From contig JAKPSI010000031.1 of assembly GCA_029555415.1 (NCBI GenBank), forward strand, positions 1 to 64,000: DNA of 64,000 nucleotides, read 5' to 3'. Below are positions 1-64,000 of the stretch, piece after piece; within the stretch, counting starts at the first letter, position 1; each line of letters opens with the position of its first letter. The notes beneath the pieces were generated by a model. That model made no database searches, had not been told where the DNA came from, and saw only the letters and a program-made list of their open reading frames with translations. Source of the stretch: Bacteroidota bacterium (GTDB lineage: Bacteria > Bacteroidota > Bacteroidia > Chitinophagales > Chitinophagaceae). Both the position numbers and the translations under genes were made by a program.

Positions 1-142
1 AAGCCATCAGCGCGATCAGCGTGATCGCCAGCGGATTGGTGAAAGGTGACGTCTCCGGTGGTCCGGCAGCCCATACAGGCTGGCTGGAGAGGACGAATAA
101 ACCTGCCAGCAGGCTGAGTATATATTTTGCTTTTGTACGCAT
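1..142 (-). CDS. ccoP: cbb3-type cytochrome c oxidase subunit III, N-terminus (partial)
   Basis: Only the first 47 codons lie in the window; the gene runs off the left edge. Reading leftward from the ATG at 142, there is a basic start, a hydrophobic segment (residues 8-21) ending near VWAAG, and then the start of a second hydrophobic stretch. That matches Bacteroidota CcoP, the membrane-anchored di-heme subunit of the cbb3 oxidase, but its CxxCH motifs lie outside the window. The identification rests mainly on position: it follows ccoQ by 30 nt in the same direction, in the usual ccoNO-Q-P order. A different short membrane protein is possible but unlikely. Confidence 0.7.
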   Translation of the reverse strand, partial: MRTKAKYILSLLAGLFVLSSQPVWAAGPPETSPFTNPLAITLIALMA

Positions 143-172
143 ATGCTTAAATTAAAAACGGTTTTTAAATTC

Positions 173-334
173 TCAATTATCCAGCGGAATACGGCTGATC
201 TCCCCGATCTTCTTCTTGTCAGCACGGATGACCCAGGTGAGCATGACCGTAAAGAACACTACGAAAAGGGTCAGTGAAACCAATCCGAAGATGTCCACGC
301 CCGCTGTTTTTTCTATATAATCAATGAATTTCAT
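173..334 (-). CDS. ccoQ: cbb3 oxidase small subunit CcoQ/FixQ-like (53 aa)
   Basis: This is a 53-residue protein starting MKFIDYIEK. It has one transmembrane segment at about residues 14-36 and a basic cytoplasmic end containing ADKKK. Size, topology and position between ccoNO and ccoP are those of CcoQ (FixQ), the small subunit that stabilises the cbb3 oxidase. The start at 334 lies 8 nt beyond the ccoNO stop, so the two are almost certainly co-transcribed. The sequence is too short for a firm family call on its own; gene order carries most of the weight. Confidence 0.75.
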   Translation of the reverse strand: MKFIDYIEKTAGVDIFGLVSLTLFVVFFTVMLTWVIRADKKKIGEISRIPLDN

Positions 335-342
335 TTGTTTGT

Positions 343-2496
343 TTATTGTGCGTTTGCGGTCGCTGTTTGTTTAGGAGCCGATTTGATATCGCGGCCGATC
401 CTTTGCAGATATGCGATCAGCGCGATCACTTCCACATTGGCCGGCGTTTCGATATGATCCTTCTTCAGGTTCGCCTGGATCGAATCAGCCTGGTGCATCA
501 GGTCGCGGTTAGCGATCTGATCATATCCTTTCGGATAAGGTACACCCAGCGTTTGCATCGCCCTGATCTTCGCAGGCGTGGATGCAGTATCCAGCTTGCT
601 GTCATGCAGCCATACATATTGCGGCATCAGTGATCCGTACGACATGGAACGGGGATCATACATGTGGTTGTAGTGCCAGCTGTCGGATTTCTTGCCTGCT
701 TCGCGCGCCAGATCCGGACCAGTACGTTTGCTACCCCATTGGAACGGATGGTCATAAATGAACTCACCTGCTTTGGAATAGCCACCGTCACCGGGATTCG
801 GCGCATAACGAGCAACCTCATCACGGAACGGACGAACCATCTGTGAGTGACAGGTATAACAACCTTCACGGATATAGATATCACGTCCCTGCAGTTCCAG
901 CGGTGTATAAGGTTTCACGCTGGCAATGGTCGGGATGTTCGATTTAACGAGGAAGGTGGGGATCATTTCGATCAGGCCACCGATCGCTACCAGCAATAAA
1001 CTCAGCACCAGCATGGTGACAGGCTTACGCTCCAGGATACGATGCCAGTATTCTTTCTTCTCGCTTTGTTCTTTCACCAGCGGAGCAGCTTCAGCAGCTT
1101 CGTTCGGAATGAAAGTACCCTGCTTGATGGTTTTGAACAGGTTCGCTACCAGGAAGAAGGAACCGGACAGATACAACAGACCACCGATACTTCTCAGGAT
1201 ATAGAAAGGTTTGATACTGATCACAGTTTCCAGGAATGTGAAACGCAGTTGTCCTTCCGGAGTAAATGCTTTCCACATCAGGCGCTGTTCAAAACCAGCC
1301 CAGTACATGGGTACAGCATACAGGATGATACCGATCGTACCCAGCCAGAAGTGATTGGTCGCCCATTTTTTGGAATACAGCGTAGTGCCGTACATTTTCG
1401 GGATCATGTAATACAGGATCGCGAAGGCCATGAAACCATTCCAGCCCAAACCACCGATATGCACGTGTGCAATGGTCCAGTCAGTGAAGTGAGAGATCGC
1501 GTTCACGTTCTTCAGACTCAGCATGGGTCCTTCGAATGTGGACATACCATAACAGGTGATGGCCACGACCATGAATTTCAGAACAGGATCTTCACGTACT
1601 TTATCCCACGCGCCACGTAAGGTGAACAAACCGTTCAGCATACCACCCCAGCTCGGAGCGATCAGCATCACGGAGAATACAACACCCAGTGATTGTGCCC
1701 AGTCGGGCAGCGCGGTATATAACAAGTGGTGCGGACCTGCCCAGATATACAGGAAGATCAGCGCCCAGAAGTGAATGATGGAAAGACGGTAAGAGAATAC
1801 CGGACGATTCGCTGCTTTCGGCAGGAAGTAATACATCAGACCCAGTACAGGCGTGGTCAGGAAGAAGGCCACTGCGTTGTGACCATACCACCATTGTACC
1901 AGCGCGTCCTGCACACCGGCGTACCAGCTGTAGCTCTTCATGAAAGAAACGGGGATCTCAATGGAGTTCACGATATGCAGCATCGCAACTGTGACCCAGG
2001 TAGCGATATAGAACCAGATCGCTACATAGAGGTGCTTTTCGCGGCGAACGAGGATCGTACCGAACATGTTGATACCGAAAACGACCCATACCAGAGTGAT
2101 GGCGATATCGATCGGCCATTCCAGTTCCGCATACTCTTTACCGGTAGTATAACCGAGTAACAGGGTAATGGCGGCGGAAGCAATGATCGCCTGCCAGCCC
2201 CAGAAATGCAGCCAGCTCAGTTTATCACTGAACATTCTGGCCTTACAAAGGCGTTGCAGGGAATAATAAACGCCCGCAAATGTGGCATTACCCACAAAAG
2301 CAAAAATGATGGCGTTCGTGTGCAAAGGGCGAAGACGGCCAAAAGTGGTCGGGGCGAAGTTGAGGCTGACCTGGGGTGCGTAGATCTGAATTGCAGCCCA
2401 TAAGCCGGCCAGCATACCTACCACACCGAAAAGAACCGTGGCGTAGCCGAATGCACGTACGATCTTGTTGTCATAATAGAATTTCTCTACTTGCAT
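343..2496 (-). CDS. ccoNO: cbb3-type cytochrome c oxidase, fused subunits I and II (CcoN-CcoO)
   Basis: This 717-residue protein is a heme-copper oxidase of the C family. Residues 1 to about 470 are the multi-helix catalytic CcoN part, with histidine-bearing helices such as WWYGHNAVAF, the pair in AGPHHLLYT, and HVHIGGLGWN, which supply heme and CuB ligands. Residues from about 500 on are the CcoO mono-heme cytochrome c, anchored by one helix, with the heme site CYTCH at about 546-550. In most proteobacteria these are two genes; the fusion is usual in Bacteroidota. The complex reduces O2 to water at low oxygen and pumps protons. It follows ccoS and precedes ccoQ on the same strand. Confidence 0.97.
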   Translation of the reverse strand: MQVEKFYYDNKIVRAFGYATVLFGVVGMLAGLWAAIQIYAPQVSLNFAPTTFGRLRPLHTNAIIFAFVGNATFAGVYYSLQRLCKARMFSDKLSWLHFWGWQAIIASAAITLLLGYTTGKEYAELEWPIDIAITLVWVVFGINMFGTILVRREKHLYVAIWFYIATWVTVAMLHIVNSIEIPVSFMKSYSWYAGVQDALVQWWYGHNAVAFFLTTPVLGLMYYFLPKAANRPVFSYRLSIIHFWALIFLYIWAGPHHLLYTALPDWAQSLGVVFSVMLIAPSWGGMLNGLFTLRGAWDKVREDPVLKFMVVAITCYGMSTFEGPMLSLKNVNAISHFTDWTIAHVHIGGLGWNGFMAFAILYYMIPKMYGTTLYSKKWATNHFWLGTIGIILYAVPMYWAGFEQRLMWKAFTPEGQLRFTFLETVISIKPFYILRSIGGLLYLSGSFFLVANLFKTIKQGTFIPNEAAEAAPLVKEQSEKKEYWHRILERKPVTMLVLSLLLVAIGGLIEMIPTFLVKSNIPTIASVKPYTPLELQGRDIYIREGCYTCHSQMVRPFRDEVARYAPNPGDGGYSKAGEFIYDHPFQWGSKRTGPDLAREAGKKSDSWHYNHMYDPRSMSYGSLMPQYVWLHDSKLDTASTPAKIRAMQTLGVPYPKGYDQIANRDLMHQADSIQANLKKDHIETPANVEVIALIAYLQRIGRDIKSAPKQTATANAQ

Positions 2497-2525
2497 AGCT
2501 GGTTTAGTTTTTATTTAATTGATAC

Positions 2526-2684
2526 CTATTTACTTACGGAAGATGGTTTGTCGTCGAAAAGAATGCGGGAAGCAGGGGAGTAATCGTCCTCGAACTGGCC
2601 GGACTTCACACCCCAGAAAAAGGCGATCAGGAAAAGGGCTGCCACCGAGATACTGGCGATCAGAAGGACAATAATTACACTCAT
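2526..2684 (-). CDS. ccoS: cbb3 oxidase maturation protein CcoS (52 aa)
   Basis: A 52-residue protein starts MSVIIVLLIA, has one membrane helix (about 3-24), and continues with FFWGVKSGQFEDD. The short aromatic-glycine stretch after the helix, followed by acidic residues, is the hallmark of CcoS (FixS), needed to insert cofactors into the cbb3 oxidase. It is the first gene of the minus-strand ccoS-NO-Q-P run, 29 nt ahead of ccoNO. An FNR-like palindrome lies 69 nt before its start. Confidence 0.9.
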   Translation of the reverse strand: MSVIIVLLIASISVAALFLIAFFWGVKSGQFEDDYSPASRILFDDKPSSVSK

Positions 2685-2753
2685 ATTAAATATTATAGGC
2701 GTAAAAATATCTTCCGGGGAAAGTGTAATAGGTAACCCTTATCAAGCATAGAC

Positions 2754-2767
2754 CTGATTTTTATCAC
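2754..2767. promoter_or_regulatory. FNR-like palindrome upstream of ccoS
   Basis: The sequence CTGATTTTTATCAC contains TGAT-N4-ATCA, the core of the FNR/CRP-family box TTGAT-N4-ATCAA. It is 69 nt before the ccoS start, the same distance as the similar box before ccoI. Control of cbb3 operons by FNR-type regulators is well established in other bacteria; binding here is inferred. Confidence 0.6.
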
Positions 2768-2793
2768 GTGTGTACCGGAGACACTTCTCCCGC

Positions 2794-5187
2794 CTATAAT
2801 TTCATCCGTTTAGCCAATAATGTACTGCTGCCAAAAGTGAGTAACAGAATACTCAGCGAACTGCTGGGCATCAGGATGGCTGCGATCAGGGGGGAAAGCG
2901 TCCCCTGGACCGCAAAAAACAGCCCTATTATATTATAAACGATTGATAATATGAAGCTTGCGATCACGATCTTCCGGTTAGCCCGGCAAAGCCGGATGAA
3001 TTTTGGCAACCGGGCAAGCTCCCGGGCCTCAATGATAGCATCACTGGAAGGGGTAAAATTGTTGGTCTGCTCAGATACCGCGATCCCCATATCACTCTGC
3101 CGCAGGGCACCCGCATCATTCAGGCCATCCCCTATCATCATGACCCGTTCGCCCCTTAGCTGTAAGTTCCTGATATGCTGTAGTTTATCTTCCGGTTTCT
3201 GGTGGAAGAACAGCTGGGTCTTGTCGCCCAGCAATTTGCGCAAATTCTCTTTTTCGGATTCATTGTCCCCGGACAATACCGTCATCCGGTAATCCTTCTT
3301 CAATTCCCGGATCAAACCCGGGATCGCTTCCCGGTAGTGATTGCTGAAACGGAAATAACCATAAACTTCATCATTGATCGAAACATACACCATCGTTTCA
3401 TGGCTGTCGCTCGGGATAGCACCCGTAAAAACAGCTGATCCAAGTTTGAGATGGTCGCCTTTCACGAACCCTTCGATCCCTTTTCCGGTCGTTTCCCGGA
3501 AGGATGAAATCTCCATTCCGCGGGCCACACCCAGTTCACGTGCCAAAGCGCGACTCAGCGGATGCCCTGAATTGGCAGCCAGCGCGGAGATCTGCTGCAG
3601 TTGTACCTGATTCAGCAGTTTACCCTGGTAGTTGATGTCCTGCTGATCGGTGGAAGTAAGCGTTCCCGTTTTATCGAATACCACATGGGTGATCGGTGCC
3701 AACCCTTCAATGGTTTCAGCATTGCGCAGGTAGAAATGGTTGCGACCAAGTATCCTTAAGATATTGCCGTTCGTGAATGTATTTGATAAAAGCAGTGCGC
3801 AGGGACAGGCAATGATGAAGATCGCGGTTACTGCTGGCCATAGCCTGGACGGATCATTGATCTGCCAGTAAATGCCGGTGAACAATGCGATAGTCAGCAC
3901 GATATACGTGAAGTACCGGCTCAGCAAATGGACGAACGATACTCTTTTGGATTCATGTTTTTTGAACTCCTCACGGTTCCAGAGTTTGGTCAGGTAACTC
4001 TGCGCCACTTCTTTCACCACCAATACTTCAATGTTACCTTCCGTTTGTTTGCCGCCTGCGTACACGATCTCGCCCATTTCTTTCAGTACAGGCATCGATT
4101 CACCGGTAACAAAACTATAATCCACGAAAGCCTTACCCCGCGTGAGTATCCCGTCGGCAGGGATCAGTTCTTCATTATGGATCACGAGTGTATCACCTGC
4201 CTTGATCTCCGGTAAAGTAGTAGGCACTTCATGGCCATCCTTCAGTACCGAAACCGCGATCGGAAAATAAGAGGTGTAATCCCTTTCGAAAGATAACTGA
4301 CGATAAGTTTTATCCTGCAATATCCTTCCGGCCAGCATAAAGAAGACGATACCGGTCATGGAATCGAAATAGCCACCACCATGTCCGGATAATACTTCCC
4401 ACGCACTGCGAATGAATGTTACGATGATCGCCAGTGCAATGGGGGCATCAATGTTCAGGAATTTATGTTTCAGACTTTTCCAGGAAGACTCATAGAATGG
4501 CAATGCGGAATACAACAGAACAGGTATCGCCAAAGCGAAATTGGCCCAGCGGAACATACCACGCAATCCTTCTTCGGATTTATCGATCCCGAGGTATTCC
4601 GGAAAACTCATCAGCATGATATTGCCGAAACAGAATCCGGCCAGCCCCAGCTGATACACCATACTGCGGTCGATCGCCGGTCGTTTGTCTTTCAGGTCAT
4701 TCAGGCTGATATAGGGTTCATAACCGATGGAAGTCAGTATTTCCGCCACTTTACGCAGACTGCTGCGCTTTGTCTGGAACACGATCTCGACCTCTTTTCT
4801 TGTAAAATTGACCTTGCTGGATAACACACCGTCTTCCAGTCTGTGCAGGTTCTCCAGCAGGTATAAACAGGAACTGCAGTGCATCTGCGGGAGGTAGAAC
4901 GTAACGTGGATCTGATTTTCATCCCGGAAACTGATCAGCCTGGCCTCGATCTTCTGGTCATCCAGAAAAGCGAATTTATCCTTCCTTACCCTGATCCGCT
5001 GGTTAATGCCCGGTTTCTCATTCAGCGAGTAATAGTCGCAGAGGTCATGCTGGTTCAGGATGGAGTACACCATTTTGCAGCCATCACAGCAAAAATGCTT
5101 CTCTTCGATCCTGATCTTCTCGGTCAGGCAGGCTTCACCGCAGTGAAAACAGGACAATTTTGTCGTTACAGGGGTTGATGCTGGCAT
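2794..5187 (-). CDS. ccoI: Copper-type P1B ATPase for cbb3 oxidase assembly (CcoI/FixI)
   Basis: This heavy-metal P-type ATPase has a Cys-rich N-terminus (CFHCGEAC, then CCDGC), a heavy-metal-associated domain with MHCSSC, the membrane metal site CPCALLLS, the phosphorylation site DKTGTLTS and the hinge GDGLND. With ccoS and ccoNO beside it, it is CcoI, which exports copper for cbb3 assembly. I chose the ATG at 5187 (797 residues). A longer reading from a TTG at 5271 would put 28 residues of unlikely sequence in front and would lie on an FNR-like palindrome. It is transcribed in the same direction as ccoS, 109 nt upstream of it. Confidence 0.93.
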   Translation of the reverse strand: MPASTPVTTKLSCFHCGEACLTEKIRIEEKHFCCDGCKMVYSILNQHDLCDYYSLNEKPGINQRIRVRKDKFAFLDDQKIEARLISFRDENQIHVTFYLPQMHCSSCLYLLENLHRLEDGVLSSKVNFTRKEVEIVFQTKRSSLRKVAEILTSIGYEPYISLNDLKDKRPAIDRSMVYQLGLAGFCFGNIMLMSFPEYLGIDKSEEGLRGMFRWANFALAIPVLLYSALPFYESSWKSLKHKFLNIDAPIALAIIVTFIRSAWEVLSGHGGGYFDSMTGIVFFMLAGRILQDKTYRQLSFERDYTSYFPIAVSVLKDGHEVPTTLPEIKAGDTLVIHNEELIPADGILTRGKAFVDYSFVTGESMPVLKEMGEIVYAGGKQTEGNIEVLVVKEVAQSYLTKLWNREEFKKHESKRVSFVHLLSRYFTYIVLTIALFTGIYWQINDPSRLWPAVTAIFIIACPCALLLSNTFTNGNILRILGRNHFYLRNAETIEGLAPITHVVFDKTGTLTSTDQQDINYQGKLLNQVQLQQISALAANSGHPLSRALARELGVARGMEISSFRETTGKGIEGFVKGDHLKLGSAVFTGAIPSDSHETMVYVSINDEVYGYFRFSNHYREAIPGLIRELKKDYRMTVLSGDNESEKENLRKLLGDKTQLFFHQKPEDKLQHIRNLQLRGERVMMIGDGLNDAGALRQSDMGIAVSEQTNNFTPSSDAIIEARELARLPKFIRLCRANRKIVIASFILSIVYNIIGLFFAVQGTLSPLIAAILMPSSSLSILLLTFGSSTLLAKRMKL

Positions 5188-5257
5188 GATGAGGGGAATA
5201 AGGAGGCAAAATACCGGGGAACCCCTCCCTTGACCATGAGAAAATTCATCGTATAAG

Positions 5258-5271
5258 CTGATTTTCATCAA
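5258..5271. promoter_or_regulatory. FNR-like palindrome between ccoI and the REC-CRP regulator
   Basis: CTGATTTTCATCAA matches TTGAT-N4-ATCAA at all but one base. It lies 70 nt before the chosen ccoI start and 50 nt before the divergent regulator gene at 5322, so it could serve both. The matched spacing to the ccoS box (69 nt) supports both as real sites and supports the short ccoI start. Confidence 0.65.
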
Positions 5272-5321
5272 ATCCGCTATTTCATTTACTTTGCAGGATT
5301 CTTAACCTGAAATACAGAAAC

Positions 5322-6383
5322 ATGTCCCAACGTACTATCCTAATTATCGACGACCATGATGAGATCAGAGACAATACCGCTGAGATCCTTTCACTTGGTG
5401 GCTATCGTACCCTGACCGCAGAGAACGGTAAGCGTGGAGTGGAAGTTGCGTTGCGGGAAAAACCGGACCTGATCGTTTGTGATATCATGATGCCCGAACT
5501 GGATGGATACGGCGTGCTGCACCTTTTGCGCAGAAACCCTGAGACTGAAGACATTCCGCTGATCTTCCTCACCGCCAAGGCTGAACGCAGTGACCTCCGC
5601 AAAGGCATGGAAATGGGTGCGGATGATTATGTGACCAAACCATTCGAGGAGATCGAACTGATGCATGCCATCGAATCCAGACTCAAGAAGTACGATGTGC
5701 TGCATAAGAAATATACCCCCAGCGGAAAAGGCCTGAGCGAACTGGCCAATGATATGCGCGCGAGCGGGTTGCTGCAGCTCAATCTCGACAACTATAATTC
5801 AGAACTCTATTCAAAGAAACAAGCGATCTATGCCGAAGGCAAAAGACCCCGCCTGTTGTACTATATCGTAAAGGGAAAAGTAAAGGGATTCAAAACGCAT
5901 GAGGACGGAAAAGAATACATCACCGACCTGTACAGCGACGGCGATTTCCTTGGTTACCCCGCACTGATCGAAGAAAAGAATTATGATGACTCGGCCGTTG
6001 CACTTGAAGAGACCGAGATCATCCAGATCCCCCGCGAGGATTTTCAGCAAATGATCGAAGGCGATATCACCGTGGCCTCCAAGTTCATCAAGATCATCAC
6101 GCAGAATGTGAAGGAGAAGGAAGAACGCTTGCTGAACCTGGCTTACAGCTCACTTCGCAAACGTGTAGCACGCGCCCTGGTGGATATCCATGGTAAATTC
6201 AACTCCGCCGGTGAGAACAAGCCGATCGAGATCTCCCGTGAAGATATCGCGCACTATGTGGGTACCGCGACCGAATCACTGATCCGCACGCTGAGTGATT
6301 TCAAAGGAGAGAAACTCATTGAGATCAAGGATGGCAAGATCAGCATCAGCAATATCGAAAAGCTGAAGAATCTGTTGTATTAA
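5322..6383 (+). CDS. Response regulator: receiver domain fused to CRP/FNR-type sensor and HTH
   Basis: The 353-residue protein has three parts. Residues 1-120 form a receiver domain with acidic pair D10-D11, phospho-acceptor D54 (CDIMMPELDGYG), T84 and K106 (VTKPF). Residues about 150-265 are a cyclic-nucleotide-binding-type beta roll (IVKGKVKGF, DGDFLGYPAL). Residues about 270-345 are a CRP-family winged helix with recognition helix TATESLIRTL. The glutamate and arginine match the base-contacting pair of CRP/FNR. The protein has a single cysteine, so it cannot hold an FNR-style iron-sulfur cluster. Divergence from ccoI across an FNR-like box suggests it controls the cbb3 genes; no histidine kinase gene is beside it. 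Confidence 0.88.
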   Translation: MSQRTILIIDDHDEIRDNTAEILSLGGYRTLTAENGKRGVEVALREKPDLIVCDIMMPELDGYGVLHLLRRNPETEDIPLIFLTAKAERSDLRKGMEMGADDYVTKPFEEIELMHAIESRLKKYDVLHKKYTPSGKGLSELANDMRASGLLQLNLDNYNSELYSKKQAIYAEGKRPRLLYYIVKGKVKGFKTHEDGKEYITDLYSDGDFLGYPALIEEKNYDDSAVALEETEIIQIPREDFQQMIEGDITVASKFIKIITQNVKEKEERLLNLAYSSLRKRVARALVDIHGKFNSAGENKPIEISREDIAHYVGTATESLIRTLSDFKGEKLIEIKDGKISISNIEKLKNLLY

Positions 6384-6393
6384 AAAATAAAAA

Positions 6394-6421
6394 GCCCCGC
6401 AGGGCTTAAGGACTGCGGGGC
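6394..6421 (-). terminator. Terminator downstream of hsp20
   Basis: GCCCCGCAG at 6394-6402 pairs with CTGCGGGGC at 6413-6421. On the minus strand the stem is followed by a T-rich stretch (complement of 6381-6393), so it is a rho-independent terminator for the minus-strand hsp20. It also lies just after the plus-strand regulator stop, but there is no T run on that side. Confidence 0.8.
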
Positions 6422-6431
6422 GGGATCCCGT

Positions 6432-6878
6432 TCAGTTGACCGAGATATTTTTAACCTTCTTCGGTTCTTTGACGGCCGTTTTCGGGATCATGATCAGCAA
6501 TTCCCCGTTCTTGTACTCAGCATTGATCTGTCCAGTCAGGCAGTTTTCAGGAAGGGTAAAGCTGCGGCTCCAGCTCCTGTAATTGTATTCCCTTCTGTTG
6601 AAGCGCGCATTTCCCTCTTTTTCTTCTTTTTCCTTTTCACAACTGATGGTGAGCATGTCATCCATCGCTTCAACCCGGAAATCCTTTTTGTCGAGACCCG
6701 GCGCTGCAATGGTCAGCCTGAACTCCTTTTCCGATTCATTGACATTCACAGCCGGCACATTCATCACTTTGCCGGGCAGGAATAACTCATCAAGCGGGGC
6801 ATTGAAGAATTTCTCCATCCAGCCGCTGTCGAACAGGGTCGGCCACCCTGTTCTGGTTTTTTCAAGTGCTTTTTCCAT
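6432..6878 (-). CDS. Small heat shock protein (Hsp20/alpha-crystallin family)
   Basis: The alpha-crystallin domain covers roughly residues 42-148 and includes the closing GxLxxxP-type motif GELLIMIP and the strand FRLTIAAPGLDKKDF typical of Hsp20. These chaperones hold unfolding proteins in a refoldable state. I start at the ATG at 6878 (148 residues, beginning MEKALEKT). The longer open frame to 7007 would overlap the next gene and adds non-homologous sequence. A strong terminator follows. Confidence 0.93.
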   Translation of the reverse strand: MEKALEKTRTGWPTLFDSGWMEKFFNAPLDELFLPGKVMNVPAVNVNESEKEFRLTIAAPGLDKKDFRVEAMDDMLTISCEKEKEEKEGNARFNRREYNYRSWSRSFTLPENCLTGQINAEYKNGELLIMIPKTAVKEPKKVKNISVN

Positions 6879-6987
6879 AACGAAGATTTTAAGGGTGAAC
6901 CATTCGTTTGCACCTGTAAGTTCAGCGCGGGGGGAGGCGGGAAAAAATGACAGGGGTCGTATTTTATCGTGACTGAGGTCAGAACCG

Positions 6988-7374
6988 TCAGTCATCCAGG
7001 AAATCATCCAGCTCCCTTCTTTCTTTTTTGGTGGGGCGCCCGATCTTGCTGGGCCTTTTGCCGGTATGGAAACTCGCGGCCTGATATTGCAACCGCTGGA
7101 TCTCTTCGGCCGGTGTGATGTCCGTATAGTATTTCAGCGCTTCCTCATATTTCACACGGTTCTCCAATAAACCGGTCACTAGTATTTTCCAGCGTTTCGC
7201 TTCCGTCTTTACCTCATACTCATCACCGATACTGACCGCTCTTGCCGCCTTTACCGCGGTACCCGCGTATTTCACTTTCCCGGAATCGCAGGCAGCGGCG
7301 GACAGACTCCTTGTTTTGAAAAGCCGGATACACCAGAGGTATTTGTCGATCCGCAGTTTATCTTTTCCGGGCAT
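6988..7374 (-). CDS. S4-domain RNA-binding protein (Hsp15/HslR-like)
   Basis: The 128-residue protein opens with the S4 RNA-binding fold: RIDKYLWCIRLFKTRS, then SGKVKYAG and an IGDEYEV strand, at about residues 8-65. A lysine-arginine-rich tail follows (GKRPSKIGRPTKKERR). This layout matches Hsp15, which rescues stalled 50S subunits with nascent chains in E. coli; that role is by family, not shown here. It lies 109 nt ahead of hsp20 on the same strand and is divergent from the secreted protein at 7413. Confidence 0.88.
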   Translation of the reverse strand: MPGKDKLRIDKYLWCIRLFKTRSLSAAACDSGKVKYAGTAVKAARAVSIGDEYEVKTEAKRWKILVTGLLENRVKYEEALKYYTDITPAEEIQRLQYQAASFHTGKRPSKIGRPTKKERRELDDFLDD

Positions 7375-7412
7375 AGAATGAATTATCTTTATTGTTCAGC
7401 CGTTGAATCATT

Positions 7413-8756
7413 ATGAAGAATAAAATTATCGTATTCGCAGCGATCCTTTGCATCATTTCCGGACCACTTTCCGCACAATCTCTCATGCCGAAGGTGAAGA
7501 ATGTGATCGAAAATTTCTTTCATACGTATGAATTGAAATCGCAGGCATCCGTACCAGCCGAATTCCAGAAGAAAACTTCCGGCTGGTGGGTGGTGCCCCT
7601 TACCATCGTGAAAGGGAATGTGATCCGTAGCCGGCCACTGCTTTATTTTGACTTTAAAAGACAAAAATACCTGAAACTGCCGCTGGCACTCAATCGAAAT
7701 CCCACAGCTGTGGATTACAGCTCCTATGTGCACAGTGTGGACGCCTATAATTTCGACCTGCAGCCCTGTTATGGGTATCCCGGCTGGTATGATGATGCGT
7801 TGCAGTATTTCGCGTCCCAACCTACCCTGAACAACGACCAGCTATTCGCCAAAGCACGCGCCTGGAGTTCCAAAGCCATTTCTCCCATCAGCAACCAGCT
7901 GGCCGATCTGCGCAGCGGCGATGGATATAAACTCGGTTTTGATGTGAACGCACTGAAAGGGAAAGACCTTCGGTCTTATACGTCAGCACAGGACAGTGCC
8001 ATCATCAACTTTGCTTTGTTGCTGAAACGCGACCTGCATTATCCCACAATTGTCGGATCAATGGATATCAAATACGCGAATGAAGTGATGTCCAGATACC
8101 ACACATTACTTTGTTTCGCGGAAGAAGAAGCAAAGAAAATGGTATTGCCGGAACATTTATATACTGACAGTATTCTCAACGTGACCCGGACATTGCTGGA
8201 GTCCTGTCCGCAAAATGCCATCCTGCTTTCATTCGGCGATAATGACCTTTATCCTGTTTTGTACATGCAAGCCGCGATGAACCTGAGGCGGGATGTGTAT
8301 TGTGTGAATTATAATCTGCTCGGTATCGATAAATACATCTTCCGTGCAACACAAAAGCAATTTGATGCGGAAGGCATCGCATTCGATGCGGATACTATGC
8401 TGTATGCCGGTACGCGGAATGATGTGTTGTTCATCAAGGATAGTACTGCAGGCATGAACTGGTCCATGCTCAGACAAGTGATCGCGAAAGGTAAACAGGA
8501 TGAGAACGGACTCCGCACCGCTGCCATCAACCGGCTCTTTCTGCCGTTGACGTCCGATGGTAGTTTCGGCGCAGATGGTGAGATCAGTTTGGAAGGTGCG
8601 ATTTATTTCTATAAGAACCAGTGGGTGCTACTCGGTATGATCGCCAATCTGAATAAAGGACGGGTGTTCTGTTCACACTATCCTTTCAGTGATGAACTCA
8701 AAGGACTGAACCGTTTTCTGAAAGCATCCGGCTCCGTCTACATCTGGGGGCAATAA
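7413..8756 (+). CDS. Secreted protein of unknown function with a DUF2723-like C-terminal motif
   Basis: A signal peptide (residues 1 to about 21, ending LSAQS) starts this 447-residue protein. No catalytic motif is clear in the first half. At about residues 265-310 the stretch ILLSFGDNDLYPVLYMQ, followed by RRDVYCVNYNLL, closely resembles the soluble C-terminal part of the large DUF2723 membrane proteins of Bacteroidota, which carry GDND(T/L)xP and RxDVxVxNxxLL. The membrane half of that family is missing. It may be a periplasmic or surface version of that domain. Function is unknown. It stands alone between a divergent gene and a bidirectional terminator. Confidence 0.75.
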   Translation: MKNKIIVFAAILCIISGPLSAQSLMPKVKNVIENFFHTYELKSQASVPAEFQKKTSGWWVVPLTIVKGNVIRSRPLLYFDFKRQKYLKLPLALNRNPTAVDYSSYVHSVDAYNFDLQPCYGYPGWYDDALQYFASQPTLNNDQLFAKARAWSSKAISPISNQLADLRSGDGYKLGFDVNALKGKDLRSYTSAQDSAIINFALLLKRDLHYPTIVGSMDIKYANEVMSRYHTLLCFAEEEAKKMVLPEHLYTDSILNVTRTLLESCPQNAILLSFGDNDLYPVLYMQAAMNLRRDVYCVNYNLLGIDKYIFRATQKQFDAEGIAFDADTMLYAGTRNDVLFIKDSTAGMNWSMLRQVIAKGKQDENGLRTAAINRLFLPLTSDGSFGADGEISLEGAIYFYKNQWVLLGMIANLNKGRVFCSHYPFSDELKGLNRFLKASGSVYIWGQ

Positions 8757-8760
8757 AAAA

Positions 8761-8781
8761 CCCCGGCGATGTTTGCCGGGG
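8761..8781. terminator. Bidirectional terminator
   Basis: CCCCGGC (8761-8767) pairs with GCCGGGG (8775-8781). An A run precedes it and a T run follows, so it can end both the plus-strand gene at 7413 and the minus-strand peptidase gene at 8803. Confidence 0.85.
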
Positions 8782-8802
8782 TCGTAATTTTTTGCGATCA
8801 TT

Positions 8803-10167
8803 TTATTCAGCGAAGAACTGATGGAAATAAGGGATCGTTTCGATACCCTTGTAATAGTTCTCGATATTATACTTCTCATTCGGGCTGTGCAGATTGTCGT
8901 TATCCAGCCCAAAGCCCATGAAAATGATCTTCACATCCAGCTCATGTTCCAGGATCGAACAGATTGGGATGCTTCCACCGCCCCTTACCGGTATCGGCTG
9001 TTTGCCGAATGTGGCTGCGATCGCTTTCGCCGCTGCCTGATAACCCTTGCTCTGGATCGGTGTCATGTAGGGTTCGCCACCATGATGTTCAAATGCTTTG
9101 ATCGTAACACCTGCAGGCGCGATCGATTTGAAATAGTTCAGCAGTTTCTCCGTGATCTTATGGGAAGACTGATTCGGCACCAGCCTGGCAGAGATCTTTG
9201 CTGAAGCTTTGGAAGGTAATACGGTTTTGGAACCTTCACCCTGATAGCCACCCCAGATGCCATTCAGCTCAAGTGTCGGACGGATACCGGTACGTTCATT
9301 CGTGGAATAGCCTTTTTCACCCCACAGTGCTTTTACACCCAGCTCATCCATGTATTCTTTTTCATCATAAGGCGCTTTGGCCATCAGCGCACGTTCTTCT
9401 GTTGTCGCATCCACCACATCATCATAGAATCCCGGAATGGTGATATGGTTGTTCTCATCATGACAACTTGCGATCATGCGTGCGAGTATAGTGATCGGAT
9501 TCGCAACAGCACCGCCATACGTACCGCTGTGCAGGTCACGGTTAGCGCCGGTCACTTCCACTTCAATATAACTCAGTCCGCGCACGCCGATATCCAGAGA
9601 AGGATTCTCAAGGCTCAGCATGGAACTGTCGCTGATCAGGATCACATCCGCTTTGAGCAGTGATTTATTTTCCTTCACGAATTTGCCGAGGTTGGGAGAT
9701 CCCACTTCTTCTTCTCCTTCGATCAGGAATTTGATATTGGTCGTGAGCGTATTCGTTTTCACGAGTGTTTCCAGTGCTTTCACGTGCATGTAGAACTGAC
9801 CTTTATCATCAGCTGATCCGCGCGCGAAAACTTTTCCGTCTTTGATCACCGGCTCAAAAGGTCCGCTGTGCCAGAGTTCCAGCGGCTCCGCCGGCTGCAC
9901 ATCATAGTGGCCATACACCAGCACGGTGGGTTTGGAAGCATCAACGGACTTTTCGCCATACACGATCGGATGGCCTTCCGTTTCCATGACCTCCGCTTTG
10001 TCACAACCCGCTTCCAGTAAACGTTTCTTTACCAGTTCGGCGCAGGTAAGCATATCGGATTTATGTTCGCTTTTCGCACTGACAGAAGGAATGCGGAGCA
10101 GGTCCAGCATTTCGTTCAGGAAACGATCCTTGTTCTTTTCCTGATAATCTTTCCAGAGTTGTGACAT
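8803..10167 (-). CDS. M20-family metallopeptidase (dipeptidase)
   Basis: This 454-residue protein has the two-zinc site of M20 peptidases: GHYDVQP (His and Asp), GSADDKGQ (bridging Asp), IEGEEEVGS (catalytic and metal Glu) and the C-terminal LHSPNE histidine. The lid domain is present in between (RDLHSGTYGGAV). Members cleave dipeptides or other short amide substrates in the cytosol. No signal peptide is seen. It follows dinB by 55 nt on the same strand and ends at the shared terminator. The exact substrate cannot be told from sequence. Confidence 0.94.
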   Translation of the reverse strand: MSQLWKDYQEKNKDRFLNEMLDLLRIPSVSAKSEHKSDMLTCAELVKKRLLEAGCDKAEVMETEGHPIVYGEKSVDASKPTVLVYGHYDVQPAEPLELWHSGPFEPVIKDGKVFARGSADDKGQFYMHVKALETLVKTNTLTTNIKFLIEGEEEVGSPNLGKFVKENKSLLKADVILISDSSMLSLENPSLDIGVRGLSYIEVEVTGANRDLHSGTYGGAVANPITILARMIASCHDENNHITIPGFYDDVVDATTEERALMAKAPYDEKEYMDELGVKALWGEKGYSTNERTGIRPTLELNGIWGGYQGEGSKTVLPSKASAKISARLVPNQSSHKITEKLLNYFKSIAPAGVTIKAFEHHGGEPYMTPIQSKGYQAAAKAIAATFGKQPIPVRGGGSIPICSILEHELDVKIIFMGFGLDNDNLHSPNEKYNIENYYKGIETIPYFHQFFAE

Positions 10168-10222
10168 AAAAATTGGTATTTGGGTAAATGATCTGTTGGA
10201 CGACGAAGATAAGAAGAAGCGC

Positions 10223-11404
10223 TTACTCCGTGCCTGATCCGTCCTTGTCCCGTTGTTTCACATTCACGGCTTTTTTGACCGACTTGCTCCCGAACCGGTC
10301 CTTGATATCATCCACTGCTTTGTAGAGGTTCAGTTTTTCCGCACTGTTCTCAAAAAGGCTCATCTGCATCGTAAAGGGGATCAGGTGGCTGAAACGTACA
10401 CCCAGCAGGCGCACCGGCCTCCCTTTCTGCCATGATTTATTGAACAGGTCCTTCACTTTCAGGATCAGCGCGTCATCCAGCGCGGTATAGTCCACCATTT
10501 CCTGCCTGGACGTGGTCTCGAAATCCGAGTAACGGATCTTCACGGTGATGCAACCGGTCAGTTTCTCATCTTCCCGCAACGAGTAAGCCGTCTTTTCGGT
10601 AAGCCGCACCAGTTCCTGATACAGGAAGGAGATATCCGTATGATCCGAGTCAAAAGTGTTCTCATGACTCATACTCTTCTGTTCCCAGTCCGTCGTGATC
10701 TCGGCACTGCCAATGCCCTGCGATTTCTGCCATAAGGATTCACCCCATTTGCCGGCATATTTCTCCATCAGTTCGGGAGATGTCTTCGCAATGTCCTCGA
10801 TCGTATACAACCCGAAACTTTTCAAACGCATTTCCGTTTGCTTGCCCACCCCATTGATCTTTTCGATCGCCAGCGGCCACAGGAATTCTTTTTCACGTCC
10901 GGGTGGTATTTCCAAAAAGCCATTCGGCTTTGCTTCATTGGTGGCCATCTTGCTGATGAAACGTGCGGTGGATAATCCGCAGGAGATCGGAAGACCGGTC
11001 TCTTTCATGATGAACTGCCGCAGGTCTTTCGTGTACTGTGTCACCCTGAAGAACTTATCCATTCCCGTCAGATCGATATAGAATTCATCGATACTTGCCT
11101 TCTCGAACAAAGGAACTTTAGAAGCGATGATGTCCGTTACCCAGCGGGAATATTTGCTGTAGTCACCCCGGCTGCTGCTGGTCACGATCGCATGCGGGCA
11201 CAACTGCATCGCCTTCTTCATCGGCATGGCGGAATGGATGCCGAATTGCCTCGCTTCATAACTGCATGCCGCCACAACGCCCCGCTCATAACCGCCGACC
11301 AGCACGGGTTTCCCCTTGAGCGAAGGATTGTTGATCCGCTCTACCGACACGAAGAAAGAGTCGAGGTCAAAATGGGCAATATGTCGTATTTTGTCTGCAG
11401 GCAC
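10223..11404 (-). CDS. dinB: DNA polymerase IV (Y-family translesion polymerase)
   Basis: Residues 10-20 (FDLDSFFVSVE) and SIDEFYIDLTGM carry the acidic metal-binding residues of Y-family polymerases; the palm, fingers and little-finger regions are all in place over 393 residues. Near the C-terminus QMSLF is a canonical sliding-clamp-binding motif. The start is a GTG at 11404 (beginning MPADKIRHIAHF). A TACATTTG promoter-like box ends 7 nt before it, so any leader would be extremely short. Confidence 0.96.
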   Translation of the reverse strand: MPADKIRHIAHFDLDSFFVSVERINNPSLKGKPVLVGGYERGVVAACSYEARQFGIHSAMPMKKAMQLCPHAIVTSSSRGDYSKYSRWVTDIIASKVPLFEKASIDEFYIDLTGMDKFFRVTQYTKDLRQFIMKETGLPISCGLSTARFISKMATNEAKPNGFLEIPPGREKEFLWPLAIEKINGVGKQTEMRLKSFGLYTIEDIAKTSPELMEKYAGKWGESLWQKSQGIGSAEITTDWEQKSMSHENTFDSDHTDISFLYQELVRLTEKTAYSLREDEKLTGCITVKIRYSDFETTSRQEMVDYTALDDALILKVKDLFNKSWQKGRPVRLLGVRFSHLIPFTMQMSLFENSAEKLNLYKAVDDIKDRFGSKSVKKAVNVKQRDKDGSGTE

Positions 11405-11411
11405 CGGGCGT

Positions 11412-11419
11412 CAAATGTA
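11412..11419 (-). promoter_or_regulatory. -7 promoter box before dinB
   Basis: TACATTTG on the minus strand fits the Bacteroidota -7 consensus TAnnTTTG. It ends 7 nt before the dinB GTG. No clear -33 TTTG is seen. Confidence 0.45.
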
Positions 11420-11449
11420 CCTAAAACCCATGCCTCAACGATCATTCCC

Positions 11450-11923
11450 ATGAATCTGGATTGGCTGAAAACGGGGATCAGTCCCCTGAAAGACCTCCTT
11501 TCTTTTCTGCTCAGTGAAAGCAGGACCAGCGACGTACGCAAAAAAGAACTGCTCCGGGAACTGCGTAACAACCTGAATATCTTTCACAACGGATTCAGGA
11601 ACGAAGTGTCCCCCGATGTTATCATCGACATGCTCAGTAACGAGGCGATCCGCACCGCGGTCAGTCATAATTTCAGTTTCAAAAAACTCAAAGCAGGGAA
11701 GATCGAACCCTATCACATTTTTGATGAACGCAACCGCAAATACCAGGGCTGGGATGCGGAGAAACTGGTAGACAAGATCGATGAGAAGATTGAAGAACTG
11801 AAGATCATCAAGAAGATGAACGGCAATACCGTGAAAGGGGTGAGCAATAATATTTCGCTGATGCTGGGGAACTGTTATTACCGGATGAAACTACTGGCCG
11901 ATTTCATCCGCGGACCTAAATGA
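11450..11923 (+). CDS. Hypothetical protein, 157 aa, helical
   Basis: I do not recognise this protein. It begins MNLDWLKTGISPLKDL and is predicted mostly helical and soluble, with basic-acidic helices such as KKELLRELRNN and KIDEKIEELKIIKK. There is no signal peptide, membrane segment or known catalytic motif. I start at the ATG at 11450 because the longer open frame from 11192 lies on the dinB coding strand in antisense. It is divergent from dinB (45 nt apart) and its stop overlaps the convergent rimM stop by 8 nt. Confidence 0.65.
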   Translation: MNLDWLKTGISPLKDLLSFLLSESRTSDVRKKELLRELRNNLNIFHNGFRNEVSPDVIIDMLSNEAIRTAVSHNFSFKKLKAGKIEPYHIFDERNRKYQGWDAEKLVDKIDEKIEELKIIKKMNGNTVKGVSNNISLMLGNCYYRMKLLADFIRGPK

Positions 11924-12434
11924 GGTAAATATCGAGCAGCCCTTCGGGCAATTCCACCACGATGCATTTCTTTTTGTGATCCACTTTTTGCAGCGACTCT
12001 TCATGCAAAGGGATCAGGACTTCCTTCCCTTTCATTTCCAGCCTGCAAAGGATCTGGTGTGGTTGTTCGATCACTTCCAGTATTTCGCCCAATGCTTCGC
12101 CGCTGTCAATGATCGTATAGCCCAGCAGACTCACCGGAGCAGACTTAGCCGCGAATTTCTTCAGATCGGCTTCCGGCACCCACAACTCCCGGTTCAGTAA
12201 AGGTCTTGCGGCTTCCCGTGTATCGATCGTTTCCAGTTTCAGATAGATCTCTTCTTCCGATTTGATCTTCGTGCTTTCAGGGAACCAGGGCAGGAAGGTC
12301 TTGTTGCGGTCTTCGGTAAATACCGCTTGCAGCCCCTTCAGGGAAGTTTTCTTTCCTAATGAATGTTTCAGTATCAGTTCACCTTTCAGCCCGTGAACAG
12401 CTACGATCTTTCCTATTTTGAAGTATTCGGTCAT
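11916..12434 (-). CDS. rimM: 16S rRNA processing protein RimM
   Basis: The 172-residue protein opens with MTEYFKIGKIVAVHGLKGEL, the conserved RimM N-terminal barrel motif (IG.I...HGLKGEL). The PRC-like barrel follows, with the usual end VELPEGLLDIY. RimM helps mature the head of the 30S subunit through S19. It is downstream of rpsP, the common order, though a hairpin terminator lies between the two. The ATG at 12434 is preferred to the longer frame. A TACCTTTG box ends 8 nt before it. Confidence 0.94.
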   Translation of the reverse strand: MTEYFKIGKIVAVHGLKGELILKHSLGKKTSLKGLQAVFTEDRNKTFLPWFPESTKIKSEEEIYLKLETIDTREAARPLLNRELWVPEADLKKFAAKSAPVSLLGYTIIDSGEALGEILEVIEQPHQILCRLEMKGKEVLIPLHEESLQKVDHKKKCIVVELPEGLLDIYLI

Positions 12435-12442
12435 GTGAGGTG

Positions 12443-12450
12443 CAAAGGTA
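12443..12450 (-). promoter_or_regulatory. -7 promoter box before rimM
   Basis: TACCTTTG on the minus strand fits TAnnTTTG and ends 8 nt before the rimM ATG. With the terminator just upstream it suggests rimM has its own promoter. Confidence 0.45.
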
Positions 12451-12463
12451 CAATTCAAAAAAA

Positions 12464-12491
12464 ATCCCGTCACGGAATATCCGGACGGGAT
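12464..12491 (-). terminator. Terminator between rpsP and rimM
   Basis: ATCCCGTC (12464-12471) pairs with GACGGGAT (12484-12491). On the minus strand a run of eight T follows. It would end or attenuate rpsP transcription before rimM. Confidence 0.8.
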
Positions 12492-12516
12492 CATGAACTT
12501 TCAGGACGGATCGTTT

Positions 12517-12960
12517 TTATCCTTCACTTCCGCTGCCTTCTGACCTTTGTTCCGGTCTGCGACCGGGCATTGGACGGCGGGCTCTCTTGTTGCGGTAAGC
12601 TTCTTCCTGGCGTTTTTTCACCTGAGCTTCATGTTCTGTGCTCCATGCAGTGAATTTCTCCATTGCAGTTGCATCATCGAACAGACCGAGTTTCACACCA
12701 CGTAAGAGGTGTTTCAGGTACAATACACCTTTGAAACTGAGGATACGGCGAACGGTGTCAGTCGGAGTGGCACCTTTGTTCAGCCAGTCCAATGCACGCT
12801 GGCGGTCCAGCTGAATAGTAGCCGGAACGGTCAGAGGATTGTACGTACCTAATTTCTGGATGAATTTCCCATCACGGGGACTGCGTGAATCAGCGATCAC
12901 GATGAAGTAGAAGGGTCTCTTTTTGGACCCGTGTCTTTGAAGACGGATTTTGGCTGCCAT
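12517..12960 (-). CDS. rpsP: 30S ribosomal protein S16 with long C-terminal tail
   Basis: The first 80 or so residues are canonical S16 ([51 protein letters not shown]). S16 is a 30S assembly protein. The protein is 147 residues, against about 82 in E. coli. The extra tail is helical then basic ([20 protein letters not shown]), a lengthening usual in Bacteroidota. The start is the ATG at 12960; the longer frame lacks homology. Confidence 0.96.
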
Positions 12961-12985
12961 TTTAAATAGACATTTAAAGGCGTTA

Positions 12986-13017
12986 AACAATAATTGTTAG
13001 TTCCGGTTGAAACCGGA
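12986..13017 (-). promoter_or_regulatory. Two small hairpins in the rpsP leader
   Basis: A 13-nt palindrome AACAATAATTGTT (12986-12998) is followed by a 6-bp stem, TCCGGT (13002-13007) with ACCGGA (13012-13017). Both lie 26-57 nt before the rpsP start. They could be a leader structure, but I know no matching family. Confidence 0.3.
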
Positions 13018-13056
13018 CAGCGAAGATAATCAAAACAGCGGAAAACGCAAGCTATG

Positions 13057-13112
13057 CAGTCGGTAGTATGTAATCGATAGTCATTAGTCAATAGTCTGTA
13101 GTCAATACAGAG
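13057..13112. repeat. Heptanucleotide-period array (word TAGTCAA)
   Basis: Eight 7-nt units run without a phase break from 13057 to 13112. Most resemble TAGTCAA (examples TAGTCAT, TAGTCTG). Read on the minus strand the word is nnGACTA. The array ends at the base next to the stop codon of the minus-strand gene 13113-13631. It is an imperfect tandem repeat, not coding. Confidence 0.8.
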
Positions 13113-13631
13113 CTACAGGATGCGGCAGGCCAGATTGAAGCCCCAGAAACGGATGGGAGTGGAGCCGGTATGGATCCCGGAAACGAACAGGCTGGTTACA
13201 AGCCGGTTGCGCTTGCCGATATATCCTAATAACCTGGCCGTGTAACCCCCCTTATTGTCATAGCCCGGCATGGCATAAGAGAAATGGTTCAGTCCGTAGG
13301 TGAAAGAGACGGCGGATTTTCGCGAAATATTAACCTGCGGGCCGGCCTGGAATTTCCAGTCCATGGCCGTTTCATTCTGCCTGCCGGTTCCCGGATAGAT
13401 CATCAGTTTGTTCCCGATGAATGCATTTACACCGGTTTCAGCAACCAGCTTCAATTTTTTTGATGCCGGAAATAAAGCCCTCGCTTCCAGACCCAGCCCG
13501 GCATCATTCATACCCAATCCTCTCGTCCTGAAATTGAACTGACCTCCGAACTCCAGAGAAACAGGATGAACCTTTTGTGCCCCGCAAAATTCAAAGCAGA
13601 AGATAGATATGATGAGAGCCAGAATTTTCAT
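13113..13631 (-). CDS. Hypothetical exported protein, probable outer-membrane beta-barrel
   Basis: The 172-residue protein has a signal peptide (about residues 1-18, ending CGAQ). It continues with alternating hydrophobic-polar strands and frequent aromatic residues, such as LEFGGQFNFRTRG and VSFTYGLNHFSYAM, and ends in RFWGFNLACRIL. That pattern suggests a small outer-membrane barrel. I recognise no family. It is flanked on both sides by heptanucleotide arrays and has no close functional neighbour. Confidence 0.65.
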   Translation of the reverse strand: MKILALIISIFCFEFCGAQKVHPVSLEFGGQFNFRTRGLGMNDAGLGLEARALFPASKKLKLVAETGVNAFIGNKLMIYPGTGRQNETAMDWKFQAGPQVNISRKSAVSFTYGLNHFSYAMPGYDNKGGYTARLLGYIGKRNRLVTSLFVSGIHTGSTPIRFWGFNLACRIL

Positions 13632-13675
13632 ATAGATAAATGACCAGATAAAATGAATGAATGCTGCTTGGGGGT

Positions 13676-13710
13676 GGCTACTAGCTACTAGCTACTAGCT
13701 ACTGGCTGCT
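13676..13710. repeat. Heptanucleotide-period array (word AGCTACT)
   Basis: Five units of 7 nt: three perfect copies of AGCTACT flanked by GGCTACT and GGCTGCT. It lies between the gene ending at 13631 and ffh. Confidence 0.85.
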
Positions 13711-13753
13711 GGGGTGTACTAAGAAACTGTATTCAAATAATTAAACATAGAAC

Positions 13754-13788
13754 GTACTGCCTGCTGCCGACTGCCTCCTGTTAACTGC
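13754..13788. repeat. Heptanucleotide-period array (word nnnCTGC)
   Basis: Five 7-nt units in register, most of the form nnnCTGC (GTACTGC, CGACTGC, TAACTGC). It is the weakest of the arrays but sits in the same gap as two others. Confidence 0.55.
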
Positions 13789-13835
13789 TAATGAGAAGTA
13801 CTAAGAAGCTGAAGTGTGTATAATCATTCTTAAAA

Positions 13836-13863
13836 AAGACTACCGACTAACGACTACCAACTA
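13836..13863. repeat. Heptanucleotide-period array running into the ffh stop codon
   Basis: Four units AAGACTA, CCGACTA, ACGACTA and CCAACTA are in register. The last includes the complement of the ffh stop codon at 13861-13863, so on the ffh strand the array begins at the stop itself. The 229-nt gap 13632-13860 otherwise holds nothing I can identify. Confidence 0.75.
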
Positions 13864-15186
13864 TCTCTTCATCCCCGGCATCATCCTCCCCATCGCAGGC
13901 ATCTTGTTCATCTGCTTCATCATGCTGCGCATGTCGTCGAACTGTTTCATGAAAGCGTTCACTTCAGCGATATCCTTACCCGCGCCTTTCGCGATGCGTT
14001 TACGGCGGCTGCCGTCGATCAGGTCCGGATCTTCACGCTCGGCGGGTGTCATGGAGTTGATCATCGCTTCGATGCCTTTGAAGGAATCATCGTTGATATC
14101 AAGATTCTTGATCTGTTTGCCCATGCCCGGGATCATACCCAGCAGGTCTTTCATGTTACCCATCTTCTTGATCTGTTCCAGTTGCATCTTGAAATCAGCG
14201 AAGTCGAATTTATTCTTGCGGATCTTGCTTTCCAGTTTCTTCGCCTGCTCTTCATTGAACTGCTCCTGCGCTTTCTCCACCAGTGATGTGATATCACCCA
14301 TGCCCAGGATACGTTGCGCCATCCGTTCGGGATAGAACACATCGAGTGTATCCATTTTTTCGCCGGCACTGGTGAATTTGATCGGCTTGTTCACTGTGTA
14401 CTGGATCGATAAGGCGGCACCACCGCGTGTATCACCATCCAGCTTGGTCAGCACCACGCCCGTGAAATCCAGTCTGTCGTTGAACGCTTTCGCTGTATTC
14501 ACGGCATCCTGACCGGTCATGCTGTCCACCACGAACAGGATCTCCTGTGGGGTGACCGCATTACGGATATTCGCTACTTCGGTCATCATCACTTCATCCA
14601 CAGCCAGACGGCCGGCGGTATCGATGATGAGCACATTCTTGTTCTTGCTTCTGGCTTCTTTCACCGCGTTCTGTGCAATGGCGACCGCGTCTTTATTTTC
14701 CAGTTCGATATGTACATCCACACCGATCTGTTCACCCAGTACACGCAGTTGTTCCATCGCTGCAGGGCGATAGATGTCCGCCGCTACCAGCATAGGAGAA
14801 AGGCCTTTCTTTGTTTTGAGGTAATTCGCCAGCTTTCCGCTGAACGTGGTTTTACCGGAACCCTGCAGACCCGCGATGAGGATCACAGCGGGATTGCCCT
14901 TTGCGTTGAAAGCGCTTTCTGTTCCGCCCATCAGTTCGGTCAGTTCATCCTGCACGATCTTGGTCATCAGCTGACCCGGGCTGATCGCGTTGATCACTTT
15001 CTCACCCATCGCTTTGTCCTTCACTTTGTCCGTGAATTCCTTCGCGATCTTATAATTCACGTCAGCATCCACCAACGCGCGGCGGATCTCCTTGATGGTC
15101 GTTGCGATATTGATCTCCGTAATGCGTCCCTGGCCTTTGAGGCTCTTAAAGGCACTTTCCAGTTTTTCCTGCAGGCTGTTGAACAT
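13861..15186 (-). CDS. ffh: Signal recognition particle protein Ffh (SRP54)
   Basis: This 441-residue GTPase has the N-domain four-helix bundle, G1 loop GLQGSGKTT, the insertion-box motif DIYRPAA, G3 DTAGR and G4 TKLDGD. The methionine-rich M domain at the C-terminus (GNMKDLLGMIPGM, ending MMPGMKR) binds 4.5S RNA and signal sequences. It targets membrane proteins co-translationally to SecYEG. It is monocistronic as far as can be seen, with a TATTTTTG box 24 nt upstream of the start. Confidence 0.97.
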   Translation of the reverse strand: MFNSLQEKLESAFKSLKGQGRITEINIATTIKEIRRALVDADVNYKIAKEFTDKVKDKAMGEKVINAISPGQLMTKIVQDELTELMGGTESAFNAKGNPAVILIAGLQGSGKTTFSGKLANYLKTKKGLSPMLVAADIYRPAAMEQLRVLGEQIGVDVHIELENKDAVAIAQNAVKEARSKNKNVLIIDTAGRLAVDEVMMTEVANIRNAVTPQEILFVVDSMTGQDAVNTAKAFNDRLDFTGVVLTKLDGDTRGGAALSIQYTVNKPIKFTSAGEKMDTLDVFYPERMAQRILGMGDITSLVEKAQEQFNEEQAKKLESKIRKNKFDFADFKMQLEQIKKMGNMKDLLGMIPGMGKQIKNLDINDDSFKGIEAMINSMTPAEREDPDLIDGSRRKRIAKGAGKDIAEVNAFMKQFDDMRSMMKQMNKMPAMGRMMPGMKR

Positions 15187-15210
15187 ATTTCACTTTCAGT
15201 TTCGGGGTCA

Positions 15211-15218
15211 CAAAAATA
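15211..15218 (-). promoter_or_regulatory. -7 promoter box before ffh
   Basis: TATTTTTG on the minus strand fits TAnnTTTG, 24 nt before the ffh start. It is close to the sigma-factor terminator, so the T-rich match may be partly fortuitous. Confidence 0.35.
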
Positions 15219-15221
15219 AAA

Positions 15222-15246
15222 AAAGTGAACAGGTTATGTTCACTTT
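15222..15246 (-). terminator. Terminator downstream of the primary sigma factor gene
   Basis: AAAGTGAACA (15222-15231) pairs perfectly with TGTTCACTTT (15237-15246) around a 5-nt loop. On the minus strand a T-rich tract follows. Confidence 0.88.
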
Positions 15247-15283
15247 ATAATGAGGGGCAAAGATACGTAAGATTAGGGTCCCG

Positions 15284-16153
15284 TCAGGCTCCGAGATAAG
15301 TACGCAGCATTTTGCAGCGGGTACTTGTTTTGAGCTTGGTGATCGCCTTGTCCTTGATCTGACGAACACGCTCACGGGTCAGGTTGAATTTTTCGCCGAT
15401 ATCTTCCAGACTCATCGGGTGGTCCACACCGATACCAAAGAAGAAGCAGATCACTTCTTTCTGGCGCTCAGTAAGGGTCTTCAGCGAACGGTCGATCTCG
15501 GTTTTGAGGGACTGGGTATGATCCAGGTCCTGATCGGTCTTTTCCGCATTCGGATTTTCCAGCACATCCAGCAGGGTATTGTCTTCCCCTTCTGACAGTG
15601 GCGTATCCACACTCACGTGACGGGCGGAAATACCCAGCGTGGCGGAAACTTCTTCGAGGTCCATATCCAGCACTTCTGCCAGTTCTTCAGCGGAAGGCTC
15701 TCTTTCAAACTGCTGTTCCAGCAGGGAATAGGCTTTTTGTATACGATTTGTCAGACCCACTTTATTAAGGGGCAGACGAACGATCCTTGATTGTTCAGCC
15801 AGTGCCTGCAGAATGCTCTGGCGGATCCACCATACGGCGTAAGAGATGAATTTGAAACCCCTTGTTTCATCAAAACGCTGGGCGGCCTTGATCAGTCCGA
15901 GGTTGCCCTCATTGATCAGATCGGGCAGCGACAAGCCCTGATTCTGGTACTGTTTGGCTACGGATACCACGAAACGCAGGTTCGCCTTGGTCAGGCGGTC
16001 CAGCGCACGCTGATCACCCTGTTTGATCAGGGCAGCTAATTTGACCTCTTCTTCGGGGGTAATGAGTTCGACTTTGCCGATCTCCTGGAGGTATTTCTCC
16101 AGACTTTGCGATTCACGATTCGTAATAGACTTCGTGATCTTGAGTTGTCTCAT
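15284..16153 (-). CDS. rpoD: Primary RNA polymerase sigma factor (Bacteroidota type, no region 1.1)
   Basis: Region 1.2 ([20 protein letters not shown]), region 2 ([36 protein letters not shown]), region 3 and region 4 ([24 protein letters not shown]) are all present in about 289 residues. The acidic region 1.1 of proteobacterial sigma70 is absent. This is the layout of the Bacteroidota housekeeping sigma, which recognises TTTG at -33 and TAnnTTTG at -7. I start at 16153 (MRQLKITKS); an ATG two codons upstream at 16159 is equally possible. A strong terminator follows. Confidence 0.95.
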
Positions 16154-16159
16154 GCTCAT

Positions 16160-16465
16160 AGGTATTGGGTTTACATGGTGTATTTAAAGGGTAAAAGAAT
16201 TATAAGTTTTGGTTCACCTTATACTCAAAAAATACCCACCACTGGTTTCCGGTTTCTTCAGAATGAATTGAACTTCAAGGCAATTTAAGTTTTTTGTTAA
16301 TATGAACAAAAAATTTCTTTGCAGTACTTTAACGTACAGGAGCGGTATTTATTTCATTTGGTTGGTTTTCACAGTAAAAAGGGGAAAAATAAACACCTAA
16401 ATTGATTGCCGGGTCCAATATTTTTCTATTATTGCGCTATCACAAAGTATTTATCGTGAGAAGAG
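16160..16465. promoter_or_regulatory. Intergenic region with divergent promoters (sigma factor / START-like gene)
   Basis: This 306-nt AT-rich gap separates the divergent sigma-factor and START-like genes and holds no open frame I believe. On the plus strand, TTTTTTG near 16288-16294 is followed 17 nt later by TTTCTTTG (16312-16319), one base from TAnnTTTG, so it is a possible promoter for the gene at 16466. I see no clear promoter on the minus strand. Confidence 0.3.
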
Positions 16466-16843
16466 ATGAGTAAACAATTATACACTTTAGAATTCCCGGT
16501 TCGCTGTTCACCCTCAATCCTATATGAATTCCTTTCCACCCCCGCAGGCCTGGGAGAATGGTTTGCTGATAAGGTGGATGAGCGCGACAATATCTTCTAT
16601 TTTGGCTGGAACGGAACCTTTGAGAAGGCAGAAGTAGTGGAAAAGGAACTGGATAAATTCATCCGTTATCATTGGCTGACCGCCCCCAAGGAAGAGTACT
16701 TCGAATTCAGGATCGATAAATCCGAGATCACCAACCAGACCATCCTCGTTGTCAGGGATTTTGCTGAGAAAAAAGAGATCAAGGACCAGAGCCAGCTCTG
16801 GGATTATCAGGTGAAGGAATTGTTCCACCGCCTGGGTAACTAA
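16466..16843 (+). CDS. START-like (SRPBCC superfamily) domain protein
   Basis: The 125-residue protein reads as a small helix-grip fold: LEFPVRCSPSILYEFLSTPAGLGEWFAD, then acidic strands and FEFRIDKSEI, with a long C-terminal helix (QLWDYQVKELFHRL). The start PVRCSPSILYEFL...LGEWFAD is like AHSA1/START-like proteins of Bacteroidota. The ligand is unknown. It is divergent from the sigma factor and overlaps the convergent gene 16840-17454 by 4 nt at the stops. Confidence 0.8.
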   Translation: MSKQLYTLEFPVRCSPSILYEFLSTPAGLGEWFADKVDERDNIFYFGWNGTFEKAEVVEKELDKFIRYHWLTAPKEEYFEFRIDKSEITNQTILVVRDFAEKKEIKDQSQLWDYQVKELFHRLGN

Positions 16844-17454
16844 CCCATCACGATCCTCATTAGCCTTCGGTATTCGCTGTTCAGCTTTTCATGCAATGTT
16901 CCTGTATCTGCTATAGGGATCCGTATGCCCGCTTTGAAAAAGGTATGACGGGATACATATTCCCTGTATGCTTTCGGTGTCAATGATCCCAGTGAAACGA
17001 AATTATCCGCTTCAAAATGATGTTCCCACGGATCAGCTGCGATACATATGGCATAATTATTTTTCCTGAGCATGCTGAATGCGGATAGCAGGGAAGGCTT
17101 CATTTGCTTTTTCAATCCACCGCTCACGAGAAGGGTCACACTGAAATGCTCGCCCCACCAGAACATCGTACGTATCGCAAGCATTTCTTCACGATTGAAA
17201 TAACGCGGCTGATCCAGTACAAGCCAGGGCAAGCCGCGGTAGTTCTCTCCCCGGCTGATCTTTGGAGAGATCAGGAGCGGGACTTGCAAATACGGCGGAA
17301 TGGCTTCCGGTACAATGCCCTGCCGTTCGTTCTGCAGTGCTTCCAGCATCACCCGGATCTTCTGCATCACACTGTTCTTTGTTAAAATCCAGTCGCTGCG
17401 TTTCACCAGCTGCTGCTCCACACGGGAAAGCCTTATTTTTGCCGCATTCTTCAT
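16840..17454 (-). CDS. Hypothetical conserved protein, 204 aa
   Basis: I do not recognise a family. The protein starts MKNAAKIRLSRVEQQLV (the longer frame from 17502 is less likely). It contains aromatic-rich stretches (LPWLVLDQPRYFNREE, FWWGEHFSVTLLVSGG) and ends in a helix with RRLMRIVMG. It lacks a signal peptide and membrane segments, so it is probably cytosolic. It is divergent from the LptF/G-type permease gene by 50 nt and converges with the START-like gene. Confidence 0.6.
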   Translation of the reverse strand: MKNAAKIRLSRVEQQLVKRSDWILTKNSVMQKIRVMLEALQNERQGIVPEAIPPYLQVPLLISPKISRGENYRGLPWLVLDQPRYFNREEMLAIRTMFWWGEHFSVTLLVSGGLKKQMKPSLLSAFSMLRKNNYAICIAADPWEHHFEADNFVSLGSLTPKAYREYVSRHTFFKAGIRIPIADTGTLHEKLNSEYRRLMRIVMG

Positions 17455-17504
17455 GGAACAAATGTAACGGCTCACCCCGTCTTTTGTTCCGGGAACAGGC
17501 ACAC

Positions 17505-18971
17505 ATGATCAGGAAACTGGATAAACTCATCGTTAAAACCTTCATCGGTCCCTTTGTGGCCGTGTTCTTCATCACCCTCCTGGTGCTGGTGCTGCAGTTC
17601 TTTTGGTTGTATATCGATGATTTCGTGGGAAAAGGATTGGGCCCGCAGGTGATCCTGGAATTCATCTGGTACCAAAGCGCGGTACTGGTGCCGCTGGCAC
17701 TTCCCCTTGCCATCCTGCTGTCGTCACTCATGACCTTCGGGAACCTCGGAGAAAGTTTTGAGCTCGTTGCTATCAAGACCGCCGGCATCTCCCTGCTCCG
17801 TTTCATGCGGCCACTATTCGTCGTTACGATCTTCATCTGCGGTATCGCCTTTCTGTTCTCGAATTATATCATCCCCGTCGCCGCCCTTAAATCACGCACC
17901 CTGCTGACCGATATCGTATTTGCCAAACCCGCTTTCGATCTCAAAGAAGGCGTGTTCTATGATAAGGTGCCGGGCTTCTCCATCAAGATCGGTAAGAAAG
18001 AGGCGAACGACAGTGTGATCCGGGATGTGATCGTGTATGAACAGGGCGGAGCCCTGCAGGATAATTTCATTGTCGCCAAAAGCGGTATCATGCGCCTGAC
18101 CCCAGATAAACGCTTCCTCGAATTCGATCTGAAAGACGGATGGCGTTATCAGGAAAAAGGAGAACGGTATGGCCAGCCAGGCAATTCTCAATACATAAGG
18201 ATCGGTTTCAAAGAATATAAAAAACAGTTCGATCTCAGCTCATTCCTCTTCAATCGTACACCGGATAGTCTCAACAAAGGAAATGAGCGGATGATGAGTA
18301 TGCGGCAGCTCGGTAAAGGGATCGACTCATTGCAGCGGGAAACGGACCGGGTCTTCGGGCAACAGCAGAAAGAGATGCTGGCACCATTCCATTTTGTGAA
18401 ATACCTCGACAGCGGTTGGGCGCAGACCCAATGGCTTGATTCATCCAAACTCAGAAACGCGACCACTTTCAATCAAGTATTGCCCGACTCCGCACGTACA
18501 CCTGTTACGCAACGCGCGCAAAGCCTGGTCAGTTCCCTCAAGCTGAATATTGAATCCCTCAATAATAACACGAAGGACCGCGAGAAGTACCTCCGCAGCC
18601 ATAAGATCGAATGGCACCGGAAGATATCTTTATCACTGGCCTGTCTCGTTTTGTTCCTCATTGGCGCGCCACTGGGTTCCATCATCCGCAAAGGCGGGCT
18701 GGGTACACCACTCATCCTGGCCATCGTTTTCTTCGTGATCTTTTATTTCACCAGTACGACCGGTGAAAAGATGGCAAAGGAAAATACCATCACACCGTTG
18801 ATGGGCATGTGGCTCTCCACTTTCATCCTTGTTCCGGTCGGTCTCTTTTTAAGTTTCAAAGCCATGCGTGATTCCCAGCTGTTCAGTCAGGAATTCTATT
18901 TCAGGATGACAAAACATATCAGACCCATGCTCCGGAAATGGTTCCCCGCACGCAAGTCCGCGAAAAACTGA
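17505..18971 (+). CDS. LptF/LptG-family permease (YjgP/YjgQ)
   Basis: The protein (488 residues from the ATG at 17505) has two to three membrane helices near the N-terminus (about 12-110), a long periplasmic middle domain, and three helices near residues 365-460. That is the LptF/G layout; MIRKLDKLIVKTFIGPF resembles the family start. These permeases extract lipopolysaccharide and pass it to the Lpt bridge, with LptB as ATPase. No LptB or partner permease is nearby, which is common in Bacteroidota. The frame upstream of 17505 is antisense to the previous gene. Confidence 0.9.
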   Translation: MIRKLDKLIVKTFIGPFVAVFFITLLVLVLQFFWLYIDDFVGKGLGPQVILEFIWYQSAVLVPLALPLAILLSSLMTFGNLGESFELVAIKTAGISLLRFMRPLFVVTIFICGIAFLFSNYIIPVAALKSRTLLTDIVFAKPAFDLKEGVFYDKVPGFSIKIGKKEANDSVIRDVIVYEQGGALQDNFIVAKSGIMRLTPDKRFLEFDLKDGWRYQEKGERYGQPGNSQYIRIGFKEYKKQFDLSSFLFNRTPDSLNKGNERMMSMRQLGKGIDSLQRETDRVFGQQQKEMLAPFHFVKYLDSGWAQTQWLDSSKLRNATTFNQVLPDSARTPVTQRAQSLVSSLKLNIESLNNNTKDREKYLRSHKIEWHRKISLSLACLVLFLIGAPLGSIIRKGGLGTPLILAIVFFVIFYFTSTTGEKMAKENTITPLMGMWLSTFILVPVGLFLSFKAMRDSQLFSQEFYFRMTKHIRPMLRKWFPARKSAKN

Positions 18972-19012
18972 TCACGGCAATTACGCTCATTCCCCAGATA
19001 GAAATAATCGGC

Positions 19013-19020
19013 TACTTTTG
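19013..19020 (+). promoter_or_regulatory. -7 promoter box before the CDF transporter
   Basis: TACTTTTG fits TAnnTTTG and ends 5 nt before the TTG start at 19026. A transcript from here would be nearly leaderless. Confidence 0.45.
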
Positions 19021-19025
19021 CGTTC

Positions 19026-20012
19026 TTGAAGACTGAATTACAAAACCTCCGTGTGCAGAAATGGGTGGCCGGTATCTCCGTTCTGCTGCTGGCTGTAAAG
19101 ATCACAGCTTATTATTACACGCATTCTGTCGCTATCCTTACCGATGCCCTTGAGAGTATCGTGAATGTTGCCGCGGGCTTCATCGGACTGTACAGTTTAT
19201 GGGTGGCTGCCAAACCCCGCGATTTCGATCATCCGTACGGACATGGAAAAGCCGAGTTCCTTTCCGCAGCCATTGAAGGCACGATGATCCTTACTGCCGG
19301 CGCACTGATCATTTATGAAGCCGTGAAGAACCTGCTGCATCCCGTCGCATTGCACAAGATCGATTTCGGCATCTGGTTGATCGCTTCTACTGCGGTCATC
19401 AATTTTATCGTGGGATATATTTGCCTTCGTATCGGTACAAAGAACAATTCACTGGCACTGGTCGCCAGCGGCAAACACCTGCAAAGTGACACATGGTCCA
19501 CATTCGGGATCATTGCCGGCCTGATCCTGTTGTACTTCAGCGGAAAAACATGGATCGACAGCACTGTCGCGATGCTCTTCGGCGTGATCATCATGTACAC
19601 CGGATATACGATCCTGCGCAGATCGATCGCAGGTATCATGGACGAAGTGGATGAAAAGATCCTCACCCGCATGGTACAGGTGCTGAATGCAGGTCGTGAA
19701 GTGAACTGGGTGGATCTCCATAATCTTCGCGTGATCCGCTATGGTTCCGTATTGCATGTAGACTGTCACCTGACCGTTCCCTGGTACCTCAATGTACATG
19801 AAGCACATGCAGAGATCGACAGGTTGGCAGAACTCACCCGCAGGGAATTCGGCGAAACACTGGAGCTGTTCGTGCACAGTGATGGCTGTTTGCCTTTCTC
19901 CTGCCGCATCTGCAGCAAGACCGAATGCGGTGAACGGCAACATCCTTTTGTGAAAAGGGTGGAGTGGACACTGGATAATATTTCAACCAATAAGAAACAC
20001 GGGATCGAATAA
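19026..20012 (+). CDS. Cation diffusion facilitator (CDF) family transporter
   Basis: The 328-residue protein has six membrane helices in the first 200 residues. CDF metal-site residues are seen in ILTDALESIVN and DHPYGHGKAEF, and a second site in HLQSDTWSTFG. A cytosolic C-terminal domain follows, with HADHxxH-like histidines and a Cys-rich end (CLPFSCRICSKTEC) that could bind metal. CDF proteins export Zn, Fe, Mn or related divalent metals; the metal here is not determined. The start is a TTG, as no ATG is placed in frame before the first helix. Confidence 0.9.
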   Translation: MKTELQNLRVQKWVAGISVLLLAVKITAYYYTHSVAILTDALESIVNVAAGFIGLYSLWVAAKPRDFDHPYGHGKAEFLSAAIEGTMILTAGALIIYEAVKNLLHPVALHKIDFGIWLIASTAVINFIVGYICLRIGTKNNSLALVASGKHLQSDTWSTFGIIAGLILLYFSGKTWIDSTVAMLFGVIIMYTGYTILRRSIAGIMDEVDEKILTRMVQVLNAGREVNWVDLHNLRVIRYGSVLHVDCHLTVPWYLNVHEAHAEIDRLAELTRREFGETLELFVHSDGCLPFSCRICSKTECGERQHPFVKRVEWTLDNISTNKKHGIE

Positions 20013-20025
20013 TTTAAATGAACGT

Positions 20026-20418
20026 ATGAAAACAACGACGACCTGGAAAGAAAAACACCGTTTCGAAAGCCGGCAGGATGAAAAAAGTTTCACGATCGAT
20101 GGCGACAGGATACATGGCCCCGGTCCGAAATCATTATTGCTTTCCGGCCTCGCCGGTTGCAGCGGTATCGATGTAGTGGATATCCTGGAGAAAATGCGCG
20201 TGGAATTCTCTGATCTTGTCATTGAAGCGGAGTCAGAACAAACGGAAGAGCACCCCAAGGTGTTCACGGACATTCTGATCACTTACCATCTAAAGACCGA
20301 TCCTGCAAATGAAGAAAAGGTCCGGAAGGCCATTGAGCTGTCGCTTGAAAAATACTGTGGTGTAGCGGCCATGCTGAAAAAAAACTCCCCGGTCAGGTAC
20401 GAACTGGTACTGGAATAG
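20026..20418 (+). CDS. OsmC/Ohr-family protein
   Basis: The 130-residue protein has the two conserved cysteines of the OsmC fold in AGCSGIDVVDIL (about residue 45) and EKYCGVAAML (about 112). Members reduce organic hydroperoxides, although many of this short YhfA-like subgroup have unknown substrates. It begins 13 nt after the CDF gene and ends 13 nt before the Rrf2 regulator, so the three may share a transcript. Confidence 0.9.
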   Translation: MKTTTTWKEKHRFESRQDEKSFTIDGDRIHGPGPKSLLLSGLAGCSGIDVVDILEKMRVEFSDLVIEAESEQTEEHPKVFTDILITYHLKTDPANEEKVRKAIELSLEKYCGVAAMLKKNSPVRYELVLE

Positions 20419-20431
20419 TATATTTATACCC

Positions 20432-20839
20432 ATGCTGTCGAAGAAATCACAATACGCGTTCAAGGCACTCAGTTACCTGACCGAGCACTATAAGCAAGGT
20501 CCCGTGCTGATCTCAGAGATCGCGAAAAAGAAGAAGATCCCGCTCAAATTCCTCGAGAATATCCTGCTGGAGCTCAAGAAAGCCGGTATTCTGGGCAGCA
20601 AAAAAGGCAAAGGTGGTGGCTATTACCTGCAAAAAGACCCGGCCAAAGTAAAAGTGGCCACGATCATCAGGCTCGTGAACGGGCCGATCGCTATGCTCCC
20701 CTGCGTTAGTCTCTACTTTTATGAACGCTGTAAGAACTGCGACGAAAAACACTGCGGCCTCCATGATATGATGGTAGAGGTCCGTGATGCTTCTCTCGGC
20801 ATCCTCGAAAGCCGTACGCTGAGTGACCTTATCGTTTGA
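20432..20839 (+). CDS. Rrf2-family transcriptional regulator with four cysteines
   Basis: The 135-residue protein has an N-terminal winged helix (KSQYAFKALSYL, ISEIAKKKKIPLKFLENILLELKKAGIL, KGKGGGYYL) typical of Rrf2. Cysteines fall at 91, 100, 103 and 108. IscR and other Rrf2 members use a three-cysteine cluster here to hold Fe-S; cysteine-synthase-linked members such as CymR regulate sulfur genes. Its place just ahead of the sulfate-assimilation genes suggests it regulates them. A palindrome follows at 20899-20909. Confidence 0.92.
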   Translation: MLSKKSQYAFKALSYLTEHYKQGPVLISEIAKKKKIPLKFLENILLELKKAGILGSKKGKGGGYYLQKDPAKVKVATIIRLVNGPIAMLPCVSLYFYERCKNCDEKHCGLHDMMVEVRDASLGILESRTLSDLIV

Positions 20840-20898
20840 TTTCCAGTTAATCGGGACACTGCTATCTTCTTTGCAAAGTTTTGTCTTTTAAAAAGTCC

Positions 20899-20909
20899 AC
20901 CAAGTTGGT
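20899..20909. promoter_or_regulatory. Palindromic operator candidate before the sulfur operon
   Basis: ACCAAGTTGGT is a perfect palindrome around one base, within CCACCAAGTTGGTAGG. It ends 18 nt before a TACTTTTG box, so it covers the -33 position. A regulator bound here would block the promoter; the adjacent Rrf2 protein is the obvious candidate. Confidence 0.5.
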
Positions 20910-20927
20910 AGGGTGTTTGTTTTGGCG

Positions 20928-20935
20928 TACTTTTG
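20928..20935 (+). promoter_or_regulatory. -7 promoter box of the prx-cysH operon
   Basis: TACTTTTG fits TAnnTTTG, 15 nt before the peroxiredoxin ATG at 20951. A weak -33 element (TTGG at 20905-20908) is 19 nt upstream. Confidence 0.55.
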
Positions 20936-20950
20936 CGCAAAACACCTACT

Positions 20951-21589
20951 ATGGCATTAAGACTCGGGGACATCGCACCCAACTTTAAAGCGAACACAAC
21001 AGCAGGGGAGATTGATTTTCATGAATACCTGGGCAACATCTGGGGTATCCTCTTCTCTCACCCGGCTGATTATACGCCTGTTTGTACCACTGAGCTGGGC
21101 AAAACGGCTTTACTTCAGGAAGAATTCGCCAAAAGGAATGTCAAAGTACTTGCTGTCAGTGTGGATGGTCTCGATAAACACCATGGATGGATCGGTGATA
21201 TCAATGAAACACAGCATTGTCAGGTCAACTTCCCGATCATCGCTGATGAGAACAGGGTAGTAGCCGGCCTCTATGATATGATCCACCCCAATGCATCTGA
21301 AACGTTCACTGTCCGTTCACTTTTTGTTATCGGACCCGATAAGAAAGTGAAACTCATCATCACCTATCCCGCTTCTACCGGCCGCAACTTCGTGGAAGTT
21401 TTGCGTGTGATCGATTCACTGCAACTCACCGCGAATTACAGTGTGGCTACACCCGCGGATTGGAAAGCCGGCGAAAACGTGATCGTTGTTCCTGCGGTTT
21501 CAACAGAAGACGCGATCAAAAAATTCCCCAAAGGCGTGAATGTCGTAAAACCTTATCTGCGCTATACTCCGCAACCGAATGTTGACTAA
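20951..21589 (+). CDS. 1-Cys peroxiredoxin (Prx6 type)
   Basis: The 212-residue protein begins MALRLGDIAPNF and has the peroxidatic cysteine C45 in PVCTTELG. It has the long C-terminal extension of the Prx6 group (GRNFVEVLRVIDSLQL, then TPADW). It reduces peroxides. The ATG at 20951 is chosen because an earlier start would overlap the promoter box. Its stop overlaps the start of cysH by 11 nt, so the two are translationally coupled. Confidence 0.95.
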   Translation: MALRLGDIAPNFKANTTAGEIDFHEYLGNIWGILFSHPADYTPVCTTELGKTALLQEEFAKRNVKVLAVSVDGLDKHHGWIGDINETQHCQVNFPIIADENRVVAGLYDMIHPNASETFTVRSLFVIGPDKKVKLIITYPASTGRNFVEVLRVIDSLQLTANYSVATPADWKAGENVIVVPAVSTEDAIKKFPKGVNVVKPYLRYTPQPNVD

Positions 21590-22280
21590 CGCGCAGCTCA
21601 TACAAGTGCAGGAAGCTGCTCCGGAAGAAGGATTGTCATTACTGGCATCCTGGTTCCCGGGAGCGGTTTCTTTTTCCAGTTCACTGGGACAGGAAGATCA
21701 GGTCATTACGGACATGATCTTCCGTAACGATATTCCTGTGGAGGTCTTTACGATCGATACCGGCAGGCTTTTCAATGAAACATACGAACTGCTGGAGAAG
21801 ACCAATGCCCGTTATCAGAAGAATATGACCGTTTATTTTCCCGATGCGGTTCATGTCGAATCTTACGTGAAAGAACATGGCATCAATGCATTTTACGGAT
21901 CAGCGGACCTGAGGAAGTCCTGTTGTCATATCCGCAAAGTCATACCGCTGAACCGCGCACTCGAAGGCGTGAAAGTGTGGGTTACCGGCTTAAGAGCGGA
22001 GCAATCCGGGAACCGGAACAATATGCCGGTGATCGAATGGAACGAAGAGAAACAATTGTATAAATATAATCCGTTGCTGAAATGGAGTTTTGAGGAAATG
22101 ATCTCCTACCTCGGCAAATATTCCGTACCCTATAATGTTTTGCACGACCGTGGTTTCATCAGTATCGGTTGCGCACCCTGCACCCGGGCCATTGAACCGG
22201 GTGAAGAAGCAAGGGCCGGACGCTGGTGGTGGGAAACATCACAGAAAGAATGCGGCTTGCATCAAACCGTAGTAAAGTAA
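21579..22280 (+). CDS. cysH: Assimilatory adenylylsulfate (APS) reductase
   Basis: The 233-residue protein belongs to the PAPS/APS reductase family. It carries the four [4Fe-4S] ligands of the APS-reducing type: C115-C116 (RKSCCHIRK) and C198 and C201 (GCAPCTR). The catalytic cysteine C225 is in KECGLH near the C-terminus. The nucleotide-binding motif SFSSSLGQEDQV is at 31-42. It reduces adenylylsulfate to sulfite using thioredoxin. The iron-sulfur pair argues for APS rather than PAPS, which fits the absence of an APS kinase gene here. Confidence 0.95.
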   Translation: MLTNAQLIQVQEAAPEEGLSLLASWFPGAVSFSSSLGQEDQVITDMIFRNDIPVEVFTIDTGRLFNETYELLEKTNARYQKNMTVYFPDAVHVESYVKEHGINAFYGSADLRKSCCHIRKVIPLNRALEGVKVWVTGLRAEQSGNRNNMPVIEWNEEKQLYKYNPLLKWSFEEMISYLGKYSVPYNVLHDRGFISIGCAPCTRAIEPGEEARAGRWWWETSQKECGLHQTVVK

Positions 22281-22285
22281 AGTGT

Positions 22286-23185
22286 ATGCGTAAAGAAATT
22301 TTTCCAAGGGAACTGGAACATGAAGCGATCTTCATCATGCGGGAAGTGGCCGCCCAGTTCGAAAAACCCGCGATATTATTTTCCGGAGGGAAGGATTCCA
22401 TCACATTAGTGCGTCTTGCTCAGAAGGCTTTCTACCCTGGAAAAATACCTTTCCCCTTACTGCATATCGATACCGGACATAATTTTCCGGAAACCATTGA
22501 ATTCCGCGACTGGCTGGTGAAAGAGACCGGTGCAACCCTCATCGTTCGTTACGTTCAGGACACGATCGATCAGGGAAAAGTGCGTGAAGAGTCAGGTAAA
22601 TATGCCAGTCGCAACGTCCTGCAGACCCAGACCCTGCTCGATGCTATAGAAGAACTGAAACTCGATGCCTGCATCGGCGGCGCCCGCCGGGATGAAGAAA
22701 AAGCCCGCGCCAAAGAACGTGTGTTCTCGGTGCGCGACAGCTTCGGCCAGTGGGATTCCAAACAACAAAGACCCGAACTGTTCGATATGCTGAACGGCCG
22801 TATCTCGGTAGGAGAAAATGTGCGTGTGTTCCCGATCTCCAACTGGACCGAACTGGATGTATGGAATTACATCCGGGAAGAGAAATTACAGATCCCTTCC
22901 ATTTATTTTTCACATGAACGTCCCATCATAGAAAGGGATGGACTCTACTGGCCTTATTCCGAATACCTGAATACCACCGAAGATGAAATTCCGTTCACCG
23001 GCAAAGTTCGCTTCAGAACGGTGGGCGATATGACCTGTACCGCGGCAGTTCTTTCTGATGCATACGAACTGGATGATGTAATTGGAGAGATCATGGCTGC
23101 TACCATCTCCGAACGCGGCGCGCGTATCGATGATAAACGCTCTGAAGCAGCGATGGAAAAAAGAAAAAAAGAAGGATATTTTTAA
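22286..23185 (+). CDS. cysD: Sulfate adenylyltransferase subunit 2
   Basis: The 299-residue protein has the PP-loop motif FSGGKDSITL and the conserved ending (RISERGARIDDKRSEAAMEKRKKEGYF) of CysD. It adenylates sulfate to APS together with the GTPase CysN. The start at 22286 (MRKEIFPRELEHEAI) is 6 nt beyond the cysH stop. The partner cysN is about 5.2 kb away, beyond three other genes. Confidence 0.97.
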   Translation: MRKEIFPRELEHEAIFIMREVAAQFEKPAILFSGGKDSITLVRLAQKAFYPGKIPFPLLHIDTGHNFPETIEFRDWLVKETGATLIVRYVQDTIDQGKVREESGKYASRNVLQTQTLLDAIEELKLDACIGGARRDEEKARAKERVFSVRDSFGQWDSKQQRPELFDMLNGRISVGENVRVFPISNWTELDVWNYIREEKLQIPSIYFSHERPIIERDGLYWPYSEYLNTTEDEIPFTGKVRFRTVGDMTCTAAVLSDAYELDDVIGEIMAATISERGARIDDKRSEAAMEKRKKEGYF

Positions 23186-24439
23186 TTGGATATCACGACC
23201 AACATATTATTGAATACCGGTGAAGCAAAAAGCTTCAGCCACAAGGATGAGATCCTCTTGCTGGGCACGGACGAACTGCAACCCGAAGCGCTGCGCGAAC
23301 TACTGGAAAATAACCGCGGTCGTTCCGTAACACTCGTCATGCCGCGCATCAGTGATGAATTGAGGGAAGCCGGTGGTGAATTTCCCGGATTTGCCTGGAA
23401 GGAAAAAAGATTCACACGCAGTGATCTCTCAGGCAAAGGGACCGTGATCGTGACCAAAGCCGGATGGAACGCGCAGATCACCAATGCTTCCACCCAGGAA
23501 ATGAAAAGACAGGCCGATGCACTGCTGAAAGTAGAACCGGGTGCCGATGAAAAGAAATGGCGCAGCGTGGCCAACAAGATCATCTGGGCTTTCCTTTTCA
23601 TGGTCATCGGACATATCATCATTTCCTATCTGCCGCTGCCATCATTCGCGACGATCCTCACCAATGTAAAACCCTATTTCGATCAGCATTTTGTACTGTT
23701 CGTGCTCACCGGTTTCTTCGCGCAAATGGTAGATGGTATACTCAGCATGGGTTACGGCGTAACCTCCGCTACACTGCTAATGGGTTTCGGCATCAGTCCT
23801 GTATCCGCGAGTGCTTCCATTCATGCTTCAGAAGTTTTTACGACCGGAGTATCCGGTTACAGTCACTATAAATTCGGGAATGTGAATCCGAAGATGTTCA
23901 AACATCTGGTGATCCCCGGTGTGATCGGAGCCATACTCGGCGCGGTGCTGCTGGTATTCCTGGGAGAGAAAGCAGGTAAATGGCTGATGCCGCTGATCGC
24001 TTTGTATGCACTGTTCCTGGGCGTGAAGATCCTCACCAAGGCACTCGGTAAGAATCAGGGAAAGAATGAGAAAGTGAGAAGGATCGGATGGCTGGCAGGA
24101 ACCGGCGGTTTCCTCGATTCATTCGGAGGAGGTGGATGGGGGCCGATCGTGACCAGCTCACTGATCGCGAAAGGAAGGAACCCGAAATATACCGTCGGTA
24201 CGGTTTGTCTGACGGAATTTTTCGTGACCGTAGCAAGCGCCACAACATTTTTCCTTACAGTAGGTGTGAGCCACTGGAATGTAGTGCTGGGGCTGCTCAT
24301 CGGTGGCGGCATCGCTGCTCCATTCGCTGCCAGGCTCGCCGGAAGACTGCCGAAAAAAACGATGATGGTGGCGGTCGGTATCATGGTCATCATCTGGTGC
24401 GCACGGATGCTGGTAAAATCTTTTTCAGGAATGATGTAG
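23186..24439 (+). CDS. TauE/SafE-type permease with a siroheme-synthase-like N-terminal domain
   Basis: Residues about 125-415 form a TSUP/TauE permease with repeated glycine-rich helices (FFAQMVDGILSMGYGVTS, GFLDSFGGGGWGP). This family exports sulfite or sulfonates. Residues 1 to about 110 are soluble and align by eye with the precorrin-2 dehydrogenase half of CysG (LLLGTDELQPEALRELL, VTLVMPRISDEL, KEKRFTRSDL). The usual GGGxVAxRK nucleotide loop is degenerate. The gene begins with a TTG directly after the cysD stop, so no spacing exists. It may stabilise sulfite flux or be a non-catalytic sensor. Confidence 0.82.
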   Translation: MDITTNILLNTGEAKSFSHKDEILLLGTDELQPEALRELLENNRGRSVTLVMPRISDELREAGGEFPGFAWKEKRFTRSDLSGKGTVIVTKAGWNAQITNASTQEMKRQADALLKVEPGADEKKWRSVANKIIWAFLFMVIGHIIISYLPLPSFATILTNVKPYFDQHFVLFVLTGFFAQMVDGILSMGYGVTSATLLMGFGISPVSASASIHASEVFTTGVSGYSHYKFGNVNPKMFKHLVIPGVIGAILGAVLLVFLGEKAGKWLMPLIALYALFLGVKILTKALGKNQGKNEKVRRIGWLAGTGGFLDSFGGGGWGPIVTSSLIAKGRNPKYTVGTVCLTEFFVTVASATTFFLTVGVSHWNVVLGLLIGGGIAAPFAARLAGRLPKKTMMVAVGIMVIIWCARMLVKSFSGMM

Positions 24440-24466
24440 ATCCTGGATTTTTTTTGATCCATTAAT

Positions 24467-24481
24467 CTACTAATTTTATAG
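24467..24481. promoter_or_regulatory. Imperfect palindrome before the TonB-dependent receptor
   Basis: CTACTAATTTTATAG is an imperfect inverted repeat. Its left half CTACTAA resembles CTACCAA of the operator candidate at 20899-20909. A TTTG at 24453-24456 could be the -33 element. Weak, but it suggests a second site for the same regulator. Confidence 0.3.
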
Positions 24482-24496
24482 ACTAATAGAACTAAA

Positions 24497-27487
24497 ATGA
24501 TTATGCAGAACACAAAAACTAACCAACTGATGAAAGACAAGATCATTTTAAGGATCATGGCAGGCTTTCTCCTGCTGCTTACTGCGGGAAGCGCCCTGGC
24601 ACAGGATAATGTGATCGAGATCTCCGGTATCGTTACAGATCAGGATCATAAGCAGCCGTTATCATCTGTCAGCGTACAGATCAAAGGGACCGTGAATGGC
24701 ACGATCACCAATGCGGAAGGAAGTTTCCGTTTGCGCACTAAAGCTAAACTGCCTTTCATACTTATTTTTTCTTCCGTAGGTTTCCGCCCGGAAGAAGTGG
24801 AAGTGAAAACACTGGGCTCCGGATTACAGGTTGCACTCTCCACCCAGACTGTTCTCGGCTCGGATGTCGTTGTAACGGCATCCCGGGTTCCGGAGAATAT
24901 CTTACGGTCACCCGTCGCGATCGAAAAACTCGACATCCGTTCGATCCGCGAAACCGCCGCTCCGGGATTTTACGATGCGTTGGAGAATGTGAAAGGCGTT
25001 CAAATGACCACATCCAGTCTTACTTTCAAAGTGCCCAATACACGCGGCTTCAACATCCCCAATAATTTCCGTTTCATGCAACTGGTGGATGGGGTGGACA
25101 TGCAGGCTGCTACACTCGGTGTGCCCCTCGGTAATGCCATCGGGCCCACTGAGCTGGATATTCAAAGCGTAGAGATCACGCCCGGTGCGGCTTCCGCACT
25201 CTATGGTATGAACGCGATCAATGGCATGGCCAACCTCATCACCAAAAGTCCGTTTACACACCAGGGCCTGAGTTTTTATCAGAAGACCGGCGTCAACCAT
25301 GTGGATGGTACCGATCATGATCCGGCATTCCTTACCGAAACCGCGATCCGTTTCGCGAAAGCCTTCAATAATAAATTCGCCTTCAAAGTCAATTTCGGAT
25401 ACATGCAGGGGATCGACTGGCGCTCCAATACCCGCCTGGATCAGAATACCAATAATCTGAAAAGTGCGAACCCCGCTTATGCTGCACTCAATGGAAATGC
25501 GAACGTTGCTTTTGATGGCTGGAATAAATATGGTGATGACGCGCTGGCGGGCAGTAATGTGGTGTCCATCGGCGGACTGACCATCAATGGTGTTACTAAC
25601 GGCTCATTGCGTGTGGCACGGACCGGCTATTGGGAAACAGATCTTGTGAGCCCGAAGATCGATAACCTGAAATTCGACGCGGGCCTGCACTACCGCATCA
25701 GCGAGAATGCTGAATTATCATATTCATACCGTATCGGGAAACTGGACGGCGTTTTTCAGCGTGGTAACAAGATCCAGCTGGATAATGTGATCGTTCAGAA
25801 TCATGCGCTCGAACTCAAAGGTGATGAGTACACCGTTCGCAGTTATATCTCTATCGAAAACACAGGGAATTCCTTCAATGTAAAACCACTGGCCGATAAT
25901 ATGGACCTCTATAGTGGCGGTGCAACGGATACAAAGACCCCAACCAGCTGGGGAACCAAATTCAAGAACGCATTGACCAGCTATGCTGCAACGAACGGAG
26001 GTTTGAACGATGCCAATCTGGCTGCTGCTACTGCCTATGCCCGTACTCAGGCGGATGCCAGTCGCGTAGTGCCCGGAACAACGGCATTCGATCACCTGAA
26101 GCAAACCATCATCGGCATCAACAACTGGGATATCAGGTCATCGGCCATCCCGGATGCACCACTTACCGGTGGCGCAGCATTGGTTCAGAAAAGCAGACTG
26201 TACCATACCGAAGCGCAATGGGACCTTTCCAAACGCGTGAAGATCTTCCACCTGCTGATCGGTGGCGATGCCCGGATCTATGAGATCATTCCCGACGGTA
26301 ATAATTTCGTCGACTTCACCCGCCCCATCGCTGAAAGGAATGTAGCGTTGAAAGACGGCAGCTTCGGGAAGAATGTTCATTACAAGAAATTCGGTTTGTT
26401 CTCACAGGTCACCAAAACTTTCCTGAAAGAGCAACTCAAATTATTCGGTTCACTCCGTTTTGATTACAATCCGGAATTCAACCCGGCTTTCACACCCCGG
26501 CTGGCAGCTGTCTACACTTTGCATCAGAAACATAATTTCCGTTTCACCTATCAGCTCGGCTATCGTTTTCCCGCCTTGTTCGAAGCATTGTCTTACGTGA
26601 ATAACGGTCGCGTGAAGAGGGTGGGAAGTCTTTCCTATATCAATGAAGGTCTCGGTTATCTCGAGAACAGTTACACACAGGCTTCTGTGATCAATTTCAA
26701 TGCCGCGGTGAGCGCGCAGGGTAACACCGATGCGGCCGCCCTTGCGAACCGCAACCTGCTGGTATGGGCGAACCTGCCGAAAGCAAGACCCGAGAAGATC
26801 AATTCATTCGAGATCGGCTATAAATCCGTTCTGGCGAATAATAAACTGGTGGTGGATATCGACGCGTACAGCAATACCTATGATGGTTTCCTCGGCCAGG
26901 TACAGGTTTATGTTCCGAAAGGTGAAACAGTTGGTTCTGACGCCGCCGTACTCGCCATGCTTGACCGCAACCGCGATGCGACCGCCGCGACAGGCAACAC
27001 TGCGGCCAGTAAAGGACAGGATCGTTACCGGGTCTATACGAACGCCAAGAACAAGTATCACAATTTCGGTTCAGCACTCGGCCTGACCTGGATCTTCTAT
27101 AAGAAATACACATTGGCCGGTAACGTCAGTTACAATAAAATGAAAGCAACGAATACGAACGACATCTTCGTGACCGGTTTCAATACACCGGAATGGACCA
27201 CCAATCTTTCATTCGGTAACCGCGAAGTCGTAAAGAACATCGGTTTCAATCTTACCTGGAGATGGCAGGATGCATTCCTCTGGGAAAGTCCGCTGGTGAC
27301 CGGTGGTGTATCCGCTTACAGCACTTTTGATGCGCAGGTCTCCTTCGCTTTACCGAAGCTGCAGTCACGTATCAAAGTGGGCGCGGCCGACATTTTCAAT
27401 AAACGTTATATACAGTACGCGGGCGGTCCCACCATTGGTGCCATTTATTATGTGGCCATTACGGTGGATGCTCCAGGTGCCCGTTAA
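24497..27487 (+). CDS. TonB-dependent outer-membrane receptor
   Basis: The 996-residue protein has a signal peptide (about residues 12-36, ending ALAQ), a carboxypeptidase-regulatory-like domain (about 40-118: ISGIVTDQDHKQPLSSVSVQIKG), a plug domain (about 120-250: DVVVTASRVPEN, GAASALYGMNAINGMANL) and a large beta-barrel to the C-terminus. It lacks a SusD partner gene, so it is a stand-alone receptor, as in sulfate-related uptake rather than polysaccharide systems. It lies between cysD and cysN and so may import a sulfur compound; that is inference from place only. Confidence 0.93.
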   Translation: MIMQNTKTNQLMKDKIILRIMAGFLLLLTAGSALAQDNVIEISGIVTDQDHKQPLSSVSVQIKGTVNGTITNAEGSFRLRTKAKLPFILIFSSVGFRPEEVEVKTLGSGLQVALSTQTVLGSDVVVTASRVPENILRSPVAIEKLDIRSIRETAAPGFYDALENVKGVQMTTSSLTFKVPNTRGFNIPNNFRFMQLVDGVDMQAATLGVPLGNAIGPTELDIQSVEITPGAASALYGMNAINGMANLITKSPFTHQGLSFYQKTGVNHVDGTDHDPAFLTETAIRFAKAFNNKFAFKVNFGYMQGIDWRSNTRLDQNTNNLKSANPAYAALNGNANVAFDGWNKYGDDALAGSNVVSIGGLTINGVTNGSLRVARTGYWETDLVSPKIDNLKFDAGLHYRISENAELSYSYRIGKLDGVFQRGNKIQLDNVIVQNHALELKGDEYTVRSYISIENTGNSFNVKPLADNMDLYSGGATDTKTPTSWGTKFKNALTSYAATNGGLNDANLAAATAYARTQADASRVVPGTTAFDHLKQTIIGINNWDIRSSAIPDAPLTGGAALVQKSRLYHTEAQWDLSKRVKIFHLLIGGDARIYEIIPDGNNFVDFTRPIAERNVALKDGSFGKNVHYKKFGLFSQVTKTFLKEQLKLFGSLRFDYNPEFNPAFTPRLAAVYTLHQKHNFRFTYQLGYRFPALFEALSYVNNGRVKRVGSLSYINEGLGYLENSYTQASVINFNAAVSAQGNTDAAALANRNLLVWANLPKARPEKINSFEIGYKSVLANNKLVVDIDAYSNTYDGFLGQVQVYVPKGETVGSDAAVLAMLDRNRDATAATGNTAASKGQDRYRVYTNAKNKYHNFGSALGLTWIFYKKYTLAGNVSYNKMKATNTNDIFVTGFNTPEWTTNLSFGNREVVKNIGFNLTWRWQDAFLWESPLVTGGVSAYSTFDAQVSFALPKLQSRIKVGAADIFNKRYIQYAGGPTIGAIYYVAITVDAPGAR

Positions 27488-27530
27488 AGAGTCTCTTGTA
27501 AGCCGTAAGGCAAGCATCGTTAGAGTTCAC

Positions 27531-27560
27531 GGCGTCCCGATTCTTCGGGATGCCCTTTTT
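27531..27560 (+). terminator. Terminator after the TonB-dependent receptor
   Basis: GGCGTCCCGA (27531-27540) pairs with TCGGGATGCC (27545-27554) with one G-T pair, then T-rich sequence. It would separate the receptor from the downstream DUF2490 gene and cysN, though both may be read through. Confidence 0.75.
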
Positions 27561-27575
27561 ATTATTTTTACACTT

Positions 27576-28343
27576 ATGACAGGATTAATGAGAATAGAAA
27601 AGATATTGATCGTTCTGTTTTGTGCTGCATTATTTGTGAATAGATCTGAGGCGCAAACCAAGCAAACAGAAACATTCGGCCAAACCTGGCTGGGCTTCCT
27701 GAATCAGACCCGCTTCAGTGATAAATGGGGGATGTGGGCTGATCTCCATCTCCGTACCAAAGAATCCATGGTTACCGGATTATCACAAAGCATGATCAGG
27801 TTGGGATTGACCTATTACATCAACGACGACGCTAAACTGACGGCAGGTTACGCCTATGTAACGCATTATCCGGCCGATAATCACGCCAACATCGCGCAAC
27901 CTGAACATCGTCCCTGGCAGCAATTCCAGTGGCATACGAAATATCCCAAATTGCGATTGATGCAATGGTTCAGACTGGATGAAAGATTTCGCCGCAAGAT
28001 CCTCAATAATGACGCGCTGGCTCCGGGTTATTCCTTCAACTGGAAATTCCGGTATAATTTTTTCAGTCAGTTCCCGCTCAGTAAGAAAAGATTCGCACCT
28101 GGTACCTTCTCTTTTGTCGTGAATGATGAAGTGCACCTCAACTTCGGCAAGCAGATCGTCAATAATTATTTCGATCAGAACCGTTTTTTTCTCGGATTCA
28201 ATTATCATGTGAACAAGCATGATAACCTCCAGTTCGGGTGGATGTACCTGTTCCAGCAACTGGCTGCCGGCAACCGCTACAAAGCCATCAATGCCGCGCG
28301 GATCTTCTATTTCCAGAACCTGGATCTCCGGAAAAAGAAGTGA
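27576..28343 (+). CDS. DUF2490-family exported protein
   Basis: The protein (255 residues from the ATG at 27576; another ATG is at 27588) has a signal peptide ending SEAQT. Strand-rich sequence follows with FGQTWLGFLNQTRFSDKWGMWADLHLRTKE, MIRLGLTYYIN and FQWHTKYPKLRLMQWFRLDERF. These are the features of DUF2490, a small outer-membrane-barrel family in Bacteroidota. Function is unknown. Its place between the receptor and cysN suggests a link to sulfur uptake. Confidence 0.85.
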   Translation: MTGLMRIEKILIVLFCAALFVNRSEAQTKQTETFGQTWLGFLNQTRFSDKWGMWADLHLRTKESMVTGLSQSMIRLGLTYYINDDAKLTAGYAYVTHYPADNHANIAQPEHRPWQQFQWHTKYPKLRLMQWFRLDERFRRKILNNDALAPGYSFNWKFRYNFFSQFPLSKKRFAPGTFSFVVNDEVHLNFGKQIVNNYFDQNRFFLGFNYHVNKHDNLQFGWMYLFQQLAAGNRYKAINAARIFYFQNLDLRKKK

Positions 28344-28391
28344 AAAGACCGGTTTTTTTCCGGAATTTTGCACTCTAATTTTTAAGCAGTT

Positions 28392-29639
28392 ATGGACATC
28401 CTGCATATATCAACAGCGGGCAGTGTGGACGACGGGAAAAGCACCCTCATCGGGCGTTTGCTGTACGATACCCGCAGTATCACCGGCGATAAACTGGAGG
28501 CGATCGAAGCCACCAGCAAACGAAAAGGACTCGATTTTACGGACCTTTCACTCCTGACCGACGGACTCATCGCGGAACGTGAACAAGGTATCACGATCGA
28601 CGTGGCACATATCTATTTTTCCACGCAGAAAAGGAAGTATATCATCGCCGATTCTCCCGGTCACGTAGAATATACCCGCAACATGATCACCGGTGCATCC
28701 AATGCATCCGTTTCCATGATCCTTGTCGATGCCCGGAAAGGTGTACTTGAACAAACCCGCCGTCATTTTTATATCGCATCCCTGCTTCGCATCCGCTATG
28801 TGGTGATCTGTGTCAACAAAATGGACCTGGTCAATTATGACGAGCAAGTGTTCAATGAGATCAAATCGGCCATTCAGGAGATCGCATCCCGCGTGGGTTT
28901 TGAAGGTCAGCAACTGCAGTTCATCCCGGTCGCTGCCAAAGAAGGGGATAATGTCGTGACTGCTTCCACTCATATGCCATGGTATACCGGCACCAACCTG
29001 CTTGACTTCCTGGAACAATGTCCGGTAGCGGATTACCTGGCCACCGCACCCGCACGATTTCCGGTGCAATATGTGATCCGCCCCCACAGTGATGAGTTCC
29101 ATGATTTCCGCGGATATGCCGGTAAAGTGGTCAGTGGTGTTTTCAAAAAAGGAGATACCGTACAAGTGCTCCCCTCCGGAAAAACTTCCGTCATCCGTTC
29201 CATTCAGGTATATGATGAGGAAACCCAACAAGCCGCCGCGCCTGAAACAGCAGTTATTACATTGAATGATGAGGTCGATATCAGCCGCGGTAATATGCTC
29301 GTTAAAGCCGGTGATCATTGCCCGCAATTGACCGAACTCCGCGCCACCATCTGCTGGATGGAGGAACAACCTATGATGGCAGGAAAAACATTCCTGCTGC
29401 AACATGGTGTGAACCGCGTCAAAGCCAAAGTGACCGCAGTGGATACGGTGCTCGATATTCATTCACTGGAAACAGCGGAAGGTAAGAACAGCTTTGCCCT
29501 CAACGATATCGGTGATATTCGTCTCAAACTGGCCAAGCCGGTCTTTGCGGATGTATATGCTGAGAATCCGGAGAACGGTAGTTTCATTCTCATCGATGAA
29601 TTCTCCAATAATACGGTCGCTGTAGGATTCGTGCGCTGA
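28392..29639 (+). CDS. cysN: Sulfate adenylyltransferase subunit 1 (GTPase)
   Basis: The 415-residue EF-Tu-like GTPase has a P-loop at 10-18 (GSVDDGKST), the switch motif DSPGHVEYTRNM, and NKMDLV for guanine binding. Two beta-barrel domains follow. Together with CysD it makes APS from ATP and sulfate, with GTP hydrolysis driving the reaction. It carries no fused APS kinase domain (CysC), which suits the APS-type reductase upstream. Its stop directly abuts the convergent pseudouridine synthase gene. Confidence 0.97.
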   Translation: MDILHISTAGSVDDGKSTLIGRLLYDTRSITGDKLEAIEATSKRKGLDFTDLSLLTDGLIAEREQGITIDVAHIYFSTQKRKYIIADSPGHVEYTRNMITGASNASVSMILVDARKGVLEQTRRHFYIASLLRIRYVVICVNKMDLVNYDEQVFNEIKSAIQEIASRVGFEGQQLQFIPVAAKEGDNVVTASTHMPWYTGTNLLDFLEQCPVADYLATAPARFPVQYVIRPHSDEFHDFRGYAGKVVSGVFKKGDTVQVLPSGKTSVIRSIQVYDEETQQAAAPETAVITLNDEVDISRGNMLVKAGDHCPQLTELRATICWMEEQPMMAGKTFLLQHGVNRVKAKVTAVDTVLDIHSLETAEGKNSFALNDIGDIRLKLAKPVFADVYAENPENGSFILIDEFSNNTVAVGFVR

Positions 29640-30359
29640 TCACTTCTTCCTTTTCTCCAGTTGCTGGAGTGTCGCGCGGATATCTTTAGGAAGTGGTGCT
29701 TCCAGCAGCATTTCTTTGCCATGCTGATCGGTAAAACCTAACTGGAAGGAATGCAGCGCGAGCCGGCCCAGGATGGGACGCTCTTCTTCTTCGTTCTTCG
29801 ATAATTTGAATTTTCTGCGGATCGCTGAGATCATCACCGGCTTGCCATCTCCATACACAGGGTCACAAACGATCGGATTGCCCAAATTCTTCATGTGAAT
29901 GCGTATCTGATGCGTACGGCCGGTCAGGATCCTGAATTGTACGAATGAATAAAGTCCGTGATCCGCCAGCAGCCTGTATTCTGTCTGTGAAGCCTTTCCT
30001 TTTCTGTTGATCACCATCACTCCGGCTTGTACCGGATGCTCCGCGATCGGTTCATCGATCAGGCCTTCCGTTGCGGGCAGGGAACCATTCACCAGTCCCT
30101 GATAGATCTTCAGCGTTTGCCTTTCTTCGAATTGTTTGGAAAGATGTTTATGCGCAGTCTCTGTCTTTGCGAAAACGATCAGACCGCTGGTGTCTTTGTC
30201 CAAACGGTGTGCGGTATAAATGTTACCGTACACTTCCTGCAGCATTCTTTTCAGGGAAACTTCTTTTCCTTCCCGGTCGGGAATGGATAATAATCCGGAA
30301 GGTTTATTCAGGGCAATGAGATCATCATTTTCAGCAATGATCCAGTCTTTGAGTTTCAT
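29640..30359 (-). CDS. RluA-family pseudouridine synthase
   Basis: The 239-residue protein has the catalytic motif HRLDKDTSGLI and the family motif GRTHQIRIHMKNLGNPI. It makes pseudouridine in rRNA or tRNA; which site is not clear from sequence. No S4 domain is present, unlike RluC/D. It is the second gene of a minus-strand pair with the RsuA-type enzyme upstream (26 nt apart). Confidence 0.93.
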   Translation of the reverse strand: MKLKDWIIAENDDLIALNKPSGLLSIPDREGKEVSLKRMLQEVYGNIYTAHRLDKDTSGLIVFAKTETAHKHLSKQFEERQTLKIYQGLVNGSLPATEGLIDEPIAEHPVQAGVMVINRKGKASQTEYRLLADHGLYSFVQFRILTGRTHQIRIHMKNLGNPIVCDPVYGDGKPVMISAIRRKFKLSKNEEEERPILGRLALHSFQLGFTDQHGKEMLLEAPLPKDIRATLQQLEKRKK

Positions 30360-30385
30360 GACGGTCGTTTGAAGGTTTCAGCGGA

Positions 30386-31318
30386 TCATTTTCCTTTTCC
30401 AAAATGTTTCAGGTCGCGTACCTCTTTTTCGGTCAGGAAACGCCACTTGCCGCGGTCCACATTCTTCTTGGTCAGTCCGGCAAAAACGACACGGTCCAGT
30501 CCGCGCACATCATATCCTACTTTCTCGAAGATCCTTCTCACGATACGGTTACGGCCACTGTGGATCTCAACACCCACTTGAGTTTTGTCCTTCACATCCG
30601 CATAAGCCAGCACATCCACACTGGCAGGGCCATCATCCAGTGTAACGCCGGCCAGTATCTTGTCAAAGTCGGCTTTCTCCAGCGGACGGTTCAGCGTGAC
30701 CGCATACACTTTTTTCACCTCATTGCTGGGGTGCGTGAGTTTCTGAGCCAGTTCACCATCGTTGGTCAGCAGTAAAACACCGGATGTATTCCGGTCAAGC
30801 CTGCCTACCGGAAAGATCCTTTCCTTGGTGGCGCGGCCTACCAGGTCCAGTACCGTCTTGCGTTGTTTCGGATCGTCCGTAGTGGTGATATAATCTTTGG
30901 GTTTATTGAGCAGGATGTAAAAGAGATTGCGCACCGGGAATGCTTTTTTCCCGTTCACACGCACTTCATCCTTGGAGGAAACTTTATGTCCCGGTTCTGT
31001 TACCGTTTCGCCATTCACTTTCACCAGACCTTTCTTCACCATATCCGCTGCGTCACGACGCGCGCAGATACCGGCATGGGCGATGTATTTATTGAGTGGC
31101 ATGAGCCCTTCATCGGCACGGGTATGGACAGGAGGGGTTTCGGGCGCTTTCACCGTACCCCGCAAATGCTGGGGAGCGGATTCCTGACGCTTCTTGTCGA
31201 AGTAGGCTTCCCGTTCCTTTTTTACTTTTCTTTTTTCCTGCTTGAATTGTTCCTTGATAGCAGCGTTGCTCTTCTTGGCGGCGAATTTGCCGAAATTATG
31301 TGAGGACTTACTTTTCAT
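30386..31318 (-). CDS. RsuA/RluB-family pseudouridine synthase
   Basis: Residues about 75-120 are an S4 RNA-binding domain (MPLNKYIAHAGICARRDAADMV). The catalytic domain follows with GRLDRNTSGVLLLTNDG. A basic, low-complexity N-terminus of about 70 residues precedes it (KSNAAIKEQFKQEKRKVKKERE). The family modifies 16S or 23S rRNA. A TATCTTTG box lies 31 nt upstream, a likely promoter for this pair. Confidence 0.92.
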   Translation of the reverse strand: MKSKSSHNFGKFAAKKSNAAIKEQFKQEKRKVKKEREAYFDKKRQESAPQHLRGTVKAPETPPVHTRADEGLMPLNKYIAHAGICARRDAADMVKKGLVKVNGETVTEPGHKVSSKDEVRVNGKKAFPVRNLFYILLNKPKDYITTTDDPKQRKTVLDLVGRATKERIFPVGRLDRNTSGVLLLTNDGELAQKLTHPSNEVKKVYAVTLNRPLEKADFDKILAGVTLDDGPASVDVLAYADVKDKTQVGVEIHSGRNRIVRRIFEKVGYDVRGLDRVVFAGLTKKNVDRGKWRFLTEKEVRDLKHFGKGK

Positions 31319-31349
31319 AATGTTTAGCTGTTTTACAACAGGATGACCG

Positions 31350-31357
31350 CAAAGATA
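31350..31357 (-). promoter_or_regulatory. -7 promoter box before the RsuA-type gene
   Basis: TATCTTTG on the minus strand fits TAnnTTTG, leaving a leader of about 31 nt. No -33 TTTG is evident. Confidence 0.45.
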
Positions 31358-31385
31358 CGATTTTGGTAGCTGGCAGGGGTTTAAA

Positions 31386-31416
31386 CGTGAAATCCCGCCA
31401 TGGGCGGGACTTCACG
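31386..31416 (-). terminator. Long hairpin after the Spy-like gene
   Basis: A 14-bp stem with one mismatch joins 31386-31399 and 31403-31416 around a 3-nt loop. No long T run follows on the minus strand, so termination is uncertain. Confidence 0.4.
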
Positions 31417-31432
31417 CGATGTTATTGTGACA

Positions 31433-32275
31433 TCAGATATCAGTATGCGGATGCTCAGGTGCTTCCTGATTTCCACCATGGCCAGCCGGTGCTGCATGAC
31501 CACGCTGTCCACCCGGGCCACGCTGACCCTGCGGTCTGCCTTTTCCTTCAGGACCTTCCGGTGCCTCCGGAGCATGCGGACCACGGGGGCCGCGTTGTTC
31601 ACGGAATCCACCTTCTCTTTTTTCTCCGCGCATACCATCATGCTCCCTCATGTCCTTCAGCTTTTTCAGCTGTTCCACGGTCAGCACAGACTCCAGTTGT
31701 TCCTTTTGTTTTTTCATGAGCCCTTTCGCCTGCTCTTTTCTTTCCTGCGGATCCAGGTCCTTATTGTCCTGGAGTGCATTCAGTTTTGCAGCGGTCTCGT
31801 CTTGCTGTTTTTTCAGTTTAGCGGCTTGTTCATCGGTCAACCCAAGCCGGATCTTCATTTTATCCAGTTTGGCCTTCCGGTCAATATCCCGGATCGCGAT
31901 CTCGTCTTTGCGTTTCTTCTCGATCTGCGCTTTCTGTTCAGCGGTCAGGATATTCTCCATCTTTGTACGCTGTTCTTTGTGCAGTGCCTGCATTTTGTTC
32001 TTGAACTCCGCTCCGGTCAGCTGATCCTGTTTTTTCAGATCCTCCATTTGCTTTCGGAATTCTTCGTGCTGCTTCTTTACCTGTGCTTCCTGCTCGGGGG
32101 TCAGTTTCACATCCGCTTCCATCAAATGCTGATGCTCACGCATACCAGGTCCTTCGGGGCGTTGAAGATTTTCAGGTCTTTCTTTGGGTCTTGCAGGGCG
32201 CTCAGGCGGATTACCCTGGGCTTGTACAGCGATCATCGCGGTCATCAGGCCCAGCATCAATACTAATTTTTTCAT
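31433..32275 (-). CDS. Periplasmic Spy/CpxP-like protein with a Gly-Pro-rich tail
   Basis: A signal peptide (about 1-19, ending VQAQG) leads a 280-residue protein. The middle is a run of charged helices with LTxxQ-type motifs (LTPEQEAQ, LTAEQKAQ, LTDEQAAK, LTVEQLKK), the mark of the Spy/CpxP chaperone family. Spy-type proteins sense or buffer unfolded periplasmic proteins and metals. The last 60 residues are rich in Gly, Pro, Arg and His (RGPRGPHAPEAPEGPEG), which is unusual for Spy. The start at 32275 (MKKLVLMLGL) is chosen for the signal peptide. Confidence 0.82.
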   Translation of the reverse strand: MKKLVLMLGLMTAMIAVQAQGNPPERPARPKERPENLQRPEGPGMREHQHLMEADVKLTPEQEAQVKKQHEEFRKQMEDLKKQDQLTGAEFKNKMQALHKEQRTKMENILTAEQKAQIEKKRKDEIAIRDIDRKAKLDKMKIRLGLTDEQAAKLKKQQDETAAKLNALQDNKDLDPQERKEQAKGLMKKQKEQLESVLTVEQLKKLKDMREHDGMRGEKREGGFREQRGPRGPHAPEAPEGPEGKGRPQGQRGPGGQRGHAAPAGHGGNQEAPEHPHTDI

Positions 32276-32379
32276 GGTGTCTTTTTTTAAATTGGACGTT
32301 CGTGCAATTGATATCCTTCGTCCGTTCAGGTTAATTAAGGTTAAACAATGTGGTGGATGGGAAAAGGGCATATAAAAGG

Positions 32380-32400
32380 ACCCCGGCGGAGGGCCGGGGT
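32380..32400 (-). terminator. Terminator downstream of rlmN
   Basis: ACCCCGGC (32380-32387) pairs with GCCGGGGT (32393-32400). On the minus strand it is followed by a short T-rich run. Confidence 0.55.
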
Positions 32401-32439
32401 TTAATGCTATTCGGAAAAGTTCTTATTTAGTTATAAAGA

Positions 32440-33489
32440 TCAGCTGTTCTTGTTCGCCAGTTGACCACATGCGGCGTCGATATCCTTTCCCCTGCTGCGT
32501 CTCAGCCTGGTATTCACCCGGTTCTTTTCCAGGATCCGGATGAAGTTTTCGGTAGTGGCAGCATCCGGTTTTTCGTATTTCGCCAGATCGATCGGATTGT
32601 ATTCAATGATGTTGACAAGGTCCGCAGGCACCTGACGGTACACCTTCGTCAGTTCATCGGCATCGATCGGGCTGTCATTGAAATTCTTGAACAAAATGTA
32701 TTCGAATGTGATCTCGTTCTTGGTCTGTTTGTAGAAATAATTCAGCGCGTCCACCAGTGTCTTGATATTGTTGGTGTCATTGATCGGCATGATCTCATGA
32801 CGTTTGCTGTCATTCGCGGCATGCAATGATAAGGCCAGTTTGAATTTTACTTTATCATCGCCCAGCTGGCGGATACCTTTTGATACACCTGCTGTGGAGA
32901 CCGTGATGCGGCGCGGACTCATCGCCATGCCATCAGCAGCCGTGATCCTTTCAATGGAACGCAGCACATTTTTATAATTCAGCAACGGTTCACCCATGCC
33001 CATGTAAACGATGTTACTGATCTTCTTGCCATGTACTTTCTCACATTCTTTATTGAGCAGGGCCACTTCATCATAGATCTCATCGAATTCAAGATTGCGT
33101 TTTCTTGTCATGTAACCTGTTGCACAGAACTTACAACTGAGCGAACATCCGATCTGGGAAGAAACACAGGCGGTATAACGGGTAGAGGTCGGGATCAATA
33201 CCCCTTCGATCATATGACCATCATGGGTTTTGAAACGCATCTTGATGGTGCCGTCAGATGATACTTGTGTGGTATCCACAGTAAGCCCCGGCAACCTGAA
33301 ATCTTCAGCCAGTTTTGCCCGGAGTTCTTTGGAGATATTCGTCATCCCGTCAAAATGCTGTACGGGCTTGAGCCAGAGCCATTCATAGACCTGTTTGGCC
33401 CTGAATTTCTTCTCTCCCAGCGTTGCCAGGTAGGTTTCGATCTCTGCCAGGGTAAGCTCCCTGATATTCTGCTTTTCCTTCTTTGCCAT
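32440..33489 (-). CDS. rlmN: 23S rRNA (adenine-2503-C2)-methyltransferase (radical SAM)
   Basis: The 349-residue protein has the radical SAM cysteines in CSLSCKFCATGY. A C-terminal cysteine (DAACGQL) serves as the methyl-carrying residue of RlmN. MGMGEPLLNY is also diagnostic. It methylates A2503 of 23S rRNA (and A37 of some tRNAs). The chosen ATG at 33489 (MAKKEKQN) is preceded by TATCTTTG only 4 nt away; the longer frame from 33561 would include that promoter box. Confidence 0.96.
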   Translation of the reverse strand: MAKKEKQNIRELTLAEIETYLATLGEKKFRAKQVYEWLWLKPVQHFDGMTNISKELRAKLAEDFRLPGLTVDTTQVSSDGTIKMRFKTHDGHMIEGVLIPTSTRYTACVSSQIGCSLSCKFCATGYMTRKRNLEFDEIYDEVALLNKECEKVHGKKISNIVYMGMGEPLLNYKNVLRSIERITAADGMAMSPRRITVSTAGVSKGIRQLGDDKVKFKLALSLHAANDSKRHEIMPINDTNNIKTLVDALNYFYKQTKNEITFEYILFKNFNDSPIDADELTKVYRQVPADLVNIIEYNPIDLAKYEKPDAATTENFIRILEKNRVNTRLRRSRGKDIDAACGQLANKNS

Positions 33490-33493
33490 TTTG

Positions 33494-33501
33494 CAAAGAT
33501 A
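33494..33501 (-). promoter_or_regulatory. -7 promoter box abutting rlmN
   Basis: TATCTTTG on the minus strand fits TAnnTTTG and ends 4 nt before the rlmN ATG, so the predicted transcript would be leaderless or nearly so. Confidence 0.5.
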
Positions 33502-33565
33502 ACCATCCGCGGCCGACCGGTCACGGACAAGAGTATTTCCTGATATTTGCTTTAAATACACCGGT

Positions 33566-34762
33566 ATGGATCCTGTTTATGTCATTGATGTGTTGCGCAC
33601 CCCGATCGGCCGTTACGGCGGAGCACTCAGTTCCGTCAGACCCGATGATCTGCTCGCACATGTCATCCGCGCGGTACTGCAGCGCAATCCTGCCGTGGAT
33701 CCCGCGCTCGTCAATGAAGTCATCGCCGGAGCAGCCAACCAATCCGGGGAAGATAACCGCAATGTGGCACGGATGTCGGCATTACTGGCAGGACTGCCCG
33801 TTTCCGTGACCGGTGTTACCGTGAACAGATTATGTGCTTCCGGTTTACAGGCGATCATGGACGGAGCCCGGCAGATCGCCTGTGGCGATGCTGATATCAT
33901 CATTGCCTGTGGTGTCGAATGCATGTCCCGCGCGCCTTTTGTGCAATTGAAAGCAGAATCCGGATTTCAACGTACGGCTGAAATGGCCGACACCACCATC
34001 GGCTGGCGTTTCCTCAACAGCAAATTATCTTCCTTATATCATCCTTATTCCATGGGCGAAACCGCGGAGAATGTTGCGGAACAATGGAAGATCAGCCGTA
34101 CGGAACAGGATGCATTCGCGCATCAGTCGCAATTAAAATTTTCCGCAGCCGCCGAAAAGGGTATCTGGAAAGATGAGATCAGCCCCGTTCCGGTCACTAA
34201 TAATAAAGGAGTGGAAACGATGGTGGGTCAGGATGAACATCCGCGACTGACCGCACCTGATAAACTAGCCGCCCTGAAACCTGCTTTCAAAGCAGGTGGA
34301 ACTGTTACCGCCGGAAATTCATCAGGTATCAATGATGGCGCGGCGGCTATGATCCTGGCCAGTGAAAAAATGGTACAGCAACTCGGATTGAAACCCATGG
34401 CCAAAGTGACCGCAATGGCAGTCGCCGGTGTCGATCCTTCCATTATGGGTATCGGACCGGTTCCCGCAACAAAGCAGGCCCTGACAAAAGCCGGCCTGCG
34501 TATGGAACAGATCGGACTGGTAGAACTCAATGAAGCCTTCGCTTCCCAGTCCATCGCCTGTATCCGGGAACTGGGACTGGATCCGGAAAAGGTCAATGTG
34601 AACGGAGGTTCCATTGCAATTGGTCATCCGCTCGGCTGCAGTGGTGTACGCATTTCCGCCACTCTGCTCCATGAAATGAAACGGAGGGGCGTGCAATACG
34701 GCCTGGCCACGATGTGCATCGGGGTAGGGCAGGGCGCAGCAGTGATCTATGAAAAAGTTTAA
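33566..34762 (+). CDS. Acetyl-CoA acyltransferase (thiolase; 3-oxoadipyl-CoA thiolase-like)
   Basis: The 398-residue protein has the thiolase nucleophile cysteine in NRLCASGLQA, the histidine in GGSIAIGHPLGCSG and the second cysteine in MCIGVGQGA. The stretch DTTIGWRF is typical of PcaF/PaaJ-type 3-oxoadipyl-CoA thiolases, though a fatty-acid role is also possible. It splits 3-oxoacyl-CoA to acetyl-CoA and a shortened acyl-CoA. No other aromatic or beta-oxidation gene is nearby. Confidence 0.9.
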   Translation: MDPVYVIDVLRTPIGRYGGALSSVRPDDLLAHVIRAVLQRNPAVDPALVNEVIAGAANQSGEDNRNVARMSALLAGLPVSVTGVTVNRLCASGLQAIMDGARQIACGDADIIIACGVECMSRAPFVQLKAESGFQRTAEMADTTIGWRFLNSKLSSLYHPYSMGETAENVAEQWKISRTEQDAFAHQSQLKFSAAAEKGIWKDEISPVPVTNNKGVETMVGQDEHPRLTAPDKLAALKPAFKAGGTVTAGNSSGINDGAAAMILASEKMVQQLGLKPMAKVTAMAVAGVDPSIMGIGPVPATKQALTKAGLRMEQIGLVELNEAFASQSIACIRELGLDPEKVNVNGGSIAIGHPLGCSGVRISATLLHEMKRRGVQYGLATMCIGVGQGAAVIYEKV

Positions 34763-34793
34763 CTTAGTTCCTTAACCATTAAAAAAATACAGG

Positions 34794-35165
34794 ATGAAGA
34801 AAATGATCTTCGCGTTCATGATGATCGCGGCCTCTATGGCGGTGAATGCTCAGGATACCCCCAAACCTGAAGCACCCAAACAAGATACCCTGCAGCAATA
34901 CACCGGTAAATATGTGTTTCCGGAAGGCAGTCCCGTAACGGAAGTAACGGTTGCGCTGGAGAATGGCCTGATGACGGCAACCTCTGCCATGGGCACCACC
35001 GAATTGAAAAAAACGGAAGGCGATGTTTTTGAAGTGGTCGTGTACTCCGGTACTGCAACCTTCAAACGCAATGCGGAAAATAAGATCGTGGGTGTTACGA
35101 TCGTTGTGGGTGATATCACACTCGAAGGAAAGAAAGCCGATCCGCCGCCGGCACCGAAAGGATAA
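34794..35165 (+). CDS. Small exported protein (DUF3471-like)
   Basis: A signal peptide (residues 1 to about 19, ending VNAQD) is followed by about 100 residues. The part from QQYTGKYVFPEGSP on has the YxGxY...P opening and strand pattern (ATFKRNAENKIVGVTI) of DUF3471 and related lipocalin-like modules. Those modules often follow a beta-lactamase domain; here it stands alone. Function unknown. It follows the thiolase by 31 nt. Confidence 0.7.
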   Translation: MKKMIFAFMMIAASMAVNAQDTPKPEAPKQDTLQQYTGKYVFPEGSPVTEVTVALENGLMTATSAMGTTELKKTEGDVFEVVVYSGTATFKRNAENKIVGVTIVVGDITLEGKKADPPPAPKG

Positions 35166-35172
35166 AAAAATT

Positions 35173-35204
35173 AAAAACCCCGACGTTGACAGCCGGGGTT
35201 TTTT
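35173..35204. terminator. Bidirectional terminator
   Basis: CCCCG (35178-35182) pairs with CGGGG (35194-35198), extended by an A run before and a T run after. It ends the plus-strand gene at 34794 and the minus-strand gene at 35206. Confidence 0.75.
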
Positions 35205-35205
35205 A

Positions 35206-36963
35206 TTATTGCTTTGTTTTCGTTTTTCCTTTTACAGGGGTCTTTGTTTTTTTCTTTGCAGGAGGTGGGGGCGGGGGCGGCGTAGTCACTACGTCCTCTT
35301 CCTTCAGAACAGGGCTGTCTTCTGCTGTTGTGTTCGATGGTCTGTCTGCAGCCATCACACTCACCAGGTTGAATAATTGCAGCAGTGAATTCTGTTCAGC
35401 ATTCGTGAAACGGTATTCCATTCTCATTTTGATCGCACCGTTATCTGGTTCTCCGCCAGCTGCTACGATATCCTTGAATGTGGAAAGGACCTGATTGACG
35501 GAACCACCAGGGCCTTTTTTACTTGAACTGAGCACGAGTTCAAGTATCTGACGGAAATCGAACTGCATGGCCATCGGATGGTCGGCATGCGCCTGTATCC
35601 ATTCCGGAACCGCACCTGTACCTGGATTGTTGATGAAATTATTCACGTCATCTTCCCTGAATCCCATCACGAACAGATCATTGGTAGCACGAACGACCGG
35701 CTTGAAGTTCTTCATGACCTTACCAGCATCTTCGCTGGAACGTAAAGAGTCGATGGTTTTATTGACTGCTGCTGCCAGCTTGTCGTAGTTGCCTTTATCA
35801 GTGATAGGCATGGCCAGATAGAAGTGCATACCACCGAATGGGTTCTTTTCATCGGTCGCGGCAGGTGTTTCATCCACCATCACAGCCATCATCATCGAAC
35901 TCCCGAATACATCGCTGATCGTATTCCAGTCGAACGGGATCAGTTTCTTCAGGCTGTCCATGATTACTTTCAGCTGCTCAGGTTGTTTGAAGTTCTTCGC
36001 GGCCATTTTATTGTAACCCATACTCATGATCAGCATCGGGCGGCCACCGGGTATTTTTTTCAGCAGATCGGTATTGACTGGTTGCGGGGTATAATTCTTA
36101 TATATATCTCCCAGAAGAGGATCCATATAAGCGCGGCTTTCTGTTACGATACTGCCGTTCTCGAAATTGGTGATGCTGCTGCGGACCTTTTTGTTCTGTC
36201 CGGCGATACTGGAAAGGCCGCTCAGGGGTGCGAATTGCTGCATCAGCGGATTTCCGGCACCGGTACTCCAGATCTTCATGTCTCCGGGTGTATTCATCGC
36301 TTCACGGAACCTGGGATCGGATGCAAAAGGGTTATTGCTGTTGGGTTGCAGCAGCTTGAAACAAAGGTCGCGTTGTGCATTGCGCAGATCATCGATCAGT
36401 TGTTGTCCGGTTTTGACCGGTTTGCCATCTGCGGTCGTATCATTTTCATCAAAAAATGAATTCTGTAAAGCTTGTTTGGCCCCGGGCGAAGAGGTCATGA
36501 TGAACAGATCCTTGTTCCAGCATAAGGTGCCGCTCTTCATGAATATGATATGATCTGTTCCGTAAACATGGAATGAATCATCCTTGAACATCTCCTGTGC
36601 CATTTTACTGAACAGGTCTTCGTCCGAGATCTTGCCCAATACATGAACGCCACTGTTGCGCAATCCGGATGCAGAATCCATGACCATTGCGATCAGGATG
36701 TCATTGGCCAGTGCAACGCCACCGGTGCTCAGTTTATTGATGATCTCCACGGGAGATTCTTTATCATTCTTGTTGATCATCTTCATGAACGGGCTGTTCA
36801 TGAGGGAGTCTTTCGGGATCTTGCTTCCCATTCTGAAGAGGTTCACGGCAATGATCGTCGAACTTTTTTCAGGTACATGATTGATCAGGCTGTTCTGTTG
36901 TGCAGCCGCTCCTGCCGTGATCATCAGGGCAAGCAGCAGCTGGATAGGTCTGAGCTGTTTCAT
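35206..36963 (-). CDS. DUF4836-like exported protein
   Basis: A signal peptide (about 1-21, ending GAAAQQ) leads a 585-residue protein. The opening VPEKSSTIIAVNLFRMGSKIPKDSLMNSPFMKM resembles DUF4836 of Bacteroidota, which has 'IPKDS' and repeated domains of unknown role. The end is a proline run (PPPPPPPAKKK) then a lysine-threonine-rich tail. The gene is 10 nt after hisS on the same strand. Function unknown. Confidence 0.7.
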   Translation of the reverse strand: MKQLRPIQLLLALMITAGAAAQQNSLINHVPEKSSTIIAVNLFRMGSKIPKDSLMNSPFMKMINKNDKESPVEIINKLSTGGVALANDILIAMVMDSASGLRNSGVHVLGKISDEDLFSKMAQEMFKDDSFHVYGTDHIIFMKSGTLCWNKDLFIMTSSPGAKQALQNSFFDENDTTADGKPVKTGQQLIDDLRNAQRDLCFKLLQPNSNNPFASDPRFREAMNTPGDMKIWSTGAGNPLMQQFAPLSGLSSIAGQNKKVRSSITNFENGSIVTESRAYMDPLLGDIYKNYTPQPVNTDLLKKIPGGRPMLIMSMGYNKMAAKNFKQPEQLKVIMDSLKKLIPFDWNTISDVFGSSMMMAVMVDETPAATDEKNPFGGMHFYLAMPITDKGNYDKLAAAVNKTIDSLRSSEDAGKVMKNFKPVVRATNDLFVMGFREDDVNNFINNPGTGAVPEWIQAHADHPMAMQFDFRQILELVLSSSKKGPGGSVNQVLSTFKDIVAAGGEPDNGAIKMRMEYRFTNAEQNSLLQLFNLVSVMAADRPSNTTAEDSPVLKEEDVVTTPPPPPPPAKKKTKTPVKGKTKTKQ

Positions 36964-36972
36964 TTTGAAGGA

Positions 36973-38346
36973 TTATAAATTAAAATGGATAAGGTCTGAT
37001 TGATTCATCGTGACCTGTTCTCCGGTTGCCATCGTCTTCACGGTGCAGGTATGATCCTGCAATTCCTTCGATCCGAGGATCACGATATGAGGTATGCTTT
37101 TCTTTTCCGCATACTTGAATTGCTTGTCGAATTTGGCGCTTTCATGATACATCTCCGCACTAACTCCTTTCCCGCGTAATTGTTGCATCAGTCCGTATGC
37201 CGCATCCGATTCATCGGGTCCCAGATTGAAGAAAAGCACTTTCGTTCCGGTGCCTACTGATTCCGGGAACAGTTTCAGTTCTTCCAGTACATCATAAATA
37301 CGGTCCACCCCAAATGAAATACCCACACCCGGAATACCCGGTACCCCGAACAATCCGGTCAGGTCATCATAACGGCCGCCACCACCGATACTGCCGATGC
37401 TCACCGTTGCCGGTGCCTTGGCTTCAAAGATGGTCCCGGTATAATAATTCAGTCCGCGCGCAAGTGTGAAGTCGATCGTCAGCGCTCCATCCGGGTTCGC
37501 CGATCTTGCTTTTGTTGTGATCCACTCCAGTTCATCCGCACCTGCTTTACCGGAAACGGAATCCGGGAATAAAGACCGTACTTGTCCGATCTTCTCTTCC
37601 GTTGTTCCATCAATGGAAAGATATTTTGTGATCAGCGTGATCGCTTCATTTTTCAGTCCGCGCTGTGTTAATTCTTCTTTCACTTTTTCAATACCGATCT
37701 TGTCCAGCTTGTCGATCGCGATCGTGATCGCGGTAAGCAGATCCGCCCCGCCGCAGGCTTCCGCCAATGCGACCAGGATCTTGCGGTTATTGATGCGCAG
37801 GTCGTAACCTTTCATACCCAGTCTGCTGAATACTTCCTGATAAATACAGATCAGCTCTGTTTCATTCAGTAAGGAAGCGCTGCCCACTACATCCGCGTCG
37901 CACTGATAGAATTCACGGTAACGTCCTTTCTGAGGACGGTCAGCACGCCACACCGGCTGCATCTGGAAACGTTTGAAAGGGAAAGTGAGCTGTCCGTGGT
38001 TCATGGCCACATATCGGGCGAAAGGTATCGTCAGGTCATATTTCAACGCGCGTTCTGTAATGCCCTTTGTATTTTTTCCCTGCAGTACTTTTTCAAAATC
38101 CTCACGGATCTGTTTTTCCTTGTCAGCATTATCCAGTCCGTTATTCAGGATCTTGAAAATGAGTTTATCACCCTCTTCGCCATATTTGCCCATCAACGTG
38201 TCCAGGTTCTCCATGGCAGGGGTTTCCAGCGGTTGGAATCCGTACAATTCAAAAACAGTGCGGATGGTCTGCAGGATGTAATTCCTTTTTCTGACCACTT
38301 CCGGTCCAAAATCACGAGTGCCTTGTGGTAATGATGGTTTTGACAT
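36973..38346 (-). CDS. hisS: Histidyl-tRNA synthetase
   Basis: The 457-residue class II synthetase has motif 1 and motif 2 (FKRFQMQPVWRADRPQKGRYREF) and the histidine-specific GGGRYDDLTGLFG. It has an anticodon-binding domain at the C-terminus. It charges tRNA-His. The length is usual for Bacteroidota. It is followed by the DUF4836-like gene. Confidence 0.97.
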   Translation of the reverse strand: MSKPSLPQGTRDFGPEVVRKRNYILQTIRTVFELYGFQPLETPAMENLDTLMGKYGEEGDKLIFKILNNGLDNADKEKQIREDFEKVLQGKNTKGITERALKYDLTIPFARYVAMNHGQLTFPFKRFQMQPVWRADRPQKGRYREFYQCDADVVGSASLLNETELICIYQEVFSRLGMKGYDLRINNRKILVALAEACGGADLLTAITIAIDKLDKIGIEKVKEELTQRGLKNEAITLITKYLSIDGTTEEKIGQVRSLFPDSVSGKAGADELEWITTKARSANPDGALTIDFTLARGLNYYTGTIFEAKAPATVSIGSIGGGGRYDDLTGLFGVPGIPGVGISFGVDRIYDVLEELKLFPESVGTGTKVLFFNLGPDESDAAYGLMQQLRGKGVSAEMYHESAKFDKQFKYAEKKSIPHIVILGSKELQDHTCTVKTMATGEQVTMNQSDLIHFNL

Positions 38347-38395
38347 ATTATAATTTCAACGTCCTGACCAGACTGCTTTAATGACTGCAGCGGTC

Positions 38396-38869
38396 TTAAT
38401 ACTTTATACTTTGTGCTGTATACTTCTCAATGATCGCATCACACGCCTTACTGATCATCGCGAATGCATCATGATAACCTCTTTCAGGCCCTGACCATGG
38501 ATCGGGTACATCGCGGTTGCTTCCGGGATACTGTACATTCATCAACAGGTCCGTTTTTGCCGGATCGAATTTTTTTCCGGCGATACGCCTGATCTCATAC
38601 ATTACATCACCGGCCAGTGCATAGATCATATCGTACTGTTCCATATCCGCTGCCGTGAATCTTCTGGAACGCTGCTTGCTGATATCGACCCCGTTCTTCA
38701 GTGCTGCTTTTTGTGATAAGGGATGCGGCGCTTCGCCATCATGATAACCATTCGTGCCTGCGCTTTCCACCTGCCAGTTCAAACCGGCCTGCTTCGCCTT
38801 CTGTTGTAAAATGCCTTCAGCCAAAGGACTCCGGCAAATATTACCCAGACAGACCATCAGTATTTTCAT
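38396..38869 (-). CDS. Low-molecular-weight protein-tyrosine phosphatase
   Basis: The 157-residue protein has the active-site loop C7-L-G-N-I-C-R13-S and the general-acid motif VPDPWSG. It dephosphorylates phosphotyrosine in proteins, and in bacteria often acts with capsule-related tyrosine kinases; no kinase is nearby. The start at 38869 (MKILMVCLGN) follows a TATCTTTG box by only 5 nt. The longer frame from 39010 is rejected. Confidence 0.93.
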   Translation of the reverse strand: MKILMVCLGNICRSPLAEGILQQKAKQAGLNWQVESAGTNGYHDGEAPHPLSQKAALKNGVDISKQRSRRFTAADMEQYDMIYALAGDVMYEIRRIAGKKFDPAKTDLLMNVQYPGSNRDVPDPWSGPERGYHDAFAMISKACDAIIEKYTAQSIKY

Positions 38870-38874
38870 GCGTG

Positions 38875-38882
38875 CAAAGATA
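38875..38882 (-). promoter_or_regulatory. -7 promoter box abutting the phosphatase gene
   Basis: TATCTTTG on the minus strand fits TAnnTTTG and ends 5 nt before the ATG at 38869. Confidence 0.5.
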
Positions 38883-39015
38883 CAATTCGTCATGGAGTCG
38901 TCAGCCGGAATCCATTTCCTTTTGCTTTTGTTAAAATCCTGTAACTCAGTCCCGACCGGGGGGTTACGGATTATGGATTTCCTGTTTACAGGCATCTGAT
39001 GGAAAAGCACACATC

Positions 39016-39825
39016 ATGACAAACAACGACATCCTCCGCGCCAGTTTACTCGACATTATTTTCGAGCACAGGAACAAAGCGTATGGCGCCTATGCATTAC
39101 GCCGGGATTATAATCAGCGTTTGTACATCGCAATGGGTATCGGGTTGAGTCTGGTCTTCGGCCTGGCCCTGCTCGGCGGTTCCGCCATGAAAGGAAATGA
39201 AACGGTTGAACGGAAGGAAAGAACGGAACTGACCGTGAGAACAGTTGAGCTTCCCCGTGATCAAAAACCTGAAAAGCCCAAAGAAGCAGAGAAACCGAAG
39301 GTCAAGATAAAAACCGCTCAGGTGAAATATCCTGTCATTAAGATCGTGCCTGATGATAAGGCCGATAAGCCTTTGCCTACGATCGATGATCTGGCCGGTA
39401 AAAAGATCAGTACTGTGAATGTGGAAGGAACGCCCGATGACGGAAAGGTGAAGCCTAAGGAAGATCCCACACCTGACACAAATACAGGTAATGGAGAAAA
39501 ACTTGCTGAGGATTTCAAGGGGGTAGAGATACAGCCTGAATTCCCCGGTGGAGAAGCGGCCATGCAACGTTTTCTGGCCACCAATCTGATCACGCCTGAA
39601 GACCTTTCAGCCGGTGAAAAAAAGACCGTTCGCATTCGTTTCAAAGTGGAAAAAGACGGGTCTGTGACCGGTTTTGATATCCTGTACAGTGGTGGCGATG
39701 CCTTTGATAAAGAGGTGATCCGGGTATGCCGCAGGATGCCCCGCTGGAAGCCCGCCATACAGAACGGCGTACAGGTTCCGGTGAGCTATATTCTTCCTGT
39801 AACATTTATAGGTGTTGAACAGTAA
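39016..39825 (+). CDS. tonB: TonB energy transducer (first copy)
   Basis: The N-terminus (NKAYGAYALRRDYNQR) then a membrane helix (about residues 38-57) matches the second copy at 62235, so the two are paralogs. A proline-lysine-rich periplasmic linker follows. The TonB C-terminal domain starts near residue 170 (GVEIQPEFPGGEAAM) and ends KPAIQNGVQVPVSYILPVTF. It passes proton-motive energy from ExbB/ExbD to outer-membrane receptors. Unlike the second copy it has no exb genes beside it. Confidence 0.93.
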   Translation: MTNNDILRASLLDIIFEHRNKAYGAYALRRDYNQRLYIAMGIGLSLVFGLALLGGSAMKGNETVERKERTELTVRTVELPRDQKPEKPKEAEKPKVKIKTAQVKYPVIKIVPDDKADKPLPTIDDLAGKKISTVNVEGTPDDGKVKPKEDPTPDTNTGNGEKLAEDFKGVEIQPEFPGGEAAMQRFLATNLITPEDLSAGEKKTVRIRFKVEKDGSVTGFDILYSGGDAFDKEVIRVCRRMPRWKPAIQNGVQVPVSYILPVTFIGVEQ

Positions 39826-39862
39826 TTTTTGGCTAATTTGCTACCCCCTGAATCTAAACGCC

Positions 39863-40102
39863 ATGTTTGAAGAATACGAAAAAAGAAAAAGAAGTCAGAT
39901 ATCAGTGATGCGCTCCGTAATGGATTATGGAATGGGCCTCCTGATCCTGCTCGTTGGTGTATTCTTCCTCTTTCATGAGAAGATGAAATTCAAGTTCATG
40001 AATTTTGCTCCTTCTGCGGAAGACAAGATATTTGGCGGCATTTTCCTGGTGTATGGTATCTGGCGCATCTACAGGGGGTACAAGAAAAATTATTTTCAAT
40101 GA
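39863..40102 (+). CDS. Small membrane protein (79 aa)
   Basis: This 79-residue protein has two membrane segments (about 21-38 and 53-69), a basic N-terminus (MFEEYEKRKRSQ), and a basic C-terminus (YRGYKKNYFQ). I recognise no family. It sits between tonB and the PstS-like gene and its last 4 nt overlap the start of that gene, so the three are one operon. The tonB-small membrane protein-PstS-like-TPR order is recurrent in Bacteroidota. Confidence 0.75.
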   Translation: MFEEYEKRKRSQISVMRSVMDYGMGLLILLVGVFFLFHEKMKFKFMNFAPSAEDKIFGGIFLVYGIWRIYRGYKKNYFQ

Positions 40103-41034
40103 GATCATTGTGGCGTTTGAAATCAGTGCAGGCGGCCCTTTTCGCCGGATTCTCCATTATTGCCGGAGGATGTCAGTCGTTCCAGGAACAACAGGCGGAA
40201 ATGCCTGATAACAAGGACCGGGGTACGATCATGATCAGCGTGGATGAGTCCTTCAAACCTGTTGTGGATGAACTGATACAAGTTTATGAATCCAATCACC
40301 CCGGTACCCATATCATCCCCCGGTATAAGACAGAGGCTGATTGCCTTCAGGATTTTGCCAATGATACGGTGCGCATGATCATCGCAACAAGAGGTTATAA
40401 TGAGGAAGAAAGGCTGTTCATGGTCGACTCCATGAAAGTGTCCCCCGAAAAAATGACGATTGCCAGGGATGCCATTGCGGTGATCGTGAATCCGGAGTCC
40501 CCGGACTCATTATTCACCATGCCGGAGCTCATCCAGGTGCTGAAAGGAAGTTTTAAGAATAATTTAATTCCTGTTTTTGACGGGGTCAAAGCAACCTCTA
40601 CGGTACGTTTTATCATCGATTCAGTATTACGCGGCTACAAGTTGACGCCGCAGGCGATGGCCGCCAGAACAAGTGTAGGAGTGATCGATTATGTGGCCAC
40701 GCATAAGGACGCAGTCGGGTTCATCGGAGTGAGCTGGATCGGGAATAAAGAGGACAGCATGCAATTGAGTTTTTTGAAGAAGGTGAGATTGGCCTCCCTT
40801 GAAAGCCGGGACAAGCCTGGAGCCTATGTAAAACCTTACCAGGCAAATATTTATCTGCTGCGTTTTCCCCTCGTAAGGGATCTGGTTTATATACTGAAAG
40901 AAAATCATACGGGACTCGGACACGGGTTCGCGGATTTTCTGACAGGGGAGATCGGGCAATTGATTTTCAGGCGGGCTTACCTGTTTCCGGGAAAATTGAG
41001 TTTAGGAATCAGGATCGTAAGGGTAAATGAGTAA
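40099..41034 (+). CDS. PstS-like phosphate-binding lipoprotein
   Basis: The 311-residue protein has a lipoprotein signal (IIAGGC, cysteine at about 25). A periplasmic-binding fold follows with PstS-like motifs (GTIMISVDESFKPVVDEL, DAIAVIVNPE, TSVGVIDYVATHKDAVGF). No PstA/B/C permease is present, so it is unlikely to serve a classical phosphate importer. In Bacteroidota, such genes travel with TonB and TPR genes. Ligand is not certain. Confidence 0.85.
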   Translation: MRSLWRLKSVQAALFAGFSIIAGGCQSFQEQQAEMPDNKDRGTIMISVDESFKPVVDELIQVYESNHPGTHIIPRYKTEADCLQDFANDTVRMIIATRGYNEEERLFMVDSMKVSPEKMTIARDAIAVIVNPESPDSLFTMPELIQVLKGSFKNNLIPVFDGVKATSTVRFIIDSVLRGYKLTPQAMAARTSVGVIDYVATHKDAVGFIGVSWIGNKEDSMQLSFLKKVRLASLESRDKPGAYVKPYQANIYLLRFPLVRDLVYILKENHTGLGHGFADFLTGEIGQLIFRRAYLFPGKLSLGIRIVRVNE

Positions 41035-41074
41035 ACAAATCTGTTATATTTACAATTCTTAAAGAAGAAGAAAG

Positions 41075-42835
41075 ATGAAGAAAACCACAATCACATTTCT
41101 GATTTCCGCCCTGATGGCCCTCGGGGGTCTGAAAGCGCAATCTGTGCAGGAGGGCATGAATTATTTGTACGCGGACAGATTCAAAAGTGCCATCGGTGTA
41201 TTCCAGAAGTTATTGGCAACCAATCCCAATAATATTGAAGCCACCTATTGGCTGGGACAGACTTATCTGGATCTGGACGACAATGCCAAGGCAGAGGATC
41301 TTTACACAAAGGCTATAGCAGCAAGTGCCAATGCACCGTTGTTACTGGTCGGTAAAGGCCATTGTGAACTCCTGAATAAAAAAACGGATGAAGCCCGCCA
41401 GCATTTTGAAGCGGCTTTGACCATGACCCGTACAAAAAAGGGTGATGACCCCCTGATCCTGACTGCGATCGGACGTGCGAACGTGGATGCCAAAGCAGGA
41501 GATATCGCTTATGCAGTGGAGAAACTTGAAGCCGCTGTACTCCGTGATCCTAAGAACACTGAGACTTACCTCCAGCTCGGTAACGCTTACCGCAAATTAC
41601 GCCCCGGTGAAGGTGGAGGTCAGGCGTTCCTGAACTATAAAAAAGCATTGGAGATCAACCCGAATTTTGCTGTGGCCAGCGTACGCCTTGCCAAGCTGTT
41701 TGAATCCCAGAAGAACTGGGATCTGGTGATACAGTATCTCACAGATGCGGTTACCCAGGACCCTAAATTCTCTTTGGCTTATCATGAACTCTTCTATTAT
41801 TATTTTTTCCGCCAGAACTATGCGGAAGCTGAAAATCAGTTGAAAAAACTCATTGATAGCAAGCTGCCTGAAGATGATATCCAGGACCAATCCCTCTATG
41901 CACAGCTTTGCTGGGCCAGAAAGGATTTTGACTGCGCTATCGCCAAAGACCTTGCTGTTGTTGCCTCTCAGGGAGAACACCCGAAGCCTAAAGTGCTGAA
42001 ACTCCTGGCTGACGCGTATTATCAGAAAGCTGATTATGCGAACGCTAAAAAATTCATTGATGATTACATGGCGCGTGAAAAAACTGAAGACAAGATCGCG
42101 TATGACTATAAACTGAAAGCGGATATCTACGCTAAATTGGGCACACCCAGTCCCGACCTGTATAGCATTTATATGGAAGGTGCAGCCATGGATACGGTGG
42201 TACAGTCCCGGATCGATTACATGACCGTTGCCGCGGATTCATTCAAAGCGCGTGGTTCCAAAAAACAAGAAGCGGATATGCGTCTCGCTATCTATAAAAC
42301 GCGTTTGAAACCTCAGCCTGGCGGACTGATCAATATCGGTATTCTCTACACACAGTGTGGTGAACTTCCGACAGCTGACAGCCTGTTCAAAGCTTACACA
42401 GTTGTAATGCCTGACAGTGTTTACGGTTACGTATGGAGAGGCCGTGTGAATTTCACACAGGATACCACAATGACCGTTGAACCTTTTGTGAGCAATATGG
42501 TGACCTCCTTCCAGAAAGCACTGGATATCGCTTATACGGATAAGGTCCGCATGAAATCCCAGGGTATCAACGCTTCCATTACACTGGCCGGATATTTCTA
42601 TAATATCAAAAAGGATAAGGAAACGGCCCTGATGTATACCAGAAAAGGCCTGGAATTCGATTCCACCAACGGAACACTGAAAAGCATCCTTCCGGTCCTG
42701 ACCGCCCCTTCCCGTAACCCCGCACCCCGTGGTAACGTGATGCCTGAAGCGGTTCAAAAGGCAGGAACACCGGCTGATAAACCCGCTGCCGTAAAACCCA
42801 GAACATCCAAAGCCCCTCAGGGCGTAAAGAAATAA
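41075..42835 (+). CDS. Exported tetratricopeptide-repeat protein
   Basis: A signal peptide (about 1-21, ending LKAQ) precedes 586 residues of helix pairs of TPR type, for example NIEATYWLGQTYLDLDDNAKAEDLY, ETYLQLGNAYRKLRP and KVLKLLADAYYQKADYANA. The last 40 residues are basic and proline-rich. It is likely a periplasmic scaffold for protein contacts. It is the last gene of the tonB-PstS-like operon and is followed by a terminator. Confidence 0.9.
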   Translation: MKKTTITFLISALMALGGLKAQSVQEGMNYLYADRFKSAIGVFQKLLATNPNNIEATYWLGQTYLDLDDNAKAEDLYTKAIAASANAPLLLVGKGHCELLNKKTDEARQHFEAALTMTRTKKGDDPLILTAIGRANVDAKAGDIAYAVEKLEAAVLRDPKNTETYLQLGNAYRKLRPGEGGGQAFLNYKKALEINPNFAVASVRLAKLFESQKNWDLVIQYLTDAVTQDPKFSLAYHELFYYYFFRQNYAEAENQLKKLIDSKLPEDDIQDQSLYAQLCWARKDFDCAIAKDLAVVASQGEHPKPKVLKLLADAYYQKADYANAKKFIDDYMAREKTEDKIAYDYKLKADIYAKLGTPSPDLYSIYMEGAAMDTVVQSRIDYMTVAADSFKARGSKKQEADMRLAIYKTRLKPQPGGLINIGILYTQCGELPTADSLFKAYTVVMPDSVYGYVWRGRVNFTQDTTMTVEPFVSNMVTSFQKALDIAYTDKVRMKSQGINASITLAGYFYNIKKDKETALMYTRKGLEFDSTNGTLKSILPVLTAPSRNPAPRGNVMPEAVQKAGTPADKPAAVKPRTSKAPQGVKK

Positions 42836-42864
42836 GAACTCGGTTTTCTTCTTTTACTTAAGAA

Positions 42865-42897
42865 AGTCCTCTTGCATTTTTGCAGAGGGCTTTTCTT
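42865..42897 (+). terminator. Terminator after the TPR gene
   Basis: A 12-bp stem pairs 42865-42876 with 42881-42891 and is followed by a T-rich stretch. It separates the tonB cluster from the nuo operon. Confidence 0.8.
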
Positions 42898-42966
42898 TTG
42901 TGGAAGCATCCTGCCACGATCATGGGTCCGGATGATTTTAGTTAAGGTAATTTCAGGCCACCGCCT

Positions 42967-42974
42967 TATTTTTG
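42967..42974 (+). promoter_or_regulatory. -7 promoter box before nuoA
   Basis: TATTTTTG fits TAnnTTTG, 18 nt before the nuoA ATG at 42993. No clear -33 TTTG. Confidence 0.5.
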
Positions 42975-42992
42975 CGGCAGACAAAAAAGGCT

Positions 42993-43388
42993 ATGTTCCA
43001 ATTACTTCAAAGCGGCCTCAATGGTACCGGAGCGGGTTCTTACCTGCCCGTTGTGATCCAGATTATTTTTGCGGTTGGCCTTGTGGCCTTCCTCATGGTG
43101 GTAACGCACATGCTGGGTCCCAAACGCAAAACGACCGACAAACTTCAGAATTTTTCCAGTGGTATTGAATCGCATGGTGACGCAAGGCACCCGATGGCCA
43201 TCAAGTATTTCCTGACAGCCATCCTTTTCGTGCTTTTCGATGTAGAGGTGATCTTTTTTTACCCCTATGCGGTCAACTTCAAGATGCTTGGCTGGAACGG
43301 GTTCTGGGCCGTTATGCTCTTTGTGGCCTTCTTCCTGTGCGGATTCATCTATATCATCAAGAAAGGCGCATTGAAGTGGGAGGACTAA
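42993..43388 (+). CDS. nuoA: NADH-quinone oxidoreductase subunit A
   Basis: The 131-residue protein has three membrane helices and the family signature with KRKTTDKLQNFSSGIES and FDVEVIFFYPYAV. It is a membrane subunit of Complex I at the hinge to the peripheral arm. The ATG at 42993 is chosen; an in-frame TTG at 42972 lies in the promoter box. It opens the 14-subunit operon. Confidence 0.95.
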   Translation: MFQLLQSGLNGTGAGSYLPVVIQIIFAVGLVAFLMVVTHMLGPKRKTTDKLQNFSSGIESHGDARHPMAIKYFLTAILFVLFDVEVIFFYPYAVNFKMLGWNGFWAVMLFVAFFLCGFIYIIKKGALKWED

Positions 43389-43431
43389 GTCCTGAGGTTG
43401 TAAGATCATTGTAAAGAAATAAATAACCAAG

Positions 43432-44016
43432 ATGCCAAGACCCGTAGCATATAATCTCATTCAGAAAAAACTGGAATCAGATATCAGCATCGTGGGTGCG
43501 CCTGAAGGACATCCGGGAGAAGGCTTTTTCGCCACCTCTCTCAATAATGTCATCGGCCTGGCCAGGAAGAACTCCATCTGGCCGCTTCCTTTTGCCACCT
43601 CCTGTTGCGGTATCGAATTCATGGCCACCATGGGCTCGCATTATGATCTGGCCCGCTTCGGCAGCGAACGCGTGGGGTTTTCACCCCGCCAGTGTGACCT
43701 GCTGATGGTCATGGGAACGATCGCCAAGAAAATGGGCCCCGTTGTGAAACAGGTGTATCTGCAAATGGCCGAACCCCGTTGGGTCATGGCCATCGGTGCC
43801 TGTGCCTGCAGCGGAGGCATATTCGATACTTACAGTGTACTGCAGGGTATCGATCAGGTTGTTCCGGTGGATGTTTATGTGCCAGGATGCCCGCCCAGAC
43901 CCGAAGCGATCATCGACGGACTGATCCGCATCCAGGACCTGGTAGGAAAAGAAAGTCTCCGCAGAAGGAACGGGGACGAATACAAAGCTTTGCTGGAATC
44001 ATACGGAATACAGTAA
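43432..44016 (+). CDS. nuoB: NADH-quinone oxidoreductase subunit B
   Basis: The 194-residue protein has the [4Fe-4S] cluster N2 ligands: the cysteine pair in ATSCCGIEFMA, a cysteine in GACACSGGIF and one in VPGCPPRPEAI. N2 passes electrons to quinone. It lies 43 nt after nuoA. Confidence 0.97.
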   Translation: MPRPVAYNLIQKKLESDISIVGAPEGHPGEGFFATSLNNVIGLARKNSIWPLPFATSCCGIEFMATMGSHYDLARFGSERVGFSPRQCDLLMVMGTIAKKMGPVVKQVYLQMAEPRWVMAIGACACSGGIFDTYSVLQGIDQVVPVDVYVPGCPPRPEAIIDGLIRIQDLVGKESLRRRNGDEYKALLESYGIQ

Positions 44017-44046
44017 TCAACGATGCCGGCACCATTGCCGGCTTAA

Positions 44047-44562
44047 ATGCATACAATGGGGCTGACGAACGAACATATCAAACAAAGGCTGACCGAAAAA
44101 TTCGGTGATCAGCTGATCAATTTTGAAGAGCCTTACGGGATGCTCACTTTTGAAGCACCCCGCGAACTGAACCTCAAAGTGCTCAACTTCCTGTACGATG
44201 ATGAAGAACTGAAGTTCCGTTTCATGACGGACCTCTGCGCCGTACATTACCCCGACAATAAAGGCAAGGAACTGGCTGTGGTGTATCATCTCCATAACCT
44301 GGTCGACAATTGCCGCATTCGCTTTAAAGTTTTTGCACCGGTCGAACAGCCGGATGTATATACCGCTACAGGACTGTTTTCAGCCGCGAACTGGATGGAA
44401 CGCGAGACCTACGATTTCTACGGGGTCAATTTCGTCGGCCATCCGAACCTGAAAAGGATCCTGAATGTGGAAGAGATGGATTATTTCCCGCTGCGCAAGG
44501 AATTCCCACTGGAAGACCAGAGCCGCGTGGATAAGGATGATGAAATGTTCGGAAGGGGGTAA
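44047..44562 (+). CDS. nuoC: NADH-quinone oxidoreductase subunit C
   Basis: The 171-residue protein has the 30-kDa subunit motif (TGLFSAANWMERETYDFYGVNF, HPNLKRIL). It is separate from NuoD, not fused as in E. coli. An ATG at 44056 is another possible start. It lies between nuoB and a small membrane protein gene. Confidence 0.95.
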   Translation: MHTMGLTNEHIKQRLTEKFGDQLINFEEPYGMLTFEAPRELNLKVLNFLYDDEELKFRFMTDLCAVHYPDNKGKELAVVYHLHNLVDNCRIRFKVFAPVEQPDVYTATGLFSAANWMERETYDFYGVNFVGHPNLKRILNVEEMDYFPLRKEFPLEDQSRVDKDDEMFGRG

Positions 44563-44572
44563 TTCACTGGGA

Positions 44573-44785
44573 ATGGCGCGACTTGGGAAATATAAACTGC
44601 TGTACCGGATCGTCTGTTTTCTGGTATTTGTAGCAGCAGCTTATATGAGATTTGAAGAGTATAGTGAAAAGGGGAAAAATGAGCTGTTGGTTTTCGCCAT
44701 CGCATTCACGCTTTTGGCACTGATCACAGCTGGTGAGGTCATAAGTATTTTAAGAACGAAGAAAGAAAAGTCCATAAATATTTAA
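44573..44785 (+). CDS. Small membrane protein embedded in the nuo operon (70 aa)
   Basis: The 70-residue protein (MARLGKYKLLYRIVCF) has two hydrophobic segments (about 10-24 and 37-60). I recognise no family. It starts 10 nt after nuoC and ends 26 nt before nuoD, so it is likely co-transcribed with Complex I genes. A role as an accessory or assembly factor is possible but unsupported beyond its place. Confidence 0.6.
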   Translation: MARLGKYKLLYRIVCFLVFVAAAYMRFEEYSEKGKNELLVFAIAFTLLALITAGEVISILRTKKEKSINI

Positions 44786-44811
44786 AGTCAATTCCCCCCG
44801 GGGATCGGTTT

Positions 44812-46035
44812 ATGTCAGAACAGCATATCAAATTACCGGAAGGCAGTATCGAAAAGACCACCACCACGCTGAACCTGGGTCCCACGCACCCGGCCACGCA
44901 TGGTGTATTCCAGAACATCCTGGAACTGGACGGGGAACGCATTGTTTCCACGGAACAGACCGTTGGTTATATCCACCGCGCATTCGAGAAGCTGGCGGAA
45001 CGCCGCCCGCTCTTCCAGATCACACCGATCACGGATCGCCTGAACTACTGTTCTTCGCCGCTCAATAACATGGGCTGGCATATGACCTGCGAAAAATTAC
45101 TGGGTATCAAAACCCCCAAACGTGTCGATTACCTGCGTGTCATCATCATGGAACTGGCGCGTATCTCCGATCACCTCATCTGCAACTCGATCGTGGGTGT
45201 GGATGCAGGAGCTTATACCGGTTTCCTGTATGTGATGCAATACCGAGAGCTGATCTATGAGATCTATGAAGAGATCTGCGGTTCACGCCTCACCACCAAT
45301 ATCGGACGCATCGGCGGATTCGAACGCAACTTCAACGATATCGCATTCCAGAAACTCGAGAAATTCCTGAAAGAATATCCCGGTGTGCTGAAAGAATTCG
45401 AGAATCTCTTCCAGCGCAACCGCATCTTCATGGACCGGACAAAGCTTACCGGTGCCATCAGTGCGGAACGTGCACTCAATTATGGATTCACCGGCCCGAA
45501 CCTGCGTGCAGCAGGCGTGGACTACGATGTGCGGGTGCATTCACCTTACAGCAGTTACGAAGATTTTCAGTTCAATATACCTGTGGGTACCACTGGCGAC
45601 AATTACGACCGCTGGATGGTCCGCAGCCGCGAAATGTGGGAATCACTCAGCATCCTGGAACAGGCCTGGCATAAGATCCAGGATTTCGAAGGCGCTGAGG
45701 CGGATGTATTCCATGCGGATGTTCCGGAATACTTCCTTCCTGAAAAGAAAGATGTTTATACGAAGATGGAAGCACTCATCTGGCATTTCAAGATCATTAT
45801 GGGAGAAACAAAGATCCCGGCCGGTGAAGTATATCATTCTATCGAAGCCGCGAATGGTGAACTGGGATACTACCTCATCAGTGATGGCGGCCGTACTCCT
45901 TATCGTTTGCACTTCCGCAGGCCCTGTTTCATCTATTATCAGGCCTATGAGGAACTGACCAAAGGCGGCATGCTGAGCGATGCGATCATGACGATGAGTA
46001 GTTTGAATCTGATCGCGGGTGAACTGGACGCATGA
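44812..46035 (+). CDS. nuoD: NADH-quinone oxidoreductase subunit D
   Basis: The 407-residue protein has the 49-kDa signature (LGPTHPATHG, RLNYCSSPLNNMGW, IGRIGGFERNFND). It forms the quinone-binding pocket with NuoB. Its stop codon is directly followed by a heptanucleotide array. Confidence 0.97.
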   Translation: MSEQHIKLPEGSIEKTTTTLNLGPTHPATHGVFQNILELDGERIVSTEQTVGYIHRAFEKLAERRPLFQITPITDRLNYCSSPLNNMGWHMTCEKLLGIKTPKRVDYLRVIIMELARISDHLICNSIVGVDAGAYTGFLYVMQYRELIYEIYEEICGSRLTTNIGRIGGFERNFNDIAFQKLEKFLKEYPGVLKEFENLFQRNRIFMDRTKLTGAISAERALNYGFTGPNLRAAGVDYDVRVHSPYSSYEDFQFNIPVGTTGDNYDRWMVRSREMWESLSILEQAWHKIQDFEGAEADVFHADVPEYFLPEKKDVYTKMEALIWHFKIIMGETKIPAGEVYHSIEAANGELGYYLISDGGRTPYRLHFRRPCFIYYQAYEELTKGGMLSDAIMTMSSLNLIAGELDA

Positions 46036-46112
46036 TAGAAGGTAAGAGCTAAGAGATAAAAGGTAAGAGATTTAGAACGAACTAACAGCTACAAGCTAAC
46101 AGCTTGGAGCTT
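46036..46112. repeat. Composite heptanucleotide array between nuoD and nuoE
   Basis: Eleven 7-nt units in one unbroken phase begin at the base after the nuoD stop. The first five resemble TAAGAGA (also TAAAAGG). A short core with AGAACGAACTA follows, and the last four units carry AGCT (ACAGCTA, CAAGCTA). It occupies most of the 92-nt gap. Confidence 0.88.
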
Positions 46113-46127
46113 CTGAAAATAAAGACA

Positions 46128-46628
46128 ATGACAACTTTCTCTCCAGAGAAATTAAATGAGTTTCAACGGCTCGTTTCCGCTTATCCGGAAGGAAAGCAGA
46201 AGAGCGCGCTGATCCCGGTACTGCACCTGGCACAACAGGAATTCGGCGGATGGCTGAGTTCTGACACCATGGACTATGTGGCTTCATTGCTGAAGCTGGA
46301 TCCCATCGAAGTGTATGAAGTGGCCACCTTTTACAGCATGTTCAACCTGAAGCCGGTTGGTAAATACATGTTCGAAGTTTGCCAGACCGGTCCCTGTATG
46401 CTGAACGGCAGTGATAATATCATCGCGTATATCGGTCAGAAACTGGGTATCAAACCCGGTGAAACGACCGCTGATGGTATGTTCACGCTGAAGACCGTTG
46501 AGTGCCTCGGTGCCTGCGGTTATGCGCCGATGATGCAACTGGGGAAACATTACCGGGAGCACCTTACAAAAGAGAAAGTGGACGCGATCATCGCTGAATG
46601 TTCACAGCAAGCCGCGAAACAGAACTGA
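46128..46628 (+). CDS. nuoE: NADH-quinone oxidoreductase subunit E
   Basis: The 166-residue protein has the thioredoxin-like [2Fe-2S] ligands of NuoE: CQTGPC and, about 35 residues on, CLGAC. It holds cluster N1a. The start at 46128 (MTTFSPEKL) is preferred over an upstream ATG at 46104 that lies inside the repeat. The stop overlaps the next start by a single base (TGATG). Confidence 0.95.
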   Translation: MTTFSPEKLNEFQRLVSAYPEGKQKSALIPVLHLAQQEFGGWLSSDTMDYVASLLKLDPIEVYEVATFYSMFNLKPVGKYMFEVCQTGPCMLNGSDNIIAYIGQKLGIKPGETTADGMFTLKTVECLGACGYAPMMQLGKHYREHLTKEKVDAIIAECSQQAAKQN

Positions 46629-47062
46629 TGAAAGGGTTGCTGAACATATTATTCGTCTTCCTGGGTATCGGAGCGATGGCTCAGCCCAAAGATCAGATCA
46701 AAGTGCTGGGTAATGCCCGGTTACTGGAGCAGACGGTGTTCGGAACGAAGGATAGTGCGACGATCGATAAATTATTCGCTGCGAATGTGACCTATATCCA
46801 TTCCAGCGGGAAAACAGAAACAAGGACCGAAGCTTTGAACGGGATCATTCATAACGGATCGGTGTACACGAAGTCGGCAGCAGCTTTTCCGTATCAATTC
46901 TCCACAAGAGGGGATTCTGCGGTCGTGGTCCATGTGTTCAAAGCAACAGAAAAGAAAGTGGATGGAACGGAATCGTTGCTGAACCTGTCGATCGAGACGG
47001 TTTGGGTGAAAGAGAAAAAAGATTGGAAAATGACCAGAAGACAAGCCACTAAAGTCCAGTGA
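46628..47062 (+). CDS. Exported NTF2-like (DUF4440-type) protein, first of a pair
   Basis: The 144-residue protein has a signal peptide (about 1-18, ending AMAQ) and a compact alpha-beta domain with TIDKLFAANVTYIHSSGKTETRTEAL and a WVKEKKDWKMTRRQAT end. These features fit the NTF2/SnoaL/DUF4440 fold. Its ATG overlaps the nuoE stop. The next gene is a paralog. Why exported proteins lie in the nuo operon is unclear; substrate unknown. Confidence 0.75.
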   Translation: MKGLLNILFVFLGIGAMAQPKDQIKVLGNARLLEQTVFGTKDSATIDKLFAANVTYIHSSGKTETRTEALNGIIHNGSVYTKSAAAFPYQFSTRGDSAVVVHVFKATEKKVDGTESLLNLSIETVWVKEKKDWKMTRRQATKVQ

Positions 47063-47063
47063 A

Positions 47064-47480
47064 ATGAGAATGAGTTTTTTCGTTTTGTTGTTGTTTAGCC
47101 GCCTTGTTTGTCTGGCGCAAACGAATGAAGAAAAGCTGTCGCTGACGATAAAGCAATTCCATGCGGCTCTTGTCGCGAAGAATACGGTATCGGTCAACCA
47201 GCAAACGGATAAGGCGCTGAGTTACGGACACAGCAACGGATGGGTAGAGAATAAAGCGGAACTGATCAGCCACCTGGAAACAGGGTACATGGTCTACAGA
47301 AGCTTTACAGAGGATAGCCTGAAAGTGACGATCAACGGAAATATGGCGCACGCCCGTTTTGTGGCCGATATCGCAGCAACACTGAACGGAAACCAGGGCG
47401 CTTATCATCTGAAAGTGCTGGAGGTCTGGGTGAGGAAAGGGAACAGGTGGTTGTTGTTTGCAAGGCAAGCGGTGAGATAA
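47064..47480 (+). CDS. Exported NTF2-like (DUF4440-type) protein, second of a pair
   Basis: The 138-residue protein has a signal peptide (about 1-19, ending CLAQ). Its domain shows ALSYGHSNGWVENKAEL and LKVLEVWVRKGNRWLLFARQA, parallel to the previous gene (YIHSSGK..., VWVKEKKDWKM). It starts 1 nt after that gene's stop, so they form a tandem pair in one operon. Its stop is directly followed by the largest heptanucleotide array. Confidence 0.75.
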   Translation: MRMSFFVLLLFSRLVCLAQTNEEKLSLTIKQFHAALVAKNTVSVNQQTDKALSYGHSNGWVENKAELISHLETGYMVYRSFTEDSLKVTINGNMAHARFVADIAATLNGNQGAYHLKVLEVWVRKGNRWLLFARQAVR

Positions 47481-47648
47481 TGGAGAGTTGATAATTGAGA
47501 ATTGATAACTGAGAATGGAGAATGGATAATGGGAGTGAGTAGGTGAAAAGTAAGAGATAAAAGGTAAGAGGTAAAAGGTAAGGAGCGTTGAAATAAAGAA
47601 GGAGTTAAATAGAACGAACTAGTAGCTAACAGCTATAAGCTAGCAGCA
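47481..47648. repeat. Heptanucleotide array filling the gap before nuoF
   Basis: The whole 173-nt gap 47481-47653 reads in 7-nt steps from the base after the stop codon, 24 units with no phase break, then five nt to the nuoF ATG. Word type changes along it: TTGATAA and TTGAGAA, then TAAGAGA and TAAAAGG, then a core with AGAACGAACTA, then AGCT words (AACAGCT, ATAAGCT). Confidence 0.92.
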
Positions 47649-47653
47649 ATTTT

Positions 47654-49015
47654 ATGGGCAGAAAATTATTATTAGACAAAGCACACGTTGAGAACATCAG
47701 GCAGTATGATGTATACCGTCAGAACGGCGGGTACAGAAGCGTTGAAAAAGCGCTGAAAAGTATGAGCCCTGATGCCGTAACCGAAGAGGTCAAGAAAAGC
47801 GGACTCCGCGGACGCGGTGGTGCCGGCTTCCCCACCGGTATGAAATGGAGCTTCCTGGCAAAACCGGAAGGCGTTCCCCGTTATCTCGTTGTCAATGCCG
47901 ATGAATCAGAGCCGGGTACTTTCAAGGACCGTTACCTGATGGAATTCATCCCCCACCTGCTTATCGAGGGGATGATCGTGGCTTCTTTCGCTTTGGGATC
48001 AACACGCTCTTATATCTATATCCGCGGTGAATATGCCTGGATCGTTGGTATCCTGGAACAGGCTATCGCTGAAGCCCGTCAGAACGGCTGGCTCGGTAAG
48101 AATATCCTCGGCTCCGGATTTGATTGCGACATCTATGTGCAGCGTGGTGCCGGTGCCTATATCTGCGGTGAAGAAACCGCATTGCTTGAATCACTGGAAG
48201 GCAAACGCGGTAACCCCCGCATCAAACCACCATTCCCGGCCGTAAAAGGTCTGTGGGATTGCCCGACCGTTGTGAACAATGTGGAGACCATTTCAGCGGT
48301 CGTGCCCATCATCAACGAAGGCGGTGATGAATATGCCAAGATCGGCGTAGGCCGTTCCACCGGAACCAAACTGATCTCTGCCTGCGGCAATATCAAAAAG
48401 CCAGGCGTGTACGAGATCGACATGACCATCAGTGTGGAAGAATTCATTTACAGTGACGAATATTGCGGCGGTATCGCGAACGGTAAAAGGCTCAAAGCCT
48501 GTATCCCCGGCGGTTCTTCCGTCCCCATCCTGCCCGCGAACCTGCTGCTGAAAACTGCGAAAGGTGAAAAGCGCATCATGAATTATGAAAGTTTGAGCGA
48601 TGGCGGTTTCGCGACCGGTTCGATGATGGGATCCGGCGGATTCATCGTACTCGATGAAGACCAGTGCGTCGTTCGTCATACTTATACACTGGCCCGTTTC
48701 TATCGTCATGAAAGCTGCGGACAATGTTCACCCTGCCGCGAAGGGACCGGATGGATGGAAAAGATCCTCTGGAACCTGGAATCAGGAAAAGGAAAATCAA
48801 GCGATATCGACCTGCTCTGGGATATCCAGCGCAAGATCGAAGGCAATACGATCTGTCCCTTAGGTGATGCGGCCGCATGGCCCGTTGCTGCGGCGATCCG
48901 CCACTTCCGCGATGAATTTGAATGGCATGTGACCAATGCGGCGGAATCACAAACAAGGAATTTCGGACTGGCACATTATGCCAATGAATTACCTGTAGCT
49001 CCGGCTTCAGTATAA
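47654..49015 (+). CDS. nuoF: NADH-quinone oxidoreductase subunit F
   Basis: The 453-residue protein has the glycine-rich NADH loop (GLRGRGGAGFPTGMKW), the FMN site (NADESEPGTFKDR) and the N3 cluster ligands in SCGQCSPCREG with the far cysteine in TICPLGDAA. It takes electrons from NADH. Its start comes 5 nt after the array. Confidence 0.97.
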   Translation: MGRKLLLDKAHVENIRQYDVYRQNGGYRSVEKALKSMSPDAVTEEVKKSGLRGRGGAGFPTGMKWSFLAKPEGVPRYLVVNADESEPGTFKDRYLMEFIPHLLIEGMIVASFALGSTRSYIYIRGEYAWIVGILEQAIAEARQNGWLGKNILGSGFDCDIYVQRGAGAYICGEETALLESLEGKRGNPRIKPPFPAVKGLWDCPTVVNNVETISAVVPIINEGGDEYAKIGVGRSTGTKLISACGNIKKPGVYEIDMTISVEEFIYSDEYCGGIANGKRLKACIPGGSSVPILPANLLLKTAKGEKRIMNYESLSDGGFATGSMMGSGGFIVLDEDQCVVRHTYTLARFYRHESCGQCSPCREGTGWMEKILWNLESGKGKSSDIDLLWDIQRKIEGNTICPLGDAAAWPVAAAIRHFRDEFEWHVTNAAESQTRNFGLAHYANELPVAPASV

Positions 49016-49023
49016 AGAAGGAA

Positions 49024-49860
49024 ATGAAAAGGACCGTTCTCATATTCTTGATCATGATGCTCATGGCAACCGGCTGGTCGCAATCCGCCGCGCGTCACAG
49101 CAGTACTTCCAAAGGAAGTGTTTACATCTCATGGGGATGGAACCGCGCCATCTATACGAACAGCAATATCTGGTTCAAAGGCGGCGATTATAATTTCGTG
49201 TTGTATCAGGTCAAAGCACACGACAGACCTACATTCCCTGTCAGTTATCATAATTACCTGCAGCCGAACCGGCTGACCATTCCACAGACCAATTTCCGGA
49301 TGGGTTATTTCATCAAGGACAATCTGGCGATCGTGATCGCGGATGATCACATGAAATATGTCATGGATAACGGACAGGATGTGATGATGAAAGGAACGAT
49401 CACCAGACCGGGCAAATTCTTCGGCACTTATTCAGGCCCGAAAACACTGACCCGTGATTTTCTGCTTTTCGAACATACCAACGGTTTGAATTACCTGAAT
49501 GTGGAGATCGAGAAATATTATACCTGGCATCATTCCGCCAAAGGCACGCAGGTGAGTGGTATCCTGGGTGGCGGTACCGGGATCTTGTATCCCAAGACCG
49601 ATGTGACCCTGATGGATTATCCGGAGAATGACCAATTCCATGTGACCGGTTTCGGATTATCGGCCAGAGCGGGTGTAAGAGTGACATTCATGGACCGTGT
49701 TTTCGCGAAACTGGAGAATAAAGTAGGGTATATCAATATGCCGGATATTCTGTTGCACGCATCCGATATCAAGGGTGGTGCCCATCAGGCATTCTGTTAT
49801 ACTCAATTCACCGGTATGATCGGTTTTTCGCTGAATACCGGAAAGAAACAAAAAAAATAA
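49024..49860 (+). CDS. Probable outer-membrane beta-barrel protein within the nuo operon
   Basis: A signal peptide (about 1-20, ending GWSQS) leads a 278-residue protein rich in aromatic alternating strands (SVYISWGWNRAIYTNSN, FRMGYFIKDNLAIVI, GLSARAGVRVTFMDRVFAKLENKVGYINM). It ends in FTGMIGFSLNTG. I recognise no family. It begins 8 nt after nuoF and ends 22 nt before nuoG, so it should be co-transcribed with Complex I. Confidence 0.75.
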   Translation: MKRTVLIFLIMMLMATGWSQSAARHSSTSKGSVYISWGWNRAIYTNSNIWFKGGDYNFVLYQVKAHDRPTFPVSYHNYLQPNRLTIPQTNFRMGYFIKDNLAIVIADDHMKYVMDNGQDVMMKGTITRPGKFFGTYSGPKTLTRDFLLFEHTNGLNYLNVEIEKYYTWHHSAKGTQVSGILGGGTGILYPKTDVTLMDYPENDQFHVTGFGLSARAGVRVTFMDRVFAKLENKVGYINMPDILLHASDIKGGAHQAFCYTQFTGMIGFSLNTGKKQKK

Positions 49861-49882
49861 ATTCATTGAAATAGCGTAGCGC

Positions 49883-50986
49883 ATGTCAGAACCATCGAAA
49901 TTATTCAAAGTAACCATCGACAATATCACGGTGGAAGTGGAGCCGGGAACAACGATCCTCATGGCCGCCCGTAAGATCGGCGGAGATGTAGCGCCTCCCA
50001 CCATGTGCTTTTACAGCAAGCTGAAAGGCAGTGGTGGTAAATGCCGTACCTGTCTGGTGGAAGTATCCGCCGGATCCACGGCCGATCCGCGCCCGATGCC
50101 CAAACTGGTAGCCAGCTGCCGTACGAATGTCATGGACGGGATGATAGTGAAGAACATCACCAGTGAACGTGTTCTGGATGCCCGCGCCGGTGTGGTGGAA
50201 TTCCTGCTGCTGAATCATCCGCTGGATTGCCCGATCTGCGACCAGGCCGGTGAATGTCATTTACAGGACCTCGGCTATGAACATGGTAAAGCGGGTACCC
50301 GTTACGAATTCAAACGCCGCACTTTCGAGAAAGAAGATATCGGTCCTTATATCCAGTTGCATATGACACGTTGCATCCTTTGCTATCGTTGTACTTATGT
50401 AGCGGATCAGCTGACCAATAACCGCGTGCATGGTGTACTCGAAAGAGGCGATCATGCGGAGATCTCCACTTATATCTCCAAATCGATCGACAGCGAATTC
50501 AGCGGTAACATGATCGATGTTTGTCCCGTTGGTGCACTGACCGATAAGACCTTCCGTTTCAAGAACCGTGTATGGTTCACCAAGCCGGTTGACGCACACC
50601 GTGATTGTCCTACCTGCTGCGGTAAAGTGACCTTGTGGCAAAGAGGTGATGATGTACTGCGCGTCACTGCACGTAAGGACGAATGGGGTGAAGTACAGAG
50701 CTATGATGGTAAACCCGGCTGGATCTGCAATACCTGCCGTTTTGATAAGAAGCATACAGCGGACTGGGTCATTGAAGGGCCCACGAAGATCGACCGTCAT
50801 TCCGTGATCTCACAGGGTCACTATGTCGGATTGCAGCAACCGAAAGAGACCGTACAGGCGGTGATGGGCGGAAGAGCACCCAAACTGCTGATGGATATTC
50901 ACAGTGTCAGTGACGTGAACAGCGTTGATATCAGTGCGCTGCCCGGACCTGCCACCAGTAAAACATTTGATAAGAAGAATCAATAA
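49883..50986 (+). CDS. nuoG: NADH-quinone oxidoreductase subunit G, short form
   Basis: The 367-residue protein has the [2Fe-2S] ligands in GGKCRTCLV, the His-Cys cluster in HPLDCPICDQAGEC, the [4Fe-4S] cluster in RCILCYRC and DVCPVGAL, and the additional cysteines CPTC and CNTC. The molybdopterin-like domain of typical 700-900-residue NuoG is missing. This short form is, as far as I recall, usual in Bacteroidota rather than a truncation, and the frame ends cleanly before nuoH. Confidence 0.93.
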   Translation: MSEPSKLFKVTIDNITVEVEPGTTILMAARKIGGDVAPPTMCFYSKLKGSGGKCRTCLVEVSAGSTADPRPMPKLVASCRTNVMDGMIVKNITSERVLDARAGVVEFLLLNHPLDCPICDQAGECHLQDLGYEHGKAGTRYEFKRRTFEKEDIGPYIQLHMTRCILCYRCTYVADQLTNNRVHGVLERGDHAEISTYISKSIDSEFSGNMIDVCPVGALTDKTFRFKNRVWFTKPVDAHRDCPTCCGKVTLWQRGDDVLRVTARKDEWGEVQSYDGKPGWICNTCRFDKKHTADWVIEGPTKIDRHSVISQGHYVGLQQPKETVQAVMGGRAPKLLMDIHSVSDVNSVDISALPGPATSKTFDKKNQ

Positions 50987-50994
50987 CTGCCGAC

Positions 50995-52047
50995 ATGTTG
51001 TTAAACATCTATATCGACTGGGCTTTTGTGCTGGAGAAATTCCTGCTCGTGGCCGTCATCGTTACCCTTTCTCTGGTGATCGCGATGTACACAACGTACG
51101 CGGAACGTAAAGTGGCCGCCTGGTTGCAGGACCGCCGCGGTCCCAACCGTGCGGGTCCTTTCGGACTGCTGCAACCGCTGGCGGATGGAGGTAAACTTTT
51201 CTTCAAAGAAGAGATCATCCCGCTCGCATCCTCCAAATTCCTGTTCATCCTCGGGCCTTCCCTGGCCATGATCACGGCAACATTGACCAGCGCCGTCATT
51301 CCCTGGGGCACCTCCCTGCATCTATTCGGACGCGATATCTCTTTACAGATCGCGGATGTCAATATCGGTATCCTGTACATTTTTGGTGTCGTGAGTCTCG
51401 GTGTCTATGGTATCATGATCGGTGGCTGGGCCTCCAATAACAAATTCTCACTGCTCGCTGCCATCCGTGGCGCGTCACAAATGATCTCTTATGAACTGGC
51501 GATGGGTCTCGCCCTGATCGCATTGCTGATGATGACCGGTTCCCTGCAGATGAGTGTGATCGTGAAGAATCAGGTAGCGAATGGCTGGCATATCATCTAT
51601 CAGCCACTGGGTTTCCTGATCTTCTTCGTTTGCGCGCTGGCCGAATGTAACCGTACACCGTTCGACTTAGCGGAAGCGGAGAATGAACTGAACTTCGGTT
51701 ATCACCAGGAGTACTCTTCCATGAAACTCGGATTTTATCTCTTTGCGGAGTATATCAATATGTTCATCAGCAGTGCGGTGATGTCCACGCTTTATTTCGG
51801 AGGATACGATATCCCGTTCGTGAATGAAGCAGCATGGAACATCGATGCCAATCTGCTGGCACTGATCGGCTTCGCGGTACTGATGGCCAAAACGTTCTTC
51901 TTCCTGTTCGTATTCCTGTGGATCCGCTGGACCATCCCGCGTTTCCGTTACGATCAGCTGATGAACCTGGGCTGGAAAAAACTGATCCCGCTCGCACTGA
52001 TCAATATGGTGGTCACTGCAGCCGTGATCTTATGGCTTAAAAAATAA
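50995..52047 (+). CDS. nuoH: NADH-quinone oxidoreductase subunit H
   Basis: The 350-residue protein has eight membrane helices and the ND1 motifs TYAERKVAAWLQDRRGPNRAGP, NNKFSLLAAIRGASQMISYE and EYSSMKLGFYLFAEYI. It forms the quinone tunnel and proton-coupling hinge. It is 8 nt after nuoG. Confidence 0.97.
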   Translation: MLLNIYIDWAFVLEKFLLVAVIVTLSLVIAMYTTYAERKVAAWLQDRRGPNRAGPFGLLQPLADGGKLFFKEEIIPLASSKFLFILGPSLAMITATLTSAVIPWGTSLHLFGRDISLQIADVNIGILYIFGVVSLGVYGIMIGGWASNNKFSLLAAIRGASQMISYELAMGLALIALLMMTGSLQMSVIVKNQVANGWHIIYQPLGFLIFFVCALAECNRTPFDLAEAENELNFGYHQEYSSMKLGFYLFAEYINMFISSAVMSTLYFGGYDIPFVNEAAWNIDANLLALIGFAVLMAKTFFFLFVFLWIRWTIPRFRYDQLMNLGWKKLIPLALINMVVTAAVILWLKK

Positions 52048-52106
52048 AAAAATAAGGGGATGAACCCCGGAAAATAAATTGCTCACCAGCAACAAGTAAA
52101 CAGAAC

Positions 52107-52652
52107 ATGCAATTAACACAGCGCGCAAAACAGGTAGACCGCAGACCCATGACTTTCGTGGAAAGCCTCTACCTGTGGAATATCGCCAAGGGGATGTGGA
52201 TCACGTTTACGCACCTGTTCAAGAAACGTCCGACCATCAACTATCCCGAACAGACCCGGAGTTTTTCCAAGGTTTTCCGCGGACTGCACGTACTGAACCG
52301 TGATGCAGAAGGCCGTGAGAATTGTACCGCATGCGGATTATGTGCGGTAGCCTGTCCTGCTGAAGCCATCACGATGGAAGCAGCAGAACGCCTGCCCGGA
52401 GAAGAGAACCTGTACCGTGAAGAGAAATATGCGGCGAAATACGAGATCAATATGCTGCGCTGCATCTTCTGCGGATTATGTGAAGAAGCCTGCCCGAAAG
52501 ACGCGATCTATCTGTCGCAGACATTCGCGCCTGCCAACTACGGAAGAAAAGGATTCATTTATAAGAAAGATGAATTACTGATACCTCACCCGGTGAATGA
52601 TCCGCAGGGCTACCAGAAAGCCCGGGAAGAGAAATCGGGAAAAGTGAAGTAA
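52107..52652 (+). CDS. nuoI: NADH-quinone oxidoreductase subunit I
   Basis: The 181-residue protein has two [4Fe-4S] ferredoxin motifs, CTACGLCAVACP and CIFCGLCEEACP. It relays electrons from NuoG to NuoB. The gap before it has a short GGGG/CCCC hairpin (52056-52068) but no clear terminator. Confidence 0.97.
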   Translation: MQLTQRAKQVDRRPMTFVESLYLWNIAKGMWITFTHLFKKRPTINYPEQTRSFSKVFRGLHVLNRDAEGRENCTACGLCAVACPAEAITMEAAERLPGEENLYREEKYAAKYEINMLRCIFCGLCEEACPKDAIYLSQTFAPANYGRKGFIYKKDELLIPHPVNDPQGYQKAREEKSGKVK

Positions 52653-52682
52653 AATTAATACGCGCACCAACGCTTTGAGAAA

Positions 52683-53180
52683 ATGAACATTACGCAAATA
52701 CTTGTCGGCAGTCTTTCGGTCATCACACTTTTCAGTGCGCTGATGGTGATCATCAGCAGAAATCCTGTGCATAGTGTGTTATGGCTGATCGTGACCTTCT
52801 TTTCCATTTCCGGACATTATATCGTGCTGAACGCTCAGTTCCTGGCGATCGTGAACATCATCGTGTACGCGGGCGCCATCATGGTATTGTTCCTGTTCGT
52901 TATCATGCTTATGAACCTGAACCGTGAAACGGAACCCCAGAAGAACAAATGGCTGAAACTGGCCGGAGTTTTATCAGGCGGAAGTTTATTGCTTGTGATC
53001 GTTGCGGCATTGCACACCGGCGACATCAAAGCAATGGCCCAGGTGAAAGAAGGGGATATCGGACTGATCGGAACCCTCGGAAAGGAACTGTTCAGCACGT
53101 ATGTGGTGCCTTTCGAGATCAGCAGCATCCTGTTCCTGAGCGCGATGGTCGGTGCGGTCGTGATCGGAAAAAAAGAATAG
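52683..53180 (+). CDS. nuoJ: NADH-quinone oxidoreductase subunit J
   Basis: The 165-residue protein has five membrane helices and the ND6 motif VNIIVYAGAIMVLFLFVIML. It couples the quinone site to the antiporter subunits. A heptanucleotide array starts directly after its stop. Confidence 0.95.
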   Translation: MNITQILVGSLSVITLFSALMVIISRNPVHSVLWLIVTFFSISGHYIVLNAQFLAIVNIIVYAGAIMVLFLFVIMLMNLNRETEPQKNKWLKLAGVLSGGSLLLVIVAALHTGDIKAMAQVKEGDIGLIGTLGKELFSTYVVPFEISSILFLSAMVGAVVIGKKE

Positions 53181-53257
53181 TTATAGTGGATAGTGGATAA
53201 TTGATAGTGGATAATTGGTAATGGATAATTGATAACATAGAAAGATAACAAGCAACA
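53181..53257. repeat. Heptanucleotide array between nuoJ and nuoK
   Basis: Eleven 7-nt units begin right after the nuoJ stop and run in one phase, with words near GGATAAT (GGATAGT, TGATAGT, TGATAAC). Later units become looser. It takes up most of the 83-nt gap to nuoK. Confidence 0.88.
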
Positions 53258-53263
53258 TATAAC

Positions 53264-53572
53264 ATGCCTATCGTTTATTATTTATATCTGTCACTCGCCC
53301 TCTTTTGCATCGGCATCGTGGGTGTACTGACCCGCCGGAACGCGATCATCATCTTCATGTGCATCGAGATCATGCTCAATGCAGTGAACCTGCTGCTGGT
53401 GGCGTTCTCCAAGATGCATCCGCCCAAAGCGGGGATCGACGGGCAATTATTCGTATTCTTCATCATGGTCGTGGCTGCCGCTGAAGTGAGTGTGGGACTG
53501 GCCATCATCGTCATGATGTACCGCCGTATCCACTCGGTGGATGTGAATTTCTTAAACAGGTTAAAACATTAA
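53264..53572 (+). CDS. nuoK: NADH-quinone oxidoreductase subunit K
   Basis: The 102-residue protein has three membrane helices and the conserved glutamates in [11 protein letters not shown] and [10 protein letters not shown]. It is the ND4L antiporter-like subunit. Confidence 0.96.
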
Positions 53573-53591
53573 TCGGACTTAGAACTCCCGT

Positions 53592-55487
53592 ATGGAAAAT
53601 GTGCTCCAAATAGTATGGCTGATTCCTTTCCTTCCTTTACTGGGTTTCCTGGTGAATGGTCTGGGCAGGAAATACATGCCCAAAGCAATGGTCAGTATCG
53701 TTGGCTGTGGCGTGATCCTCGCGTCTTTCCTCATGAGCATCTGGGTATTCATTCATGTGCGTGAGGGCGGCGGTTATGTGGCGGATTATTTCAACTTCAT
53801 TGTTGTCGACAAACTGAAGATCCCCTTCGCACTGCAGGTGGATGAACTGTCTTCCCTTTTCCTGATGATCATCACCGGCGTAGGTTTCCTGATCCACGTT
53901 TATTCCACCGCTTACATGCATGAAGAGAAGCCGGAACATTTCGGCCGTTATTTCGCTTACCTCAATCTGTTCGTTTTCTCCATGTTGCTGCTCGTGATGG
54001 GCGCCAACTATGTGATCATGTTCATCGGCTGGGAAGGTGTAGGGCTCTGCTCATACCTGCTCATCGGATACTGGTTCAAGAATGTCGCATTCAATAAAGC
54101 CGCGAACAAGGCTTTCGTCATGAACCGCATTGGTGACCTGGCTTTCCTCATCGCGATCTTCTGGATCATTGCCAAAGTGGGCAATGCCAATTATGCGGAT
54201 GTGATCGCTTTCGCCAAAGCTGGGAAATTCGGTGCTTCAGATATCACGGTGATCACTTTACTGCTGTTCGTTGGTGCTACCGGTAAAAGCGCACAGATAC
54301 CTTTATATACCTGGTTGCCGGACGCGATGGCGGGCCCAACACCCGTTTCCGCACTGATCCACGCCGCAACGATGGTCACAGCGGGTATCTATATGATCGC
54401 CCGCAGCAACGCACTCTATTCGCTTTCCGATCTCACGATGCATGTGGTCACTTATGTGGGACTCGCGACAGCGATCCTGGCCGCAACGATCGCGGTTCAG
54501 CAGAATGATATCAAGAAAGTACTGGCTTACTCCACCGTGAGTCAGCTGGGTTATATGTTCATGGCACTGGGTCTCGGTGCTTACTCAGCAGCGGTTTTCC
54601 ATGTCATGACACACGCCTTCTTCAAAGCCCTGCTCTTCCTCGGCAGTGGTAGTGTGATCCATGCAATGAGCGGTGAACAGGATATCCGTAATATGGGCGG
54701 TCTCGGAAAGAAACTGAAGATCACCTCCTTCACATTCCTGATGGGTTGTATCGCTATTGCCGGTATTCCTCCGTTCAGCGGTTTCTTCTCCAAAGATGCG
54801 ATCCTGCTGAGCGCCTTTGAAGAAAACAAAGCATTATATGCGGTGGCATTGCTCGGTGCATTGCTCACGGCTTTCTATATGTTCCGTTTATTCTTCATCA
54901 CGTTCACCGGAAAATTCCGCGGAACGGAAGATCAGGCGCATCATGTACATGAAAGCCCGCTGTCCATGACCCTTCCGCTGATCATCCTTGCTGTACTGGC
55001 GCTTGCCGGTGGCTGGGTGGGTATTCCGGAAGTGTTCATGAAAGGAGGGGATAAACTCTCCGCCTTCCTGTCGCCGGTGATCCCTGTTAAAGAAGGTGAA
55101 AGTCCGGGGCACAGCACGGAACTGGCGCTGATGGCCATTTCCACCATAGCGGTCCTTGCAGTGATCGCATTTTCCTGGTTCCGTTTCCGCGGGTATCAGC
55201 GAAAAGGTGAGGCGCAGGGTCTTGCTAAAGTACTCGAGAATAAATGGTATGTGGATGAACTGTATGAAAAGATCATCGTGAAACCGCTGCAGCAATTCGG
55301 CAGTTTCCTGAATGATGTTTTTGAAAGATCGGTGGTGGACGGACTCGTGAACGGTGTTGGCCGTGCGGTCAGTTACAGCAGCCGGCAACTGCGGTTGCTG
55401 CAAAGCGGACAGGTAGGCAGTTATGTACTGCTGATGGTGCTGAGCATGCTGCTGATCTTCGTCTTACAGTTTTTCCTGAGAAAATAA
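53592..55487 (+). CDS. nuoL: NADH-quinone oxidoreductase subunit L
   Basis: The 631-residue Mrp-type antiporter subunit has the usual motifs (FIGWEGVGLCSYLLIGYW, WLPDAMAGPTPVSALIHAATMVTAGIYM) and the long amphipathic lateral helix near the end. It pumps protons at the tip of the membrane arm. It lies 19 nt after nuoK. Confidence 0.97.
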   Translation: MENVLQIVWLIPFLPLLGFLVNGLGRKYMPKAMVSIVGCGVILASFLMSIWVFIHVREGGGYVADYFNFIVVDKLKIPFALQVDELSSLFLMIITGVGFLIHVYSTAYMHEEKPEHFGRYFAYLNLFVFSMLLLVMGANYVIMFIGWEGVGLCSYLLIGYWFKNVAFNKAANKAFVMNRIGDLAFLIAIFWIIAKVGNANYADVIAFAKAGKFGASDITVITLLLFVGATGKSAQIPLYTWLPDAMAGPTPVSALIHAATMVTAGIYMIARSNALYSLSDLTMHVVTYVGLATAILAATIAVQQNDIKKVLAYSTVSQLGYMFMALGLGAYSAAVFHVMTHAFFKALLFLGSGSVIHAMSGEQDIRNMGGLGKKLKITSFTFLMGCIAIAGIPPFSGFFSKDAILLSAFEENKALYAVALLGALLTAFYMFRLFFITFTGKFRGTEDQAHHVHESPLSMTLPLIILAVLALAGGWVGIPEVFMKGGDKLSAFLSPVIPVKEGESPGHSTELALMAISTIAVLAVIAFSWFRFRGYQRKGEAQGLAKVLENKWYVDELYEKIIVKPLQQFGSFLNDVFERSVVDGLVNGVGRAVSYSSRQLRLLQSGQVGSYVLLMVLSMLLIFVLQFFLRK

Positions 55488-55508
55488 TTTAGGATTTAGA
55501 ACATTCAT

Positions 55509-56987
55509 ATGATCCCTGTTTTACTGATAACAATTCCCTTACTGGCCGGCCTGGCCACCTTTTTCATCCGTGATGAAAAAGCCGCCAGGTCATGGGCTTT
55601 GCTTGCATCCCTGCTCACGCTGGGTTGTGCTGTGGCCGGCATCACATTTCTGAAAGGCGCTGCTAACCTGGAGGCCCATGCGCAATGGTTGCCGGCACTG
55701 GGGGCGCAGTTTTCCGTCAAGCTCGACGGTATGGGGCAGTTGCTCTGTCTGCTGACCGCCGTGTCCTACCCGGTGATCTTCCTCGGAACCTGGAAAGCAA
55801 CTTATGCCAATGCAAAGAATTTCTTTGCGCTGATGCTCCTCGCGCAGGCAGGTCTCATGGGTGTATTCCTTTCCATGGATGCATTATTATTCTACTTCTT
55901 CTGGGAACTGGCGCTGATCCCGATGTATTTCCTCTGCTCTACCTGGGGCGGCGACAAGAGGATCCGTGTTTCTTTCAAGTTCTTCATTTATACTTTCCTC
56001 GGTTCCGTACTGATGCTGATCGGTATCCTGTATGTGTACGGAATGACGAAGGATCAGTCCTTCTCCATCAACTCATTTTATAACGCGGGTCTGAGCAACG
56101 CGCAGCAGAATAAATTATTCTGGCTCTTCTTCATCGCCTTTGCGATCAAGATGCCCATCTTCCCGTTCCATACCTGGCAGCCGGATACTTATGAACAGGC
56201 ACCAACGGCCACGACCATGGTCCTGAGCGGTGTGATGGTCAAGATGGGTGTGTTCGCGGTCATCCGCTGGTTGTTGCCGGTATTGCCACTGGCTTCCTAT
56301 GCATGGGGTGATGTGGTCACTACTTTGGCCATAACGGGAATGATCTATGCCTCGCTGATCGCGATCAGGCAGGATGATCTGAAACGTCTCGTTGCTTATT
56401 CTTCCATCGCCCACATCGGACTCATGTGCGCTGCGATCTTCTCTGAAACAGAGAGTGGCATGCAGGGTGTGATGATCCAGATGTTCAACCACGGTATCAA
56501 TATCATCGGTCTGTGGCTGGTCGTGGAAATGATCGAAAGACAATTCGGTACCCGCAAGATCTCTGAACTCGGTGGTTTGGCGCAGAAAGCACCCGCGATG
56601 GCGATCCTGCTGGTGATCGTGGCGCTGGCCAATATCGCGCTGCCGCTTACCAATGCTTTCCCTGGTGAATTCCTGATGTTCAATGGCATCTTCAGTTCAA
56701 CGGTAACGCAATATTATTTATGGTTCACGGTACTGGGCGGACTCAGTATCATCTTCGGCGCGGTCTATACGCTGAATATGATCCGCAAAGTGTTCTACGG
56801 TGAAAGCAATGCGCTGACAGCCGGTGCACAGGATATCCGCTGGAATGAGCAACTGGCACTGGGAGTGATCGTTATCCTGATCCTCTGGCTGGGTGTTTGT
56901 CCGCAAACGCTGCTCAATACCGTACAGGAGACCGCTCATTCTATTTTAAATAAAGCAGATGTGCTGCCCTATATAAGAAAGCACTAA
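55509..56987 (+). CDS. nuoM: NADH-quinone oxidoreductase subunit M
   Basis: The 492-residue protein has the ND4 motifs (FFWELALIPMYFL, FHTWQPDTYEQAPTATTMVLSG, AYSSIAHIG). It is the middle antiporter subunit of the membrane arm. It lies 21 nt after nuoL. Confidence 0.97.
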   Translation: MIPVLLITIPLLAGLATFFIRDEKAARSWALLASLLTLGCAVAGITFLKGAANLEAHAQWLPALGAQFSVKLDGMGQLLCLLTAVSYPVIFLGTWKATYANAKNFFALMLLAQAGLMGVFLSMDALLFYFFWELALIPMYFLCSTWGGDKRIRVSFKFFIYTFLGSVLMLIGILYVYGMTKDQSFSINSFYNAGLSNAQQNKLFWLFFIAFAIKMPIFPFHTWQPDTYEQAPTATTMVLSGVMVKMGVFAVIRWLLPVLPLASYAWGDVVTTLAITGMIYASLIAIRQDDLKRLVAYSSIAHIGLMCAAIFSETESGMQGVMIQMFNHGINIIGLWLVVEMIERQFGTRKISELGGLAQKAPAMAILLVIVALANIALPLTNAFPGEFLMFNGIFSSTVTQYYLWFTVLGGLSIIFGAVYTLNMIRKVFYGESNALTAGAQDIRWNEQLALGVIVILILWLGVCPQTLLNTVQETAHSILNKADVLPYIRKH

Positions 56988-56999
56988 TTACAGGAAATT

Positions 57000-58376
57000 A
57001 TGAATGCATTATTATTATCGGCTTTAATGGGTGTGGTGATGATGTTCAGCGGTATCGTGCTGAAGTCCAAAGCCGCCATCCGTAACATTGCGATCGCAGG
57101 CATGCTGGCACTGCTGCTGGTGAATATCCTTGAAATGAACGGGACCGTGTTCCTTGTCATTGATTCCAAAGGCATGATCGGCTTCGACCGTTTCGCACTG
57201 TTGTTCAATTCGATCATCTTCTTCTCAACCTTCCTGTACCTGACCTTGTCCGCAAGGGATATGGAAAAGGTAGGGGTGAATTATGCCGAATACCTGGCGC
57301 TCATTTTCTTCATCCTTTGCGGTATCGCGCTGGTTTCATCTTTCCGCTCGCTGATCATCCTGTTCCTGGGTATTGAGATCATCTCCATCCCCCTGTACAT
57401 TCTGACGGGCAGTGATAAGCTTAACCTGAAGAGCAATGAAGCTTCCCTTAAATATTTCCTGCTGGGATCATTCTCTACCGGACTGATGCTGATGGGCATC
57501 GCGCTTATTTATGGTGCAAAAGGAACTTTCTATACCAGTGGTATCAATATGGTGAACGGGGCGATCTCTCCGCTGCTCATCGCGGGAATGCTGCTGCTGA
57601 TGTTTTCCATGGCTTTCAAGGTATCTGTTGCGCCCTTCCATTTCTGGACACCGGATGTGTATGATGGCGCGCCGACCGTTTTCACTTCCTTCATGGCTAC
57701 GATCGTGAAAGCGGGTGTATTCATCGCTTTCATCCGTTTATTCGATGAGGGCTTTGCGTCACAGCAACCCAAATGGAAACTGATCATCGCCATCCTCACT
57801 GCAGCAACACTCCTGATCGGTAATATCACTGCCGTATTCCAGCAGAGTGTGAAGCGCATGCTGGCTTATTCCAGTATCGCCCAAGCGGGCTTCATGTTAT
57901 TGTCCGTGTATGCCATGAGTCCGGATTCTAAAGAAGGTCTGATCCTGTATGCTGCGGCCTATTGCATGGCAACGATCGGCATCTTTGCGGTCCTTATCAA
58001 AATGAGTGACTATACTTTCGATGGCTTTAACGGATTCGCGAAACAGCAACCATTGCTGGCGGCCGTTACCACGATCTTCCTGCTTTCCCTGGCCGGTATC
58101 CCGCTCACGGCTGGTTTTATGGCCAAATTCTATATGATCAAAGCGGCGATGTACAATTCCGGATTGCTCTGGCTGCCCATTCTGGCACTTGTCATGGCGG
58201 CGGTATCCGTTTCTTACTATTTCCGGGTCATTCAGGCCATGTATTTCAGGGAAAGCAGCACACCTTCAACCCTAACCGTGACCCCGGCTTTCAGGTATAC
58301 GCTGGTGGCCCTGGCGGCGCTGGTGGTCCTGCTGGGGATCTTCCCGAACCTGCTGCTCGCCTGGCTTTATTTTTAG
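57000..58376 (+). CDS. nuoN: NADH-quinone oxidoreductase subunit N
   Basis: The 458-residue protein has the ND2 motifs (GIEIISIPLYIL, KVSVAPFHFWTPDVYDGAPT, AYSSIAQAGFML). It is the last of the 14 Complex I subunits, 12 nt after nuoM. Together with the others it makes a full set A to N. Confidence 0.96.
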   Translation: MNALLLSALMGVVMMFSGIVLKSKAAIRNIAIAGMLALLLVNILEMNGTVFLVIDSKGMIGFDRFALLFNSIIFFSTFLYLTLSARDMEKVGVNYAEYLALIFFILCGIALVSSFRSLIILFLGIEIISIPLYILTGSDKLNLKSNEASLKYFLLGSFSTGLMLMGIALIYGAKGTFYTSGINMVNGAISPLLIAGMLLLMFSMAFKVSVAPFHFWTPDVYDGAPTVFTSFMATIVKAGVFIAFIRLFDEGFASQQPKWKLIIAILTAATLLIGNITAVFQQSVKRMLAYSSIAQAGFMLLSVYAMSPDSKEGLILYAAAYCMATIGIFAVLIKMSDYTFDGFNGFAKQQPLLAAVTTIFLLSLAGIPLTAGFMAKFYMIKAAMYNSGLLWLPILALVMAAVSVSYYFRVIQAMYFRESSTPSTLTVTPAFRYTLVALAALVVLLGIFPNLLLAWLYF

Positions 58377-58445
58377 TGTTTGCCGTTCATAACGAATCCG
58401 GCCGGATTGCCCCATCTTTCACTAATTTCGGGGTGAGGTTACAGT

Positions 58446-59726
58446 ATGAATTTCCGAGATATCTTTTCACTGGCGTTCCGCACTGTGCGCAGTAATAAAC
58501 TGCGGACCGGTCTAACCGTGTCCATTATCGCATTCGGTATCATGGCGCTGATCGGTATCATTACCGCTATCAAGGCGATGAATCAAAAGTTCACCGAAAG
58601 TTTTTCTACCATGGGCGCGAATGGATTTTCCATACGTTTCAAGGAAAGGAATATCCGTTTTGGCGGCGGTGGGAATAATTCGGAACTCAAGCTTTCCAAA
58701 AAAGGACAGAAAAAAGAAAAGAAATCAAACCTCGGCAAGATCATTACGAAAGAAGAAGTGGAACAGTTCCTGAGGTCTTATACATTTCCCGCTACGAAAA
58801 GTGTTTCCATTTTCGCGAACAGGAGCAATATCATTTCAACAGGCAACCGCAAGACCAGTCCGAATGTGATGATGTTCGGTGGGGATGAAAATTTCCTGTT
58901 GCTGAATGGGTTCTCATTGCAATATGGCCGGAACTTCAATGTAACGGATGTACAATCGGGACGTAATGTCTGTATCCTTGGATATGACGTGGCACAAAAA
59001 CTTTTCAGGGAAGGCAGTGAGCGTGCCGTGAATGAAGTGGTACGGATCAACAGTATTCCGTTCCGCGTATTAGGTGTACTTGAAAGCAGGGGCTCGAGTT
59101 TCGGTTTCAGTCGCGATAATGTGGTACTGACCACCTATACCAATGTCGACAGAAATTTCCCTTCAGGATTCTCTTATACGATCGGACTCATGGTGGCAGA
59201 CCTGCACCAGGTTGAAAACGCGATGGGTGAAGCGGAAGCCAGTTTCAGGGGGATCCGGAAATTGTCGACCACCGAGGAAAGCAATTTTGTGATCGACCGG
59301 AGTGACAGTGTAGCAGAAAAAGCCATGAACAGCCTGGGATTTTTAACTATATCCGCTACGGTGATCGGCCTGATTACGCTGATCGGTGCGGCGATCGGAC
59401 TGATGAACATCATGCTGGTGTCGGTTTCTGAGCGGACCAAGGAAGTGGGGCTGATCAAGGCGATCGGCGGGCAGAGCGTGATGGTCAGGCGTCAGTTCCT
59501 GATGGAAGCGATCATTATCAGTATGCTGGGCGCCTTTTTCGGGATCATCCTGGGGGTGTTCGTAGGCAATTTATTCTCCATGGTTTTACACACCGGTTTC
59601 GTTGTTCCGTGGAATTGGGTGTTTTATGGCATCTTCATATGTACACTGGTCGGTTTGGGCGCTGGTTTATACCCTGCCCTGAAGGCGGGAAGGCTGAATC
59701 CGATCGAGGCACTCCGGTACGAATAA
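58446..59726 (+). CDS. ABC transporter permease (MacB/FtsX type)
   Basis: The 426-residue protein has one N-terminal helix, a long periplasmic MacB-core-like domain (about 45-290), and three C-terminal helices with the FtsX motif (IGAAIGLMNIMLVSVSERTKEVGLIKAIGG). It ends YPALKAGRLNPIEALRYE. Such permeases pair with a separate ATPase to move lipoproteins, peptides or antibiotics. No ATPase is nearby. It is 69 nt after nuoN. Confidence 0.9.
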   Translation: MNFRDIFSLAFRTVRSNKLRTGLTVSIIAFGIMALIGIITAIKAMNQKFTESFSTMGANGFSIRFKERNIRFGGGGNNSELKLSKKGQKKEKKSNLGKIITKEEVEQFLRSYTFPATKSVSIFANRSNIISTGNRKTSPNVMMFGGDENFLLLNGFSLQYGRNFNVTDVQSGRNVCILGYDVAQKLFREGSERAVNEVVRINSIPFRVLGVLESRGSSFGFSRDNVVLTTYTNVDRNFPSGFSYTIGLMVADLHQVENAMGEAEASFRGIRKLSTTEESNFVIDRSDSVAEKAMNSLGFLTISATVIGLITLIGAAIGLMNIMLVSVSERTKEVGLIKAIGGQSVMVRRQFLMEAIIISMLGAFFGIILGVFVGNLFSMVLHTGFVVPWNWVFYGIFICTLVGLGAGLYPALKAGRLNPIEALRYE

Positions 59727-59732
59727 CTGTTA

Positions 59733-59756
59733 GTTTACTGACGGTCATCAGTAAAC
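59733..59756. repeat. Inverted repeat after the ABC permease
   Basis: GTTTACTGA (59733-59741) pairs with TCAGTAAAC (59748-59756). It has no T run, so it may be a weak terminator or mRNA-end hairpin. The rest of the 222-nt gap to 59949 is AT-rich; I see no other site. Confidence 0.45.
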
Positions 59757-59948
59757 CCGGAACCGGGGAGTCAATTTGTTATCAAATTATTTATCAAGGA
59801 CTTGTTCCATATCAAAAAATCCTTAACTTGAAGCCCCTTCATATAAAAGGAGGGGGAAAGAAATTTTTTTAACCACTTTTTTCTTAGAATTGTAGCTCCG
59901 AAAAAAGTTATTCCTTTTAATTTTTAAAAAACACTAAAAACAAAGATC

Positions 59949-60800
59949 ATGGCTGAGACTAAACCAACTGCATCAGTTAAGGCTACCTCCGTTCAGGCAA
60001 AGAAAACGAGCAATGCCATTTCATGGATCGCACCCGTAGTCTGTATTCTGGCAGGTTATTCAATTTGGCGTTTTATCCTGGGCGACCCCAGTGGATTTGA
60101 AGTGAAAGGTTCCGGCTGGTTCTGGCCTGATCACAGCAAGCCGAAAGATGCATTGCACAGGATCTACGAAGGTGGTATCATCGTTCCCTTGCTGATCGGT
60201 ATGCTGCTGATGGTATTCACATTCTCTATTGAGCGTTACATGACGATCCGTAAAGCGCTCGGAAGCGGTTCTATTTCTGATTTCATCCGTAAAGTACAGT
60301 ATCACCTGGCTAACCGTAACATTGACGCGGCTCTTTCTGAGTGCGACAAACAACGCGGTTCAGTTGGTAATGTAATGAAAGCAGGTCTCCGCCGTTACAA
60401 AGAAATGATCTCTGAAGGCAACCTGAATACTGAACAAAAAGTTCTGGCTATCCAGAAAGAAGTGGAAGAAGCTACTGCACTTGAGCTGCCGATGCTTCAG
60501 AAGAACCTGGTGTTCCTCTCTACCATCACTTCAGTGGGTACCCTGATCGCCCTTCTCGGAACGGTAATCGGTATGATCAAATCCTTCTCTGCCCTTGGTG
60601 AAGAAGGTGGTGCTGGTGCTGCCGGTAAACTGGCGGTTGGTATCTCTGAGGCCCTGTATAACACGGCACTGGGTATCGGTACATCCGCGCTGGCCCTGAT
60701 CATGTACAACGTATTTACCACTAAGATCGATGCGATCACTTATGGCATTGATGAGTCTGGTTTCACCCTGACACAGAGCTTCGCTTCTCTTTACAAATAA
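59949..60800 (+). CDS. exbB: ExbB/TolQ-type proton channel subunit
   Basis: The 283-residue protein has an N-terminal helix (about 25-42), a second (about 77-92), a cytosolic segment, and C-terminal helices with the MotA/TolQ/ExbB signature (LSTITSVGTLIALLGTVIGMI, LYNTALGIGTSALALIMYN). ExbB makes the pentameric proton channel that energises TonB. It starts a four-gene operon with two exbD genes and tonB. Confidence 0.94.
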   Translation: MAETKPTASVKATSVQAKKTSNAISWIAPVVCILAGYSIWRFILGDPSGFEVKGSGWFWPDHSKPKDALHRIYEGGIIVPLLIGMLLMVFTFSIERYMTIRKALGSGSISDFIRKVQYHLANRNIDAALSECDKQRGSVGNVMKAGLRRYKEMISEGNLNTEQKVLAIQKEVEEATALELPMLQKNLVFLSTITSVGTLIALLGTVIGMIKSFSALGEEGGAGAAGKLAVGISEALYNTALGIGTSALALIMYNVFTTKIDAITYGIDESGFTLTQSFASLYK

Positions 60801-60859
60801 GAGAGACGGAACTGTATGGAAAAATGAATCCTAATCATCTTACAATTAAAAATTGAATC

Positions 60860-61528
60860 ATGCCAAGTGTTAAAATACCGAGGAAAAGCACTGACTTTGA
60901 CATGACTCCTTTCGTGGATATTGCCTTCCTCATTCTTTCGTTCTTCATGCTGGCAACAAAATTCAAGCCGCCTGAACCGGTGGAGATCACTACACCGAAT
61001 TCCGTTTCTTCAGAACCACTTCCGGAGAACGACGCGGTGATGATCACGATCGATAAAAACGACAAGGTTTACTTCTCTATTTTTTCTGAGAAAGACCCGG
61101 GCGTTTTCGATCAGATCATCAAGGATCTGAATACGCAGAAGAACCTGAATCTTACGAATCAGGAAATGGTCAATTTCAGGAAAACAGCTTCAGTTGGCGT
61201 TCCTTTCTCCAGTCTGAAATCCCTGCTCGGTGTAGCTCCGGATGATCAGAAGAACGTTAATCAGCCTGGTATTCCTGTTATGGACTCCGCGACCAATGAG
61301 CTCGTTTGGTGGATCTCCGAAGCGCAAAGTGCCTTTTCCGGCAAAGCGCTGAGGTATCTTATTAAAGGAGATGCAAAGTCGAAATACCCCACTTTTGAAG
61401 CGGTGGTAAGTGCCCTTAAGCGCAATGATCAGTTCAAATACAACCTGGTGACAGCTCCGGAAGATGTTCCGGCCAACTCCGCCCTGGATGTATTTAACAG
61501 AACACAGCCTGCGGACGCTAAAAAATAG
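60860..61528 (+). CDS. exbD: ExbD/TolR-family protein (first copy)
   Basis: The 222-residue protein has the critical aspartate in DMTPFVDIAFLILSF, one membrane helix, and a longer periplasmic domain than E. coli ExbD (about 140 residues). It is the channel partner of ExbB. Bacteroidota commonly carry two exbD genes in tandem. Confidence 0.92.
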   Translation: MPSVKIPRKSTDFDMTPFVDIAFLILSFFMLATKFKPPEPVEITTPNSVSSEPLPENDAVMITIDKNDKVYFSIFSEKDPGVFDQIIKDLNTQKNLNLTNQEMVNFRKTASVGVPFSSLKSLLGVAPDDQKNVNQPGIPVMDSATNELVWWISEAQSAFSGKALRYLIKGDAKSKYPTFEAVVSALKRNDQFKYNLVTAPEDVPANSALDVFNRTQPADAKK

Positions 61529-61560
61529 AAATTAATTTTAATTAATAAAACGTAATTGAT

Positions 61561-62178
61561 ATGGCAAGTATAGATACCGGTGGTGGCGATAGTGGCCACA
61601 AAAAAGGACCGGGGGTCAAGAAAGCCAAGAAACTTTCTACCCGCGTGGACATGACGCCCATGGTGGACCTGGGGTTTCTCCTGATCACCTTCTTCATCTT
61701 TACGACTACCATGAGCAGTCCTACAACAATGGACCTGAACATGCCCAAGGATACGAATAAGGACGAAGAGCTGAACAAGACAAAGGAATCAGGTGCGCTG
61801 ACGGTCCTGCTGGGAAAAGGCGACCAGGTCTACTATTATGAAGGCCAGCTTTTACCCGATGCTTCTAACTTCAAACAGACCACTTTCAAAGGGATCCGTG
61901 ATGAGATCATCAGTAAGAAAAAATCTGTGATCAGCGCTTACAGGACCGATGCCGATTGTGAGGCAAAAGCCCGTGAGAAAGGAAGACCGGTGAGTGACTG
62001 TGCGGAGCAGGACTTCGTGGTGGTGATCAAGCCTGACAAAGAAGCCACTTATAAGAACACAGTGGACATCCTCGACGAAATGACGATCAACAGGGTAAAA
62101 CGTTTTGCCATGGTGAAGATCCTTGATGTTGAGCAGCAGCTGATCAATGTTACTGAAGCAAACGCAGGCATTAAATAA
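61561..62178 (+). CDS. exbD: ExbD/TolR-family protein (second copy)
   Basis: The 205-residue protein has DMTPMVDLGFLLITFFIF, with the conserved aspartate. A Gly-Lys-rich N-terminus precedes the helix. It differs from the first copy in the periplasmic part, so the two may form a mixed dimer. It lies 32 nt after the first exbD. Confidence 0.92.
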   Translation: MASIDTGGGDSGHKKGPGVKKAKKLSTRVDMTPMVDLGFLLITFFIFTTTMSSPTTMDLNMPKDTNKDEELNKTKESGALTVLLGKGDQVYYYEGQLLPDASNFKQTTFKGIRDEIISKKKSVISAYRTDADCEAKAREKGRPVSDCAEQDFVVVIKPDKEATYKNTVDILDEMTINRVKRFAMVKILDVEQQLINVTEANAGIK

Positions 62179-62234
62179 TGCAAAGTGGTGTGGAAATCAC
62201 CGCTTAGTGAATCTAATTTTAAACAAACTCAATA

Positions 62235-63062
62235 ATGGAAGCCAATAAAATACTTTCAGCCGACATTCTTGACCTGCTTTTCGAAGACAGGAACAAGGAA
62301 TATGGGGCTTACGATCTGCGTAAGACCTATAACAGGCGGATTACCAGGGCTTTGATCATGACCGCATCCGTGGCGCTGCTCGCGCTGATCGGCTCGGCCC
62401 TGGCAAGCACCCTGAAAAACAACGGCGCCAAGAAACTGAAGATGACCGAAGTGACCCTTCAGGACATCAAACAGGAAGAAAAGAAAGAGGAGCCGCCTCC
62501 GCCGCCCCCGCCCAAGCAAGAACCCCCCAAAGTGGAAATGACCAAGTTCACACCTCCCAAGATCGTAAAAGATGAAGAGGTGAAGAAAGAGGACATCCCC
62601 CCTGTGGTTGAAGACCTGAAAGACACCAAGATCGACGTTCAAAGTCAGGAAGGTGTGAAAGATGAGGGTATCGTAGCTGAAAAGGTCGACGAGGGTAAAC
62701 AGATCGTTGAAGAAAAGAAAGAAGACGACGAAAACAAGATCTTTGATAAGGTAGAAATTGAAGCCGGCTTCCCCGGTGGCGAAGGCAAATGGCGTTCGTA
62801 CCTGGAAAGAAACTGTAATGGTCAGGTAGCTTCCGATAACGGTGCACCCGAAGGAACCTACACAACTATCGTTCAGTTCGTGGTGGATAAGGAAGGCAAT
62901 ATCTCCGATGTTCGCCCCCTCACCAACCATGGTTTCGGTATGGAAGATGAAGCAATGCGTGTTATTAAAAAAGGACCGAAATGGACACCCGCTGTTCAGA
63001 ACGGCCGTAACGTAAAAGCTTACCGTAAACAACCGATCACGTTCGTGGTTACCGGTGAATAA
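62235..63062 (+). CDS. tonB: TonB energy transducer (second copy)
   Basis: The 275-residue protein shares NKEYGAYDLRKTYNRR with the first copy. A membrane helix (about 40-57) is followed by a long acidic-proline linker (EEPPPPPPPKQEPPK), then the TonB domain with EAGFPGGEGKW and KWTPAVQNGRNVKAYRKQPITF. It is the last gene of the exbB-exbD-exbD-tonB operon, followed by a strong terminator. Confidence 0.95.
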   Translation: MEANKILSADILDLLFEDRNKEYGAYDLRKTYNRRITRALIMTASVALLALIGSALASTLKNNGAKKLKMTEVTLQDIKQEEKKEEPPPPPPPKQEPPKVEMTKFTPPKIVKDEEVKKEDIPPVVEDLKDTKIDVQSQEGVKDEGIVAEKVDEGKQIVEEKKEDDENKIFDKVEIEAGFPGGEGKWRSYLERNCNGQVASDNGAPEGTYTTIVQFVVDKEGNISDVRPLTNHGFGMEDEAMRVIKKGPKWTPAVQNGRNVKAYRKQPITFVVTGE

Positions 63063-63082
63063 CCGGATCCCTTTACATCATA

Positions 63083-63111
63083 AAACCTCCCGCATTCCGG
63101 GAGGTTTTTTT
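63083..63111 (+). terminator. Terminator after the exb-tonB operon
   Basis: CCTCCCG (63086-63092) pairs with CGGGAGG (63098-63104), followed by seven T. Clear rho-independent terminator. Confidence 0.92.
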
Positions 63112-63156
63112 ATGCCCTGCCGGGGCCTGACAGCCTGCCAATCGCCCGAATTCAGC

Positions 63157-63164
63157 TAATTTTG
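63157..63164 (+). promoter_or_regulatory. -7 promoter box abutting mnmE
   Basis: TAATTTTG fits TAnnTTTG and ends 5 nt before the mnmE ATG at 63170. Confidence 0.5.
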
Positions 63165-63169
63165 AACGC

Positions 63170-64000
63170 ATGACACACAGGCTTACCGGCTGGGACGACA
63201 CGATCGTGGCATTGGCCACTCCGCCCGGCGTGGGTGCCATCGGTGTCATCCGCCTCAGCGGTAAACAGGCCTGGCCCATCACGGCCCAAATGTTCAGCAG
63301 TAAAGACCTGCTGCAACAATCCTCCCACACCATCCATGTTGGTCTGCTGCGCGACAGTGATCAGATACTCGATGAGGCCGTGGTATCCCTTTTCCGTGGT
63401 CCGAAGTCCTACACCGGAGAAGATGTCGTGGAGATCAGTGCGCATGGTTCTCCTTTCATACAGCAAACGATCATAGATGCCTGCATTCAGCGGGGCGCCA
63501 GACTGGCAAAGGCAGGAGAGTTCACACAAAGGGCATTCCTGAATGGCAAACTGGATCTGGCGCAGGCGGAAGCCGTGGCGGACCTCATCGCCAGTTCCAC
63601 CGAAGCCTCCCGTAAAGCGGCCATCCATACCATGCGGGGCGGGTTCTCTGAACAGCTCCGGGCTCTCCGGGAACAACTGATCCGTTTCGCGGCACTGATC
63701 GAACTGGAACTTGATTTTTCACAGGAAGATGTGGAGTTCGCGGATCGGGATCAATTCTATGCGCTGATCGGGGAAATGGAACAGGTCACGGGAAAACTCA
63801 TCGCTTCCTTCCGTCTGGGTAATGTGATCCGTAATGGTGTTTCCGTAGCGATCATCGGAAAACCGAATGCCGGAAAATCAACATTACTGAACGCCTTGCT
63901 GCAGGAAGACCGCGCAATCGTCAGTGATATTCCCGGCACGACACGTGATACGATCGAAGAACTGATCAATATAGACGGTATCTTATTCCGTCTCATCGAT
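63170..64000 (+). CDS. mnmE: tRNA uridine-5-carboxymethylaminomethyl modification GTPase MnmE (partial)
   Basis: The first 277 codons are present and the gene runs off the right edge. The N-terminal domain has the folate-binding opening ([23 protein letters not shown]). Next come the helical domain and the start of the GTPase domain: P-loop [16 protein letters not shown] and the switch [12 protein letters not shown]. With MnmG it modifies the wobble uridine of several tRNAs. A -7 box lies 5 nt upstream. Confidence 0.95.

Follow-up and report, generated by a model that had tools for sequence, protein, structure and literature searches.

The gap upstream of nuoF in a member of the Chitinophagaceae combines three STRR-like heptamer arms of the gene-border type

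The 173-bp gap upstream of nuoF in a Chitinophagaceae genome (assembly GCA_029555415.1) is a composite of three gene-border arms, each built from 7-nt units. The window analyzed is the 64,000-nt stretch at positions 1 to 64,000 of contig JAKPSI010000031.1. The gap belongs to a known kind, the STRR-like heptamers, because heptamer arrays with these features are already described in the available text of three earlier papers (PMC4692102, PMC4679880, PMC2670836). The intergenic regions of this bacterium and of related ones contain hundreds of such arms, and the nuoF gap is an unusually varied case. It is therefore no single oddity, and heptamer arms form a little-understood class of bacterial repeats. 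They consist of genome-wide families of 7-nt words with a fixed outward polarity, often occur as inverted pairs, and occupy gaps poor in promoters and intrinsic terminators.

The gap lies inside the nuo operon, downstream of nuoE (2Fe-2S thioredoxin-like) and directly after the second of two DUF4440 (NTF2-like) genes that stand between nuoE and nuoF (window 46628-47480). A 278-aa ORF without a Pfam match lies between nuoF and the next nuo gene (window 49024-49860). A preliminary description had given the gap this length and position and had claimed a 7-nt periodicity; both statements were confirmed, the second against shuffled controls. Lag-7 identity is 0.548, compared with 0.319 +/- 0.034 in 5000 dinucleotide shuffles, none of which reaches the observed value (z 6.7), which rules out a chance origin of the periodicity. 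Identity is also high at lag 14 (0.560) and lag 21 (0.493). No Rfam family matches positions 42000-58000, and a known structured RNA was rejected on this basis.

The same description read the gap as 24 consecutive units without a phase break. Periodicity is indeed strong over 47481-47585 and returns in the AGCT part, but the roughly 28 nt in between (47586-47613) are silent, with lag-7 matches at chance level (4/21) and a best local lag other than 7. This silent stretch, the inversion of the third arm and the lack of a fixed register between the A and B arms rule out one continuous single-phase array. The AGCT part, previously taken as the continuation of one drifting array, is a separate element on the other strand, and the array does not begin at the base after the stop codon, as had been proposed: the first GATAATG unit of the A arm (47476-47482) already contains the DUF4440 stop codon TAA (47478-47480). 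Words do change within the gap, which is thus not a near-perfect repetition of one word. In the genome the offsets between A and B core starts, modulo 7, are scattered (0 in two cases, 1 in two, 2 in five and 3 in two), so the phase that A and B share in this gap does not hold generally. The A and B arms make up most of the gap (Table 1).

Table 1. Heptamer arms and associated features, in window positions
Feature	Position	Strand	Remarks
D arm (TAGTCNN)	13052..13112	+	
C arm	13675..13710	+	
B arm after nuoD, nuoD-nuoE gap	46036..46071	+	
Cap TTAGAACG and inverted C arm before nuoE	46072..46112	-	Layout as in the nuoF gap
A arm, nuoF gap	47476..47532	+	7-8 GATAATK/GAGAATK-type units, pointing away from the DUF4440 gene
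B arm, nuoF gap	47543..47585	+	About 6 units of GGTAANA type (printed GTAAGAG/GTAAAAG), polarity as the A arm
Stretch without lag-7 signal, nuoF gap	47586..47609	.	Separates the outward arms from the inverted arm
Distal cap TAGAACG (CGTTCTA on the minus strand), nuoF gap	47610..47616	-	Same in-phase position as in other C, D and I arms of the genome
C arm, nuoF gap	47617..47648	-	About 4 units of AGCTNNT type, inverted, abuts the nuoF start (ATG 47654)
A arm, most of the nuoJ-nuoK gap	53183..53242	+	

The nuoD-nuoE gap shares a layout with the nuoF gap: an outward B arm, a cap, an inverted C arm and a start codon. On the plus strand the caps read TTAGAACG in the former and ATAGAACG in the latter, each at the inner end of the inverted C arm; the final base of the nuoF-gap cap departs from the consensus YYCTAA.

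How general are such arms? We sampled 1.25 Mb of the 3.97-Mb genome, an assembly of 139 contigs, with genes called by a simple codon-usage caller, so that stop positions are firm and start positions approximate. Lag 7 and its multiples (14, 21) are the only strongly enriched lags between genes. Among the 571 gaps that measure 60 bp or more, 78 reach an identity of 0.6 over 42 bp at lag 7, compared with 0-4 at lags that are not multiples of 7, and the coding sequence of the sample holds no lag-7 array at this threshold. Arrays of the word families are intergenic in 200 of 208 cases. About seven families recur: A (GATAATK), B (GGTAANA), C ([AG]GCTNNT), D (TAGTCNN), E (TTTTGAA), G (GGGTTNN) and I (AAGCTNN). 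In D arms TAGTC is constant, and the two bases after it are free to vary. As a separate observation, the same place in the TAGTC word of two D arms on contig C22 (75552-75946 and 200058-200148) holds a 20-bp palindrome, CCTGCCTGCCGGCAGGCAGG, as if inserted. Judged from the words, only G, and at best B with its GG, could form a G-quadruplex; C, D, E and I have no G-tracts, and A has GG only in some units. Since the same rules hold for words unable to form one, the G-quadruplex is unlikely as a general cause, and an account is needed that does not depend on the word.

Arms lying within 45 bp of a gene border point outward in 121 cases and inward in 10 (3' ends 90:8, 5' ends 31:2). They sit at the border itself, often with the stop codon inside a word. 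Neighbouring arrays in one gap face each other 43 times and face apart once. Both arms belong to the same family in 12 of 23 gaps (expected 18%, p 3e-4), about half of the facing pairs are built from differing words, and many arms have no matching partner. The idea of a gene cassette, with one family at both ends of a gene, fits 3 of 9 genes, a small sample. Because word directions had been labelled after the data were seen, the polarity test was repeated without labels, by asking whether arrays in different gaps that share same-strand words lie on the same side of the gap. The odds ratio is 5.1 in this genome, 7.4 and 11.2 in two others (G014 and the Chitinophagaceae strain LGM1) and 10.2 over 80 nuo loci; array pairs were counted, so the p-values overstate independence. 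In Flavobacterium denitrificans the ratio is 1.25 and not significant. Gaps of that species (L161-L180) are enriched at lag 8 (43), lag 7 (35) and lag 16, unlike those of the present genome. TTTTGA points outward in the present genome and CAAAA in LGM1; since the sign of polarity is opposite, it is not set by composition or stop codons, and the difference counts against a fixed sequence signal. Translation-stop cassettes were also considered and rejected: most outward words of the present genome carry stop codons, but the outward rule holds upstream of starts too, and the outward words of LGM1 are mostly without stops.

Arms are most frequent between convergent genes. Among gaps of 100-300 bp they occur in 20 of 33 convergent, 51 of 191 tandem and 7 of 92 divergent ones. 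By a plain pattern match, a GC hairpin followed by a T-tract is present in 4 of 94 array gaps and in 47 of 284 other convergent and tandem gaps (p 0.0015), despite the greater length of the array gaps. This scarcity invites the main rival to the account we favor below, in which the arms are a selected gene-border element: paired arms would act at transcript ends, as a two-way terminator or 3'-end stabilizer, in place of a GC hairpin with a U-tract, and as an intercistronic hairpin inside operons. The covariation of arms across species, described below, speaks for such a role, as does the proposal that heptamer hairpins at hupS-hupL act on mRNA stability, coupling or termination (PMC2670836, from its available text). 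However, the AU-rich stems contain 2-nt mismatches and lack a U-tract, and folding-energy z-scores of array gaps equal those of gaps without arrays, which leaves a stable selected hairpin unsupported. The many unpaired arms and those inside the nuo operon also fit this role poorly. The scarcity of terminators fits either a replacement of terminators by arms or arms tolerated only where nothing functional lies. On balance, we consider a selected element somewhat unlikely.

Comparison with related genomes bears on how the words change. Across 80 nuoF loci of Bacteroidota, 33 carry a total of 115 arrays in tandem gaps; where arrays within one nuo gap share words, 18 are inverted and 3 direct. The clearest paired arms are near-perfect GATGAAT heptamer hairpins that fill two nuo gaps of a Saprospiraceae MAG (L097, 849-960 and 4880-5009). 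In one well-compared orthologous gap of Chryseobacterium (L112, 4298-4388), chosen because word change was visible there, L112/L102, L106, L103/L109 and L105 each have words of their own, and the change affects the two arms at once: their complementarity persists as words are replaced from one related species to another. Complementarity is 19.7 within a species' own arms and 10.5 between species, and 1 of 720 permutations is as good. Over all nuo array gaps, the left half likewise fits its own right half better than the right halves of other gaps (12.6 vs 8.4).

Length changes in steps of seven, which the preliminary description had led us to expect between relatives, were not in excess. Where orthologous array gaps could be aligned, they hold 317 indels of 4 nt or more, and 43 of these are multiples of 7, the proportion expected by chance, although the alignments are loose. 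The relatives are separate species at about 80-92% identity, not strains, and single-step changes may therefore be overwritten. Plain degenerate heptanucleotide microsatellites, made by polymerase slippage in 7-nt steps followed by point mutation, would account for the near-geometric lengths of A and B arms (up to 15 units) and for neighbouring B units being slightly more alike than expected; heptamers are also over-represented among long SSRs in many bacteria, according to work cited in the available text of PMC4692102 and PMC4679880. Slippage nevertheless leaves unexplained the polarity, the common lexicon and the inverted, covarying arms. It does not account for the C, D, E and I arms, which are limited to 4-5 (rarely 6) units, for the cap, or for neighbouring D units, whose variable bases are less alike than chance (letter identity 0.22 vs 0.35, p 0.004). 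The indels show no excess of 7-nt steps either, and we regard microsatellites as an improbable explanation.

The cap deserves separate consideration. Reading outward, YYCTAA(G) often follows A, C, D, G and I arms, and in arms carrying a cap its offset is fixed and in phase (D 11/11, C 7/8, I 5/5, A 3/4). The arms could form the inverted termini of a small MITE- or REP-like mobile element, with the cap at its inner border. A cap common to the C, D, I and A families, a fixed size of four units and the replacement of whole gaps between species would agree with this, and the genome has one Y1 transposase gene, the only one found (contig C33, 4959-6622; L181). That gene, however, is flanked by a different repeat, the GC-rich REP-like GCGATAGAATA and GCGGGACTNNAAGTCCCGC, which are themselves dispersed in other gaps, and dispersal of the arms by the Y1 transposase was rejected on these grounds. 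No element with a coding middle was seen, and we judge a mobile element very unlikely.

The omega repressor of pSM19035 binds 7-bp heptads. By analogy, a protein that binds DNA or RNA in steps of 7 nt might read the conserved half of each word, as the constant TAGTC of D words beside its free NN and the strict heptad period within arms would allow. Against such a protein lattice stand the many unrelated words per genome and the position of the arms, most of which lie at 3' ends and few at promoters; no account of omega heptads was found in the open-access papers searched. We give this explanation very little credence.

How, then, might the arms arise? A mainly mutational and dispersal account seems to us the most likely, and we hold it tentatively. 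Arms would arise and spread as near-palindromic units, and 7-nt duplication would lengthen an arm. One arm may then be copied onto the other, by template switching at the hairpin or by ectopic recombination with another gap; such copying would keep arms matched and replace words as blocks. Outward polarity would be automatic, because a palindromic unit has one and the same sequence whichever way round it inserts, and the sign of polarity would be fixed by the founder word of each genome. Arms in promoters and coding sequence would be removed by purifying selection, while those of the nuo operon would appear in the transcript as intercistronic spacer and influence the mRNA weakly at most. The recurring lexicon, the polarity and its differing sign between genomes, the inverted pairs and their covariation, the border position, the gap-type bias and the ordinary folding all argue for this account. 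Several observations count against it. A fresh 7-nt duplication would not give the anticorrelated D units, and the lengths of C, D, E and I arms are not geometric. Arm copying is not universal, because half of the facing pairs use different words, and the common in-phase cap looks like a constrained site. The negative polarity test in F. denitrificans also weighs against it; the comparison of related species revealed no insertion or excision of arms, nor any excess of 7-multiple indels.

A broader possibility, unlikely in our estimation, is that Bacteroidota have a word-independent gene-border system, which on the strength of published reports would extend to Xanthomonas, Nostoc and Beggiatoaceae. 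Geometry rather than sequence would be conserved: a 7-nt step with about four units per arm, outward polarity, inverted arms that covary, and a distal cap. The arms would then be transcript-end elements replacing intrinsic terminators, or be written by a dedicated process. Given the covarying arms and the few intrinsic terminators in array gaps, a transcript-end function is directly testable in culturable Chryseobacterium or Chitinophagaceae.

Which known systems do the arms resemble? The preliminary description named heptanucleotide STRRs as the nearest class, rightly so: tandem units of exactly 7 nt and an intergenic location are features of the heptanucleotide STRR or heptameric SSR class and are both found here, whereas near-perfect repetition of one word, another feature of that class, is not. 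Compared by description, cyanobacterial STRRs share the 7-bp units, the hairpin potential and the position at gene 3' ends or between cistrons; the available text of a Nostoc study discusses hairpins made of heptamers both at hupS-hupL and after the end of a gene (PMC2670836). REP and MITE elements are likewise intergenic, palindromic and dispersed, and the arms differ from them in being heptamer arrays with genome-specific words.

MacGregor (2015, PMC4679880) reports direct repeats of TAACTGA in Beggiatoaceae, Cyanobacteria and five Bacteroidetes. They are intergenic and lie beside start or stop codons, most of them just upstream of starts; in Flexibacter litoralis their orientation upstream of starts is opposite to that downstream of a stop. 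Rotating the A word GATAACT gives TAACTGA, which occurs once in the nuoF gap, inside the A arm and not in tandem (47506-47512), and perfect tandem copies of the GATAACT rotation are present in other Bacteroidota. The published repeats are perfect copies of one word, related heptamers being rarely repeated in BOGUAY, and inverted covarying arms are not described in the text available. The preliminary description knew of no multi-word version; this needs qualification, since PMC4679880 reports other heptamer direct repeats beside TAACTGA in gaps of Gramella, Aequorivita and Elizabethkingia, although a many-word version under one set of rules was not found in its available text.

A further close match, in the text available, is with the GGGAATC and GGGGA(C/T)T heptamers of Xanthomonas and Nostoc, discussed around G-quadruplexes (Rehm et al. 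2015, PMC4692102). These show a four-unit preference, outward polarity, stop-codon overlap, variability, scarcity between divergent genes and, in Xanthomonas, convergent inverted pairs. Outward polarity at both gene ends (121:10) and convergent inverted pairs (43:1) are seen here too; the C, D, E and I families fit the four-unit length, whereas A and B, which account for most of the nuoF gap, do not. That system has one G-quadruplex-forming word type per genome, and the present one has about seven families, most of them unable to form one, together with a common cap, covarying arms and terminator exclusion. Four features were not found in the available text of PMC4692102, PMC4679880 and PMC2670836: many words under one set of rules, arms that covary in an orthologous gap, a cap in phase with the units, and the exclusion of terminators; our survey covered the open-access literature, and earlier accounts may exist. 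Judged from the sequences compared, what appears to be new is that across Bacteroidota many words without G-quadruplex potential obey these rules, with arms that covary and a distal cap, YYCTAA, in phase with the units.
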